In this document: one piece after another, positions 1-64,000 of the stretch
Layout: every line of letters starts with the position of its first letter
How positions within the stretch are numbered: position 1 is the first letter of the stretch
Assembly (NCBI GenBank): GCA_947172415.1
Contig: OX359192.1
Coordinates: forward strand, 2,978,501-3,042,500
Direction: 5' to 3'
DNA: 64,000 bases
Origin: Chondrosia reniformis
Taxonomy: Eukaryota > Porifera > Demospongiae > Chondrillida > Chondrillidae
The notes under the pieces: model-generated
What the model was told of the DNA's origin: nothing
Databases searched by the model: none
The model's input: the letters and a program-made list of their open reading frames with translations, nothing else
Position numbers and translations under genes: made by a program

Positions 1-660
1 TGACTAGATGGACGGATGGATACACAGATGACTAGATGGACTGATGGATACACAGATGACTAGATGGACTGATGGATACACAGACGACTAGATGGACTGA
101 TGGATACACAGACGACTAGATGGACGGATGGATACACAGATGACTAGATGGACGGATGGATACACAGATGACTAGATGGACTGATGGATACACAGATGAC
201 TAGATGGACTGATGGATACACAGACGACTAGATGGACTGATGGATACACAGACGACTAGATGGACTGATGGATATACAGATGACTAGATGGACTGATGGA
301 TACACAGATGACTAGATGGACTGATGGATACACAGATGACTAGATGGACTGATGGATACACAGATGACTAGATGGACTGATGGATACACAGATGACTAGA
401 TGGACGGATGGATACACAGATGACTAGATGGACTGATGGATACACAGACGACTAGATGGACTGATGGATATACAGATGACTAGATGGACTGATGGATACA
501 CAGATGACTAGATGGACTGATGGATACACAGATGACTAGATGGACTGATGGATACACAGATGACTAGATGGACTGATGGATACACAGACGACTAGATGGA
601 CTGATGTATGTATATACAAACGGATAGATTGACTGATGGATACACTAGCTATTATGGACT
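1..660. repeat. 28-bp minisatellite array
   Basis: About 21 head-to-tail copies of a 28-bp unit of the form TGACTAGATGGACKGATGGA followed by TACACAGA. The array runs off the left edge of the window and decays after about position 607. Copies differ mainly at two positions (C[G/T]GATGG and GA[T/C]GAC), with rare TATACA for TACACA. Variants recur in blocks, which suggests expansion by multi-unit duplication. No coding potential is seen. Confidence 0.95.
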
Positions 661-3072
661 GATCGCTGGACATATAATGGAATAAAAATAATGAATGACC
701 ATCTTCTGCTTTTTATATGTACCTGCATTTCCTAACATTCTATAAAATTTGTACTCTAAATGCAGCTGGGGTGCTCTTGATCGAACAGGCTCCTACACAC
801 ACAAATACATACAGGAATCATGGCACAAGGCTCTTCATATACTTGAATCCTGTAAATGATTACTATCCACTTGACAACCTGACAAGACTGCGATCATGTG
901 AGATCACAAGCCTACGCCCACAGAATCTAAGAATACTGCTGACATCATAATTAGTCAGCAGCTTTAAACCCACTCAAGGTGTTCCATCAATTACCTATTC
1001 TACTGCTAATATATAGTATACCCTCTATAATATGCATGTATACATTACTAACCAGTTTTATTCCTACATGTTCATTGTTGTATAAATTCTTCCCTGGAGA
1101 AGAAAAAATAATATTACATATCTAATACCATTGCAACAACAGATCACTATACCAAACTACACAAATACATAGGTTCTTTCATTTTTTCCTCCAAACTGTT
1201 CATTCAAACAACTAAGAATTCCAACATTATCCTCTCTTTCAACAACTGGAATAAGCTACATATCTCAGTCATGTGAATCTATCTAATTTTGGGTTTTACA
1301 AATTTAAATGCTTAAAACACCACATCTAAGAGACCTAGGCTTATATACTTGCAAGGATTTTAAACAAATAGAAATTAAGAAACAATTAAGAAGCAATAAA
1401 AACCAAATATATTAACAAGAATAACTTTTCAACAAATATAAAACATTTGGAAGAGCCTCATACTAACTTACTTCACTTGTTATAGTTGGCATTTAATGTG
1501 CATTGTTACAGCGTTATGAAATCATGATAAAATACCTATAGGAGTTTCTAATATCATTCATATGTGTACAGATTTACATCACATGATTATTACTATTTTT
1601 GGAACAATTCCATAAGTGGCAAGGAATTATAAACAGTATCACATTCCTACAGCTGATAACTAGGAAATGAAATTAATCACAGGAAAATCCTCTTACTGTG
1701 GGATCAAAAGAGGATAAATTGACCTGACAACCATATATTTCCCATGTAATCCATTTGATCGCTACAAGAAAAAGAAACTCTATTGTTTTAACAGAAATTT
1801 GGCGATTAAGAAGGAAGAATTCTATAAATAGTAACAACATTTGCTATCCACCTATATAAATATAGGTGAAATACTATGAAACATGTCCTTCACACACTCC
1901 CAGTTAAATAATCTAAATACTGTACTGGTGCACTAATAGTCAATGCACATTTAACAGATTTAAGTCTCAGTGTAAAGCACAGTAGTACTTCTCATAATAT
2001 GAAAATACACAGTACATCTAATGATAATTGTATATCTATATATATAAGTACATTTAGAGAGAGAGAGAGTTACTGGTATATGACATGTTCATAGCTAAGA
2101 TTGAACATAAGGGTAAGCATAAACTTAGATTGCCATTTAACAAGTAATGTTTTATAAAGCCTTAGTTACTATGTAACTACACACAGAAAAAGGTTGTGAT
2201 TTATAGAGAGAAGAAGAGACAACTGGTAAAACAACCTCCCTCCAGTGCTCAATAGTGAGTGGAAGTTTTAAGGATGAAAATAAATTAGATTATGAACCCA
2301 TCTTTAACAGATACTTAACCTTAGCTCATACGTACATCATCAAAAGAGATGTGTTAAGGACCAAAAGAGACTTCTAGAGTCAGTGATGAAGGGTAACATC
2401 CCCAGAAACACATTTATTACATAAGGAGTAACATCCAAACCTTATATTTGGTGTGTGTACTCAAAATAATAGTATAGGAAAAATGGCCTTGGGTAATTCA
2501 TTCAATTTGACAGTAAAATATCAGGACAGTGTGACTAAGATATATTCTAAAGTAAAGCTCTTATAAAGTAGATTACTATACTTTCAGCTAAACCTCCTTT
2601 ACACATACTAGTAGTACTATGTCACAAACATTTCCAAATATACGTATATCAACACCTCTATTCTTACTACGTACATTACAAACGAAACTATTTATGAAGA
2701 AAACAATTTAACAAAACCAGCTTATGTCAACAACTATTGATCATACTGAACAACTCATGGTAGAACTAGTACACCTTCATTGCTAGAGCATTTTACTGTA
2801 GAGAAGTTAATATTGACAAAAGATATATGTGAAAAGACTATGAGTACGAATGGTACTCTGTGTTACGTACTGTATAACAACGTATTTCATCATAACATTT
2901 AAGGAAGAAGGCTCTTAGAAGATATTGATGCTTTTGATTTCCTCCTTCACAGGATATGAAAACTGAAGAACGAGCGTCAGGCCTAACATATGGTACATCT
3001 ATTATACATATGAACATACGTATATATTGGGTAGTGAGTACAGGGAGGGACATCAAGGGATTCTGTACATAC
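661..3072. other. AT-rich stretch, probable first intron of CSNK1G
   Basis: I see no convincing exon here on either strand. The only open frames are short and have no recognisable motif. As it lies directly downstream of the splice donor at 3072 (minus strand), it is probably intron 1 of the casein kinase gene, whose later exons would lie left of the window. A short GA run sits near 2056-2068. Confidence 0.5.
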
Positions 3073-3226
3073 CTATCCGAAGCTCTCCGAAATTTCCGCA
3101 TCCGATTTTCTTCCCTACTCTAAAGTTGGGACCAACCATTAACACTGACGAACCTCCTCCGCTGCTTCCTCTCGAGTTACCGCGAGATCTCGACTGTGGT
3201 GGCTGTTCTCTACTTCGACTCGCCAT
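3073..3226 (-). CDS. CSNK1G: Casein kinase I gamma, first coding exon
   Basis: The minus strand from the ATG at 3226 reads a Ser/Arg/Gly-rich head, then [19 protein letters not shown]. This is the start of the kinase domain with the glycine-rich ATP loop (GCGNFGE), characteristic of the membrane-associated CK1 gamma serine/threonine kinases. The exon ends in phase 1 at 3073 with a good donor (G|GTATGT) at about the point where the vertebrate gene is also split. The rest of the kinase is not found in the window. The exon is divergent to NDUFA13, so the two may share a promoter. The family match is by remembered similarity; gamma is favoured over other CK1 classes by the residues before the glycine loop. 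Confidence 0.88.
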
Positions 3227-3783
3227 GAGCTACGAAGACGCTTACCGAGTATAAAATCTCGTTACACACAATACTAGTTATAGGCAGAGTCCCGAACACC
3301 TGTAAATCAACAATCCTACAAGGGAAGAAAACATTTTTTCTTTCAAATGAGAAAGGTTAACTTTTGTAAAGATGGCCGACCTGTGGTCAGAAAAGTAACC
3401 ACTGTGAAAACAACGCTTAAAAAAGACCCTACATAAGAAATGGCTCACTTACTTTGATTTGAGTGACTTTAACTTTTTCTCGTTCTATCTAATAATGAAA
3501 ATTTTAAGGATTAGACAGTCGATGGGGAGGTCCCAGACAAACACCACTTGATGGGTCAACTGGCCATAAAATGCTGTTTATACGAAGTGCTGTAGTTGAC
3601 ACCTTCAAATATAACTTTTAACTCCGTAAAATCCTTGTAGTTGGCGTATTCAGGACGACTTCTACACTTTCCGTTAGCCCGACTCAAACTATTGGCCAAC
3701 TATAAGGACTCCGTAAACTAAATGAGTTTTACGTATTCCATTTGGAAATCCTCGCTTATGGGTGTGAGTATCTACACCCAAAA
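3227..3783. promoter_or_regulatory. Divergent promoter region CSNK1G / NDUFA13
   Basis: A 557-bp interval separates the two divergent start codons. It contains an AAGATGGC motif near 3371, resembling the YY1-type element common near housekeeping starts, and no obvious TATA box. That it works as a bidirectional promoter is inferred from gene orientation only. Confidence 0.4.
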
Positions 3784-4281
3784 ATGGCTGCTCCCTACAA
3801 ACAAGATCTTCCACCGAAAGGAGGCTATCAGAGTTTTAAATTTGCTAAAAATCTTCCTAAAAGAGGTCCTTCTGGATTTGTAATATTCATTGGAGGGATT
3901 GCTACAATGGGTGTAGGGTTTTTCCTTCTTGCCAAGGGAAACAGAGAAAAAAAGTTAGTCGCTGGTGCTGTACCTCTGTAAGAGTTGTACATATTCATTA
4001 ACTTTATTGTAGAGTATTTCGAAGGGAGCAACTTGAGGCAAGGCTGATATTATTACCTCTCTTACAAGCCGAAAGAGATAGAGAGTAAGTTATACTTTAA
4101 TAAGCCATCAGTAGCTACGATTTTTTGAAATGGGTAATTTCATTGTAGAATGCTTCGAAATGAGAAAGCATTTGAAGAAGATGAGGCTAAGGTAGCTAAA
4201 CTTGTGAAGGGCTACACACCAGAAAGGGTTTATCACTCTGGCAGATGGGCTCCAACTGCTCCTGTCATGAAAAACAGTTGA
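3784..4281 (+). CDS. NDUFA13: NADH dehydrogenase 1 alpha subcomplex subunit 13 (GRIM-19)
   Basis: Accessory subunit of mitochondrial respiratory complex I in the inner membrane. Three exons, 3784-3953, 4013-4084 and 4149-4281, join in frame to a 124-residue protein. It starts MAAPYKQDLPPKGGY, followed by KNLPKRG, one membrane segment (about residues 29-48), NREKK, then FRREQLEARLILLPLLQAE, matching the family's helical region, and a C-terminal VYHSGRWAP. Introns are 59 and 64 nt. A second in-frame donor at 3978 would add eight residues and leave a 35-nt intron, which is less likely. The protein is about 20 residues shorter at the C-terminus than the human one. An upstream in-frame ATG at 3742 is not needed. 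A headless copy lies inverted at 39.7-40.2 kb. Confidence 0.93.
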
Positions 4282-4660
4282 ATGCAAACTTAACAATTTT
4301 CACTTTTCCAAAGGGAGCTTCCAGACTCTACCGGAATGGAATGTTTTATTAGCCTGTGTTATTTTGTATTTATAAATGTAATTTAAAGGATCTTATGACA
4401 TGAACTAATCAAGAGTATATACCTTATATGTAAATTGAGACACCAAATGTTCAAGCTGAAGTTTAGATAATGGCAATAGCAAGTACATATACTAATGGAC
4501 TTCTTCCAAATGAACAAACAGCCAAAATGTGTGGTCACTTCAATGTTATAAGAGCTCATGGTGGCCCATGCTACTATGTATATCTGTACAAAATACGAAT
4601 CTGTTTACAGTACACAGTGAGGTACATTTCAAGTTACTACACCAAATAGACCAGCTGCAG

Positions 4661-4926
4661 TTATATTTCTGAATTATTATTCTTTTCTTTCTTGTCACCA
4701 TAGGCTACTTCCAAAATAGCAATATCTTCCAAGTCATAGGCAAAGCTTACTTGAAACAATAAAATTGAAAAAGTTGCTGTCCTATATAAACATTGGGTGT
4801 AAAATCTTGCAGGAAAATTAAACATATACAAAACTACTTACCATTCACAAACAGCAATATAAGTGCGGTATTTTCCCCAATCAGTAGCTATATCAACTTT
4901 AAGGAAAGGAAACTCTCTGGTAGTGC
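4661..4926 (-). CDS. Unidentified gene, two C-terminal exons
   Basis: Two exons on the minus strand, 4926-4842 and 4745-4661, have standard GT..AG borders and matching phase. Together they read TTREFPFLKVDIATDWGKY, then a stretch ending AYDLEDIAILEVAYGD and a lysine/asparagine tail before TAA. I do not recognise the family. The reading frame is preserved unchanged in the inverted copy (39087-39352), which supports coding. Upstream exons were not found; the sequence just upstream (about 4940-5300) looks like MITE debris. The gene is convergent with NDUFA13, 380 bp away. Confidence 0.45.
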
Positions 4927-5149
4927 CTTATAGAGTATAGCAAACTAGCAGTAGCAAAATTATATTTATCCTATCAAATGCATAAATAGAATATGTAAAC
5001 ACTAAACCATGAAAGGTAGAAGTATGGACAACAGTGCCTGCAGCAATGACTGACACATCTGGAAAAGGCATCTGAACAAGACAATTATCATATGGTAAGG
5101 CTAACCATGCAGAAGTGGCATACTGAAACACACCACTCTTATGTTTGGG

Positions 5150-5305
5150 CACAACATGATAGCCAAAGTATATAGGAATGATGTGCCCAAACATAAAAGT
5201 GATGTATATTAAGTTGGTTGCATGGTAGCCTCATGGTCTTGTTTTGATATTTTTCCAGATGTGTCAGTCACTCTGGCAGCATATGGTTGCAGGCACTACT
5301 TTTTT
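5150..5305. repeat. Short hairpin MITE-like repeat
   Basis: The motif TATGTTTGGGCACA and its reverse complement bracket about 30 bp, forming a perfect hairpin. A related stretch, with CAGATGTGTCAGTCA repeated in inverted orientation, lies beside it. The same unit is at 38815-38875 and a weaker relative at 58640-58740. Confidence 0.5.
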
Positions 5306-5771
5306 ATTTTCAATTTATGTTGTATATCTACTTTTTATTATTCTTAGACTCAGACAATTGTGAGCTCTTGACTCTTTATTAAAAATTGGTGTCACAATTT
5401 CGGCACCTTCATAAGTAACATGCTTTCGATAGAGCAAATTCAAACTTAAGGTAGCCTTTTCTGTAGTTCAGAAAAGTTAATGACGATTTAATACTTGCAT
5501 GTGCCTGCATAAGTTGACATGCTTGCGCTTGATTATTTGATAAAAGAAAATAAATCGGAATTGGGCCTACTTAATCACTTTGCGAATGTTGTTAAATTTT
5601 GGAATTTCAAACAACATACATAAACGACTGCAAATAGTCGAACATGACTGAAAATCAAATCGTTTTTGATTTACTAGGTGATAATTAGTAGGGCGGCCAT
5701 GTCTTCATTCAGCCAACCTACTTAGAGATTATGGCACTATACTAATTGCCATAAACAGTGAATACAAAGTC

Positions 5772-5944
5772 TTATTGAAGTTGGATACCGAGTCCACCAA
5801 GAGTTAGTAGTGCTATCCATGTAACAACAGCACAAGCTTGCTTTAGTATAATGGACCATCGAGGAAACTTTGGATCTAAAGTAACGTTCCAAGCCATGAT
5901 CACAGTGTAAGCAGCATAAAGAGCAAAGAATACAGTTGCACCAC
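5772..5944 (-). pseudogene. Last exon of a FRAG1/DRAM-family gene, orphan copy
   Basis: Minus strand, acceptor at 5945, TAA at 5772. It encodes the same 57-residue end as the complete gene at 35205-37726: GAAVFFALYAAYTVIMAW, then a last membrane helix and GGLGIQLQ. The frame is intact but no first exon exists on this side: the duplicated intron segment ends near 6690 and is followed by HELQ sequence. It is an orphan exon created by the inverted duplication. Confidence 0.85.
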
Positions 5945-6946
5945 CTGCAAAAGATCACATTAATTACTTAGGCAATGCTATATGGGAGACTTCTGCATAA
6001 GCCTATATCGTATATACAGTGGAACCTGCCTAACAATCACCTTAGAATTACAACAAACCTCAAAATTACAATCAATTCTTTTGGTCCTCACTGTGCTTTA
6101 AACATTCAGAAAAGTGGCCGGCTAACTTGGAAATTATTTTTATGACTGCCATTCTCTAACCAATATCAGGGTTTCTTTCAGCTTTCCCTTAATATGCTTA
6201 TTTGAATAATAATAATAGATTCAATTTGGGACTGTTTTCACTCAAAACAATGTTTTCTTATTTGAATACCCTGGCCAATATTTGCATGACAATTCCAGCT
6301 GGGACAGCATCAAGTAAAAAAGACCTTTTCCACCCAATCGATTTCTCAAACGGGTTTTGATCATTTTTATCTGATAAAACTACGTTTCACAGATGAAAAT
6401 TACAATCAAATCACCACAAAAACCATCTGATAATAATTTAGAAACAATAGTGAGCATATGGAATAGAAACCTAGGAAAATTGTTGTATAGAATATTGTTC
6501 ATTTCATGTTATCATTTATTGTGTCATTGAAGCTTTTTAAAGGCCTGAAGACAGTATTCTCAGCATATTCAAGGGGGCGGGGAGGGGGCAAGCAAAAGCC
6601 ATTCTCTAACCAGCTTTCACTCAAAACAGTGTTCCCTTAATAGGCTTATTTGAATACCCTGGCCAATATTTGTAGGACAATTGTTTTGATTTTTTGAACT
6701 ACGTACCTGTTTGCTTTTTACAAGGTTTATCTTTTGATAAATTTGAGCGTCTAAACACTGACAACCGAAAAGAAGTAATGTAATGTAATGTAATGTAATG
6801 TAGTGTAATCGTCAACTGCGTCACTAGATGCTCAAAATATTTAAAAGATGAACTTTGATGTAGTTAGAAGAAATCCTCTTATTCTATTATTCTTTATACA
6901 AGTTAGGCAGATGTTTGTTAAACTTTGTTTTGGCTCACCTCTGAAG

Positions 6947-8128
6947 ATATTTGCCCTGTGCTATATCAGACCATCCCTTATGGAGTGGCTTACCACCATT
7001 CTGGTCTGTCTTCTGAAGAGAGGAAGTTGATAGAGGAATCTTACTTAAGTGGAGTTACCTCAGTACTTGTATGTACATCAAGACTGGCAGCCAGGGTAAA
7101 TCTACCTGCTAAAAGGTGCTTTTGTACTTTCACTTTTGGTCAATTACTGGCACCATAATTAGCTATAGTATTGCAATGGTACAATGACACATCACAGTCA
7201 GCTAAGTAATTCTGTGGTTAATTCTTCCTATTAATGCTACTCTATAACCAGCATACGTACGTACTTCATCAAACTTGTAGAGGGAGAAATGCTATTACCT
7301 TATTTTCTAGTCTAAAGAATTTGCTGCTGTCTTGAGTGTCTGTCGCTGGAAATAGCTACCCTTATCAAAGCTATGCAGTTTAACTTTGACAATTATGATG
7401 TCTTTACACATATACATTAGGTCATCAGTCAATAGGCTATCCAGTCTGCAGCCAAATACAACATTTCCATATAAACATTAACTGGATTTTGCCCCTTCCA
7501 ATCTGTTATAGAGTAATTCTAAGGTCACCCTATGTTAGTGCACAGTTTCTCACAAAAAATCAAAACAAACAAATGACAGGCAGGGCTGGTAGAGAAGGTT
7601 TTGGATCACGGGAGAGAGCATTGCTATTACATCAGAGCAAGACATACAAAAGGTTTGATGTACACAAATGAGTAAGCTTACTCTCAGTTCACAACTAGTT
7701 CTCACTGAAGGTCCTGGATATGTTGTCAAGCCCAATGGATTCATGTCAAAGCTCTTTACTATGTGATAATGGAGCATTCTTGGCATCTCTAATCCTCTCA
7801 CTCATTTCACTCAAAGTTAGTTCAGTAATGTGCATATTCTGTAATACCTTTTAGTGGAATCATACAAATGTTACATGTTGCATACTTTGTACTAAATACG
7901 TAGTTGGTTGTAGGCACGAAATGTTTAATGGAGTTTATCAGGAATACACTACTTTATGTTCAACTACCTGAAGAGGACATTCAAAGGAAGGTACAAGATG
8001 GTCTACATCTATTACTTTCCAAGGAATATATCAAGATTGGTTCCAAGACAACAGAGCCTGACAGTATCAGTTATGAAGCCACTTCTCTTGGAGTGGCAAC
8101 GTTCAAAGGAATGTTGGGATGTCTCGGT
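6947..8128 (+). pseudogene. HELQ: HELQ DNA helicase, 3' fragment (left copy)
   Basis: HELQ is an SF2 3'-5' DNA helicase of replication-coupled repair. Exons are 6947-7115, 7512-7652, about 7680-7814 and about 7902-8110. They encode [31 protein letters not shown], motif V (here [11 protein letters not shown]), motif VI region [13 protein letters not shown], and the winged-helix part ending YEATSLGVATFKG. The motif V glycine of the family (LAAGVNLP) is Arg here. Relative to the right copy (50690-53743), the third exon has a one-base length change that brings a stop into frame. The fragment begins abruptly at the duplication break near 6700 and ends in the ATT microsatellite. It lacks the ATPase lobe and the C-terminal domain, so it is not a functional helicase. 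Confidence 0.85.
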
Positions 8129-8137
8129 TGGACACAA

Positions 8138-8345
<208 letters not shown>

Positions 8346-9059
8346 GTACAGAAAAATAATACACCGAAACATATTTGTATATGACTAACTATTAGTAAAA
8401 GTTACATACATGTAATCACATGCATTGGTGATAAATGTTGACTTATTCTTAATAATGTACCTTTACATTACATATGAAATCAAAAAGTGACCATGATCCA
8501 TCTATGACAAATAATAGATGGGATAATTAAAACCTCGAATCGATGTCTTGTAACTTTTACAGGCCTTGAATGGATTACCATTGACTTCCTAGGCAGGGTC
8601 ACCAATACCTTGAAGCATCTTGATGAATCTGACATCTTGAATCATAAGTGTTACACGCTTTGCATGGATTGCAGCCAAGTTACTTACGGATAGAAAGTGT
8701 ACAATGTACGCTTCTGTGGCTTCTTGAAGGCATTGCAGTGCATCTTCTTGCCATTTGAAGTCGCTTGCACGCGGATGTCTTTCCATCAGGATCTGCCTTA
8801 CCAATTTCGCAAATGGAGCTTTGCGAATTAGAAGGTGTGTCGTATTTTGGAAGTGCCTGCAATAACAAATTAAAGGGGAACTGACAACTAAATTTTCGAG
8901 TCCAATTTTATTACAAATATGGAAACATACGAATGTCTTACTCACGTTTTCGGGTTTTAAATTTGATTCGACCTTATACTTGAGAATTACCAGAGCGATA
9001 AAATCCGCCTCCCACCCGCCATGTTTTTTGTGGTTAAAACGTCATTGTTAGTTTTCACG

Positions 9060-9702
9060 ATGGCCGTTGTTCGTCCTTACCAGTTGGAACCGACGTATTC
9101 TAACGAAGATAGAGAACAATCGAGTTCTTCCGAGGATGAATCGTCTACTTCAACTGCGAGAATTAACGATGATACTGTTTCTTGGTGTACTTGCGGAAAA
9201 TGCGTGACTATGGAGCGAGAAAGGGAGAACATCTGTTGTAAAGAAATAACTCAAGTAGTAGCGAAGCTCAGCGGAACAGAATTGTATTACGGAAACCGGA
9301 AACTACGAAAATGTTTGCTTAAACACAGCTGTGCTAGAAACAGCTTTAGTTGCAATGGTGGACTTTGGCTTTGCACCAGTCCCGGATCCGATAACTAACA
9401 GGTACATGCAGCTACATGTATATGATGGATTTAATTAGTGTAATATAGTGTGATTAAGTGGATTAGCTGTAGCTCAATGTTTGTGCCTTTAATACATGCA
9501 TGATTTCAATCTTTTCTTCAGATGTTACAGACTTGCTGCGTACAGGCAATTTACATGGTTTATTTATACAAAACTTGGAATAAGAAATCGTAAAGTGATT
9601 CCATCTTGTGTTGTGGTATCAATCAGGAGTCATTTTCCCGAGCCCTCAAATGTATACGTACGATTTAAAGAACATTCAATTAATCCTCAATTTCCATGGT
9701 AA
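9060..9702 (+). CDS. P2X7 cytoplasmic-tail (ballast)-like protein of the transposon
   Basis: Two exons, 9060-9401 and 9522-9702. It starts MAVVRPYQLEPTYS, an acidic serine-rich stretch follows, then WCTCGKCVTMERERENICC. Further on, frame +2 reads VCLNTAVLETALVAM and FGFAPVPD before the donor. Exon 2 reads LAAYRQFTWFIYTKLGIRN and VIPSCVVVSIRSHFPEP. This is the arrangement of the zinc-binding C-terminal domain of the P2X7 receptor, without the channel. A one-base frame change near 9283 separates the Cys cluster from the second half, so this copy is probably inactive. Its role in transposition is unknown. A second example lies at 44849-45205 beside another THAP gene. Confidence 0.8.
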
Positions 9703-9762
9703 AATTAATTAATCAAATAACTGCAAACAATTTGATTGACGAATATATAGATATCATAATAA

Positions 9763-12065
9763 TCATGTACCAAAACGGGTGGTGTGTTGAGAAATTGAAT
9801 CTAGTTTGTTGGGACGTGGCAGTGCTGCTATATTATCAGGTAAATTAAGTTCGGTTACATCTGAATCATCTAAGTTTGATGCTGCAGCATGAATTTGTGG
9901 ATCAACCAACAGCTCAAGCATATCATGTAGATACTCATACGATTTGTTTTCCTTAATTGGTTTTACAACCCATTTCTTGGTTGCCTTAGAAAACTCCAGT
10001 TTGTATCGTAGAGTATCATTTGCAGTTTTTGCCTGCCCCCGATTAACATTGTAATTGTGATCCAATATGGCTAACTCAGTGCGTATAGACATTCCCATAA
10101 AACTAAAATGCTGACGTTTTGGGCAATACTTGGTCAGCAGGGAATAGAATACTTCCAGCATGCCAGTGTGACAAAAGCTGCTTAACTTTGCTATATCCCT
10201 TAGCAAAGTTTCTTTTAGCACAACCTTTTGGAGAGCCAGGTGGGCACGGCCATTAGGTTTCAGCCATTTTATACGGCGTTGTGCATTGTCAAGAGATTCA
10301 TGCTCGCATGATGAAAAGTGATCATCTTGCCAAGTATGAACATTGACAATGTGGTGTACAATTGAGGACCATTTGGCAACTAGAACATCAGGGTTCGAGT
10401 TGCATGTTTTTGCCGACCACCATAAATGGTTGGAAATTGACTGAATCCATGGTAAAATGAGACTAGAATGACCATTTTTAATGCCCTCCTTGGTCAACTT
10501 TTTTGTGACACTCTTACTGACATGCCAAACGTCATATTGGTGAATGATGTTTAGGTAATCTGCTCTCATAACAGCAGATATTTGTCTGTGTCTATCAGTT
10601 TCTAAAGTTCCAAGGTTTAAATTAAATTCTGAAAGAACTTTAGTAAGGCAGCGTCTCAACAACTCTCTCTCCATGGTCCCTGAGGTCCCAGTATCAGTAA
10701 CTTGAACCAAACTGTAGTCTATAATGAGGCCTGATGAATTGTCCATCAAGGAGTAGGTGCAATATTTAGCACAATACCCAGGACTATCACAACGGCCATC
10801 ACCAGACACAATTAGGGGACCACTATCTCTAAGCATTTCAGCTATTACTATTTGGTTGTCTTTGTAGTAGGAATTAACTAATGGGAATAAGCGTGCTTCT
10901 TGTATTCTATAGAATGTACGTTCACTAAATATGGCTAGGTTTAGTAGGTTAGCTATAGTTTCTAGTTTAGTGTATGTAGAACCAGAGAAGAGAATGGCAC
11001 CTGCAAGTAAGAGATTACCAGCAGGTGTTCTACCTATAAGTGGTTGAGACTACCAATTAACTATGTGGTCATCAGGACAACTACCCTTGATAACCAGTAA
11101 TGTACCACACATAGAAGTGCTCAACGTCACTGGTAAACCACAGGATCTACAATGCTTAAAAAGGGGGAGCAAGGCTGATTCAAAAACGATGTATTTTCTT
11201 TGCCTGGATGGATCGTTTTGTAACTCGGAGTCCTCATCTGACTCATTTTCATCATTCTCATCATAGGTTTCATCCAGGGAATTACTTTGAAAATCCATCC
11301 TGTATATACATGCCAATTGCATGACATGTATATAATTTCTACAAACTAAGTATACCTTTCCATTGGCTCATCTGTGCTGGATGGTACTGAAACGCTATCA
11401 TCATCTTCTGTCTGGGTACGGCTGGATGTGTACTCCTTTGGGGCTACATGCAGACAGGTGTCTAATGTCTGTACAAAACAGCTGGTCCTATCTGGTACAG
11501 GTGGCCATTGATCTGATCAAAAAGGAAATTTGGTGAATTTAGTCAAATTGAAAAAATCACAAACATTAAACTTTGTGAAATATTCCTGCTATATGGTATG
11601 TTGTAAGACCAAGGTTTGCATCTCCATACCCGTTTGTACCCCCACTGTTTTAGATTGCCTGTCTTCCTCAATTGTTGGCTCAGAATATGACTGAATTAGC
11701 AGTGCTTCCTCTACAATCTCCTTTCTTCTCTTGCTCTCACTTCTCCTCTCACTGAGAGGTCTTTTCTGGCTGAGATTGGGCAACTGGTTGAAGGAAAAGA
11801 TGGTAGGCACAGCATCCTTTTCTAACCACCTTCTTCCTGGCTGCTGAAGAAATTGCTCTTGCAGGTTTGTACTAAAGCAGCTCTTACTAAAGTGCTCAGA
11901 GCATACTCTAGCATTGGGGTCATTAATGGGTACTTCTTCCAATTTCAGTGCAACCAACCACTGCTTAAGTAAAGCTTTATTTTTCAGAGGAAGACGATGG
12001 AAGCTTACCCCTGGGCAGTCCTTGTCTGTGCTGTTAGAATAACCGTAAGCGACACAGTAGGGCAT
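9763..12065 (-). CDS. Kolobok-like transposase with N-terminal THAP domain
   Basis: Minus strand, in order: THAP domain (12065 to about 11600) with MPYCVAYGYSN, the central W and CSEHF, a linker exon (about 11515-11345), then a long exon from about 11302 to 9763. The catalytic part has NLLLAGAILFSGSTYTK, SGDGRCDSPG, a TDRH motif, YDVWHVSKSVTKKL and NHLWWSAKT, all characteristic of this DDE transposase family. One in-frame TAG interrupts the long exon at 11050-11052 (after IVNW). The second THAP cysteine (normally GC) is Tyr. With these two defects the copy is probably dead. The assignment to Kolobok rests on THAP plus the TTAA target. Confidence 0.8.
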
Positions 12066-12782
12066 TGTCCGTGTGACCCAAACGTATGCCGTCTTACGCC
12101 CGCGCTACCATCTACGTTTTGTGACGCATCGGCCGCAAATAAAATGGCGTCGGAAATGATGACGTTTAACGACTTTCGACACTCTCTTTTTATTGATTGC
12201 AGTCAAACGAAGCGCCGAGATCACTACCAACGTTCATTTTAGTAAGTTTTATAACGATATTAAAATTTTGAGGGGTACTTATTTTTGGTGTCAGTTCCCC
12301 TTTAAGGTTATATGTAACATACTTTACCAGCACTTGCAATCTTTAATAAGAAATATTTAACAATCACTGCGAACAAGACAGTAACTATAAGGAAATGACG
12401 CTGTCGTTATATCCTTCGTAAAACTAATCTCCGTTACACTCCGCTAGTACGCAGGTCTCTACAAAATCCTAACTTTCTTCAATAGCTAGCCTACATCCAC
12501 ATTTAGTGCTGCATACAAAAATCTTAACTTTCTTCAATAGCTAGCCTACATCCACATTTAGTGTACAGCTAAGCATAAAACAAACCTGATTTCCCGCAAC
12601 GCGACTGCACCCCTAACGACCGGTCTCTCTGTCTTTTCTTGCTTTTCTGACCTCTTTCGAGGAGTGCTACTTTTTCTTTAACTGCTTAAAGAACCGTTGG
12701 TTTTGGGTATTTTCCTTTTCACTATTTCGTATTACGCAAAAACTTCACGTGGCATTCAACGATGCGTGCTTTTAGGCAATGT

Positions 12783-15318
12783 AGGGTAAAGCGGGGGAAA
12801 ACGGAACGCAAGGTAAAACGGAACACTTGCATTCAACCGACTCTTACGAAGCAAGGAATAAATCGAACAACTTCATATCGTAGGACACTTAGGTATAGCC
12901 TTCAGCGAATATATGCATGCAAAACGATTTGGTTAATGCGCACCATAACAAAAATACAGCGCAATAATCATTACTGAATAACTTGTAGCAAATGCTAAAC
13001 TTTCGCCGCAACCAACACGAGACATTCATTATATCTTTACAAAGACGAGTCACTAATGAAATGTTACTGACCGACTCATGGTGCCTGGAAGCCTTTGCAA
13101 TCCCAGAAAACACACTTCACGATGACGGGCAAAAATGATCACGTGACTTGCGTAGCCTACGTGGCGGGAGATTTAAAATGCCAAGAAAGTACATCAGGAA
13201 AACTTGCAGAGGTCAGTGGTCTACGGAAGCCCTAAAAGCGGCTTTAGCTGCTATCAAGTGTGGCACAAACCTGCGTAAAGCTGCAAAGAAGTTTGGTATT
13301 CCAGCTACTACTCTGCATCGGCATCACAAAGGTAAAACACCATGTAGCCAATCAAAAATAATAATTGTAATTAAGACATGGTCTGTAATAACATCATGCA
13401 GGTACAGATGTATGCAAGGGTTCAGGGCACCCAACCGTCCTCACTTATGGAGAGGAGCAGGAAATTGTTGCAACCTGCCAGGCAATGCAGGAATTAGGCT
13501 TTGGTTTTACTCGAGCAATGGTAGCTGAGGTAATTACTGACTACCTGGTCTCAACATCAAAACCAAACCCTTTCCACGGAGGTGTACCAGGCAAGGACTG
13601 GTGGACCCTGTTTCTTCGGAGATGGCCCCAGCTCTGTGTGAGGAAGCCAGTGCATCTCTCTAAGAAGAGGGCAGAGGGTGTCACACAGAAGGTTGTGGAT
13701 CATTGGATTGATTTAGTACAGAGGGTCTTGAAGTAGAATGCATTGGATAAATTGTCAGAAGATGAAGTGGCAAGCAGATTATGGAATGCAGATGAAACCG
13801 GCCTTTGTCTGGATGCAACATCCACCAGAGTGCTAGCAAGACGAGATGCCAAATCTGTATATGAAATTGGAGGAGGATCAGGAAGAGAGTACATAACCGT
13901 TCTTGGTTGTGGCTCTGCTGATGGCATCAAGTTGCCTCCATTTGTTTTGTACAAGGCAAAGAATCTGTGGGAGAGGTGGACAAGGGGTGGGCTTGCCGCT
14001 GCTCGGTATGGTGTCTCAGATAGTGGTTGGATGGAGGCAAACAATTTCCTTGACTGGTTCAAATGTCTCTTTGTGCCATCAGTGTCCCATCTTCTGGCAT
14101 CTGGTCCAGTTGTCCTTTTTGTAGATGGCCATGGCTCACACATCAGCCACAGCCTAGTCACTACTGCACACAAGGAAGGGGTTATCATCATGTGCTTACC
14201 TCCACACAGCAGCCACCTCTTGCAACCCCTAGATGTAGCCTGCTACGGTCCACTAAAGACTGTTTGGAAGGAGACATTGAAGCACTACAAGCTGCAAACG
14301 GCGGCTACTCAATTGACAAAGGCTGAGTTTCCTGGGTTGCTAAAGATGACGTGGGAGAAGAGTCTACTGGCAAAATATTTGCAAAGTGGCTTCAAGCGTT
14401 CTGGCCTGCACCCCCTGTCCAAAACTGCAGTACCCGATACAAAGCTCAGTGGGCCACAATGCACTGCCCAAGTGAGCACTCCCAGGCGACACAGCATTGA
14501 GGTCTTAAGTCAGTGCAATCGCATTCGGCCACATTTGACACCACTGAGGCTTCACCTCCGAGACCACTTTGCACAGCTCAGCTCCTTGTTGCCAAGACCC
14601 AGCACACTAGTACTGGCAGTTCTAAACAAAGGAAGAAGATCAGACCAGATTATTATGGTCAAGCACTAACATCAGACCAGGTCATAATGATGATTGAACA
14701 GAAGGAAAAAGAAAAGCTAAGCAAGAAGAAGTCAATGGGTGCGTGTATTTTGCACACACATATTGCCAGTTGTGCATGTACATCTGCAATCTTTAAAGAA
14801 TGAATACACTGCATACTTGTAGGCACACGGAAGAGGATTGGAAAGAAGGTATCAGTGGTTGCACTGACTGAAGGTATGTATGATAGCTATGCAATGTCAT
14901 GCTGATAGAATGATCCACTTCAGACAATATTTAATAACTAGATAGCTGTTTTATTCATGACCACTTTTTTATTTAGATGCAGAGTCAGAGGATGATGATG
15001 TATGCACTGCGTGCAACAACTTACATGAAGAAAACAACTGGGTAGCCTGTGATGGATGTGACGCTTGGTACCACTTTGGATGTACTAGCTTGGAAGCCAT
15101 GCCAGGAACCAAAGATCAGTGGTTATGCGAAGACTGTCTCTGATCTGTGAAGACCCTTAATTCATGCTGAGATGCACTCATTACCATCAAATTGCCACTA
15201 ATAAACTAAGAACTCAATCCACTAAACTGTAATGTACCTATAACTCGATAACGAATGCTAAATCCAACTGTTCCCTTGTGTTCCGTTTTACCCCGCCCGC
15301 CATTTTGACTGGAAATAA
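12783..15318 (+). mobile_element. Pogo-type DNA transposon with PHD finger
   Basis: The left end near 12783 (GGGTAAAGCGGGGGAAAACG) and the right end near 15295-15318 (GTTCCGTTTTACCCCGCCC) are inverted relatives, sharing GGTAAAACGGAACAC subterminally. The left boundary is set by comparison with CENP-A copy 2, where the CAATGTA near 25700 continues without this sequence. The right boundary is approximate. The transposase gene lies between. Confidence 0.75.
13178..15143 (+). CDS. Pogo/DDE_1 transposase with C-terminal PHD finger
   Basis: Exon 1 (13178-13331) encodes MPRKYIRKTCRGQWS and a psq-type helix-turn-helix ending TTLHRHHKG. Exon 2 starts at 13402 and covers a second DNA-binding helix region and the DDE_1 core: NADETGLCLDA, VLFVDGHGSH and PPHSSHLLQPLDV supply the acidic triad. 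Exons at 14823-14873 and 14977-15143 add a basic stretch and a PHD finger: CTAC, WVACDGCDAWYHFGC and WLCEDC before TGA. A TAG at 13734-13736 lies in frame inside exon 2, and the frame changes near 14500 before the basic region. The copy is therefore probably inactive. A PHD finger could read histone tails and steer integration; that is inference. Confidence 0.82.
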
Positions 15319-15443
15319 TATCGTGTATACGAGATGAAGCCTGGTACTCGTAGCAGCGAACGGACAAGATTGCTTTTACAGTAAGTAGATAGAGTAATAC
15401 TACCTCTAGTATTGTACAGAACAGTTTATTAATTACTAGGGAT

Positions 15444-18400
15444 CACCCGTAATATACGGACACGGCGTCCATTTGCATCAATGACGTAAGCAATCACTTC
15501 CGCTTCAGTTCAAGAGGCGCTTCCAAGTATCACTGGGGCGCTTACTGCCTTCTTTTGTTTGTTTTATAGCGGTTGATGGATCACCGTACGCTTTCCAAAA
15601 TCAGATGCGCCCGTAAGTTGTCAAGTTGTTGGCTGTGTCCCTCCAATATTCCTCTTCCTTGTCCCCTGATTTTCCATTTAAAAAAATACCGAAAAATTAC
15701 AGAGCACCTATACCGAAAAATTACCGAACACCTAGGGTTCAGGCGTTCTGTAATTTGGCCCGTTTAGGGAATCCCAACTAAATGCGGATTATAGTTTAAT
15801 GTTTTTTAGCGAACTTTAAGATCTGCAGTCACTTAATGTACATTAGATTCTGGTATACAAACCTAATATACGGACACAGCGTCCATTTGCATCAATGACG
15901 TAAGCAATCACTTCCGCTTCACCTACTATGTCTTTGTCGAGGGGCACTTATCTCCCATGGTTACATCGGGCGCTTCACTTAGTTTATTAGCGTTGATTGG
16001 GTCTTCACACCCCGAATCACTCTACGGTAAGTATATCGCCTCTTTTGACCAATTCCTCCTTCATTTTTGGTCCAGTTCATTTTCAGTCGACACTTACTTT
16101 CATTTTTTAGTATTTAGGTTCTACTTGTGTGTATAATACAGCATGCATGCGCAGCTATGCATCCTCTTAAGGTTTTGTTTTATCATTGTAGGAAAGGTTG
16201 TCGGGATGTATTGTTAAAAGTTCCGTTTATGGTTTTTCATTGGCACTTAAGTAAGAATTTCTGTGTGTCTGGACGTATTTATGTATGCTTAAGTGTTTGT
16301 TTTGTTTGAGTGCAAGCACACATACTTCTTGCCGTGCTTTAACAAGACCGTCTTGTTAAAGCACGGAATGGACCATTAGTAATTTTATATTCCTCAGATT
16401 AAGCTAAAATTCTGATTAATTTCTATTATCTGTAAGACACCTTTTGTTTGACCTCTTTATTTATTTGTAAGTGACTTTCATTGTTGATCTCAATTTAGTA
16501 TCTATGATTACAGGAAATAATAAATGTAAATAGATGTGTAAATGTAAAATTCTATAAATAAAGGAGTGTATGTATTTAAACAGGTTATTGTTGCATAATG
16601 TGTGCAAGAATGTTTTGAAATGCGTCTATTTTTGTAATCCCATACCGTTCCCTCCACATAAACTCGTCTAAGTAGGAGGGTAGTTGGGCTTCAGATACCC
16701 CCCTCATATTTTTGAATTTGATTTTTGCTCTATTCCAATAGCTCTCAATATTTTGTGTGTGGATCCCAGTCGGACCCACAAAATTGAGGCTGTGGTTTAC
16801 TGTTCTGTGGGCAGCTACATTAGGTAGCTGCCCAACATTACTGTAGGCCCTCCATTCATCTGACACAATTACAGTGCCAGGCTGCACATGTGCCTGAATT
16901 ATTGGCAATAGTGTACCAGCCCTTCGGTCAGGCACCAATTCCATGTACCCGAGGGCTGGCTCAAAGGAGGTATCACATAGGCCAAATACCCATCTCTCTT
17001 GTCTTGGAGGCCTGCCCCTATGATTCTGAGTATACATATAGTACGTGTGTAATGTTAATTTTTAATCAGCATTGTAGATGTAATCTTAAAAATGTAATTT
17101 TTTACCTTAGGTTTGTGGGTGAAGAGGGACTCATCGATTTGTACCTCCTTCCCTGGACCTCCAAGCAGGATCGGAGTGGAAATCAGCTTGGTGGAACAGA
17201 CCTCCCTCAGCCATTGGTAGACTCCACAAGCTGTGTTCTCTGCTACCTCAAGTTGGGCTGCTGCTGTTGTGACAGCTATTTCAAATGCCCACCAGTGCAT
17301 GAGGAGTAGCCACTTTTGGATAGTCAACTTCAACTTGGCGAAGAAACTCCCCTCCCGCAAGGTTAAACACTTGTGGCAGGCAGGACACCTCCATCTATGT
17401 AATAATTAAATCTATAATTTTTATTTTGTAATTATTATTTATTATTATTAGTCATTTTATTATTCTAATGTATTATTCTTTTGTAATTATGTATTTGGTA
17501 ATAAATTGTATATTAATTAAAATTGTATACCTGAATTTGTCAGAGATGTCATTCCTAGGAACCATGGCCATGCCTGTGCCACAAGGACATGTCTTGCTGC
17601 TGGCCAGCAAGCCTTTTGATTGAAACCAGCAGATTAGGTCATCTTGTGGTCCAAAAGCAACCTTACCAATATTCATGAGACATTTTTAAAACCGCTTAGA
17701 AAAACCGCCTTACAAATTAGGTATGAATAATAATCATATGAATAATGTTAATCTGTACAAAATATTGGAAATCAGCTCGACTGAAGTTATTATTCTCAGG
17801 CGATTATTATATAGTTGTGACATTTCCCCTCGATGATTGCATAACTCCTACATACGCGATTATATTGTAATTGCGCAAACTCTATTACATCATGCATAGT
17901 GTCGTATCTATATATAAGTAGTAACAATTTCACAATTAATAATAATTAAAAAAAAAAATATTTACAAGCATTTTATAGTTTTAAAGTTATTTTCTTCTTT
18001 AAATTCAATCTGTAAAAACATAGAAAGGTATATTATAGATAAAAATGTTCAAAAAAAGTGGACAAGGGTTAGGGTTACATATACATGTAGTGCTGTAACT
18101 TTATCAAATGGAGAGATATTAAGCTAAAAATTGCTCTCAGCTTTCAAAGACATGCATAAAACATATCCAAGGAGTTTTAAAAAAATTGATGTTTACTCGT
18201 ATTTGCCCTATCTCTCACCATACATTAGGTTTGTATACCAGAATCTAATGTACATTTAGTGACTGCAAATCTTAAAGTTCGCTAAAAACATTAAACTATA
18301 ATCCGCATTTAGTTGGGATTCCCTAAACGGGCCAAATTACAGAACGCCTGAACCCTAGATGTTCGGTAATTTTTCGGTATAGGTGCTCTGTAATTTTTCG

Positions 18401-18646
18401 GTATTTTTTTAAATGGAAAATCAGGGGACAAGGAAGAGGAATATTGGAGGGACACAGCCAACAACTTGACAACTTACGGGCGCATCTGATTTTGGAAAGC
18501 GTACGGTGATCCATCAACCGCTATAAAACAAACAAAAGAAGGCAGTAAGCGCCCCAGTGATACTTGGAAGCGCCTCTTGAACTGAAGCGGAAGTGATTGC
18601 TTACGTCATTGATGCAAATGGACGCCGTGTCCGTATATTACGGGTG
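15444..18646. mobile_element. Merlin (ISXO2/IS1595-like) transposon with long TIRs
   Basis: A 3.2-kb element bounded by inverted repeats of about 420 bp (15444-15866 and 18224-18646) that begin CACCCGTAATATACGGACAC. Inside the left TIR the outer 60 bp recur a second time at 15868-15925. The flanks match the interrupted CENP-A/PAM spacer: AATTACTAG on the left and TTTTTGCAACTG on the right are contiguous in copy 2 near 25745. I could not make out a clean 8-9 bp target duplication. The single gene is on the minus strand. Confidence 0.85.
16585..17676 (-). CDS. Merlin/ISXO2-type transposase, apparently intact
   Basis: Exons 17676-17531, 17394-17106 and 17025-16585 join in frame to 291 residues with normal splice sites. 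The N-terminus has a zinc-ribbon-like set: KTCPCG, then RCPACHKC. The catalytic domain shows D in QIDESLF, D in VIVSDEWRAYS and E in TQNIESYWNRAK, the DDE triad of the ISXO2 group, with NHRGRPP and WVFGLCD between. No stop or frame change is seen. Length is normal for Merlin. Together with well-preserved long TIRs this could be a recently active element. Confidence 0.82.
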
Positions 18647-18681
18647 GTTTTTGCAACTGTGCATTATGCCTGTTAAAACGT

Positions 18682-19154
18682 TTAAAAATGTTTAAAAATA
18701 ACATCTTCTGCTTCACTTTCAGAATCGAAGGTCCTCACCCTCACAAAGCCTTGGTGTGGGGGTCCAAACAACGAGGACAAGTTTTCTTCTGCCTTTTGAG
18801 CTTTCTTGGAGATGTCTAGATTCTTCCTCTTGCAAGAAAAACAGTGATTACAACACTGTAGCTTCCAACATACACACAAATGATATACAGAGGACAAGAA
18901 TGATAGCTACCCCTAAAGCTATGCCTCCGTGGTGCATCAGAGGGCTCTTATGAATACATTTTGCATCATGCATAAGTAAATACAGTACAATTACCATTAT
19001 TGTCTAACGGAAGACACCGGCATATAAGATCGTTTATTTTATTCTATCTGTCTCTCTTACAATGTGTAGATGGATACTTACAAGATTCTAGAACAAACTT
19101 CCAAATTTGGTTTGGCCCCATTTCTGCTACATAAACAGCACTTCCATCACCACT
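18682..19154 (-). pseudogene. PAM-like C-terminal exons, copy 1
   Basis: A 3'-most fragment on the minus strand. The exon near 19154-19082 reads DVSASGDGSAVYVAEMGPN then QIWKFVLES and a GTAAGT donor. This resembles the last NHL repeat of the peptidyl-hydroxyglycine lyase domain of PAM. The following exon keeps the membrane segment and the tail motif RVRTFDSESEAEDV but has lost most of the extracellular linker and changes frame. Among the three copies only this one keeps the NHL exon free of stops, but its 5' part is deleted. Confidence 0.6.
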
Positions 19155-19600
19155 AGCTGACACATCTGGATTCTAATGTGACCTATTGCTAGGTTGCTAG
19201 GCAACTATCCATATTCACTATCATTACTAGTGTCATGGGCATGATAATCACACATGAATCTACAAACGTGTGTGCTTGTGATGTGAGAGCTGGTAAGAGA
19301 AGTATGTGATGTTCAACAGACCTGAGGCCCCCACTCTTCCTCAGATCAGATGGCCAATTGAGCAAATAATTCATTTGTTTCCATGACAATTACTTTGCTA
19401 TTATTTAGGGAAATTGTTATTGAACTGTTGCTATTGTATTCTGTCATTGGACAGCAAGTGAGTTGGTTGGACATGACCCTGCTCTATTGTTCCTTGTTAT
19501 TGCTCCATTACACATAAGTGTTCATAACAAGCAATCTCAGCTAGAACATTCTAACAAAGTTCAGGCAATCATAAAGTATCGGGTGGTACCATGGTAACAG
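19155..19600. repeat. Segment shared with 26710-27110 and 48120-48545
   Basis: A roughly 440-bp noncoding segment, upstream of each PAM-like tail copy (opposite its reading direction). Diagnostic words are GGTTGCTAGGCAACTAT and GCATGATAATCACACATGAA. It forms part of the thrice-repeated module; the third copy is inverted. Confidence 0.8.
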
Positions 19601-19948
19601 TTGGTTGTGACTACTGTTCTCCTCTCACTTTGTCTAACAAAAACAGAGTTTGGAATGGAACTGCTGTTTGTTGTGCTGTGAACATTATTCCAATAATGAA
19701 TCAGCCAGGACCCTATCCTGTTATATCAGTGTTGTGTGAGTTACTAGTAATAAAATGTATAAGATTAGAATCTGCTTGTCTAAGGAATAATTATTTAGTT
19801 ATAGACCTAGCTTATAGCTTTGTCTTTTGACTTTTTGAGTTGAAAGATGAACAATCCAACCAGATTAAGATAAAATGTGAAATGGTATTTTAAAATTGAT
19901 CTGTATTGTATTATCAGTGTCTCAAGGCTATAATTTGATTTTTATTAG

Positions 19949-20542
19949 TTCCTCCATCCGTCACTCCAAACATCACAAGCAAGACTGTTATAGAAGGAAC
20001 ATCCTTCACTACTCCTCTGACTATAACTGGTGATTAATTTCCATTTCCTAGTAATACTGTTATAACTAAAGATGGAGTTGCAGTACAAGATGACAGGATT
20101 TCTGTTAATTCCGGATCTGGTAATGAAGCATCTAGCTTTACAATACAGAATGTTAATCGCACGGACAGTGGATCTTACACAAAATGTGTGACTACTAGAG
20201 CCGGAAGTGGTACAACTGTTGTCAACTTGGATGTGTACTGTGAGTTGCAATCGATTTCTAGACCTGTTAAGTTTATGAAGTAGTAACATCTTAAATGTAT
20301 AGTTTTCTAGCTATTGCATGAGTGTGTACTGTTAACAACAGAAACCTTTTTGTGTTTTTGTCAACAGATCCTCCACAATTCTCAAGTTTATTGAACATTG
20401 CACAAAGGAACACATTCACATTCAACTGTACTCCATCAGCTGCCAACCCTCCACCCAGTAGCTATGTGTTTGAGAGAGATGGAGTGGACATCACAGAAGG
20501 AGTGAGTGGATCCACCTTAACTGTCTCATCTGCATGCCATAT
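19949..20542 (+). pseudogene. Immunoglobulin-domain exons, fragment
   Basis: Exon 19949-20239 encodes an Ig domain: PPSVTPNITSKTVIEGTSF, then NVNRTDSGSYTKC with the conserved D-x-G-x-Y-x-C pattern. A TAA interrupts it after TITGD. Exon 20368 to about 20542 encodes the start of a second Ig domain (PPQFSSLLNIAQRNTF, FNCTPSAANPPPSSY) and is cut off where a dispersed repeat begins. No signal peptide or further exons were found. It resembles tandem-Ig surface receptors of invertebrates but is broken at both ends. Confidence 0.65.
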
Positions 20543-20760
20543 ATCAACAAAGGTTCCAATCTTAAAGGGGTCTCAGCTAATAACCACAGCAGATTTGATT
20601 TGCCTTGTGAGGGAGCTAAGAATACCGACCGTTGGTTGCGTGCATTTGCATAATCAACAGGGTTAGAGACCATTTTGTAACTTGTACACAAGGACATAAA
20701 GGGCCAAGGCCTTTATATACATATGTATGTCATATGATGTCCCACTCCTAATTTCTACGC
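20543..20760. repeat. Dispersed repeat, inverted partner at 53930-54125
   Basis: The segment containing AAAGGGGTCTCAGCTAATAA and CATATGATGTCCCACTCCT occurs in reverse complement at 53930-54125 with minor differences. It truncates the Ig exon on the left. Confidence 0.75.
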
Positions 20761-22556
20761 ATGGACAAGTAAAAATATGAACAAAAAACGTAAGAAGAGA
20801 AGACAGAGCTTAAATTTCCAAAGTTTTTATACGTCTTTCTGTCCATGATCAATTGCAACTATTATAAACTTATAAGCTATAGATATGGAATATGGCACAG
20901 TTCATTGTTTAATATAAGAATAGTATAGTAGCTGAGAATGAATATGGAGATCATGAGTTCTCCAGCAGCCTGTACCTTTACTACACATACCCACAGTTAG
21001 CTGACTGTAGGTAGATGTATATAGTTCCATGCAAGTGGATTTTTGCACACCTCAGCTGGCAGCTTACAAACTTTCAGTAGCTTTACAATTGTATAATGTC
21101 ACAATAACAGCTGTGGACAGTGTTGCAGAGTGTCATCCCTTTAGTCAAGATTTAATGGATTTAATGTGTCTTGTATGTAGGAAATTGATTATTTCTCTTA
21201 TATAATTAGCTTTTCTTCTTGATTATATAGTGTTTTCAAAGGATCTTCCCTTCTGCACTGTATCCAGTCAGTATTCTAATAGCTGACAATTTCAAGTCTC
21301 AGCATCTTTGGATGGACTGTATGCATATGGTATATACTTGGATCTCTCTTAACTGTAATTGTAGTCATCTGTTGTGACAAAAAGCATATGATATTATATG
21401 CAAATGTTTAAGATCAATTCCATACAATAATTATACCAGCCGGCCATACAACGCCCTCTATATATACAGACACCCTTTCCTAGCTCCTCCTACAAATCCC
21501 ACTAAGACTGTACATGTGAGATGAAGGATACTATAGACATGCAAAATAATGCTTCTTATGCTGTAACATCTCAACTAAGTGGGTCTATATACTAAGAGGA
21601 AAGGGCAAAAGATGACTGATAAAGTGAAAGGGTATCGCCACATATGAAACACCTTCTTGAACTAAGCAGGCACTTTGAAAGTTTTACATTGCATTAGTTA
21701 ATTCTTTAAATAATTTGCCAAAAATTATTGTATCCTAAAACACTATTGTTATTTCAGTTTTCATCTTATACACTTAATTTGATGAGAATGTAAATACATG
21801 ATTGTTTTCATGTAATAAGCAGTTTCAGCATATGCATCTTCTTCACACGTACATAAAAGCTTGCTCGAGTAGCACTAAATTTGTTAGGACATCCCAAACA
21901 TGCTATACATACGTACGTACATAACTTTTATGTTTCTGTACCAATTTGAACATGTGTATATATGTACGTGTACCACATGAACATCTAAATACACTGTACA
22001 TTTAGTACAGTTCAATTTTATATCTGAACCCAATTTACAGGAAAAGAGATAAGAACAGATAAAAATTCTACTACATTTTTAAAATGATATTGTGAACATT
22101 TGGTTCACATGACCCTCCTAACAGCTGTATTAGATTGCTATAACATATTTATACTAGCACTGTATATATACAACATATGTACCATGCATGCATATATTTG
22201 TTAAAGAACAAGGATGTAAATGTATAAACCTGTAGAATACTTTAGCCTTCACTGCAAATTGAAGCACTTTTTCATTGTAACATTTCAATGTTAAATAGCA
22301 CATTCTATTGCATCTTGGTATAAAGACTGAAAATAGTAACAAAAACTGTGTGTGCGTTTGTTGCTTGCTTTGTATTAAACCATTAATGAAGAGTAGTAAT
22401 TAATTTAGTCATTTTATGATACATGATTGTAGAGTTCGCATGATGTACGTAGTACTACGTATTAAGTCTATATATTAAGGTTCTAAGTAGTTTCTAAAGC
22501 AGCATTTGTGAGTCCAGTTTTGTAGTTCAAGAGAACTTGGAAATGCTTTATGCGCA
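20761..22556. other. Stretch without recognised genes
   Basis: AT-rich sequence between the Ig fragment and the SH2 gene. I see no exon with family resemblance and no repeat shared with the rest of the window. Confidence 0.5.
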
Positions 22557-24791
22557 CTACTTCTTTCTAGGAGGAAGGACAGGCGGATTACCCTTGTCCT
22601 TCACATGTCTGATAGCCAGTTTACTCAGTAAAGTAGAAGTATTTAAGGAAAACTACATTGTGAGAGAAATAGAGAATTGATAAGTGAAATTTGGGTTAAC
22701 TAAATGTTTATTTTATTAAGTTGATTGCATCACAATCTTAAAATCAATTCTTGAAGGTACTCTACACTGGATATAATGTCTTGCAAGGCAAGCAATTTCA
22801 GAGTACGTAATTAAAGCAAGCAATAAATAAACATGTCTGATCACAACCCATAATTCTAATTTTATATAAGGAAAATGGTGAATAAGCATTCAAATAAACT
22901 GTACATAGTTTTGACCAACTTTATATTGAAATTAGTGGACTGTAGAGAAACTATAGAAATAACTACATGTGAGAAATCAAGTAAAACACCACACTCAAAT
23001 CACCACCATTTAAATCAAACTCTGGTTCACCAGTTTAGCCACCAGTTCTCAGCTATTGCACTCTGACCTACCACAATACCTCTGAATGTTACCCACCTAA
23101 ATACGTACATACCTGTCCGCAAGGGAGAGTCAGAAGGTCTCCGTCTTCATTAACTGGACTCTAAAGATGGAAGGGGCAGATTAATGACTCATCCAACAAA
23201 AGATATGCATTGAACACTATATTCCACACTAACAACACTCAATCAGTCCATCTGCTCAAAATACCCCGACACGCTGAAAGTACATGTAACATTAACCTTT
23301 CTGTAGTATTCTACTAGAGCTTCTAGAGACTTGTGGACTTTGGGTTCTTCAACAATAATATATTTACCAGAGCTTGTTTGGTCTATCATGTAATGACGAC
23401 ATCGCCCTGTCACTCTAAAGAGAAAAAAGCCAACAAACTGTTTACATAAGTAACAACTGCTGATAGATTACCATGACAACCAATATGCTATAATACGTAT
23501 ATATATAGTGACATGCTTACTGCTGCCAATTTGCTTCAAGTGCCACAACAAGTAACAAGTGTACAAACAAACCTGAAAGACAAGGTGTATCCAAATCTGG
23601 TCTCACTGACTCGAATCAAGAAGCAACCGTTTGGCTTATCTGTCAGCAGTTGTTGTGATTGACTGTAGAATGAGAGTAAAATTCACTAAATATTCTGGTA
23701 CACACACTGCAAGAGAAGGAGATCTACATTAAACCGTACCGTCTACTGATTATGCCATGGAACCACTCTTTTATAGAGCCATTGTTATTCTTGATTGCAT
23801 CAGTTTGTGTTTCATTAAACCACCTCTTAGAAGTAGCTCTTCCAGCCTTACCATACTTCTTAAACCTAGCATTTGGATCCACAGGTTCAAAATCATCATC
23901 AAAGTCATCATTCTAAAAGGGAAGATTGAAATGAATAATTCCAAAAGTGGTTGTTCTAGTTCTATTTGTTAGAGCACTATTACTTACACTCTCACTATCA
24001 TCAGATGAAGGAGGAGGTGTTGGTGACTTTGGAGTAGGATGGGGAAGGGTTGGCTCACAAGGTTCTGGTGGAATGATCTCTGATCAATGTGGAGAAAATA
24101 TATATACACAATGAAAAGAGTTTGGGTACAGATTGCTAATCTTAACAATGCAAAAGATTCTCTACCTATATACGTATGTATATACATAAAAGAAGTAAAT
24201 AATCGAAAGACACAGTCTGCAAGCAGAAGCTTCTGAAACCTCTTACGAGCAATGAAACAACGAACGACTACAAGTTTAGAAATATTTAGAGACAGCGACA
24301 GTATAAGTATATCTGAGCCTTATATATTTGTCACTTGAGAAGACAATTGCACTAAGCACTGTACTAAAACAATAACTAAATAATTGCTAACACGACATCT
24401 CTACAGCACTTAAGGAGAGATAGAGACGAGACTACTTACTCTTTTGAATATTTGCAGCTGCTTTTTGTACTCTCTCAAGATGCTCCACCATGCAGAATGT
24501 CTAGGTGGAAGTACTTCAGAAACACTTTAGTTTTCCCAACTTGGAAACCTTGAAGGCCTGCCTTGACACATATCAGTTTGCAGTTGGCAGATGTTGGGGC
24601 CATACCAGGGTCAGCAGCAAGGAGCTTGTAACTGAACATGGAAAAAAAGAAGGAAAACAATATTTTGGATTTGCTAAGAAGGAATGTGAACTTACCGATC
24701 AACAGACTCATCAAAGGGGATTCTCACAGCAAATCCCTCTCTCCTGATACGTGTAGTCTCCAACATACCAGTGTAGCTCAACATTATTATT
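22557..24791 (-). CDS. Unconventional myosin end followed by SH2-domain tail (truncated gene)
   Basis: Minus strand. Exon 24791-24696 reads SYTGMLETTRIRREGFAVR and PFDESVDR, and exon 24631-24440 reads YKLLAADPG and GFQVGKTKVFLKYFH. These are the converter end of a myosin motor. The second exon continues, one base out of frame, into MVEHLERVQKAAANIQK, like an IQ-region helix. Exons 24079-23988 (proline-rich), 23912-23740, 23662-23573, 23414-23297, 23160-23113 and 22652-22557 follow, all phase-consistent. They encode an SH2 domain: EWFHGIISRR, GCFLIRVSETRFGYTLSF (phosphotyrosine-binding Arg in FLIRVSE), HYMIDQ and SLEALVEYYRK, then DLLTLPCGQ and a short basic end. Read from ATG 24491 the exons give an unbroken 222-residue SH2 protein. 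The motor is cut off near 24791 at a duplication border. Confidence 0.78.
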
Positions 24792-24915
24792 ATCTACAGA
24801 AAAATAATACACCGAAACATATGTCTATATGAATAACTATAAGATGGGGGTAATTAAAACCTCAAATCAATGTCTTGTAACTGTTACAGGCCTTGAATGG
24901 ATTACCATTGACTTC

Positions 24916-25558
24916 CTAGGCAGGGTCACCAATACCTTGAAGCATCTTGATGAATCTGATTTCTTGAATCATAAGTGTTACACGCTTTGCGTGGATTGCA
25001 GCCAGGTTACTCACGGATAGAAAGTATACAATGTATGCTTCTGTGGCTTCTTGAAGGCATTGCAGTGCATCTTTTTGCCATTTGAAGTCGCTTGCACGCG
25101 GATGTCTTTCTTGCAGGATCTGTCTTACTAATCTCGCAAATGGAGCTTTGCGAATTAGAAGGTGTGTCGTCTTTTGGAAGTGCCTGCATTAACAAATTAA
25201 GGTTATATGAAACATGCTTTACCAGCACTTGCAATCTTTAATAAGAAATATTTAACAATCACTGTGAACAAGACAGTAACTAAGGAAATGACGCTGTCGT
25301 TAGCTATATCCTTCGCAAAACTAATCTCCGTTACACTCCGCGCTCCGCTATGTATGCAGGCCTATCCAAAAGTCCTAACTTTCTTCAATAGCTAGCCTAC
25401 ATCCACATTTAGTGTACAGCATAAACAAACCTGATTTCCTTCAACGCGACTGTACCCATGACCCGTCTCACTGTCTGCTCAGATCTCTTCTGAGGAGTGC
25501 TACTTTTTCTTCTAGAAGATTTATTGCTTGTAGATCCCGATTCTTGAATTCTAGGCAT
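24916..25558 (-). CDS. CENPA: CENP-A centromeric histone H3, copy 2 (apparently intact)
   Basis: Histone H3 variant that marks centromeric nucleosomes. Exon 1 (25558-25431) encodes a 42-residue tail starting [13 protein letters not shown] and ending GTVALKEIR. Exon 2 (25183-24916) encodes the fold: [71 protein letters not shown] and TAG. Total 131 residues, no defect. Loop 1 is three residues longer than in canonical H3, and it carries the DFxWQ tryptophan motif of CENP-A/Cse4 proteins; the tail is short and unlike H3. These are the hallmarks of CenH3. The intron is 247 nt. Transcription is unproven. It is the only one of three copies here with an intact start and full fold. Confidence 0.9.
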
Positions 25559-25779
25559 TTTGCTATTTCACTATAGAAACTCCTTTTTCTAATACGCAAA
25601 AACTTCACGTGGCATTCAACGATGCGTACTTTTATACAAATCCAGAATCACTTATGCTTTTACATAACCAAATCCAGAATCAATGATCTAAAAATAGGCA
25701 ATGTATCGACTTTCCACAAATTAAAAACAGTTTATTAATTACTAGTTTTTGCAACTGTGCATTATGCTTGTTAAAACGT

Positions 25780-26577
25780 TTAAAGATGTTCAAAAATAAC
25801 ATCTTCTGCTTCACTTTCAGAATCGAAGGTCCTCACCCTCACAAGCCTTGGTGTGAGGGTCCAAGCAATGAGTGCAAGTTTTCTTTTGCCTTTTGAGCTT
25901 TCTTGGAGATGTTTAGATTCTTCCTCTTGCAAGAACAGCGATTGCAACACTGTAGCTTCCAACATACACATAAATGATAAGCATAGGACAAGAAATATAG
26001 CTACAAGGATAACTACCCCTAATGCTATGCCTCCGCAGTGCATCAGAGGGCTCTTATGAATACATTCTGCGCTATAAGAAAATACAGTACAATTATCATT
26101 CTCGTCATCCAACATAACTTTGTGGTGCTTGTGCCTAAATCCATTCTCATCAGGTAGTAACCCACTGTCTGGAGTTGCTTTGTGGCAGTTCTCTGGAGGA
26201 ACTGATTGGGGGCACTCCTCGTGTATCTCTGTATCATTCACCATATCGTGATGAAGGTCATCCTCCCAATCTGCTTTAGGCATGTTTGTCTCATCTTGCA
26301 CCTTAACATTTTCAGAATTGTTATGAGAAGCTTCAGTTGAGTTGGGTGGACATATACCAATAGTACGGTTTCTTACTTTACCAGCATGATTGTCTAACAG
26401 AAGACACATGTATACAAGATCATTTATTTTATTCTATCTGTCTCTCTTACAATGTGTAGATGGATACTTACAAGATTCCAGAACAAACTTTCAAATTCAG
26501 TTTGGCCCGATTTCTGCTACATAAGCAGCACTTCCATCACCACTAGCTGACACATCGTGGGCTTTAGCAAAGCCACC
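25780..26577 (-). pseudogene. PAM-like C-terminal exons, copy 2
   Basis: Exon 26577-26472 opens GGFAKAHDVSASGDGSA, resembling the end of the PAM lyase propeller, including the His of the PHDIVAS-like zinc-binding motif, but two TGA codons follow GPN. The next exon (about 26395 to 25780) is open for about 205 residues: an extracellular linker with N-glycosylation sites, one membrane helix (GGIALGVVILVAIFLVLCLS), then a basic stretch and the acidic tail RVRTFDSESEAEDVIFEHL. Layout (propeller, linker, one helix, acidic cytosolic tail) matches bifunctional PAM. The stops make this copy unlikely to give full protein. Confidence 0.6.
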
Positions 26578-27112
26578 CTAAAAGTACAAAGCAGGCTGAG
26601 AAGTACACACAACGTACTTAGAAGATAACCTTTTCTATTACTTATGAATATATCAAATCATTACACACTCCCACTCTACACCTCATATCCACACCTCTGC
26701 ATCTATCATCTTGGATTCTAATGTGACCTACTGCTAGGTTGCTAGGCAACTATCAATATTCACTATCATATACTAGTGTCGTGGGCATGATAATCACACA
26801 TGAATCTACAAACGTGTGTGCTTGTGATGTGAGAGCTGGTAAGAGGGTATGTGATGTTCAACAGACCTGAGGCTCCCACTCTTCCTCAGATCAGATGGCC
26901 AATTGGCCAAATAATTTATTTGTTTACATGACAATTACTTTGCTAGGGAAATTGTTATTGAACTGTTGCTATTGTATTCTCGGACAGCATTTGAGTTGCA
27001 TGGTTGGACAAGACCCTGCTCTATTGTTCCTTGTTATTGCTCCATTACACATAAGTGTTCATAACAAGCAATCTCAGCTAGAACATTCTAACAAAGTTCA
27101 GGCAAGGTTTCA

Positions 27113-27275
27113 GGCAAGGTTTGATGTACACAAATGAGTAAACTTACTCTCAGTTCACGACTAGTTCTCACTGAAGGGCCTGGATATGTTGTCAAACCCA
27201 TATCAAAGCTCTTTTACTATGTGATAATGGAGCATTCTTGGCATCTCTAATCCTCTCACTCATTTCACTCAAGGC
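27113..27275 (+). pseudogene. HELQ exon scrap
   Basis: A piece matching 7653-7814 of the left HELQ copy (GTTTGATGTACACAAATGAG through the exon reading LASLILSLISL). It lies at the far edge of the second module, detached from other HELQ exons. Part of the internal sequence is missing. Confidence 0.75.
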
Positions 27276-27292
27276 TTATTTTTTGTATACCT

Positions 27293-27330
27293 GAAGAAGC
27301 TAGTCCGAGAAGGGTGAAATGTTGTGGTGA
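27293..27330 (+). ncRNA. Hammerhead-ribozyme-like remnant
   Basis: CTGAAGA is followed 17 nt later by GAAAT, the spacing and bases of the two conserved hammerhead boxes (CUGANGA and GAAA). Helices around it are weak and no good cleavage triplet is seen. Probably a degenerate ribozyme left by a retroelement end. Confidence 0.3.
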
Positions 27331-27746
27331 TTCTTTTTGAAGTGAGTTGATCAAAAGTCCTAATAATTTACCGAATTTAATAACAAACCAGCATGTCTAA
27401 TAATTTCCACTATCTTGAACATGACTCTTACTTAAACTATCACAGTATGGAAGATTGTTTAGTTAAACATACAATCTGTTTAACTGTTACCACTTACTGG
27501 TACATATACATATGAAATTACGTATGTATATGCATGTGTCTTCAAATAATATTAACATTCTGCTATGAATTAGATACAGCTTATTATATGAATAAGGGTA
27601 ATATGACATTACTTTTTTTTAGAGGAAATTAATATCCTAAGTTTAGTATATAATATCTTCTACCTAGGTATATACAGAGTCATTTGATGCTTTCTTTCTA
27701 CTCATGGAATGACTGTTTACAAAAGAGAAACTTGCCAAACCCTCAC

Positions 27747-27992
27747 CAAATCAACACAAAAGCACCTCTGTTTATAGATGGCCATTTTCTCATGGCATTC
27801 CCATCTACTGCATCAATCAGCATAGTGGTGAAATTATCTGCATAAGGAACCCTTAATCAACCATTTATCTGACAACGATCCCAGAGTATTTTACTTACTT
27901 TTAAATTGGACTCCATTTTCCACATTTATACTTTCATTTATGATGAGTTGTTTGATGACAAAATGGCCAACAGGGTCTGCTATGATGTGTTT
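27747..27992 (-). pseudogene. PUM3: PUM3 (PUF-A) C-terminal exons, inverted fragment
   Basis: Minus strand. Exon 27992-27899 reads KHIIADPVGHFVIKQLI and ends with GTAAGT; exon 27837-27747 reads NNFTTMLIDAVDG, then MRKWPSINRGAFVL and a GTGAGG donor. This corresponds to the conserved C-terminal Puf repeats of PUM3 (family pattern PAGHLVLKWLI and KSWASVNRGAI). The preceding domains are on the opposite strand just to the right, so the gene is split by an inversion. The last exon was not found. Confidence 0.75.
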
Positions 27993-28170
27993 CTTCAAGG
28001 AAAAAAGGCATGAAAATATGAGCTACAAATATTTTGTACAGAGATACAGAACATAGCTGAAAAAAGTTAAGCTCTGACCTCATTAAAACCCATTGAGATA
28101 AGCTCCAAAATCTTTTCCAGTGTACATCATCTAAGTGTATTCATATAGATAGATTTACACATAACATGTA

Positions 28171-28250
28171 CAGTGGAACCTGTATATAAAGACCACCTGT
28201 GGTACCGAACTAAGTGGTCTTAATATACAGGTTGCATGCAAAATGATTAT
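28171..28250. repeat. CAGTGGAACC-type MITE fragment
   Basis: Begins TACAGTGGAACCTG and contains the arms AAGACCACCTGT and AAGTGGTCTTAATATACAGG, a short hairpin. The CAGTGGAACC terminus recurs at 6018, 33278, 36453 and 47455 and is the usual end of Tigger/pogo elements. Confidence 0.5.
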
Positions 28251-28313
28251 GAAGTTATTATATATATAATAATAATAATAATGTGTATTATATATGCTTG
28301 TCTTCCTTTGCAG

Positions 28314-29883
28314 GATCAAAAAGTTATTATAAATCATTGAAGGGTTATGTTCTAAAGATTTGTTCTGTAAGTTTCAGTTTCACCGTACACAGAGGTTGTA
28401 ACCTGCCCCTTATTTATGTTATTAAATGCCTTTATACAGGAAGAATATGGGTATTTAACACTGTTAGCAATATTTGATACTACAGATCATACAGTCCTAG
28501 TGAAGAAAGCAATTCTTTCTGTACGACTGTGCTTCCCTGTATATTTTATATTACTTCATGATTAGCATACGTACATATTTACATACATAACATACGTATG
28601 TAGGTAGAAAATGGGATGCATTTATTATTAATCCATCTGTCAGAATGAAATTTTATGCAGTCATGCTTGTACAATCTTGTCCAGCAAATGTCTTTAACTT
28701 ATGTGTTGTACTCGTACAAAGTTTTAACTTGGAATGTTTTGCAATTTCTTATCTTTCAGCTAATATTTCAAATATAGCTTTAATTGAAATCAGTTTTTAT
28801 CTGTGGCTAGTATACGTATATATAGAAAGAGAGTTGTAAATATGGTATACAGTTTTTTAAGTTTTTTTGATACTTACAAGATCAAGAAACTAAAACATGC
28901 ATAAAGCCTATGTTGTTTTCAGTTTTATATAATTGTACACTCTACGTACCTATCTCAATTTTAGTGTTTCAGTAGTTTGATGCTGTTGATTGTTGTCATG
29001 TCCCCTGTGTCTAGGAGCTGCTCACTCACCTAGATCAGCTATCGACTAGTGTTTATGGCATGAGAGTATTGTTGTATTTGTTAAATCCAAGGTCACCTAA
29101 GAACTTCAAGAAATCCTTCATAGCCATCTTGGCTGAAGGTGATGTAAACAATAGGTAAGTATACTTTTACTACAGTAGACCGTACATACGTATGTATGTT
29201 CGTATATGTCTAAATGCAAATGGTGATAATGAAACCACAAGTAATGACAGGTGATTATTTTTGAAGATGGAAAAACAATATAAGTAACTGCAATGTACTG
29301 AACCCAGAAAAACTCTTTATGACCACCAATACTCTGCCATTGAGCTATGTACAGATCATGTTTCCCTCATAAACTTCTATTATGTGCTTAGTGGTGATTC
29401 TCTTTAGCAGGACTAGCTGATAAATAAAGACCAACCCATTTACAGTGGGATGGGCATCTTAATTGAGTTGTTTCTAGTCACAACTAGAAGTCATGGATGA
29501 ACAGAAACAGTTGTCTGGCCCAGATGAGAAGAGAAAAAGGAGGAGAAACTCTTGTATCCTCATTTCAAAGCTTTCACACATCATATGTAAATTATTAAAA
29601 CACAATTTTTACCTTTGTTCGTGACTAGAGTGTGTGTACATGCTAACTGTATGATGAGGGTAACATGTAGTCTTCTCTTTCTCAGCTGGGCTATGTATGC
29701 ATGCATGATCATATTGGATTTCTTGTCCTAATTGTAGTAAAAAGGATCCCAAAACCCGTCGTATGGAGCTGTTAGAGGCTGTCTCATCAAAACTTGTACT
29801 TTTCACAGAAGAGAATGCTGACCTGTTTGTAAGAGATAACCACAGATGTAAACTCTTGATTGAAGTAATCAATATGGCTACAG
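28314..29883 (+). pseudogene. PUM3: PUM3 (PUF-A) middle exons
   Basis: PUM3 is a nucleolar Puf-repeat protein acting in ribosome biogenesis. Exons 28314-28366, 28440-28520, 29015-29154 and 29738-29883 are phase-consistent. They read KSLKGYVLKICS, EEYGYLTLLAIFDTTDHTV, ELLTHLDQLSTSVYGMRVL, SPKNFKKSFIAIL, SKKDPKTRRMELLEAVSS and LFVRDNHRCKLLIEVI. The order and intron positions follow the family. The N-terminal repeats are absent and the next exons lie inverted at 27.7-28.0 kb, so the locus is rearranged. No stop is present within these four exons. Confidence 0.78.
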
Positions 29884-30039
29884 GTTAATTAATATATAAT
29901 GAATCATAATGTGTCGGTAGTTAACTACTTAAAATATTCTAATATTACTACATGCTATGCCTAATCTGTAATAAATTAAAAAGCCTATAGGAACTAAATC
30001 TAGAGAGAGCTTTGGATGAAGATACAGGTGTGTTATCTT

Positions 30040-30245
30040 TCTTCTTTTGCTCCATTGGGCCAGACAGCTATTTCTGGGAATTCCACCTTTCATCAGTGGC
30101 CCTGGGAACGTTAATCTTTTTCTTGATCTTTGTTGAATCCTTGATTATCTCTGTTAAATACAGAGGTCTTAAATACATACACTCTTTTGGTGCAAAAAGT
30201 TGAAGAAGATGTTAACTAAGACACATTGTTTTTTGAAAGGAATGT
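30040..30245 (-). mobile_element. Penelope-like terminal fragment with hammerhead motif
   Basis: Similar to 31350-31560. On the minus strand it carries CACTGATGAAAGGTGGAATT followed by CCCAGAAATAGC, the two hammerhead boxes. Part of the terminal repeat of a Penelope-like element; old and incomplete. Confidence 0.5.
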
Positions 30246-30256
30246 AGGCATGCCAT

Positions 30257-30640
30257 GTACAGTGAAACCTTTGCTAACGACCACTGGCTCTATTACAACC
30301 ACTTTTCTCGGTCCCAAATTTTCAGTAGAACCCGTGTATAACGACCACCTCTAATTGCGTCAACTCTTCTAGGTCCCAAAGACAATTTTGATGCTCTTTA
30401 TAACGAACACCATTCGATTCAAAATTATGTATAAATTAAGTGACATTATTAGTCTACCACCTTAATATTGTTGGTGAGAATGGCTTTATCTACTGTATTC
30501 ACTCGACCAGACGCCGTTCTCGCCTCTCTTGAATAGAAGCCGCACCTTTAGCTCTGAACGTAACAATCACCGCTCTCGCACCTCCGGATGTGCTGAACAT
30601 AACAGTCGCATTCTCAAAAATAGCCACGGCGTCTGATTGA
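30257..30640. repeat. MITE sharing ends with 43040-43210
   Basis: Starts CAGTGAAACCTTTGCTAACG. The sequence GGCTCTATTACAACCACTTT and the following TTCTCGGTCCC occur inverted at 43150-43200. It contains two tandem versions of the end motif (AACGACCAC twice). No coding capacity. Confidence 0.5.
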
Positions 30641-30749
30641 GCGAATATATGGTATTGTAATAATAATTAACATAGTCTATATAAATACACATTATTATTA
30701 TTATATATATAATAACTGCATAATCATTTTGCATGCAACCTGTTCCGAG

Positions 30750-31335
30750 CTGACAAGAGGATGGGTATTGTCCAGTTCAACCCCCCGACGGAGCAGGGTG
30801 CTTAGCCCTTCATGTGGCATCCTGTGGCTAAATCAGCCTCCCTGCCAGTATGGGCTAACCCCCCGTCTGGCAGTTTCACTGGGTTACGTTACGTCATGAC
30901 AATGAAAATTTTCAAGACAGGCTGTGGCCTAGGTGCACCAGTGGTGAAGAAAACCCTGGGTCAACCAGAATAGGTGATTCCACTGGTGCCTCACAGGTAG
31001 ATGTACCTGAACGTAATAACCCTTCTTCGGTCCCCGTGACGGGCCAACCAGCCCTATGGACTGAGGAAATGGTTAGGGCACTAATTGATTGCTTTGAGCG
31101 ATCTGAACCCAAAAGAGGTGGCTATCAAAAGCATTTAGAGCGGGAATGGCTGAGCAAATACCCACATTTGCCTCAGACCGGTCGAACCCTTGCCTTCCAA
31201 GCCAAAAGGAGCTTGGTAGGAGACGGAGTACTGCAAGTAACGGGTAGCCGAGATTTAGATTTGGTTAATGATGCACCGCAAGGTGCCTCTAGAAGGAGAA
31301 GGATCCAAGGGGTGATCTGGAACCTTCAGAGGGAT
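30750..31335 (+). mobile_element. 5' fragment of a REL-endonuclease-type LINE
   Basis: A GC-richer stretch than its surroundings. The frame at 31036-31407 begins with WTEEMVRALIDCFERSEPKR and continues HLEREWLSKYPHLPQT, a Myb-like N-terminal module as found in LINEs of the R2/NeSL/CRE-like group. The reading frame leaves LINE sequence at about 31335, where a Penelope-like end begins. The reverse-transcriptase part is absent here; a C-terminal fragment of a LINE of this general type is at 60801-62755. Confidence 0.5.
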
Positions 31336-31339
31336 AATA

Positions 31340-31978
31340 TCCTTCTTTCATCTTCTTCTCCACTGGGTCAGACAGCCGTTTCTGGGAATTCCACCCTTCA
31401 TCAGTGATCCTGGGAGTCTTTGTCTTTTTCTTTATCTTGATCTTCTGTGAATCCTTGGCTCACTATGCTAAATCTAGGGGCCTTATATACACTATTTTGG
31501 CGCCAAAAGTTAAATAAGGTGTTAACTAAGACACATGATGAAATTTAATTTTATGAAAGGAATGTAGGTCCAATTAACTTTTATGAATTAATTATAAATC
31601 TATTAGTAATCTTGCTTGTACAGGTAAAACAGACTCAGCATAACTATAGACACAAGTAGGACATATTATGTAAGTCTACCCTTAGGTCTTCTAGTAGTAA
31701 CATTTCTTTGGAGGTGGGGTAACACAATATGGGGTAACACAAGACAGTCCTTAAGCATACTAGCTACTTTTTGCTTATACTTGATTCTAACTAGAGGCTG
31801 CCGGGATAGGAAGGTTTTAAAGGTTGATTTTAGCTTAAAGTATTTGTAACCCTGCTTAATAAGCCTACTGCATAACTGCAAACTTTTAGCCCGAAAACTG
31901 GAGAAGTCACTACATATTCTAGAATACCTAATTAGTTGTGAAATAAAGACACCATAGGCTGGGGTATCAGGAATATAT
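31340..31978 (-). mobile_element. Penelope-like element, 3' part
   Basis: Reverse complement of the same family as 43215-44793. It holds the end of the reverse transcriptase gene and the terminal region including the hammerhead motif at 31345-31425. It is truncated on the 5' side by the MITE at 31979. Confidence 0.75.
31345..31425 (-). ncRNA. Hammerhead ribozyme (type I-like) of a Penelope-like element
   Basis: On the minus strand the order is a stem I strand (CCAGGATCA), CTGATGA, a stem II of GGG..CCC, GAAAC, a very short stem III, the cleavable triplet GTC, and a stem I return strand starting TGACCC that pairs with GGATCA apart from one mismatch. All catalytic-core bases are canonical. Minimal hammerheads of this form are known from the terminal repeats of Penelope-like elements. 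Activity is inferred. Confidence 0.65.
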
Positions 31979-32743
31979 ATGTGGCAGTCGAGGTTAGAAA
32001 CTCGACTTTATGTCAGGGGGTCGCATTTTAAGTTTTTTGCATTTTTGGAAAGAAGAACTATTGGACTATCTTCGCTGAAAGTTTCAAAGCAATGCCTTCA
32101 TTTATGGCAGAGCTAGAGCCTCAGAAGTATCCGCGATTGGACTCCAGCCGTCTCCTTCCATATAATTTGCATATTAACAAGCTATAAAATGGCCGCCGCC
32201 ACATTCACGGACTATCGGATTTCGTTCCAAAACAGCCCGATCCTGCATCGTAATTGGTAAGTTCCTTAGCAATTTACACCACACAGTATGATAAGCAGCA
32301 TTTTATTCTAGAGCAAAAGATTGACAAGTAGGAAAACAATAGCTATTATTGTTTTTAGTTAGCTAGCTAGCTAGCATTCACTAGCTACCTTATCCTTAAA
32401 TAGTCTTACTGATGAATGCAAAGCGACGTGTACCAAAATGCATGCAGAAAATCATACTCCACTAGGTAGCTAATACAAGCAGCATAAACAACATGTAGCT
32501 ACATCTGACAAACCATATAGCTAATGTCACATCTTTGAGCGAGCATATCGTGGTCCAGGAACGTGATATTGTCGTCGGTCAAAGACCAAAAGATAGCCCT
32601 TTGACTGGACAACACGCTGCAAGTAGTCAAACACGACTTCTGAGAACGCAAACAGTCGAATACTAACGAAAACTTTGCACGCGCCGTTCTCAAAACTAGT
32701 ATTGCGACATAACGTCGAGTTTCTAACCTCGACTGCCACATAT
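31979..32743. mobile_element. Non-autonomous DNA transposon with 26-bp TIRs
   Basis: The left end TGGCAGTCGAGGTTAGAAAC and its continuation TCGAC are mirrored at 32710-32743. The flanks are TATATATG and CATATATATA, so the target was a TA-rich site. Frames inside are short and unconvincing. It sits directly against the truncated Penelope-like piece, suggesting insertion into it. Confidence 0.8.
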
Positions 32744-32769
32744 ATATATTATAATAGTAATAATAGCCG

Positions 32770-33275
32770 CTGGTGAACGGAAAGAGGTCATTATCATGGG
32801 AAATCTGAACTGTGACATTCTATCAAAGATTCAGCAAGAAGCAGTTATTGTCCATCATGGCTGACCACCAATTAACCCAGTTCATCACTGACCCAAACAG
32901 AGTAACTCCCAACTCCCAAACCATCGCTAATCATTGCTATGTTTCATCCTCAATCTCAGTTGCATTCTCAGGAGCCTCTCCACTAACCGGAAGTGACCAT
33001 CAAATGATCTATGCAACTATACCATTTTCCAGTGCCAAAACACCTGCACCCAAGGTGAAGGAGGTTCGTTCATTCAACAAGTGCAACCTAAATAGCCTAG
33101 CAAACGACCTTACAAACGCCCCATGGGAACAACGGATGCTTTGGAAGACATAGATGACAAGTGGGGTTACTGGAAGACTTTGTTCCTTGACATTGTTAGC
33201 AAGCATGCTCCAGTGATCAAGGTCAACCAAACTTTGAAGTTAGGTGTGGTTTGGAAGGATGTCCATGCAGCAAGG
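32770..33275 (+). mobile_element. CR1/L2-like LINE fragment (endonuclease end and linker)
   Basis: Reads EVIIMGNLNCDIL (the GDFN-like motif of APE endonucleases), then MADHQLTQFITDPNRVT, LTGSDHQMIY and FNKCNLNSLANDLTNAPW, and in the next frame DDKWGYWKTLFLDIVSKHA. This is the end of the endonuclease and the linker before the reverse transcriptase. Frames change twice within it. Old fragment. Confidence 0.7.
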
Positions 33276-33277
33276 TA

Positions 33278-34235
33278 CAGTGGAACCTTAGTAATCCAAC
33301 TTTTGAATAATCCGGAATTCTTACTAATTCGACGAATTTTCAATGCACGAGCAAATTTTGTACACAAACTACCTTGTATAATCCGGAATCCTTCCTATTC
33401 CGGAAACCGACTAATTATCACGCTTACCTGCTACTTTGGCAACACCTCGATAAATCGACAAAGAAGATCAGTTTGATAGAAGCTAGTGAACGAAAACCAA
33501 AGCCAACTCAGCAACAGTTAGCTAGGGGGGTTGGGAGAAGTACAGTTAGCGACATTTTGCGTAAAAAAGATGCATTTAACGCGCAATGGGAAGAAAACGG
33601 ATTGAGCAAGCGTCAACACCTGAACAAGCCAACACCATTGGATTCCCTCAACAGCCTTCTCTTTGATTTTGTAAGTGCATATACATGAAGTATATAGCAT
33701 GTACCTATACCTTGGTTTGCATGCAGATTAATAGACTTAAGTGATGAAGAAAGCAGCAGTACTAGTGGAACTTCAACCAATCCTTCCGAAAGGGCTGCTG
33801 CATTATTCCTCCTAAAACAAGAGGGGAACAACGACTGACCAAGGCAGCATTAGTTAAAGTTGTACAGCATACTACAATTCTTTGAAGAGGTTATGTCTTC
33901 AGTAGAGAGGCAAATTCTGATGAGATAGGATAGACACAGAGGGAGAAATCAAACTTAGCTGATCACATAATGGGTGTACCTTTGATCCTTTTGCTGAATT
34001 GAAGACTGAGTACAAGCAAAAGAAGTACTTTACAGAGAATTTTAACTGCATAGTAAGTGTCAACTGAATATACATGATTTTGTAATTTAAGCATGCATGC
34101 AAAGAATTAATTTTAATGCATATGTAGGCCCCTGAAGAGCGTATTTTAGGGAGACACTTAGTCCAGAAAGGTGGCCATAAGAAAGATAAGTTGGACAAAT
34201 GTTATAATATTCTCTTTTGGATTAACTACAAAAAT
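33278..34235 (+). mobile_element. Tigger-like element, left copy
   Basis: Starts CAGTGGAACCTTAGTAATCC. An open frame (33374-33688) contains KKISLIEASERKPKPTQQQL and GRSTVSDILRKKDAF, the CENP-B/Tigger helix-turn-helix. A second piece near 33750-33840 reads SSSTSGTSTNPSERAAALF. The catalytic DDE part is not recognised. An inverted copy with extra flanking sequence is at 46480-47515. The element is non-autonomous in its present form. Confidence 0.65.
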
Positions 34236-35100
34236 TGCTAAACATGGATGTAGTCAGAGATTAGGTACACAAATATCTAGGTGCACCAATGTTTGCTCCG
34301 GCAGACTCCTGTCTATCTGACCACCAAAATTGTCAATAAGTCACACCTCTACTCATCCACCCAAGGAGCTAACAAGTTACATCTCCCCATCCCCGTACAA
34401 ACAAGTTCAGACTGTCATTTGAGTACCAGTGTGCCTACCACTACAACCAGCTACCGCACCTTATAACTAGGCAGATGCTAATCATCGTGGGGCAAGCCTG
34501 AGCTGAGTCTGAATACAATACTAATGACCTTATAAATATATATAATACAATCTCACTGAATTACTTACTCCAACTATCATCTTTTTAGGCTGTTTTGTGT
34601 GTCTGTCTGTACAACTTGCTCCCAGGACCTGCATGAAGCCTACTCTGGTGGTTGAAGCATTCCTGTTGTCAAATAATAGCATCTATCTAAAGACAACAAA
34701 GAGGCCACATTGAGTATAGCCTTCACACCATGCACATGAAGATAATCACCATGTAAGATTTAAAACTTTGAAATTATATAGATAAAACTAATTAACTGGT
34801 TAAATGACCAGTCACAGTCTCTGTTAGCAAGGGCCAGACAGATCATCAATAATGGGGATATTAAATTAAATTCATTACATTTTAAAACTAAAGCAACCGT
34901 GACCTTCTCAAATACCTGGTAACACCCACTCCCACAGTATTTGGACTCTGTTTAGTAGCTTAGTAGAGTAGCTTATCATTTAATTCTAATTCCTACCTGG
35001 CTTTTGTAAAGAATTAGACTAAATAATCCAAGAATACCTTCATACCTTGAATATAACCCAAGGAGAATACTGAAGAAACGTCTGAATAAGTTAGAATAAA
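34236..35100. other. Stretch without recognised genes
   Basis: Upstream flank of the FRAG1/DRAM-family gene. It contains no frame with recognisable motifs. The promoter of that gene is presumably in its right part. Confidence 0.4.
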
Positions 35101-35204
35101 TATTCCGTATGAAAACACACATACGTATAAACGTAGACTATATGGCGCTACCTAAACAACCCATCCTTTACATTAGTCACATGATAACGACATTTTTAAT
35201 AAAC

Positions 35205-37726
35205 ATGGAAGTCCTATCAGTTGACCCTTTGGCCACCATAATTAAGGCTGCCTGCGTACTCATTTCTGGAACTATACTTCTTTGCTATGGACTCGCTGTT
35301 TGCCTAGGCCACGTAGAGCCCTGGCTGCCTATGATCAGCGACTGTGCTGTGGAAGCTCCAGAGAAGTATCCCTTCCGTATGGGTATAGTCATTGGAGCTT
35401 TCTTATTAGGATTCGAGGTCGTTGCAGTATACAATGGGAACAGGGCGTTTTCTCGGAGCAGAGTGTGTCTATTTCTTGGTTGCTTGGCTTCATGCGGACT
35501 GGGTATTGTTGGAGTGGTCAACGAAAAAGAGGATAATCCTGTTCATTCAAGTGAGACTGTAGTTTTTCCGTTTCCTTTGTTATGTTAGTAACATAACATT
35601 TTAGCAGTGGTGCTAGCTCTATCTTTATCATAGATACTATTCAATTGTGGCAAGTATGTTTGTATGATTACCGTTGGTGAAGTACAGTATCAGAGAGTAC
35701 TGGAGTACTCTCAAGTAGGAATGGCCGAAAAAACATGGCCGCCCTATATCCAGCAACCCCTAATAAATCCACCAACGAACCGATTTATCAATTTTCGGTT
35801 ATGTTCGGTTATTTGCAGCCATTTATGAACGCTTGCATAAATGCCAAAACATGCTTCGAGGCTCTACAGCATTCAAAAAGCGGTTAACCAGGAATAGGCC
35901 CATTTCCGAAATCCATTTTTTCATCTTCTTTTTAAAATGGGCTAGCGCTAATATGCGAACCTTTGCGGGCACGTGCAAGTTATACATGTTTCCGAACTAG
36001 GGAATAGACAGTTCTAAGTCCGAATGCGCTCTACATGAAGCATGTCAATTGTGAAAAGCGAAAATTGTGGCCTTCTCGGCCGCCATTTTTAGATTAAGAG
36101 ATGGTTTTCGGCATAATTTCTCCTGTCTGTGATGTTTTTTCGAGATTTTCGCCAAGAAAACTTTCAAAACTAAATTAGAACAAGTAATTTTAACAAGAAA
36201 AAGGGGGAATACAAGTAAATAAAAGACATTTACAAAAATGATGTTAAATGTTAAAAATGGTGCACCCAAACACTACAGAAGTGTATGGTTAAGTTACTTA
36301 AATTTTAGTATATATGCAACTTCTGTATGATTAGCCTTATCATATAATCACTGTCTTGTTTCGGTACTCTTTGCAGATGTATTAGTGAACACTGCCATTC
36401 CTACGTCTAACATCATTTTTGTAAATGTTTATTTATTTATTTGTATATTATATAGTGGAACCAAACAAATATGACCACCATTTTGGACCGGATCCTTTGA
36501 TCTTAATTTATAGGTAGTCCTAATTCTGAAATTGTACATTATCTACATAGTAGTAGTAGTAGAATAAGGAAACAGACTTAGCTTACATTTTAACCCGATA
36601 CAGTACATTGCAACTAGCACGGTATATATAATTTTAAAGCTATAGCTGCATCCATCATTTTCATGCATTTATAATTTTGAGGTTTCAATTAAGGATAAAG
36701 GATTGTTAAAAATGCTACTGTATATAAGTCTAACAAAGTGGCCAAGTAATATACAGAGGTAAGTAGTCATATGAGATTTTTCTGCCTCGAATTACACTTA
36801 ATTTAACACAACTGGGCGTTATATTGAGGTAATCGTAATAATAATCAGGGGGGTGGGGGTGGGGGGGCATTTGCCCCCTTGGCTTTGGATTGCCCCCTCC
36901 CCACCCCCTTGAATATGCTGAGAATACCGTCTTCAGGCCTTTAAAAAGCTTTAATGACACAATAAATGATAACATGAAATGAACAATATTCTATACAACA
37001 ATTTTCCTAGGTTTCTATTCCATATGCTTACTATTGTTTCTAAATTATTATCAGATAGTTTTTGTGGTGATTTGATTGTAATTTTCATCAGTGAAACGTA
37101 GTTTTATCAGATAAAAATGATCAAAACCCGTTTGAGAAATCGATTGGGTGGAAAAGGTCTTTTTTACTTGATGCTGTCCCAGCTGGAATTGTCATACAAA
37201 TATTGGCCAGGGTATTCAAATAAGGGAACATTGTTTTGAGTGAAAACAGTCCCAAATTGAATCTATTATTATTATTATACAAATAAGCCTATTAAGGGAA
37301 CATTGTTTTTGAGTGAAAGCTGAAAGAAACCCTGATATTGGTTAGAGAATGGCAGCCATAAAAATAAATTCCAAGGTAGCCACATTTCTGAATGTTTAAA
37401 GCACAGTGAGGACCAAAAGAATTGGTTGTAATTTTGAGGTTTGTTGTAATTCTAAGGTGATTGTTAGGCAGGTTTCCACTGTATATACGATATAGGTATA
37501 TTCAGAAGTCCCCAATATAGTATTGCATAAGAAATTAATGTGATCTTTTGCAGGTGGTGCAGCTGTATTCTTTGCTCTTTATGCTGCTTACACTGTGATC
37601 ATGGCTTGGAACGTTACTTTAGATCCAAAGTCTCCTCGATGGTCCATTATACTAAAGCAAGCTTGTGCTGTTGTTACATGGATAGCACTACTAACTCTTG
37701 GTGGACTCGGTATCCAACTTCAATAA
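35205..37726 (+). CDS. FRAG1/DRAM/Sfk1-family membrane protein
   Basis: Two exons, 35205-35550 and 37554-37726, join in phase (A|GT) to 172 residues. The protein has a first membrane helix (KAACVLISGTILLCYGLAV), the extracellular WLPMISDCAVEAPEKYPFR characteristic of the family, MGIVIGAFLLGFEVVAVY, a further helix, NPVHSSGAAVFFALYAAY, and a last helix ending GGLGIQLQ. The family includes DRAM, TMEM150 and PGAP2, acting in endolysosomal or Golgi membranes; which subfamily is unclear. In-frame ATGs at 35109, 35142 and 35181 could extend it; 35205 starts closest to the first helix. The 2.0-kb intron carries repeat sequence and is partly duplicated at 5.9-6.7 kb. Confidence 0.8.
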
Positions 37727-38331
37727 GACTTTGTATTCACTGTTTATGGAAATTAGTGCCATAATCTCTAAGTAGGTTGGCTGAATGAAGACATGGCCGC
37801 CCTACTAATTATCACCTAGTAAATCAAAAACGATTTGATTTTCAGTCATGTTCAACTATTTGCAGTCGTTTATGTATGTTGTTTGAAATTCCAAAATTTA
37901 ACAACATTTGCAAAGTGATTAAGTAGGCCCAATTCCGATTTTTTTCTTTTATCAAATGATCTAGCGCAAGCATGTCAACTTATGCAGGCACATTCAAGTA
38001 TTAAATCGTCATTAACTTTTCTGAACTAGGGAATAGGCTACCTTAAGTTTGAATTTGCTCTACCCAAAGCATGTTACTTATGAAGGTGCCGAAATTGCGA
38101 CACCAATTTTTAATAAAGAGTTCGGTCAAGAGCTCACAATTGTCTGAATCTAAGAATAAAAAAAAAGTAGATATAAAACATAAATCAAAAGTAGTGCCTT
38201 CAACCATATGCTGCAACAGTGACTCACACATCTGGAAAAATATCAGCACAAGACAATGTAATAAGGCTACCATGCAGCCAACTTAATATAATAGAATAAG
38301 GATTTCTTCTAACTGCGTCGAACTTATCTTT

Positions 38332-38807
38332 GGAAAGGGTCATCTTTCGACTTTGGAGCATCTAGAGATGCAGTTTTTTGATTCTTCTTTCTGCCACCAA
38401 ATGTTTCAACCCTGGGGGTCTTCTTCAGTGACTGATGTTGGTCTTCAAGGTGTCTTCATTTATAGGCATCTTTTCCCGCCATTTTCGTATACCTCATCAG
38501 TGATGTCATCGATGTCGTCATTTCCGGAGGAAGGAGAAGAGAAGGGAGTATTCATAAAAAAGGGTTTCCAACTGCTTTTTAATACAATTTCTTGATCCAA
38601 GTTCATTCTCACCTGACATTGTTGGATCTTCAGGGCTTCCTTGATTCTTCTTCTGTACCAGTTCTCTTCCCTCCCCACCCTCTCTTCCCGCTCTCGGTCA
38701 CTGAAGAAGACCCCCAGGGTCGAAACGTTTCGTGGCAGAAAGAAGAATCAAAAAACTGTGTCTTTAGACGCTCCCAAAGTTGAAAGATGACCCTTTCAAA
38801 CTTAATA
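38332..38807. mobile_element. MITE with TIRs of about 70-100 bp and hammerhead-like cores
   Basis: The ends GAAAGGGTCATCTTTCGACT and its reverse complement bracket a 475-bp element absent from the left arm. Each TIR contains, reading inward from the right, CTGAAGA-AGACC..GGGTC-GAAACG, a hammerhead-like core with a five-pair stem II. Inside are short frames only. Confidence 0.75.
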
Positions 38808-39086
38808 TACATAACTTTTATGTTTGGGCACATCATTCCTATATACTTTGACTATCATGTTGTGCCCAAACATAAGAGTGGTGTCTTTCAGTATGCCACT
38901 TCTGCATGGTTAGCCTTACCATATGATAATTGTCTTGTTCAGATGCCTTTCCCAGATGTGTCAGTCATTGCTGCAGGCGCTGTTGTCCATACTTCTACCT
39001 TCATGGTTTAGTGTTTACATATTCTATTTATGCATTTGATAGGATAAATATAATTTTGCTACTGCTAGTTTGCTATACTCTATAAG

Positions 39087-39352
39087 GCACTACCAGAGAG
39101 TTTCCTTTCCTTAAAGTTGATATAGCTACTGATTGGGGAAAATACCGCACTTATATTGCTGTTTGTGAATGGTAAGTAGTTTTGTATATGTTTAATTTTC
39201 CTGCAAGATTTTACATCCAATGTTTATATAGGACAGCAACTTTTTCAATTTTATTGTTTCAAGTAAGCTTTGCCTATGACTTGGAAGATATTGCTATTTT
39301 GGAAGTAGCCTATGGTGACAAGAAAGAAAAGAATAATAATTCAGAAATATAA
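39087..39352 (+). CDS. Unidentified gene, two C-terminal exons (right copy)
   Basis: Exons 39087-39171 and 39268-39352, the mirror of 4926-4661, with the same splice sites and frame. They read REFPFLKVDIATDWGKYRTY, then DLEDIAILEVAYGDKK before TAA. The family is not recognised. No upstream exons are seen on this arm either. Confidence 0.45.
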
Positions 39353-39731
39353 CTGCAGCTGGTCTATTTGGTGTAGTAACTTGAAATGTACCTCACTGTG
39401 TACTGTAAACAGATTCGTATTTTGTACAGATATACATAGTAGCATGGGCCACCATGAGCTCTTATAACATTGAAGTGACCACACATTTTGGCTGTTTGTT
39501 CATTTGGAAGAAGTCCATTAGTATATGTACTTGCTATTGCCATTATCTAAACTTCAGCTTGAACATTTGGTGTCTCAATTTACATATAAGGTATATACTC
39601 TTGATTAGTTCATGTCATAAGATCCTTTAAATTACATTTATAAATACAAAATAACACAGGCTAATAAAACATTCCATTCCGGTAGAGTCTGGAAGCTCCC
39701 TTTGGAAAAGTGAAAATTGTTAAGTTTGCAT

Positions 39732-40196
39732 TCAACTGTTTTTCATGACAGGAGCAGTTGGAGCCCATCTGCCAGAGTGATAAACCCTTTCTGGTGTGTA
39801 GCCCTTCACAAGTTTAGCTACTTTAGCCTCATCTTCTTCAAATGCTTTCTCATTTCGAAGCATTCTACAATGAAATTACCCATTTCAAAAAATCGTGGCT
39901 ACTGATGGCTTATTATAGTATAACTTACTCTCTATCTCTTTCGGCTCGTAAGAGAGGTAATAATATCAGCCTTGCCTCAAGTTGCTCCCTTTGAAAAACT
40001 GTACAATAAAGTTAATGAATATGTACAACTCTTCCAGAGGTACAGCACCATGCAGCAACTAACTTTTTTTCTGTTTCCCTTGGCTAGAAGGAGAAACCCT
40101 ACACCCATTGTAGCAATCCCTCCAATGAATATCCAGAAGAACCTCTTTTAGGAAGATTTTTAGAAAATTTAAAACTTTGATAGCCTCCTTTTGGTG
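39732..40196 (-). pseudogene. NDUFA13: NDUFA13 copy lacking its start
   Basis: Inverted copy of the gene at 3784-4281. The first residues, including the ATG, are missing: homology starts at the PKGGY region (40196, here reading PKGGYQSFKFSKNLPKRG) and runs to the end of the last exon. Exon 1 has short deletions after KRG that break the frame. Exon 2 and exon 3 sequences are nearly unchanged. It is non-functional. Confidence 0.85.
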
Positions 40197-40204
40197 GCAT
40201 TCAT

Positions 40205-41005
40205 TCAGCCAACCTTTTTGAATGTTTAGAGATGCAGCTTCAGTCTTTGGTAACTCTTTTGTCATCAAATGTTTCATTTTCGGTGGATTGTTCAGAGATT
40301 TCCTAGACATGCAGGGTCTACGACAAAAATAGTTGCTGAAACTGTACTTCTGATGCTCAAGGAATCATAGATTAAGCCATATATGGTATTATAGAGATCC
40401 TATAGTTAAACAATGCTTTGAAAAGATAGGTTGGATAGTGTTAGAAGAAATCACTATATATAATATATTGTGGTACCTACTGTATTACCTACTGTGTCAC
40501 CAACTGCTGCATTACCTACTGTATCACCTACTGTATTACCTACTGTACCTACCTGAGTTCCCTCATATGTTAGTGATCTGCAAATGTCCCTTCAACAGTG
40601 AGTCGTTCTACGTACATATCAAGTGGTAAAGCATGATGATGCAATGCCACAATGAAATACGTTATGTAGATTCAACAAAGTTTACATCCATATACATTGA
40701 TGTGATCAGCTCATTAAGCTACAAAAACAAAGTCATATTTCATGAGTTTAAGATTTCCAGCGTATTACTGTACGTATTTCATTGTTTAGCATTTTTCGGG
40801 GGATAGCAAGTGCAAACGCTTGGCTTCCACCTGGACTATTGGCATTGCTGATCACAGATGATCGGTGTCAGGTATATTCAGTTAAATCAGCTTATAAACC
40901 GTCACATGCTTCATATACATCAAAGTTAATCAGTGAAACAAATAGTTTTACATGTATATTATATGAAGCATATGCTAAACTGCGTACGTCACAGGTGTGC
41001 GTGAA
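40205..41005. repeat. Dispersed repeat, direct partner at 60505-63185
   Basis: Contains CAGAGATTTCCTAGACATGC, a tandem array of CTACTGTATTACC-type units (40470-40555), and TTGGCTTCCACCTGGACTAT. The same sequence recurs at 60505-60800 plus 62756-63185, where a LINE has inserted into the tandem array. No gene recognised. Confidence 0.8.
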
Positions 41006-41907
41006 TACATGAATTATACATGAAAAATCTCAAACACCATTATCCTACATGCTATACCTACTGTAAAATAGCCTATAGGGAACTAAATCCAGAGATGTAC
41101 ACTTACTATAAGTGTATCCAAAATATAAAGCAAACTATGAACACTTTCACCAGTACCAACTTCCTTTAAAGGTGGCTCACTGCCGTCCTAGAAGAGAGTT
41201 TGAAGATAATGGGACAGCTATAATGAGTTAAGTAGCAGTAATAAATACTAATGTTGATAAATAAGGGAAGTAAAGATCTACAGTGGATCTTAATACTTCA
41301 ATGTCATCATTATTTGACTCAGGATCACTAAGCCATTTTTGGTGTGGCTAAGGAAAGATTCTGTATCCTATTAAGTTAACTTAAGTTCCTCCATTAACTC
41401 ATCATGTTTCTTAGAAAATATGAGCAGGTGGGGTCAATCTAGAGTGAATAATGAGGTAATATGTTAAGTTAACGTCCAGATTTCCCTCATTAAGAAAAAC
41501 GCTATATTTTCTGGACCGCAGAAATAACCAGTTACATACGGTACGTACAAAAAAAGGTTTACACCGAACTTTGATCGACTTCCAAGATTCTACACTGTTA
41601 AAAATTTGGGGTTAGGCTCACACCAAACTTGGTGTGATTTCCTTGCCTCCAGGAGCACACCATGCAGTCTTAATACATAGCAGTTTTTCTAGCCTGTGAT
41701 AAGTGAAACTTTGTGTATTAAGATGTTATTATTCAACCTCAACGATATTTAACTTTAGTATCAAGTAATTTAGTTGATAATAGCTGCAAAGTGTATATTA
41801 AAATATAACTTCAAATTAAATTTATATATGAGTTTCAAATACAAATATAATTCTATGATGCATAAAAGATTGATGTTAGTAACCAGTTGGGCCGCCATTG
41901 TTCTCTA
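41006..41907. other. Stretch without a recognised gene
   Basis: A possible short minus-strand exon at about 41140-41188 (acceptor TTCTAG, reading DGSEPPLKEVGTGESVHS) is the only coding hint. The rest looks like repeat flank. Terminal repeats of the adjacent Tc1 gene may lie here but were not identified. Confidence 0.35.
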
Positions 41908-42873
41908 TTATTTTTGGTAATACTTTCTTAAGATGATTAATGTATCTTGTGCACTTGGCTTTGTCAACAGTATCCCAAAAGCTACAATTCCTTGAACAAG
42001 TTCTTCTTTGGTTCTTGGTTTTACTACTCTCCTTATGTATTCTTTCAGTTCATGCCACATGTTCTCAATGGGATTTGCATCTGGAGACTCCGCTGGCGTG
42101 GGCCACCAGTTTATTCCTCTTTCCACATAGAATTTTCTTGCAAAAGCTGATGTAATCTTCGGGTCATTATCTTGTATAAAACGATGACCATCAGGAAACA
42201 ATTCTTTAATCATTGGCAACAAAGTCTTTTCCAGGATGTTGACATAGGTAGGTGCATCCATACAGCCATCAAAAATACATATCCCTGAACGCCCCTTCTT
42301 GCTTATTGCTGCCCAGACATGCACCTTTACTGGGTGTTTTGGTCTAGGTTTGTATCTTGGCTTTTGGCCAGTTTTTGAACAACAGAATCTCCTGTGATTT
42401 TCAAGCTGCACAGTTGTTTCATCAGAATAGATGCAATCTTCAAAGGAATCTTCTATATTTTTCTTTGCCCAATCCAGCCTCTTCAATTTATTTGCTTCTC
42501 TTTGTGTTTGACAATAGGCAGCTCCGCGATGGCTCCATCCAAGCTCACTTTGACATTTGAGTATTGTCATTCGACAGAGTTTTTGTCCAATTTCACCCTG
42601 CAGTTTTTGTTGTAACTCTTTAAGGGTTGTTTCATCGTCTTCTTCCATTCTTTTATCTATGAAGTCTCTTATATTAGAGGTGAGTTTTGGTTTCCTTCCA
42701 TTGCCACCAGCATGATAAATACTTCCAGTGGATTTGTATTTCTTCAGAAATTTACTGATCCCTTGTCTGGATGCCTTCAAATTCTCATCAGCAAGCTTTT
42801 TTGTTATTGTTGGGGCCCTGTATCCTTCAGCTGCAAGAGCAACGATTCTCAATCTTGTGTATTCACCGAACAT
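41908..42873 (-). CDS. Tc1/mariner transposase, open frame
   Basis: A 321-residue uninterrupted frame. The N-terminus has a paired-type helix-turn-helix (RLRIVALAAEGYRAPTITKK, then GISKFLKKYKSTGS and a GRKPKLT hook). The catalytic domain has D in YSDETTVQL, D in FIQDNDPKITS and E in NPIENMWHELK, the DDE triad, with WWPTPAESPDANP typical of the group. Length is close to the usual 340 residues. I could not identify the inverted repeats, so the element borders are unknown. The intact frame suggests recent activity or recruitment. Confidence 0.9.
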   Translation of the reverse strand: MFGEYTRLRIVALAAEGYRAPTITKKLADENLKASRQGISKFLKKYKSTGSIYHAGGNGRKPKLTSNIRDFIDKRMEEDDETTLKELQQKLQGEIGQKLCRMTILKCQSELGWSHRGAAYCQTQREANKLKRLDWAKKNIEDSFEDCIYSDETTVQLENHRRFCCSKTGQKPRYKPRPKHPVKVHVWAAISKKGRSGICIFDGCMDAPTYVNILEKTLLPMIKELFPDGHRFIQDNDPKITSAFARKFYVERGINWWPTPAESPDANPIENMWHELKEYIRRVVKPRTKEELVQGIVAFGILLTKPSAQDTLIILRKYYQK

Positions 42874-43214
42874 AGCTTTATAACTGTCAAAAATGAGGTA
42901 AGTTAGCTCTTGAGTATGCCGAACTTGCTATATATCACTTGGGTGTTTGTTAATCGTCAGCAATCGGTTGTTTGGGGTGTTGATTTTTATTAAACATCTT
43001 GTTAACGTGTGTAAATCGTCAGCGCTTATTTTCGATGCCATTTCGTACGTAATTCAATCCAAGTACTATCGAAATTGCGTAGAAGTTCGCTCCCTTCCTC
43101 ATGCCATTTAGCGTGAACTTTGGTTCTACTTGTATTCTTTTATATGGTGAAATTTAGGGACCGAGAAAAGTAGTTGTAATAGAGCCAGTGGTTGTTAGCA
43201 CAGGTTTCACTGTA

Positions 43215-44793
43215 CATGTTATAGCCCCTGCCGATAAGGCCTCTAATAATATAATTTTTATATGTAAGTCCTACTATAGACAAATTATTAATGAAGAACT
43301 AGGCAGTACCTCCACTTATGCTAAATGTACAGTAGAACCCCAACAGTTAATTAGGAAACACATAGATTTCTTAAAACTAGAGAACTTAGAACCTAAACCA
43401 GACTGGTGTAACCTTCCCTCTTTTTACTGGATGCCTAAGCTACATAAGAACCCTTACAGCTACAGATTCATAGCTGCCTCTCACAAATGTACTACCAAAC
43501 CCCTTTCTAGATTTCTAAATTCGGCACTCAGACTAATTCTCAAACATTTTAGAGAATACTGCCTAGGTATATATAGGAATACTGGTGTTAATGCCTTTTG
43601 GATAGTAGAAAACTCACTAGAAGTCTTAGATAGTCTTAGGTCTATACCCACTAGAAAAGCCCAGCTAGCTAGTTTTGATTTTTCTACATTATATACAGCG
43701 ATCCCCCATAACCTACTTAAAGACAAGATTACTAACCTTATTCATAGTGCCTATACCTGTAGGAAGTCCCAATATATAGAAGTCTGTCAGGATAAAGCCT
43801 TTTGGTCTAACAATGTCTCCAATAAAGCAGTCACAGCTGTTCATTTAGTAGAGCTCTTTAATTACCTTATTAACAACATTTATGTATGTGTAGACGGTTC
43901 TATATTTAAGCAATGTGTAGGTATCCCTATGGGTACTGACTGTGCCCTGTAGTTGCTAATCTTTTTCTGTTTGCCTATGAGTATGAGTTTATGAAAGGAC
44001 TACTTAAGGATAACATCACCCTAGCTATTAAATTTTCCAATACTTATAGGTATATTGATGACCTTTTATGTATTAACAACAAGGATTTTGAACTGTCAAT
44101 TAGTGATATTTACCCCAAAGAACTTATTCTTAAAAAGACAAATACCAGCCCTAGGAAATCCCCCTTTTTAGACTTAGATATAACCATTACTAATAATCAA
44201 TTTATCACTAAAGTATATGATAAGCGAGAGGACTTTAACTTTGATATAGTAAATTTCCCCCATCTAGATAGTAACATTCCTAATACCCCAGCCTATGGTG
44301 TCTTTATTTCACAACTAATTAGGTATTCCAGAATATGTAGTGACTTCTCCAGTTTTCAGGCTAAAAGCTTGCAGTATGCAGTAGGCTTATTAAGCAGGGT
44401 TACAAATACTTTAAGCTAAAATCAACCTTTAAAACCTTCCTATCCAGGCAGCCTCTAGTTAGAATTAAGTATAAGCAAAAAGTAGCTAGTATGCTTAAGG
44501 ACTGTCTTGTGTTACCCCATATTGTGTTACCCCACCTCCAAAGAAATGTTACTACTAGAAGACCTAAGGGTAGACTTATGTAATATGTCCTACTTGTGTC
44601 TATAGTTATGCTGAGTCTGTTTTACCTATAAGCAAGATTACTAATAGATTTATAATTAATTCACATAAGTTAATTGGATCTATATTCCTTTCATAAAATT
44701 AAATTTCATCATGTGTCTTAGTTAACACCTTATTTAACTTTTGGCGCCAAATTAGTGTATATAAGGCCCCTAGATTTAGCATAGAGAGCCAGA
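43215..44793 (+). mobile_element. Penelope-like retroelement, 5'-truncated
   Basis: Encodes a Penelope-type reverse transcriptase: FYWMPKLHKNPYSYRFIAAS, FDFSTLYTAIPHNLL, GIPMGTDC, RYIDDLLCINN and FLDLDITI, then NIPNTPAYGVFISQLIRYSR. No GIY-YIG endonuclease was seen. The 3' region matches 31340-31978 inverted. The copy is incomplete at both ends and carries few breaks. It ends at about 44793, where Kolobok-like sequence follows. Confidence 0.85.
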
Positions 44794-44848
44794 AGACAGC
44801 GACGATCTTAACGGGTACATCGAAGAAGAAGAAGAACTGGAAAGTACC

Positions 44849-45205
44849 ATGGAAAGGATGGGAATCGAACCGTATCAGTTCGAGCCGCTGACGCGAATTA
44901 GTGCCGAAACGTCAGTTGACAGCTCACCAGAGAGTGAAGAGGAGCCTACATGGAGACTAAATAATACTCAATCGTATTTAATATTTGTATATATAACGAT
45001 TTATGATGGATTTAAGCTGGAAAATCGTCTCTACAGTATAATTATTATTTCCTGCTACATTATTGCTCCAAAATCGCTAACATTACGTAGCAATGAGCCT
45101 GTGTTAATATTATGAATATATATAGGTGCACTTGTGGAAATTGCCAAACCATGCCAACTGTAAGAGAAAGTTTGTGTTGCCAGGAAATATATGAAGTTAT
45201 ATGGT
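44849..45205 (+). CDS. P2X7-tail-like fragment of the second Kolobok-like element
   Basis: Reads MERMGIEPYQFEPLTRIS followed by an acidic serine-rich stretch, and after a gap (probably an intron) CTCGNCQTMPTVRESLCCQE. This is the same Cys pattern as at 9060-9702 but with different sequence, showing that the association with THAP transposons is not a one-off. The second half of the domain is missing. Confidence 0.7.
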
Positions 45206-45355
45206 GACGATTAATGAGGTGACAGTTGATGGGGCAGTATACCATTGTGCATTACAGTACATGAGGGGTTTGAGTCTGTATGCCATATACATTGTAATTA
45301 AAAACAAATTAAATTGCAATCCCTGCATTGAAGCGAATCAAAGTCGAGATTACTA

Positions 45356-45751
45356 TCATGATTCACGCGCTTGAATAGAATGAATTGATGCTTTAGCCCA
45401 ATCCATTGATCCAGTTGTGGAATCACTTGCTCTTGGAAAAAGTGTTGGCAATGCTTTAGACTTAAGTCTCCGCTTCTTGCCATAGGGCAATGCCATCTCT
45501 TCTGCTAACAAGGAAGAAGCCTTATAGCAGTCTTTAGTAAAGTGTAGACTGCAAAGAACAGAGTGCTCAGTAGATCCAGGCCATTCACTGTGGTATCTTG
45601 CAACTTTCCTTGTCAACTGTGCTCTTAAAGCAGGACCCTTAGGGAATGTGTAAAGGCTATATCCACCGTCAGTGGTGTTTGAGCAGCCTCCAGCCACGCA
45701 ACGTTTAGGTATCGCCCTTAAGCAAGCTAAATTCGACCGTTTACAGGGCAA
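45356..45751 (-). CDS. THAP-domain protein, transposase N-terminus
   Basis: The 131-residue frame contains RCVAGGCSNTTDGGYSLYTF, ALRAQLTRKVARYHSEW and VLCSLHFTKDCY, the C2-CH zinc set of THAP domains with all ligands present, followed by LPTLFPR. It ends soon after, where the transposase core would be expected. It is the remnant of a Kolobok-type transposase. Confidence 0.82.
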   Translation of the reverse strand: MPCKRSNLACLRAIPKRCVAGGCSNTTDGGYSLYTFPKGPALRAQLTRKVARYHSEWPGSTEHSVLCSLHFTKDCYKASSLLAEEMALPYGKKRRLKSKALPTLFPRASDSTTGSMDWAKASIHSIQARES

Positions 45752-46239
45752 TTATAATACTAATTGAGGCGATTTTCGTATTATAATTGTATTATTTACC
45801 GTACGAAGGGTTCCCGTTGTGACGTCTTAACGCATCACCCTACAAAATGGCCGATTTTACAAAAGTCGGCGCCGGAAGTGGAGCCTTTTCGACTATTTGC
45901 GATCGATTTGGACAAATTTCGCTATCATAGTCGTTCTAAACTTTATGTTCCTCATCGATTTAGGGCAAAAATTTTTTCATGTCATAGGACCTTTAATTAA
46001 AAATGACTTTTATACCCTAATCTTTATGATGATATGTCCATTTTGTTTCTAAGTCCTTTCTTGGAGCCATATGAATTATTTATATTATATTATTTATATT
46101 ATTTATTTATATTATATTAGATTACCTTAGTATATTGTAACTTGTACTGTATATAATACGGGTTCATACGCTACTTTTATAACACTTATTTTATACGTCG
46201 ATATATGTATAATACGAGTTCGTACGCAACTATTGTAAC

Positions 46240-46480
46240 ACTTAATTTATACGTCAATACATCGTTTTTGCAAATGGCGGCGTTCAGGAAGCTTTAGTTA
46301 ACGAAGCTTTTCCATCGTTATTTATAAAGTTCAGGACACTTAAGCGTCCTCAATCGTTAGTATTACGAATATATATATATTAAATCCCAACGATGCAGCC
46401 AAGTAGTTGGAGTTAATTCAGGGGCGGCAGCCCCACGAGTTTTTAAACTCGAAATACTTGTTTCAGTTAATCCAAAAGAG
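46240..46480. repeat. MITE with GTTAAC palindrome, family member 1
   Basis: Contains the near-palindrome AGCTTTAGTTAACGAAGCTT, AATCGTTAG, AACGATG, CCAAGTAGTTGGAGTTAA and CGAGTTTTTAAACTCG. Related members lie at 49850-50065, 57895-58030 and partly 53835-53920. Confidence 0.65.
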
Positions 46481-47515
46481 AATATTATAACATTTGTCCA
46501 ACTTTTCTTTCATATGGCCACCTTTCTGGACTAAGTGTCTCCCTAAAATACGCTCTTCAGGGGCCTATCTACATATGCATAAAAATTAATTCTTTGCATG
46601 CATGCTTAAATCACAAAATCATGTATATTCAGTTGACACTTACTATGCAGTTAAATTTCTCTGTAAAGTACTTCTTTTGCTTGTACTCAGTCTTCAATTC
46701 AGCAAAAGGATCAAAGGTACACCCATTATGTGATCAGCTAAGTTTGATTTCTCCCTCTGTGTCTATTCTATCTCATCAACAGCTATCAGAAGTTGCCACT
46801 CTACTGAAGACATAACCTTTTCAAAGAATTGTAGTACCCTGTACAACTTTATCTAATGCTGCCTTGGTCAGTCGTCCTTCCCCTCTTGTTTTAGCAGGAA
46901 TAATGCAGCAGCCCTTTTGGAAGGATTGGTTGAAGCTCCACTAGTACTGCTGCTTTCTTCATCACATATATCTATTAATCTGCATGCATGCCAAGGTAAA
47001 GGTACATGCTATATACTTCATGTATATGCACTTACAAAATCAAAGAGAAGGCTGTTGAGGGAATCCAATGGTGTTGGCTTGTTCAGGTGTTGACGCTTGC
47101 TCGATCTGTTTTCTTCCCATTGCACCTTAAACGCATCTCTTTTACGCAAAATGTCGCTAACTGTACTTCTCCCAACCCCCCTAGCTAACTGTTGCTGAGT
47201 TGGCTTTGGTTTTCGTTCACTAGCTTCTATCAAACTGATCTTCTTTGTCGATTTATCGAGGTGTTGCCAAAGTAGCAGGTAAGCGTGATAATTAGTCGGT
47301 TTCCGGAATAGGAAGGATTCCGGATTATACAAGGTAGTTTGTGTACAAAATTTGCTCGTGCATTGAAATGTCGCTAACTGTACTTTGTGCGTTGAAAATT
47401 CGTCGAATTAGCAAGAATTCCGGATTATTCAAAAGTCAGATTACTAAGGTTCCACTGTACCTTGCTGCATTGGACATCCTTTCAAACCACACTTAACTTC
47501 AAAGTTTGGTTCAAA
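46481..47515 (-). mobile_element. Tigger-like element, inverted right copy
   Basis: Reverse complement of 33219-34235, including the helix-turn-helix frame (47332-47018) and the CAGTGGAACC end at about 47455. The homology continues 60 bp past the element end into flanking sequence (CAAACTTTGAAGTTAAGTGT), so this is a segmental inverted duplication and not an independent insertion. Confidence 0.8.
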
Positions 47516-47732
47516 CTGATGTACCTGGCCTATATGCCTCACCATATACCTTTAAAATCTGCAGCTGCAAATGTATTACATGCAGAGAAAACAATTCCAC
47601 TTTTGTGACACAGCATCTGGTTGTGGTGACATCGGTAAAGGGTAGTCCAGTGGAGCTGGTCTCTAATGGGAGCACTTGCGAGCTATATAGAGTGCCACAC
47701 TGATGTGCCGTAGTCCAGGTGCATGTGGAAGA

Positions 47733-47811
47733 ACAAGTGTTAGGATTCACAGAAGATCAAGATAAAGAAAAAGACAATGACTCCCAGGATCACTGATGAA
47801 GGGTGGAATTC
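47733..47811 (+). mobile_element. Penelope-like terminal scrap with half hammerhead
   Basis: Matches the minus strand of 31385-31450: GATCAAGATAAAGAAAAAGA, then CCAGGATCACTGATGAAGGG and the start of stem II, ending before the GAAA box. Confidence 0.55.
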
Positions 47812-48663
47812 CACAACAATGCATGACTGTACTAGTAAGTTAGAAATAACAGTCCATGCAAAACAAGTAGTATTAAGTGATCCCAAGTCAAGGCACACAT
47901 TCTGTATAATCACACTTTTATATGCATGATGTGTCTAGTACTCATTCCTGCTATAAGTGAGTCATGAGCTACTCTAGAATAAAATAAATGGTTGCTGATT
48001 GTATTGCATAAACATCTTCTCAATGTATGCCTTTAAGACGTTCCCACTGTTATTTTTAATGTATAACAAGTCAGATTGTATTCTTTGTGTGATAACCATT
48101 TCAGTTAAGTTAGTATAATTTATGATTGCCTGAACTTTGTTAGAATGTTCTAGCTGAGATTGCTTGTTATGAACACTTATGTGTAATGGAGCAATAACAA
48201 GGAACAATAGAGCAGGGTCACGTCCAACCAACTCACTTGCTGTCCAATGACAGAGAATACAATAGCAACAGTTCAATAACAATTTTCCTAAATAATAGCA
48301 AAGTAGTTGTTATGGAAACAAATCAATTTTTTGTCCAATTGGCCATCTGATCTAAGAGTGGGGGCCTCAGATCTGTTGAACATCACATACCCTCTTACCA
48401 GCTCTCACATAACAAGCACACACGTTTGTAGATTCATGTGTGATTATCATGCCCATGACACTAGTATATGATATATAGTGAAGATTGATAGTTGCCTAGC
48501 AACCTAGCAGTAGGTCACATTACAATCCAAGATGATTGGTATGGAGGTGTGGATCTGAGGTGTAGAGTGGGAGTGTATCATGATTTTATATATTCATATG
48601 TAATAGAATAAGGATTTCTTCTAACTACGTTGTGTGTACTTCTCAGCCTGTTTTATACTTTTA

Positions 48664-49167
48664 GGGTGGCTTTGCTAAAGCCCACATTGTGTCAGCTAGT
48701 GGTGATGGAAGTGCTGTTTATGTAGCAGAAATCGGGCCAAACTGAATTTGAAAGTTTGTTCCAGTATCCATCTACACATTGTAAGAGAGACAGATAGAAT
48801 AAAATAGACCATCTTATATGCCTGTGTCTTCTGTTGGACAATAATGATAATTGTACTGTATTTACTTATGACGCAGAATGTATTCATAAGAGCCCTCTGA
48901 TGCACTACGGCGGCATAGCTTTAGGGGTAGCTATCCTTATAGCTATCATTCTTGTCCTCTGCTTATCATTTGTGTGTATGTTGGAAGCTACAGTGTTGCA
49001 ATTGCTGTTCTTCTTGCAAGAGGAAGAATCTAGACATCTCCAAGAAAGCTCAAAAGGCAAAAGAAAACTTGCACTCGTTGCTTGGACCCTCACACCAAGG
49101 CTTTGTGAGGGTGAGGACCTTCGATTCTGAAAGTGAAGCAGAAGATGTTATTTTTGAACATCTTTAA
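48664..49167 (+). pseudogene. PAM-like C-terminal exons, copy 3
   Basis: The exon at 48664 reads GGFAKAHIVSASGDGSAVYV then, after GPN, two stops as in copy 2, so those stops predate the split of copies 2 and 3. The second exon keeps MHYGGIALGVAILIAIILV (membrane helix) but changes frame before the acidic tail; the tail SESEAEDVIFEHL is in another frame. Confidence 0.6.
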
Positions 49168-49397
49168 ACGTTTTAACAAGCATAATGCACAGTGCAAAAA
49201 CTAGTAATTAATAAACTGTTTTTAATTTGTGGCAAGTCGATACATTGCCTATTTTTGGAATAAAATAGATCATTGATTCTGAAATTGGTTATGTAAAAGC
49301 CTAATTGATTCCGGATTTGTATAAAAGCACACATCGTTGAATGCCACATGAAGTTTTTGCGTATTAGGAAAAAGAGTTTCTATAGTGAAATAGCAAA

Positions 49398-50448
49398 ATG
49401 CCTAGAATTCAAGAATCGGGATCTACAAGCAATAAATTTTCCAGGAGAAAAAGTAGCACTCAAAAGAAGAGATCTGAACAGACAGTGAGACGGGTCATGG
49501 GTACAGTCGCGTTGAAGGAAATTAGGTTTGTTAATGCTTAGCTGTACACTAAATATGTGGATGTAGGCTCGCTATTGAAGAGAGTTAGGATTTTTATATG
49601 CAGCATTAAATGTGGATGTAGGCTAGCTATTGAAGAAAGTTAAGATTTTTGTATAGCCCTGCATACATAGCTGAGTGTAATGGAGATTAGTTTTGCGAAG
49701 GATATAGCTAACGACATCGTCATTTCCTTAGTTACTGTCTTGTTCGCAGTGATTGTTAATTATTTCTTATTAAAGATTGCAAGTGCTTGTATTAATGAGG
49801 GACATTATATGATACGAAACAAATAAGAGAAAATTATAACTGTTAGTAAAAACAAGTAGGTCTATTTCGTGTTTAAAAACTCGTGGGTCTGCCGCACCCG
49901 AATTAACTCGAACTACTTGGCAGCATCATTGGGCTTTAATATATATATTCTTAATCCTAACGATTGAAGACGCTTCAGTGTCCTGAACATTATAAATAGT
50001 AACAGAAAAGCTTCGTTAACTAAAGCTTCCAGGACGCCTCTATTTGCAAAAACCATGTATTGAAAGTGTTAGAGTGAATTTATAAGGCCCCTCCAAATTT
50101 CACAGTTAGTTATTTTTATTATTCATTATTTTACTACCAAACTACCCAAAACTGACTGTATAGGTTTTCCAGTTTGTGGCTAAATGCAAACCATAATGTT
50201 AGAAAGCAGAACACGACTCAAAAACTCTGGCTAAATCTAAGACTTCACATTGGATTAGCCGTTAGAACACCACAAGGTGGAAACAACGAATGTGCACACT
50301 ATAGACGTGGTTTTACGCTGTAATATTTGTTAGAGTAACTTGGCTGCAATCCATGCAAAGCGTGTAACAGTTACTATTCAAGATGTCAGATTCATTAAGA
50401 TGCTTCAAGGTGTTGGTGACCCTGCCTATGGAAGTCAGTGGTAATCCA
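49398..50448 (+). pseudogene. CENPA: CENP-A centromeric histone H3, copy 3 (truncated)
   Basis: Exon 1 (49398-49525) is open from [18 protein letters not shown] to GTVALKEIR with a GT donor, nearly identical to copy 2. Exon 2 survives only from [15 protein letters not shown] to the end (50338-50448), and the stop is lost, so the frame runs on after GDPA to a later TAA. The intervening 0.5 kb contains a MITE (49850-50065). The histone-fold start is missing, so the copy cannot make a nucleosomal histone. Confidence 0.82.
49850..50065. repeat. MITE with GTTAAC palindrome, family member 2
   Basis: Shares AGCTTCGTTAACTAAAGCTT, TTAAAAACTCGTGGG and CGAACTACTTGGCAGC with the members at 46240 and 57895. 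It sits in the damaged CENP-A copy 3 intron and exon 2 region. Confidence 0.65.
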
Positions 50449-50689
50449 TGGAAGGCCTGTAACAGTTACAAGACATCGATTTGAGGTTTTAATTACCCCA
50501 TCTATTATTTGTCATAGATAGATCATGGTCACTTTTTGATTTCATATGTAATGTAAAGGTAAATTATTAAAAACAAGTCAAGATTTATCACCAATGTGAT
50601 TATACATGTACGTAACTTTTACTTATAGTTATTCATATACATATGTGTTTCGGTGTATTATTTTTCTGTACATAATAATAATAATAATA

Positions 50690-53600
50690 ATGATTGTGTC
50701 CAACCGAAACATCCAACATTGCCACTCCAAGAGAAGTGGCTTCGTAACTGATACTGTCAGGCTCTGTTCTCTTGGAACCAATCTTGATATATTCCTTGGA
50801 AAGTAATAGATGTAGACCATCTTGTACCTTCCTTTGAATGTCCTCTTCAGGTAGTTGAACATAAAGTAGTGTATTCCTGATAAATTCCATTAAACATTTC
50901 GGGCCTACAACCAACTACGTATGTAGTACAAAGTGTGCAACATGTAACATTGTATGATTCCACTAAAAAGTATTACAGAACATGCACAGTACTGAACTAA
51001 CTTTGAGTGAAATGAGTGAGAGGATTAGAGATGCCAAGAATGCTCCGTTATCACATAGTAAAAGTTTTGACATGAATCCATTGGGCTTGACAACATATCC
51101 AGGACCTTCAGTGAGAACTAGTTGTGAACTGAGAGTAAGCTTACTCATTTGTGTACATCAAACCTTTTGTATGTCTTGCTCTGATATAAGAGCGATGCTC
51201 TCTCCAGTGACTCCAAAACCTGCTCTACCAGCCCTGCCTGTCATTTGCTTGTTTTGACTTTTTGTGAGAAACTGCGCATCAACATAGGGTGACCTTAGAA
51301 TTACTCTATAACAGATCGGAAGGGGCAAAATCCAGTTAATGTGTGGAAATGTTGGATTTGGCTGCAGACTGGATAGCCTATTGAATGATGACCTAATGTA
51401 TATGTGTAAACATAATAATTGTCAAAGTTAAACTACATATAGCTATAGTAAGGGTAGCTATTACCAGCGACAGACACTCAAGACAGCAGTATATATATAA
51501 CTACAGATTAAGATGTGCAGCAAGTTTTTAGACTAGAAAATAAGGTAATAGCATTTCTCCTCTCTGATGAAGTACGTACATATGCTGGTTTATAGAGTAG
51601 CATTAATAGGAAGAATTAACCACAGAATTACTTAGCTGATTGTGATGTGTCATTGTACCATTGCAATACTATAGCTAATTATGGTGCCAGTAATTGACCA
51701 AAAGTGAAAGTACAAAAGCACCTTTTAGCAGGTAGCTTTACCCCGGCTGCCAGTCTTGATGTACATACAAGTACTGAGTTAACTCCACTTAAGTAAGATT
51801 CCTCTATCAACTTCCTCTCTTCAGAAGACAGACCAGAATGGTGGTAAGTCACTCCATAAGGGATGGTCTGATATAGCACAGGGCAAATACCTTCAGAGGT
51901 GAGCCAAAACAAAGTTTAAACAAACATCTGCCTAACTTGTAAAAAGAATAATAGAATAAGAGGATTTCTTCTAACTACATCAGAGTTCATCTTTTAATAT
52001 TTTGAGCATCTAGAGACGCAGTTGACGATATCTATCTGGTTAGCAGTGTTTAGACGCTCAAAAAATTATCAAAAGATAAAACTTGTAAAAAGCAAACAGG
52101 TACGTACGTGGTTCAAAAAATCAAAATATGAACAGCAAATAATAAGTTTGATGTCTGTAGAGAAGTAATCCTTATTACACAAGATAATAATACCTATTTT
52201 TAAAGTTTCTATAAGTTGAATCTTCTCTTTCTTTTTATGAGCTTGCAAGTATCTACACAACACAGTAACGAAAGTGCAATAGTTATTATCAGCTATAGCT
52301 ATATGAGGGCATGATATAGCTGGGAACAACAAACCCTCACTCACATTGATTGCACTTTTGTTTGACTGAAACAGGGTGCATGTTGCACAAAATGACAATG
52401 CAAAAATCTAGCCCAGACCACCATCCTGCCTCCATATTTACCGGATGACATCACACAGTTGGCTGGACAGCAGTCTGGGCTATGCAAAACTAGCAATAAT
52501 CCTAAGGTAGCTTTTTATGTATGTATATGTTTACATAGTTGTGCATATGCGTTTCATTCTCCAATGCACATGTATGATCAGTGAGTGGATAATTCCATCC
52601 TTACACAGACACTATATATCATAAGGTTAAGGTTTACCATATAGGTTAATGGACACTGCAGATTGAATGCAAGACATATACATGTACGTGTACATACGTA
52701 TCTCTAAATCAGAGAAAAACTTGCTAATTTAAAGTCTCCCAAAGTGCTAGTCCTGGAGCAGTCAGAAGATACTTAATCTGTGTAGGATGGCATAGGCCTA
52801 TAACTGCTCCAATGCAGCTTCAACACTGAGAGGAGGGCTAGCAATAGTAGGTGTCCAGGAAAATGTACTCTGGAAAGTGTTGTGCTAAGAGTAGAGCAAC
52901 ATTCTGACAGTTTTTTTGTAGGACAGAACACAAGGCAGCCATCTTTGGGTAGCACCTCCAACACCAAAAATATCAAGTGATCCTTATCCACCTCCACCTT
53001 AGGATACTGCAATAGGACCAATATATATATGTACAAAGGTTATACATACGTACACATCCATATATACACATAAACTCGAATATTATAAGAACTACTACAG
53101 TTATATAAATCCGTTAATATACACAAGATTGCAAAAATAGAAAATTTATTGTTTCACAATCCAGATGACTACACTCTAAAGGTAGTAAACAGGTATACCC
53201 CTGCAGTTCTGTATAAAGCCGTTAACAAACACTACACTTCAATTTAATCATTTTACTATATATCAATTAATAGCCAATACCTTTTTCAACTCAACTGAAG
53301 TAATTACTCTAGTGTGGCTAGTCCATTGTGAAACGCAATGTTATAAATTGAATGGCCTATATTAATATGCTTTGATAATTCCACCTACATACATACGCAT
53401 GTGTACAAGTAGTAAGTACAGAGTGATGTGCGTGCACATGCAACACTCTCAAATGTAAGAGCTGACAGTGGCACTCCACTGAGTTACGTATGTAAGCACA
53501 GCTGATTCTAGCTACACCATGTAGATGTGTTCTACTTTACATTTACATACATTCGTACATACCAATAACAGTATACATCCATAGGTATATACATGAGCCT

Positions 53601-53743
53601 GAAACGCTTACTGGTCTGAAAACATCAGAAAAGACCTTTGCTAGCTCTGTTATATTTCTGAGAGTGGCACTCATCTTAACAATCTGAGGGTTTGGGGTTG
53701 CAAAGCTTATCTTAGCAAGGCTCAGCACCTCGGCCTTCAACAC
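50690..53743 (-). pseudogene. HELQ: HELQ DNA helicase, right copy (5'-incomplete)
   Basis: Exons on the minus strand: 53743-53612 (NPQIVKMSATLRNITELA, helicase motif III, then VFRP), 53006 to about 52900 (VEVDKDHLIFLVLEVLP, CLVFCPTKK, motif IV region), about 52261-52197 (RYLQAHKKKEKIQLIETLK), 51890-51722 ([29 protein letters not shown]), 51300 to about 51160 (RSPYVSAQFL, GRAGR region), about 51145-51010 and 50910-50700. In the second exon an A-run shifts the frame: after CPTKK the conserved CQNVALLLAQHFPEY appears in another frame. Motif V has Lys for Asn. Walker A and DExH exons are not found, so this is also a broken copy. Confidence 0.83.
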
Positions 53744-53929
53744 CTAGCATATGAAGCTAAAAGGAAGGTAATGGACCAAATTAACTGTGAATAAGTGTAT
53801 GACTTAGTCTACTAAAATCACAAATGAATAATAGAAACAAGTATTTTGAGTTTAATAACTTGTGGGACTGTCCCACCCCCCCCCCGACATAACTCCAACT
53901 TCTAGGCCACATAAAAGGCCTTTTTATAC

Positions 53930-54125
53930 GTGTGTCATATGATGTCCCTTGTGTACAAGTTACGAAATGGTCTCTAACCCTGTTGATTATGTGAATGCAT
54001 GCAACCAACCGTCAGTATTCTTAGCTCCCTCACTAGGCAAATCAAATCTGCTGTGATTATTAGCTTAGACCCCTTTAAGACTGGAACCTTTGTTGATATA
54101 TATATATGGCATGCAGATGCATCAT
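53930..54125. repeat. Dispersed repeat, inverted partner at 20543-20760
   Basis: Reverse complement of the sequence that truncates the Ig exon near 20.5 kb. A run of C (53876-53885) and a fragment of the GTTAAC MITE family lie just left of it. Confidence 0.75.
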
Positions 54126-55655
54126 CTTCAGTCTATACTAAGGTGTGAAAAGGTAATTGGTAGGCCATGTGTTCTACCTTGGATGATCGGTATAAACTAT
54201 TACTCTCTATGCAGTAGTTTAGGATTTCAAAACCTGCAACAGTGTGACTAAAGTCTTGTACTGTTTAAAATACTGATTATCCTATGGGTCACTTGGATCT
54301 CTTTAAATTTGTAACTTGCACTGTGTAGCTAGTACTTGATTGTAATTTTAATATTATATAGTCACTTGGACCTAGCTCCTAAATTATATATATCTTAATG
54401 TGTGTTTGTTACAAGTATGCTACAGTCCCCTTTCATCAGTTAAGCAAGGTTCATATTATACTTAAGCATTAGCATGGCACAAAGCAGCCGAAGCAAACAC
54501 AATCCTCCACTATCAAAATTGCACATTTAATAAAAGCTTCAACCAAATGGGGAATTCCAAGAGGTAAGGCTTAGAGCCTGCTATATGTATGGATCTTGCT
54601 AATTCTTCTAATTAAGTCATCAGCATCAAATTTCAGCAATTTGGAAATTTTGACCGGTAAACCTTCATCATCAATTAAGCTGAATTAATAGTATTAACCT
54701 GGAACATACACAGAAACGTATATGTGTACAGTATATTATATATGACCTAAATAATCAAAATTTCGTGAAATATAGTATTGACACATCCTGTATATATGTA
54801 TATTTAAGTAGCTTCAGAGGTCATAGATACATATTTCAATCACACATACACATACTTGACTTGGAACAAATCGGTTAACATTTTACCAAGACTAATGTAT
54901 ATATTCTCTAGTAGAGTGGTATCAAACATTGTACTATCCTAAATACATAATCTGAGGACTATGCATCACCTTCAGCTGAGTAGATTGCTCAACTTGCTGC
55001 TGGTTGCACTTCAGTTTGAGAATATCCAAATCGGAAATTTTCATTCTCTGCACAAATGGACAATAAAAATAATAAAGTAACATACATATCAATACTCAAT
55101 AGCAACGTAAAATATGTAAAATGTTCATCATATAGGTAAATGGAGGAAGATATATATTTTCAAACCAGGAAACCTAAATTAGTTGTAATTAGTGTAATGA
55201 TTATCTATAGCCTTGGTAATAACAGAAATGGACTTTTTATTTTGGGAGGAGAATTCTTTAACCAGATACCATGGCACAAAGCAGCTCTTAGTATCCTTTG
55301 ATCCTGGCCTCAGTAGGTGCAAATGATAATGTCTGTGAACAACTCGTGAATCATCAAGCTACACTAACTGGACAAGCTATAAATCCTGAAACAAACTCAT
55401 GCGTTGTTGCATTTACAAAATGCTATTTATTAATGTACTGTTAATTCAACTTTGCAGACACCGAGACTGGACTTTATCAGATTTAAGACAAACAAAATAG
55501 GAGTAAATTAAATTAAGAAATGCTATTCAATGTTTAAGTAACAAAATTAACTTTTGATATAGTATACTAACTAAATATACGTACGTACATATAAATGATG
55601 CAATACAGTTTTGGCTTAACAAAGACTTTTAAAACTCAGTGTATTACACGTAGTC
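54126..55655. other. Stretch with dispersed repeat, no clear gene
   Basis: 54485-54780 is directly repeated at 63330-63680 (CAAACACAATCCTCCACTAT). A possible minus-strand exon at 55050-54970 reads KISDLDILKLKCNQQQVEQS after a TGCAG acceptor, but I cannot assign it. The right part is the upstream region of the collagen-type gene. Confidence 0.4.
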
Positions 55656-57626
55656 ATGTGTCCTACTAAAGTCTTAGGAATACTACTTCTCTTTTCAATA
55701 AATGCAGTCTACAGTGATGTAGCTGACTTTACTGCTGATAATGTTACAGAGTTTCAGTTGACTTTTCGTGGAGTACCTGGAAGGGATGGACGCGATGGAC
55801 CCACTGGACCTCCTGGAGCACAAGGGCCAGCTGGTCCTCCAGGTCCACAAGGAGGGGAAGGTCCAGTGGGTCCAAGGGGAAATCCGGGACCAAGAGGTAT
55901 TGGTATTCAACAAAATGATAAACCTGCTACATTTACTTACCCACATTTTATTATTATACACCTTCAACAATTACTTATATATCTACTAAATCAGTCAAAT
56001 ACAAATGTAACTTTCATATACAGGTAATATGGGATTACAAGGTGTACAAGGAGTAGAGGGTCCTATTGGACCAAGAGGAGATACAGGACCATCAGGTGAG
56101 GAGATACACAAATAACAGTCAACGTAATTGCATGACTATAGCTGCTCTACAGTATTTAACATCAGTATACTAATAATAAAATCCTAGTTAACATTTAAAA
56201 AATGTCTATTTAAACAAATTGAAAATGTAATGGAGAAAATTATTAGATCGATACATAAGTCAATACTCTACTATGACAAAGATATATTGTACTTGTCTTA
56301 AATCAATGAACAATACCAACAATGAGTAATACTGCCGCAGCTTTGACAAAAAAACAGGGACTAAAGGGTAGGACACTTTCACCTGAGGATCTTTGTCAAC
56401 TGCAAGATACAGGATTAGGTGTGATATTGGCAGATCTTATTGCATTGTAGTTAATCACAAATATCCTATTTAAACAGAACCTACTATTATACTAACACAA
56501 GTTGCAAATCTAATGGAGATTAATACTTCATACATACTTACGTACTGTATATAGATTATATATGGTTGAACAATTTTAGTGTTGTACAGCTCTATAAATA
56601 TGTCAATAAACATCTATTTGTCTTGTAGGTGCACCTGGTCCACCTGGAGAGCCAGGACCACCAGGAACATCCGGTCCAGGACAGGTAAAATTGCCTGTTG
56701 TTACCATACTGGATACCAACACTGAGAACAGAATCACCACTCAACTCCAACAGCAATGTAAGAACTACATAGATGATCAGATTGAAATAAAGAATACAAA
56801 AAGTAGACTTGGAAGGTCTTCAGACTATCCTGCATTCAGCTGTGAAGAGATAGCTATATGTAATCCTCACAGCCCAGATGGATGGTACTGGATACAGAAC
56901 AGAAGAGATGGATCTGTTAGCAGAAGGCTGTGTTTCATAGGAGGACATCCTCACTGTGGAAATGGAACATGGATGAGAATTGGACACTTTGATTTGAATA
57001 ATGGAGTAGGATGTCCTTCAAGTCTTAACACATATACTTACAAAGGTAAGAAGTATTGCAGGAGATCAGTTGAAGTAGGTTGCAGTTCAGTGTACTTTGA
57101 TAGTCTTGGAAAGGAGATTATAGAGGTGTGTGGAATGATTGAAGCTTATCAATGGATAAGTCCGGATGCATTTTATGCTAGTTCTTCACAAACTATTGAT
57201 GGACCTTATATGGATGGCATTTCAATAACCCATGGATCACCACGGCAACACATTTGGAGCTATGCTGTTGGACTACAAGAAAACAGTAGACAGGATCACA
57301 ATTATCACAAGTGTCCTTGCTCATCAAATGGAAGTGCTGCTGCTAGTCCACCAAATTTTGTTGGAGAGGACTACTATTGTGACACTGGAAATCCTACTGC
57401 TACCTGGGATCTTCTAGTCTATCCTGATCGTCTGTGGGACAGTTCTGGTGCCTCTTGTGTCTCTGGTTCTACATGCTGTGATAATCCAGACCAACCTTGG
57501 TTTAGGAAGAAACTAAAAACTCCTTCTACTGATAACATAGAGTTTCGTTGGTGTGCTGATCAACCAAAATGGGATGAAGCTATTCCAACTCAACAAATTG
57601 AGCTTTACATTCAGACTGAAATGTAA
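55656..57626 (+). CDS. Secreted collagen-like protein with large Cys-rich C-terminal domain
   Basis: Three exons, 55656-55896, 56024-56095 and 56629-57626, give 436 residues. A signal peptide ([20 protein letters not shown]) is followed by a short acidic stretch and Gly-X-Y repeats across the three exons ([20 protein letters not shown] and on; each intron interrupts a Gly codon after its first base, as in collagen genes). After GTSGPGQ comes a non-collagenous domain of about 310 residues with [50 protein letters not shown] and [10 protein letters not shown]. The domain resembles C-terminal modules of invertebrate collagen-like proteins with about 20 Cys; I cannot name it. Likely an extracellular matrix or lectin-like protein. 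All frames are intact. Confidence 0.88.
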
Positions 57627-57894
57627 CCAACAAACAATCTGATAACAGGCGTGTTATATTTGAAACTGAATTTACTTAAAACAATATCTATTTAGATTAT
57701 TAACATCATGTATTAGAAATGTCAATTGACAAGTGTTTTCATATAATTGGATATTAAATATTAATTAAGATATAGGGAAACATTAACCATTACAAACATT
57801 AAACATGGCATTGTATAAGACACTAAAGAATCAGAACTGTATTTGAACCTTAAATATGGTACAGTACCAGAACTTATATAATATACTGCAATTT

Positions 57895-58030
57895 AAACCC
57901 TGCACTCGAACTACTTGGCCACTTTGTTGGGCTATATTCAAAATCTTAACGATTGAGGACATTAATTGTCCATAACATTATAAATAACAATAGAAAAGCT
58001 TCATTAACTAAAGCTTCCTGAACGCCACCA
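57895..58030. repeat. MITE with GTTAAC-type palindrome, family member 3
   Basis: Shares CGAACTACTTGGCCAC, TTAACGATTGAGGAC and AGCTTCATTAACTAAAGCTT with 46240-46480 and 49850-50065. It lies just downstream of the collagen-type gene. Confidence 0.65.
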
Positions 58031-58094
58031 AAGTTATAATATGATAATCATAGTAATAATAATGACACTGGTAGTCCAATACTAATTACGAAGG

Positions 58095-58210
58095 AGTAAT
58101 CTATCCTGATCATCTGTGGGACAGTTCTGGTGTCTCTTGTGTCTCTGGGTGACAATCCAGACCAACCTTGGTTTAGGAAGAACAACTCCTTCTACTGATA
58201 CACGATCGAA
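58095..58210 (+). pseudogene. Duplicated scrap of the collagen-like gene's last exon
   Basis: CTATCCTGATCATCTGTGGG and CAGACCAACCTTGGTTTAGG match 57418-57540 of the gene 0.6 kb upstream, with internal deletions. It is a local duplication remnant, too short to code. Confidence 0.8.
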
Positions 58211-60504
58211 TGAGTGATGAAGGAAGGTCAAATGAGTTTACTGAAACCAGGCAAGTGGAGCTAATCATAAATTATTACTCTTAGCATGTATGAAATTTAA
58301 GATGTATGTGTGAATATATACATACAGTTGCCTCTGGTATAAGCAGTACATACATACTGTAATCAAATAAGTAAATAATTAATCAAATTATATTTACAGT
58401 ATATATGTACATTCATCATAAATCTCTCATTCATTCTGATTAATGTTTGACCCATAAAGCTTTTGTAATGCACACACCCACCCTGCATGGCCCTGGACCT
58501 TTTTAACACCCTGCCAGAGAGACAGACAGACATGGTCAGCTTTATATATCTACCTAATGGTATTAGATTACCATTTGCTTTAGTGTGATAGGAGTAGTAT
58601 ACTGAAAAAATAATTTAACCATATACGTGCAATTGGCTATCATGATGTGCCAAAAAACATAGAAGTGATACGATGTGCATGGTTATTTTCATAATAAAAT
58701 TTTCAGTATACCACTTCTAATAAAGTATATGGTTAACATGTTCACTGTAATATTTCATTACTTTGCAGCACTACTTCTACTTCTAACTTCATTTTTACTT
58801 AAACTGAAAAGTGAATTTCAAATTAAAAGTCATACATAATCATTTTAAACGAAACATGACTTCATGATCATTAATCAAATAAATATTACAGCTAGGTGCA
58901 AAATTTCAATCCTCTAGTGGTTACATATGCACATCTTTTGATTACCATGACCATTAATAGGTTAACTCAGCGTTTTAAGAGTTACTGAGTAGCAAGCTTA
59001 AGGTCATCACTTCAAGCTTGACTTAGGTATAAAACAAAAATGGCAGATGTAAATAATTGTCCTAAGCCAATTAAATATAAGTATTTTGAAACACAAGTCC
59101 GTGGATCATTCTGCCTTTGGAGCTGTTGGTAGCCTCAATTTGATAAGATAAAGTCATCATATTAACATACTGTATAAGCACAACCCCTTGTGTAATTTTT
59201 TATTACTATATAGAATTTGGCATTTGGCTTGGTAATGAAGTCTGTACTGCTACACATTCCTAACCTGTAGAGAGCCTTGCCAGCATCCAGTACCATCCAG
59301 TCCAGTGCAAAGTCTATGCCTCAGGAAGGGAGAGAAGAGAGATGCTGAGTCAAGTCATAAGCCAGTCCTCTCACAGCCTTGGTGAAGCAGACAGTATCCT
59401 ACAATTAAGAGACAGTGAATCAAGTAGATCCCAGGAACAGCAGAGCTGACATGACATAAAATTAACATTATAATGTATGAAAAGACTTTAGGAAGAATAT
59501 ACGTACGTATGTACAAATTTATTACTACTAGGGGAAGCTGACAGTATTCTACAATTAACAGATATTGAATTAAATTTGCACATTCCAAGAAAATCACAGT
59601 TGACATAATATTCACATTAAACATAATATACTTACTATAAAAATCCTCGGCCTGAATATATGTATACATATACATACATGTATACATACATTTATAGTAA
59701 TTACTATAGTAGGGAAAAGGCTTCGAATTATCATACAATACCTCTATAAGACTACAAGGGACTGAATACACATATGTATATTATTTTCATAGGGAAGCTA
59801 CATTTTATGCAAGATAAAGCTTTATTGGAGTTGCATGACATTCATATCTAACATTTAAAGTATGTATGGTATCTGTACATACAATATCTCAGTCCCCACA
59901 TAAGATGAGACTTATTTTCACTTGGCTACTTAACATTGCAATTTCTAATGATGATTTTCACATTATATGGATATGTGTACACAACAAAGGAATATACGTA
60001 TGCATGTGAAAGCAAATATTGGTACACATATATGTATATATAAGTACACATTATTATTATAATCATTATTATTTATCCATTTTAAATTTAAAAAATTTAC
60101 ACATATGTCTTTGTATGGGCTTTACTAACTGGTAAAGGTGTGTTTTAGTGATAAGAATAAGAGTCCTTTGTAGCCTTGCAGGATAAAAAGGATGGTTCAC
60201 CCGTCAGAGCACTCAAAATACCAACAAATTCACCAGGCACAGGATTGTACAGGATTACCTGGGTTGATAACACGAGCCATAAGAGGAGAAAGAAGATAAT
60301 GTAATTGATATCAGCTCTTTCTATTCTTAAAAATAATTCCTACTAAGATTAGACCTACAATCATGACAGATGTCAAGTCTAATAACTGCACACTTCATTC
60401 TGACCTTTTCTCCATTACCACTTTCTCAGTAAATAGCCATTCCTCCACTTGCTGGGAAGAATATGGAGTGATCCTAAAGGACATAAAGGATACATGTGTT
60501 CATT
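58211..60504. other. Stretch without recognised genes
   Basis: AT-rich. A 138-residue minus frame (59355-59771) is rich in Tyr, Ile and Cys with internal sequence repetition and no motif; I do not consider it a gene. A weak copy of the hairpin MITE lies at 58640-58740. Confidence 0.4.
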
Positions 60505-63185
60505 ATGAAAGTTTTTGAATGTTTAGAGATGCAGCTTTGGTCTTTGGTAACTCTTTTGTCATCAGATGTTTCATTTCTGGTGGATTGTTCAGAGATTTCC
60601 TAGACATGCAGGGTCTACGACAAAAATAGTTGCTGAAACTGTACTTCTAGATGCTCAAGGAATCATAGGTTAAGCCATATATGGTATCATAGAGAACCTA
60701 TAGTTTAATGATGCTTCGAAAAGATAGGTTGGACAGTGTTAGAAGAAATCACTATATATAATATATTGTGGTACCTACTGTATTACCTACTGTGTCACCT
60801 GTATATACTGTAATGTAAATAAATACAATAGAGTTACAACAAATGAGTTAAAATAGTGAAGTGATTCTATACATTCAAAGGAAGAATTAAAAACTGCCTA
60901 ATTGCTCATCTACAAGCGATTATTAATACGTGATGGATATTGACAGTGTCTTTAAAAAGTCTAAGCTACAAATCTATATAGTATTGTCAATGGTTTGTTG
61001 AGATGCATCCCTCAGAGGCAGTAAGAGATATCTCCACCTCACAGATTCGGTGATGTAGAGAGGAACGACTTCCACGGATGCACATGATGGCGGACCTAAG
61101 TATAGCAAATGACAGACGGCATCTCAACCAATTCATGACAAGGGCATATGGCCTCTGCTGCTTCTGTGCGACCAGGTCTGCCAGCCTCTTGTAGAAGATG
61201 GTTGCCTCCCTTCCCATACTTCCTACAGTGGAGAGGACAATGGGTGTAAATACTCCATGTTCAACATCCCGTATGCGCTGGGCATATTCTCTTTTCTTTG
61301 CAGTCTCATGCTTCTTGTATGCAGTTGCCAATGAGGAGGAACGGTTGCTGGGCGCAATTGGGTGAAAAACCCGCATGTCAAGGAATGCGTCCTGAGCTTT
61401 GCTCCAAAAACCCCTGGCACGGTTGTCTGGGCGAGTACCATCTGCAACATTTGCTGAACATAGATAAAACGTTTCACCTGTCAGTGGCTGTAAAGGAGGT
61501 TCTGTGGCAACATTGTGGCATACCTCGGTGAGCAATGAGGCAGTGATATCACGGATCTCATTTTCGGAAAGCCACCCATTGGACATATCATGGCATGATC
61601 AACAGTGAACGCTGTTCCACAGTTGCATGTTTAGGGAGGGTTGTTTAGGGTCCATCCATATCAAAATTCCCCCTTGTTTAGGTAGAAGCCATGCTCTTCC
61701 AATGGAGTGACTGTCAGCCAGGAAGAAGATCCTTTCTCTTTGGCCAGGTCAACTGCACGCTGCAGATGGGGGGAGAGATGATCGTATACCTCTTTGGCCT
61801 TCTTATCCTGCTTCTGTCTGTTCTTATGCCGTATGATTTGCTTGATGGACATGATCTTGCTGGCCTCAATCTCTTGGTTGAACTCTTGTGAGACGATCAG
61901 GGCCACAAGGGGCATTGTAAACTTTTCTGAGGCAACGAAAATTTCGCGAGCTTTTGTTGCAGGGTTTGCCAATGCCATCCCACCTAATCTAGCTGGAAGG
62001 CCTAGCAGCTTGCGCTCAAGGTCAGAGCAGGTCGCCCGACCTGTCAGGGCAGGAATCAGGGTTTGCTGAATGGCAGCCTCCAGAGGTAGTAGTAAATCAT
62101 CAATGTCTGGAATTGTTAGTGACAGGTATGACCAGCGACTAGATAGGCCATGTACAAAGGCAGCGTAGGCAGCATGTGGCTGGGAGATGGCTATTTCAGA
62201 TAGGTGAGATATCTCCTGGACCCAACCTTGTACTTTGTCACGGACATATTCCTCGGTAAAGGTCATGGAACCGAGAGCAGCACCTAAGTGGCGTTTCCCA
62301 TGAATGGAGATTTGTATGTCGGTGTCTCTAAATACCTGTCTGGCCCTTTCCTCATGTTCTTCTTTCACCCTAGATGTGTTTTGGAACCATTTGGATGATA
62401 TCCGAAGGTGGGTCCACTTAAAGATAGATTTTCCCATCAAGCTCTCAGTTCTGTGCAGGTACCAGCACATGTCGCATCGTCGGCAAACCACACTTGATTG
62501 GCTTCTGGATTTCTTGTTCTCAGCTGCTGGATCAATGGGGTAATAGCCAGAGCGTACATGGCCATTGCCAAGGGGTCCCCTTGTGTTGTACCTTCCATTG
62601 ATTCAATTTCTCCACTTCCTGTGATGACCATCCTGACTGGTGCTCTATAGGTGTTGATCAAAATAGGTGCTAAAGGAGGACATAGGATGCTGATGGTATG
62701 GAGGGCAGCCTGCCTGTTAATGGTGTTAAAGGCATTTGTGGCATCCACCAGGATGCTACTGTGTCACCTACTGTATTACCTATTGTATTATTGCTGTATT
62801 ACCTACGGAGTCACCTACTGTATTACCTGCTGTACCTACCTGAGTTCCCTCATATGTTAATGATCTGCAAATTTCCCTTCAACAGTGAGTCGTTCTACGT
62901 ACATATCAAGTGGTAAAGCATGATGATGCAATGCCACAATGAAATACGTTATGTAGATTCAACAAAGTTTACATCCATATACATTGATGTGATCAGCTCA
63001 TTAAGCTACAAAAACAAAGTCATATTTCATGAGTTTAAGATTTCGAGCGTATTACTGTATTTCATTGTTTTGCATTTTTTGGGGGATAGCAAGTGCAAAC
63101 GCTTGGCTTCCACCTGGACTATTGGCATTGCTCATCACAGATGACCTGTGTCAGGTATATTCAGTTAAATCAGCTTATAAACCAC
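60505..63185. repeat. Dispersed repeat interrupted by a LINE
   Basis: 60505-60800 and 62756-63185 together reproduce 40205-41005 in the same orientation. The interruption falls in the CTACTGTATTACC tandem units. Confidence 0.8.
60801..62755 (-). mobile_element. 5'-truncated LINE with REL-type endonuclease region
   Basis: Minus strand. 62748-62437 encodes reverse-transcriptase core sequence (MDATNAFNTINRQAALH, EGTTQGDPLAMAMYAL, VWFADDATC with the active-site Asp pair). 62491-61661 encodes the thumb and linker (LGLPARLGGMALANP), and 61586-60987 encodes RPDNRARGFWSKAQDAFLDM and ATAYKKHETAKKREYAQR, a PD-(D/E)XK-type end, then IRGSRSS. The frames overlap or change at about 62460 and 61620. The target-site duplication CTACTGTGTCACCT flanks it (60787-60800 and 62756-62769). 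The element is a 5'-truncated, dead copy of an R2/CRE/NeSL-like LINE. Confidence 0.82.
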
Positions 63186-64000
63186 TTGTCTAGAAAACAC
63201 TTGTGATTTGGTATAAAATCATATCATCAGAGCTCTCTACACCTATTGTGTTAACAAAATATGGAATCAAGATATATGTATGTTCGTATATCTAGCACTA
63301 TTTAGTGTAATCAGTGACACTGATTAAAGATACCGAAGCAAACACAATCCTCCACTATCAAAATTGCACATCCAATACAAACTTCAACCAAATGGGGAAT
63401 TCCAAGTGGTAAGGCTTAGAGCCTGCTACATGCATGGATCTTGCTAATTCTACTAATTAAGTTATGAAGTGATAAGAGGCTTTTGTTGTGTTCATAATGA
63501 GTGCACTAATTAAGTTATCAGCATCAAATTTCAGCAATTTGGAAGTTTTGACCAGTAAACCTTCATCATCAATTTAGCTGAATTAATATTATTAACTGGC
63601 ATATACACAGAAATGTTTATATGTACAGTATATTATAGATGACCTAAATAATTAAAATTTCGTGAAATTATGTGTTAATTTGAGGGATTTTGTACTTTTA
63701 CCAAATATGTCACACCCAAGGCAACATATGCTATAAACAAGAAGGTTGAACAAGATGATTCAGTAATTATCTGGATCATTTTTAACAGAAATAAAATGCA
63801 AAGGCAGCAAAGGATTACACAATTGAATCACTCACTGTGGTACATAGCTGTCTCTCAATGCCTTAGCAACCACATAGGAGTAATTCTTTGGATGGCCCTA
63901 CACCAGGTATATATAGACAGTAAAACACAGATGGGTACAGCAGAGTTCATATATAATACTACAGACCAAAATAAAGTACATCTTCATAGAGTATAAAAAA
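63186..64000. other. Right-edge stretch with dispersed repeat
   Basis: 63330-63680 is a direct copy of 54485-54780 with a small internal duplication (AATTAAGTTAT twice near 63455 and 63515). Nothing else is recognised up to the window end. Confidence 0.5.

Follow-up and report, generated by a model that had tools for sequence, protein, structure and literature searches.

The window, that is the whole stretch of 64,000 nucleotides analysed here, spans positions 2978501-3042500 of contig C4 (chromosome 4) of the Chondrosia reniformis genome. The assembly searched amounts to 117.38 Mb in 15 contigs, and odChoReni1.1 is given as 14 chromosomes and a mitochondrion, 117.37 Mb, in its published description (PMC12181767). 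At 25558-24916, on the minus strand, lies a two-exon gene of 131 aa, hereafter copy h, other copies of the same gene being designated by further letters. Its coordinates, its 247-nt intron and its 131-residue frame had been given exactly by an earlier sequence-only reading of the window. The gene is organized as follows.

25431..25558, minus strand: exon 1 of copy h, starting with the ATG at 25558 and covering the tail and the start of alphaN
25184..25430, minus strand: intron of copy h, 247 nt, GT-AG, phase-2
24916..25183, minus strand: exon 2 of copy h, the remaining histone fold, ending in GDPA and a TAG
24901..24918, minus strand: the TAG of copy h and the bases after it, which are coding (YGSQW, then a stop) in most other copies

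Copies a, d, f and i likewise keep the exon 1 frame open; d and f share the splice sites and the intron length of h, while the intron of copy a is 917 nt. The window also carries a 28-bp minisatellite of about 23 copies (1-645), a nearly pure ATT array of about 69 copies (8140-8345) and, on the plus strand at 55620-57626, Gly-X-Y collagen-type repeat frames followed by a cysteine-rich region, the second frame being without a Pfam match (E 0.001).

The only Pfam family named in copy h is Histone, at 94.8 bits; with a cut-off of 26.4 the match is not due to chance. The product is predicted to adopt an H3-type histone fold, aligning along both H3 and CENP-A. Three features by which it had been recognized as a CenH3 were all borne out by alignment with H3: loop 1 of the sponge copies is three residues longer than that of H3 from the same genome, as in Cse4; the tryptophan motif reads DFKWQ in h (EFRW in a and c) against DLRFQ in H3, with W replacing H3 F84; and the N-terminal tail is unlike the H3 tail MARTKQTARKS. 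Tryptophan in place of H3 F84 is described as a CenH3 feature (PMC3156773). Human CENP-A, Cse4 and CID all share with copy h the H3-type fold, a longer loop 1, a divergent tail and an altered C-terminus. They differ from one another in detail: the tryptophan before the alpha2 glutamine is found in copy h, human CENP-A and Cse4 but not in CID, and in the same alignment loop 1 is extended by three residues in copy h and Cse4 and by two in human CENP-A and CID. Over the aligned fold positions, copy h is identical to human CENP-A at 42/92 residues and shares 45/89 with H3 of its own genome.

A maximum likelihood tree was built on the fold region of 13 rows, namely six sponge CENP-A copies (leaving out b, which is broken, and i, which is partial), sponge H3 and H3.3, three CenH3s and two PDB H3 chains whose organism labels are guesses. 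The six sponge copies stand apart from the remaining seven rows with support 100/100, and H3 and H3.3 group with support 79/59. On this tree we reject placement among canonical H3 or H3.3, which the earlier reading had named as a possible refutation. Cse4, CID and human CENP-A form no single group with the sponge copies, which we count against a CENP-A reading; the phylogeny of CenH3s is itself described as poorly resolved (PMC3156773). Equally counted against it is the PDB single-sequence search with h, where the best 60 of 176 matches are mostly H3, the best being H3 and not CENP-A, and an H3.1/CENP-A chimera comes fourth. These PDB matches are what would favour a non-centromeric H3 variant merely resembling a CenH3. 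We consider such a variant very improbable, since the longer loop 1, the tryptophan, the H3-unlike tail and the altered C-terminus occur in combination, and since the matches listed from the genome hold no other CenH3 candidate. The fold, loop 1, the tryptophan, the tail and the tree together support CENP-A-type as the right name for copy h; a centromeric location of its product is putative, by analogy with known CENP-A.

Among the matches listed in the protein search with h, those outside C4 comprise just three H3 matches and two H3.3 exons. In the whole genome, 28 Pfam Histone rows were found, 7 of them CENP-A, 3 H3, 2 H3.3 exon rows and 16 others, none of the 16 being among the protein-search matches to h with E up to 1. 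Thirteen of these 16 (all but C2:8484287, C2:89134 and C2:92774) are H2B-like, H2A-like, one H3 fragment and one other piece. Three short Histone matches lie close together at C2:89134-92938, where the one at 91684 is an H3 fragment. As for the kinetochore families tried, Ndc80, an outer kinetochore protein, was the sole clear one (62.7 bits). CENP-C_C and CENP-N had no Pfam match in this genome and SANTA a single one below the cut-off, in what is a weak test for intron-split, fast-evolving genes. Scm3 likewise had no Pfam match here, and the same search matched nothing in control genomes; it is reported that finding scm3 domains in metazoans takes remote-homology methods (PMC13001451). CENP-T_C gave 10 matches, of which three are the H3 genes, one is copy a and six are others (5/6 above the cut-off).

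Copy h is not alone. Searching the assembly with the gene and its flanks as DNA query gave at least 27 matches, and with the protein at least 18. From the matches listed, eight gene copies can be told apart, every one of them within the 2.37-3.03 Mb interval of C4, and a single-copy gene is ruled out by both searches. Two DNA matches outside C4, on C9 and C2, are flank pieces of 43 and 48 bases. The seven copies other than h are the following.

C4 2369607-2370940, minus strand: copy a, complete frame, 138 aa
C4 about 2373325, minus strand: copy b, two stops in exon 2
C4 about 2398417, minus strand: copy c, exon 2 open
C4 2520355-2521012, minus strand: copy d, complete frame, 136 aa
C4 2754334-2754991, plus strand: copy f, complete frame, 136 aa
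C4 2987016-2991274 (window 12774-8516), minus strand: copy g, decayed
Window 8516..8873, minus strand: 3' part of copy g, exon 2 and 3' flank, open frame, GDPA then TAG
Window 12302..12774, minus strand: 5' part of copy g, with the upstream part, an exon 1 remnant (without ATG, with an in-frame stop) and the start of the intron
C4 3027647-3029182 (window 49147-50682), plus strand: copy i, broken

Four copies, a (138 aa), d (136 aa), f (136 aa) and h (131 aa), thus have complete frames, and the other four are broken or without exon 1. Copies b and c have a common unrelated sequence at the expected exon 1 site. In copy i, exon 1 is intact (ATG at 49398), the 5' part of exon 2 is missing, and a remnant resumes at 50334 and ends in YGSQW, then a stop. 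The claim that h is the only intact one of three copies therefore holds within the window, where g and i are broken, and fails genome-wide, a, d and f being intact on the same chromosome. Nor could we uphold h as the CENP-A of the organism, as a, d and f are equally intact, have a longer C-terminus and keep H96 and D117. A better CENP-A elsewhere in the genome, in combination with the absence of any transcript, had been named beforehand as what would speak against h; as to the former, copies that are arguably better were indeed found.

Could the additional copies be an assembly artefact, with alternative haplotypes placed side by side? Over at least 4.6 kb, copies d and f are 95-98% identical, and their introns differ by 2.4%, which could be allelic in a variable sponge. 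Yet these two lie 0.23 Mb apart in opposite orientation, g, h and i fall within 41 kb of one window in different contexts, and copy a is about 0.3 apart at synonymous sites. Moreover, the primary assembly is described as curated, with 4 haplotypic duplications removed (PMC12181767). We therefore hold an artefact to be highly unlikely.

The duplication reaches beyond the gene itself, and the unit around h can be delimited as follows.

22785..27105, minus strand: duplicated unit around copy h, with an upstream open frame, CENP-A, and myosin-like and SH2-like pieces

The locus of copy d matches this unit in pieces, at 85-95% identity, and the interval separating CENP-A from the myosin-like part is about 600 bases longer there than at h. 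The upstream open frame (25780-26433), which has a hydrophobic stretch and no Pfam match, is separated from copy h by about 220 bases. Directly after copy h, on the same minus strand, Myosin_head exon remnants (37.1 bits) occupy 24217-24784, a stretch also matched at d and f; beyond them is an SH2-like piece below the cut-off. CENP-A is not fused to the myosin-like exon that follows it, the frame stopping first. At locus a, of which 9.4 kb were compared, similarity to the other loci is confined to the gene and its close flanks. Copy a retains the H3-like states YLV, SDSN, TIM and MLRG, and may be nearest to the ancestral gene.

Other pieces of the family and mobile elements are scattered through the window. 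A remnant of the unit at 18647-20185, 94.5% identical to the upstream flank of copy d, is cut about where CENP-A should start and abuts one arm of a 430-base inverted repeat pair (15444-15873 and 18218-18646, 98.6%). Mutator-like transposase and THAP-domain frames lie inside the intron of copy g, on the minus strand at 9766-12104, and 45359-45751 holds a further THAP frame. At 13737-17061 and 41911-42927 there are several DNA-transposon frames (DDE_1, IS1595-type, DDE_3). Segmental duplication would have spread the CENP-A family over about 0.66 Mb of chromosome 4, and deletion and transposon insertion would afterwards have broken part of it.

The C-terminus of h, MLQGIGDPA, had been presented as a distinguishing feature, differing from both H3 and vertebrate CENP-A. 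This did not survive comparison with the other copies. MLQGIGDPA followed by a stop is the end of g and h only, whereas five extra residues, to SQW, are found in 5/7 readable copies (a, c, d, f and i), copy b being out of frame there. The longer ends read MLRGVDDTAHRSQW in a, MLRGVGDPTYGSQW in c and MLQGVGDPAYGSQW in i. Compared with known CenH3s, it is GDPA that closes copy h and GDP(A/T)YGSQW that closes most of its sister copies. Since most readable copies have the longer end, the C-terminus of h is a truncation at the TAG, common only to h and its decayed neighbour g, and a short C-terminus as a trait of the family is ruled out.

Of the 131 shared residues, 8 are different between h and d, and 10 between h and f. 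Position 96 is Y in h; a, c, d, f and g all carry an H there, as human CENP-A does at 104. At position 117, h has E in place of the D of these five copies, D117E being peculiar to h; and at position 118 it shares I with the broken copy b, the five others having V. H104 and the equivalent of D123 of H3 are important for CENP-A contacts. H96Y and D117E, together with the loss of about 600 downstream bases, fit a relaxed constraint on h.

Constraint on the family was examined through the coding sequences. Pairwise dN/dS was 0.26 for a-d, 0.29 for a-f, 0.26 for a-h, 0.24 for d-h, 0.39 for f-h and 0.55 for d-f. Between a and h, changes affect 22/88 synonymous sites against 22/304 nonsynonymous ones (p=1.7e-5, one-sided); the one-sided synonymous excess was likewise marked for a-d (p=2.1e-5), a-f (1.6e-4) and d-h (0.004), and non-significant for f-h (p=0.057) and d-f (p=0.38). 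On exon 2 alone some higher dN/dS ratios were obtained (a-c 0.77, c-g 0.77, a-g 0.71, a-h 0.47). In a simple neutral simulation, run without gene conversion, the frame stayed open in 18% of runs at 45 changes and in about 50% at 17. Open frames are therefore weak evidence alone, and the comparison of a with d and h is the better evidence of constraint; no more amino-acid changes than observed arose in 1.1% of neutral runs for a-d, 2.9% for d-h and 19% for f-h. Synonymous sites hold more than their share of the changes that set the a lineage apart from the d/f/h lineage, and since the copies differ mostly at such sites, the family has been constrained. Copy h is not obviously the working gene of this family. 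The aligned introns of a and h diverge by 0.11 against about 0.30 at synonymous sites (small numbers), a mismatch possibly due to gene conversion or to the choice of alignment.

Two interpretations of h have to be weighed against this background. That it is a pseudogene in the making, its function covered by a, d or f, is to us a serious possibility, though we would not call it probable. Its TAG comes five codons early, it carries H96Y and D117E, which are absent from the other readable copies, its downstream sequence is lost, half of the eight copies are already broken, and the f-h synonymous excess is non-significant. Nonetheless, its frame, both splice sites and 5' region are intact, the d-h synonymous excess stands at p=0.004, and the residues it has lost lie outside the fold; about half of the neutral simulated frames remaining open at 17 changes tempers this counter-evidence. 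Alternatively, the four or more intact, constrained copies of this clustered family may have split roles (for example somatic and germline), h being a specialised copy with a shortened C-terminus and an altered alpha2. Four intact copies and the constraint between the two main lineages would agree with this, and such role splits are known in Drosophila virilis (PMC9577544, PMC8200288); we nevertheless judge it unlikely, as h shows no sign of positive selection and has few changes (8 residues against d).

Altogether, h is very probably a CENP-A-type (CenH3) copy of a duplicated and partly broken chromosome 4 family, in which a, d or f is most likely the essential gene. From what is established for CENP-A in general, the product would pair with H4, replacing H3, in centromeric nucleosomes; the longer loop 1 and alpha2 would be used for recognition by the chaperone and for deposition, and the C-terminus for contacts with the kinetochore. 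The essential role would most likely fall to a, d or f, and h, still open, would be redundant or slightly specialised.

A sponge CENP-A as such is not new, as the CENPA of Geodia barretti has appeared in print, modelled with a candidate HJURP and H4 in a 2026 preprint (PMC13001451); being also a sponge CENP-A, it is likened to copy h by description only. CENP-A homologues are also mentioned for Hydra (PMC8141815). Duplication of CenH3, which has been associated with centromere drive and with a division into mitotic and germline roles, is reported for flies, nematodes, mosquitoes, cows and plants, Caenorhabditis showing 10 independent events in 32 species (PMC9577544). Caenorhabditis hcp-3L, Drosophila cid and the extra genes of cereals and cowpea are, as here, lineage-specific additional CenH3s with similar folds, some of them decaying (PMC9577544). 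What differs from those recurrent duplications is that here a single sponge chromosome carries a cluster of four or more intact copies together with four that are broken or partial, and our literature search found no published report of clustered CENP-A copies in sponges.

That at least four intact copies are clustered here is of more interest than copy h itself, and no single copy, h included, should be taken as "the" sponge CENP-A. Several intact and broken CENP-A copies on one sponge chromosome would open the ideas of centromere drive and role splitting to testing in an early-branching animal; if the roles are indeed split, the specialisation of CenH3 paralogues would be extended to an early-branching animal lineage.
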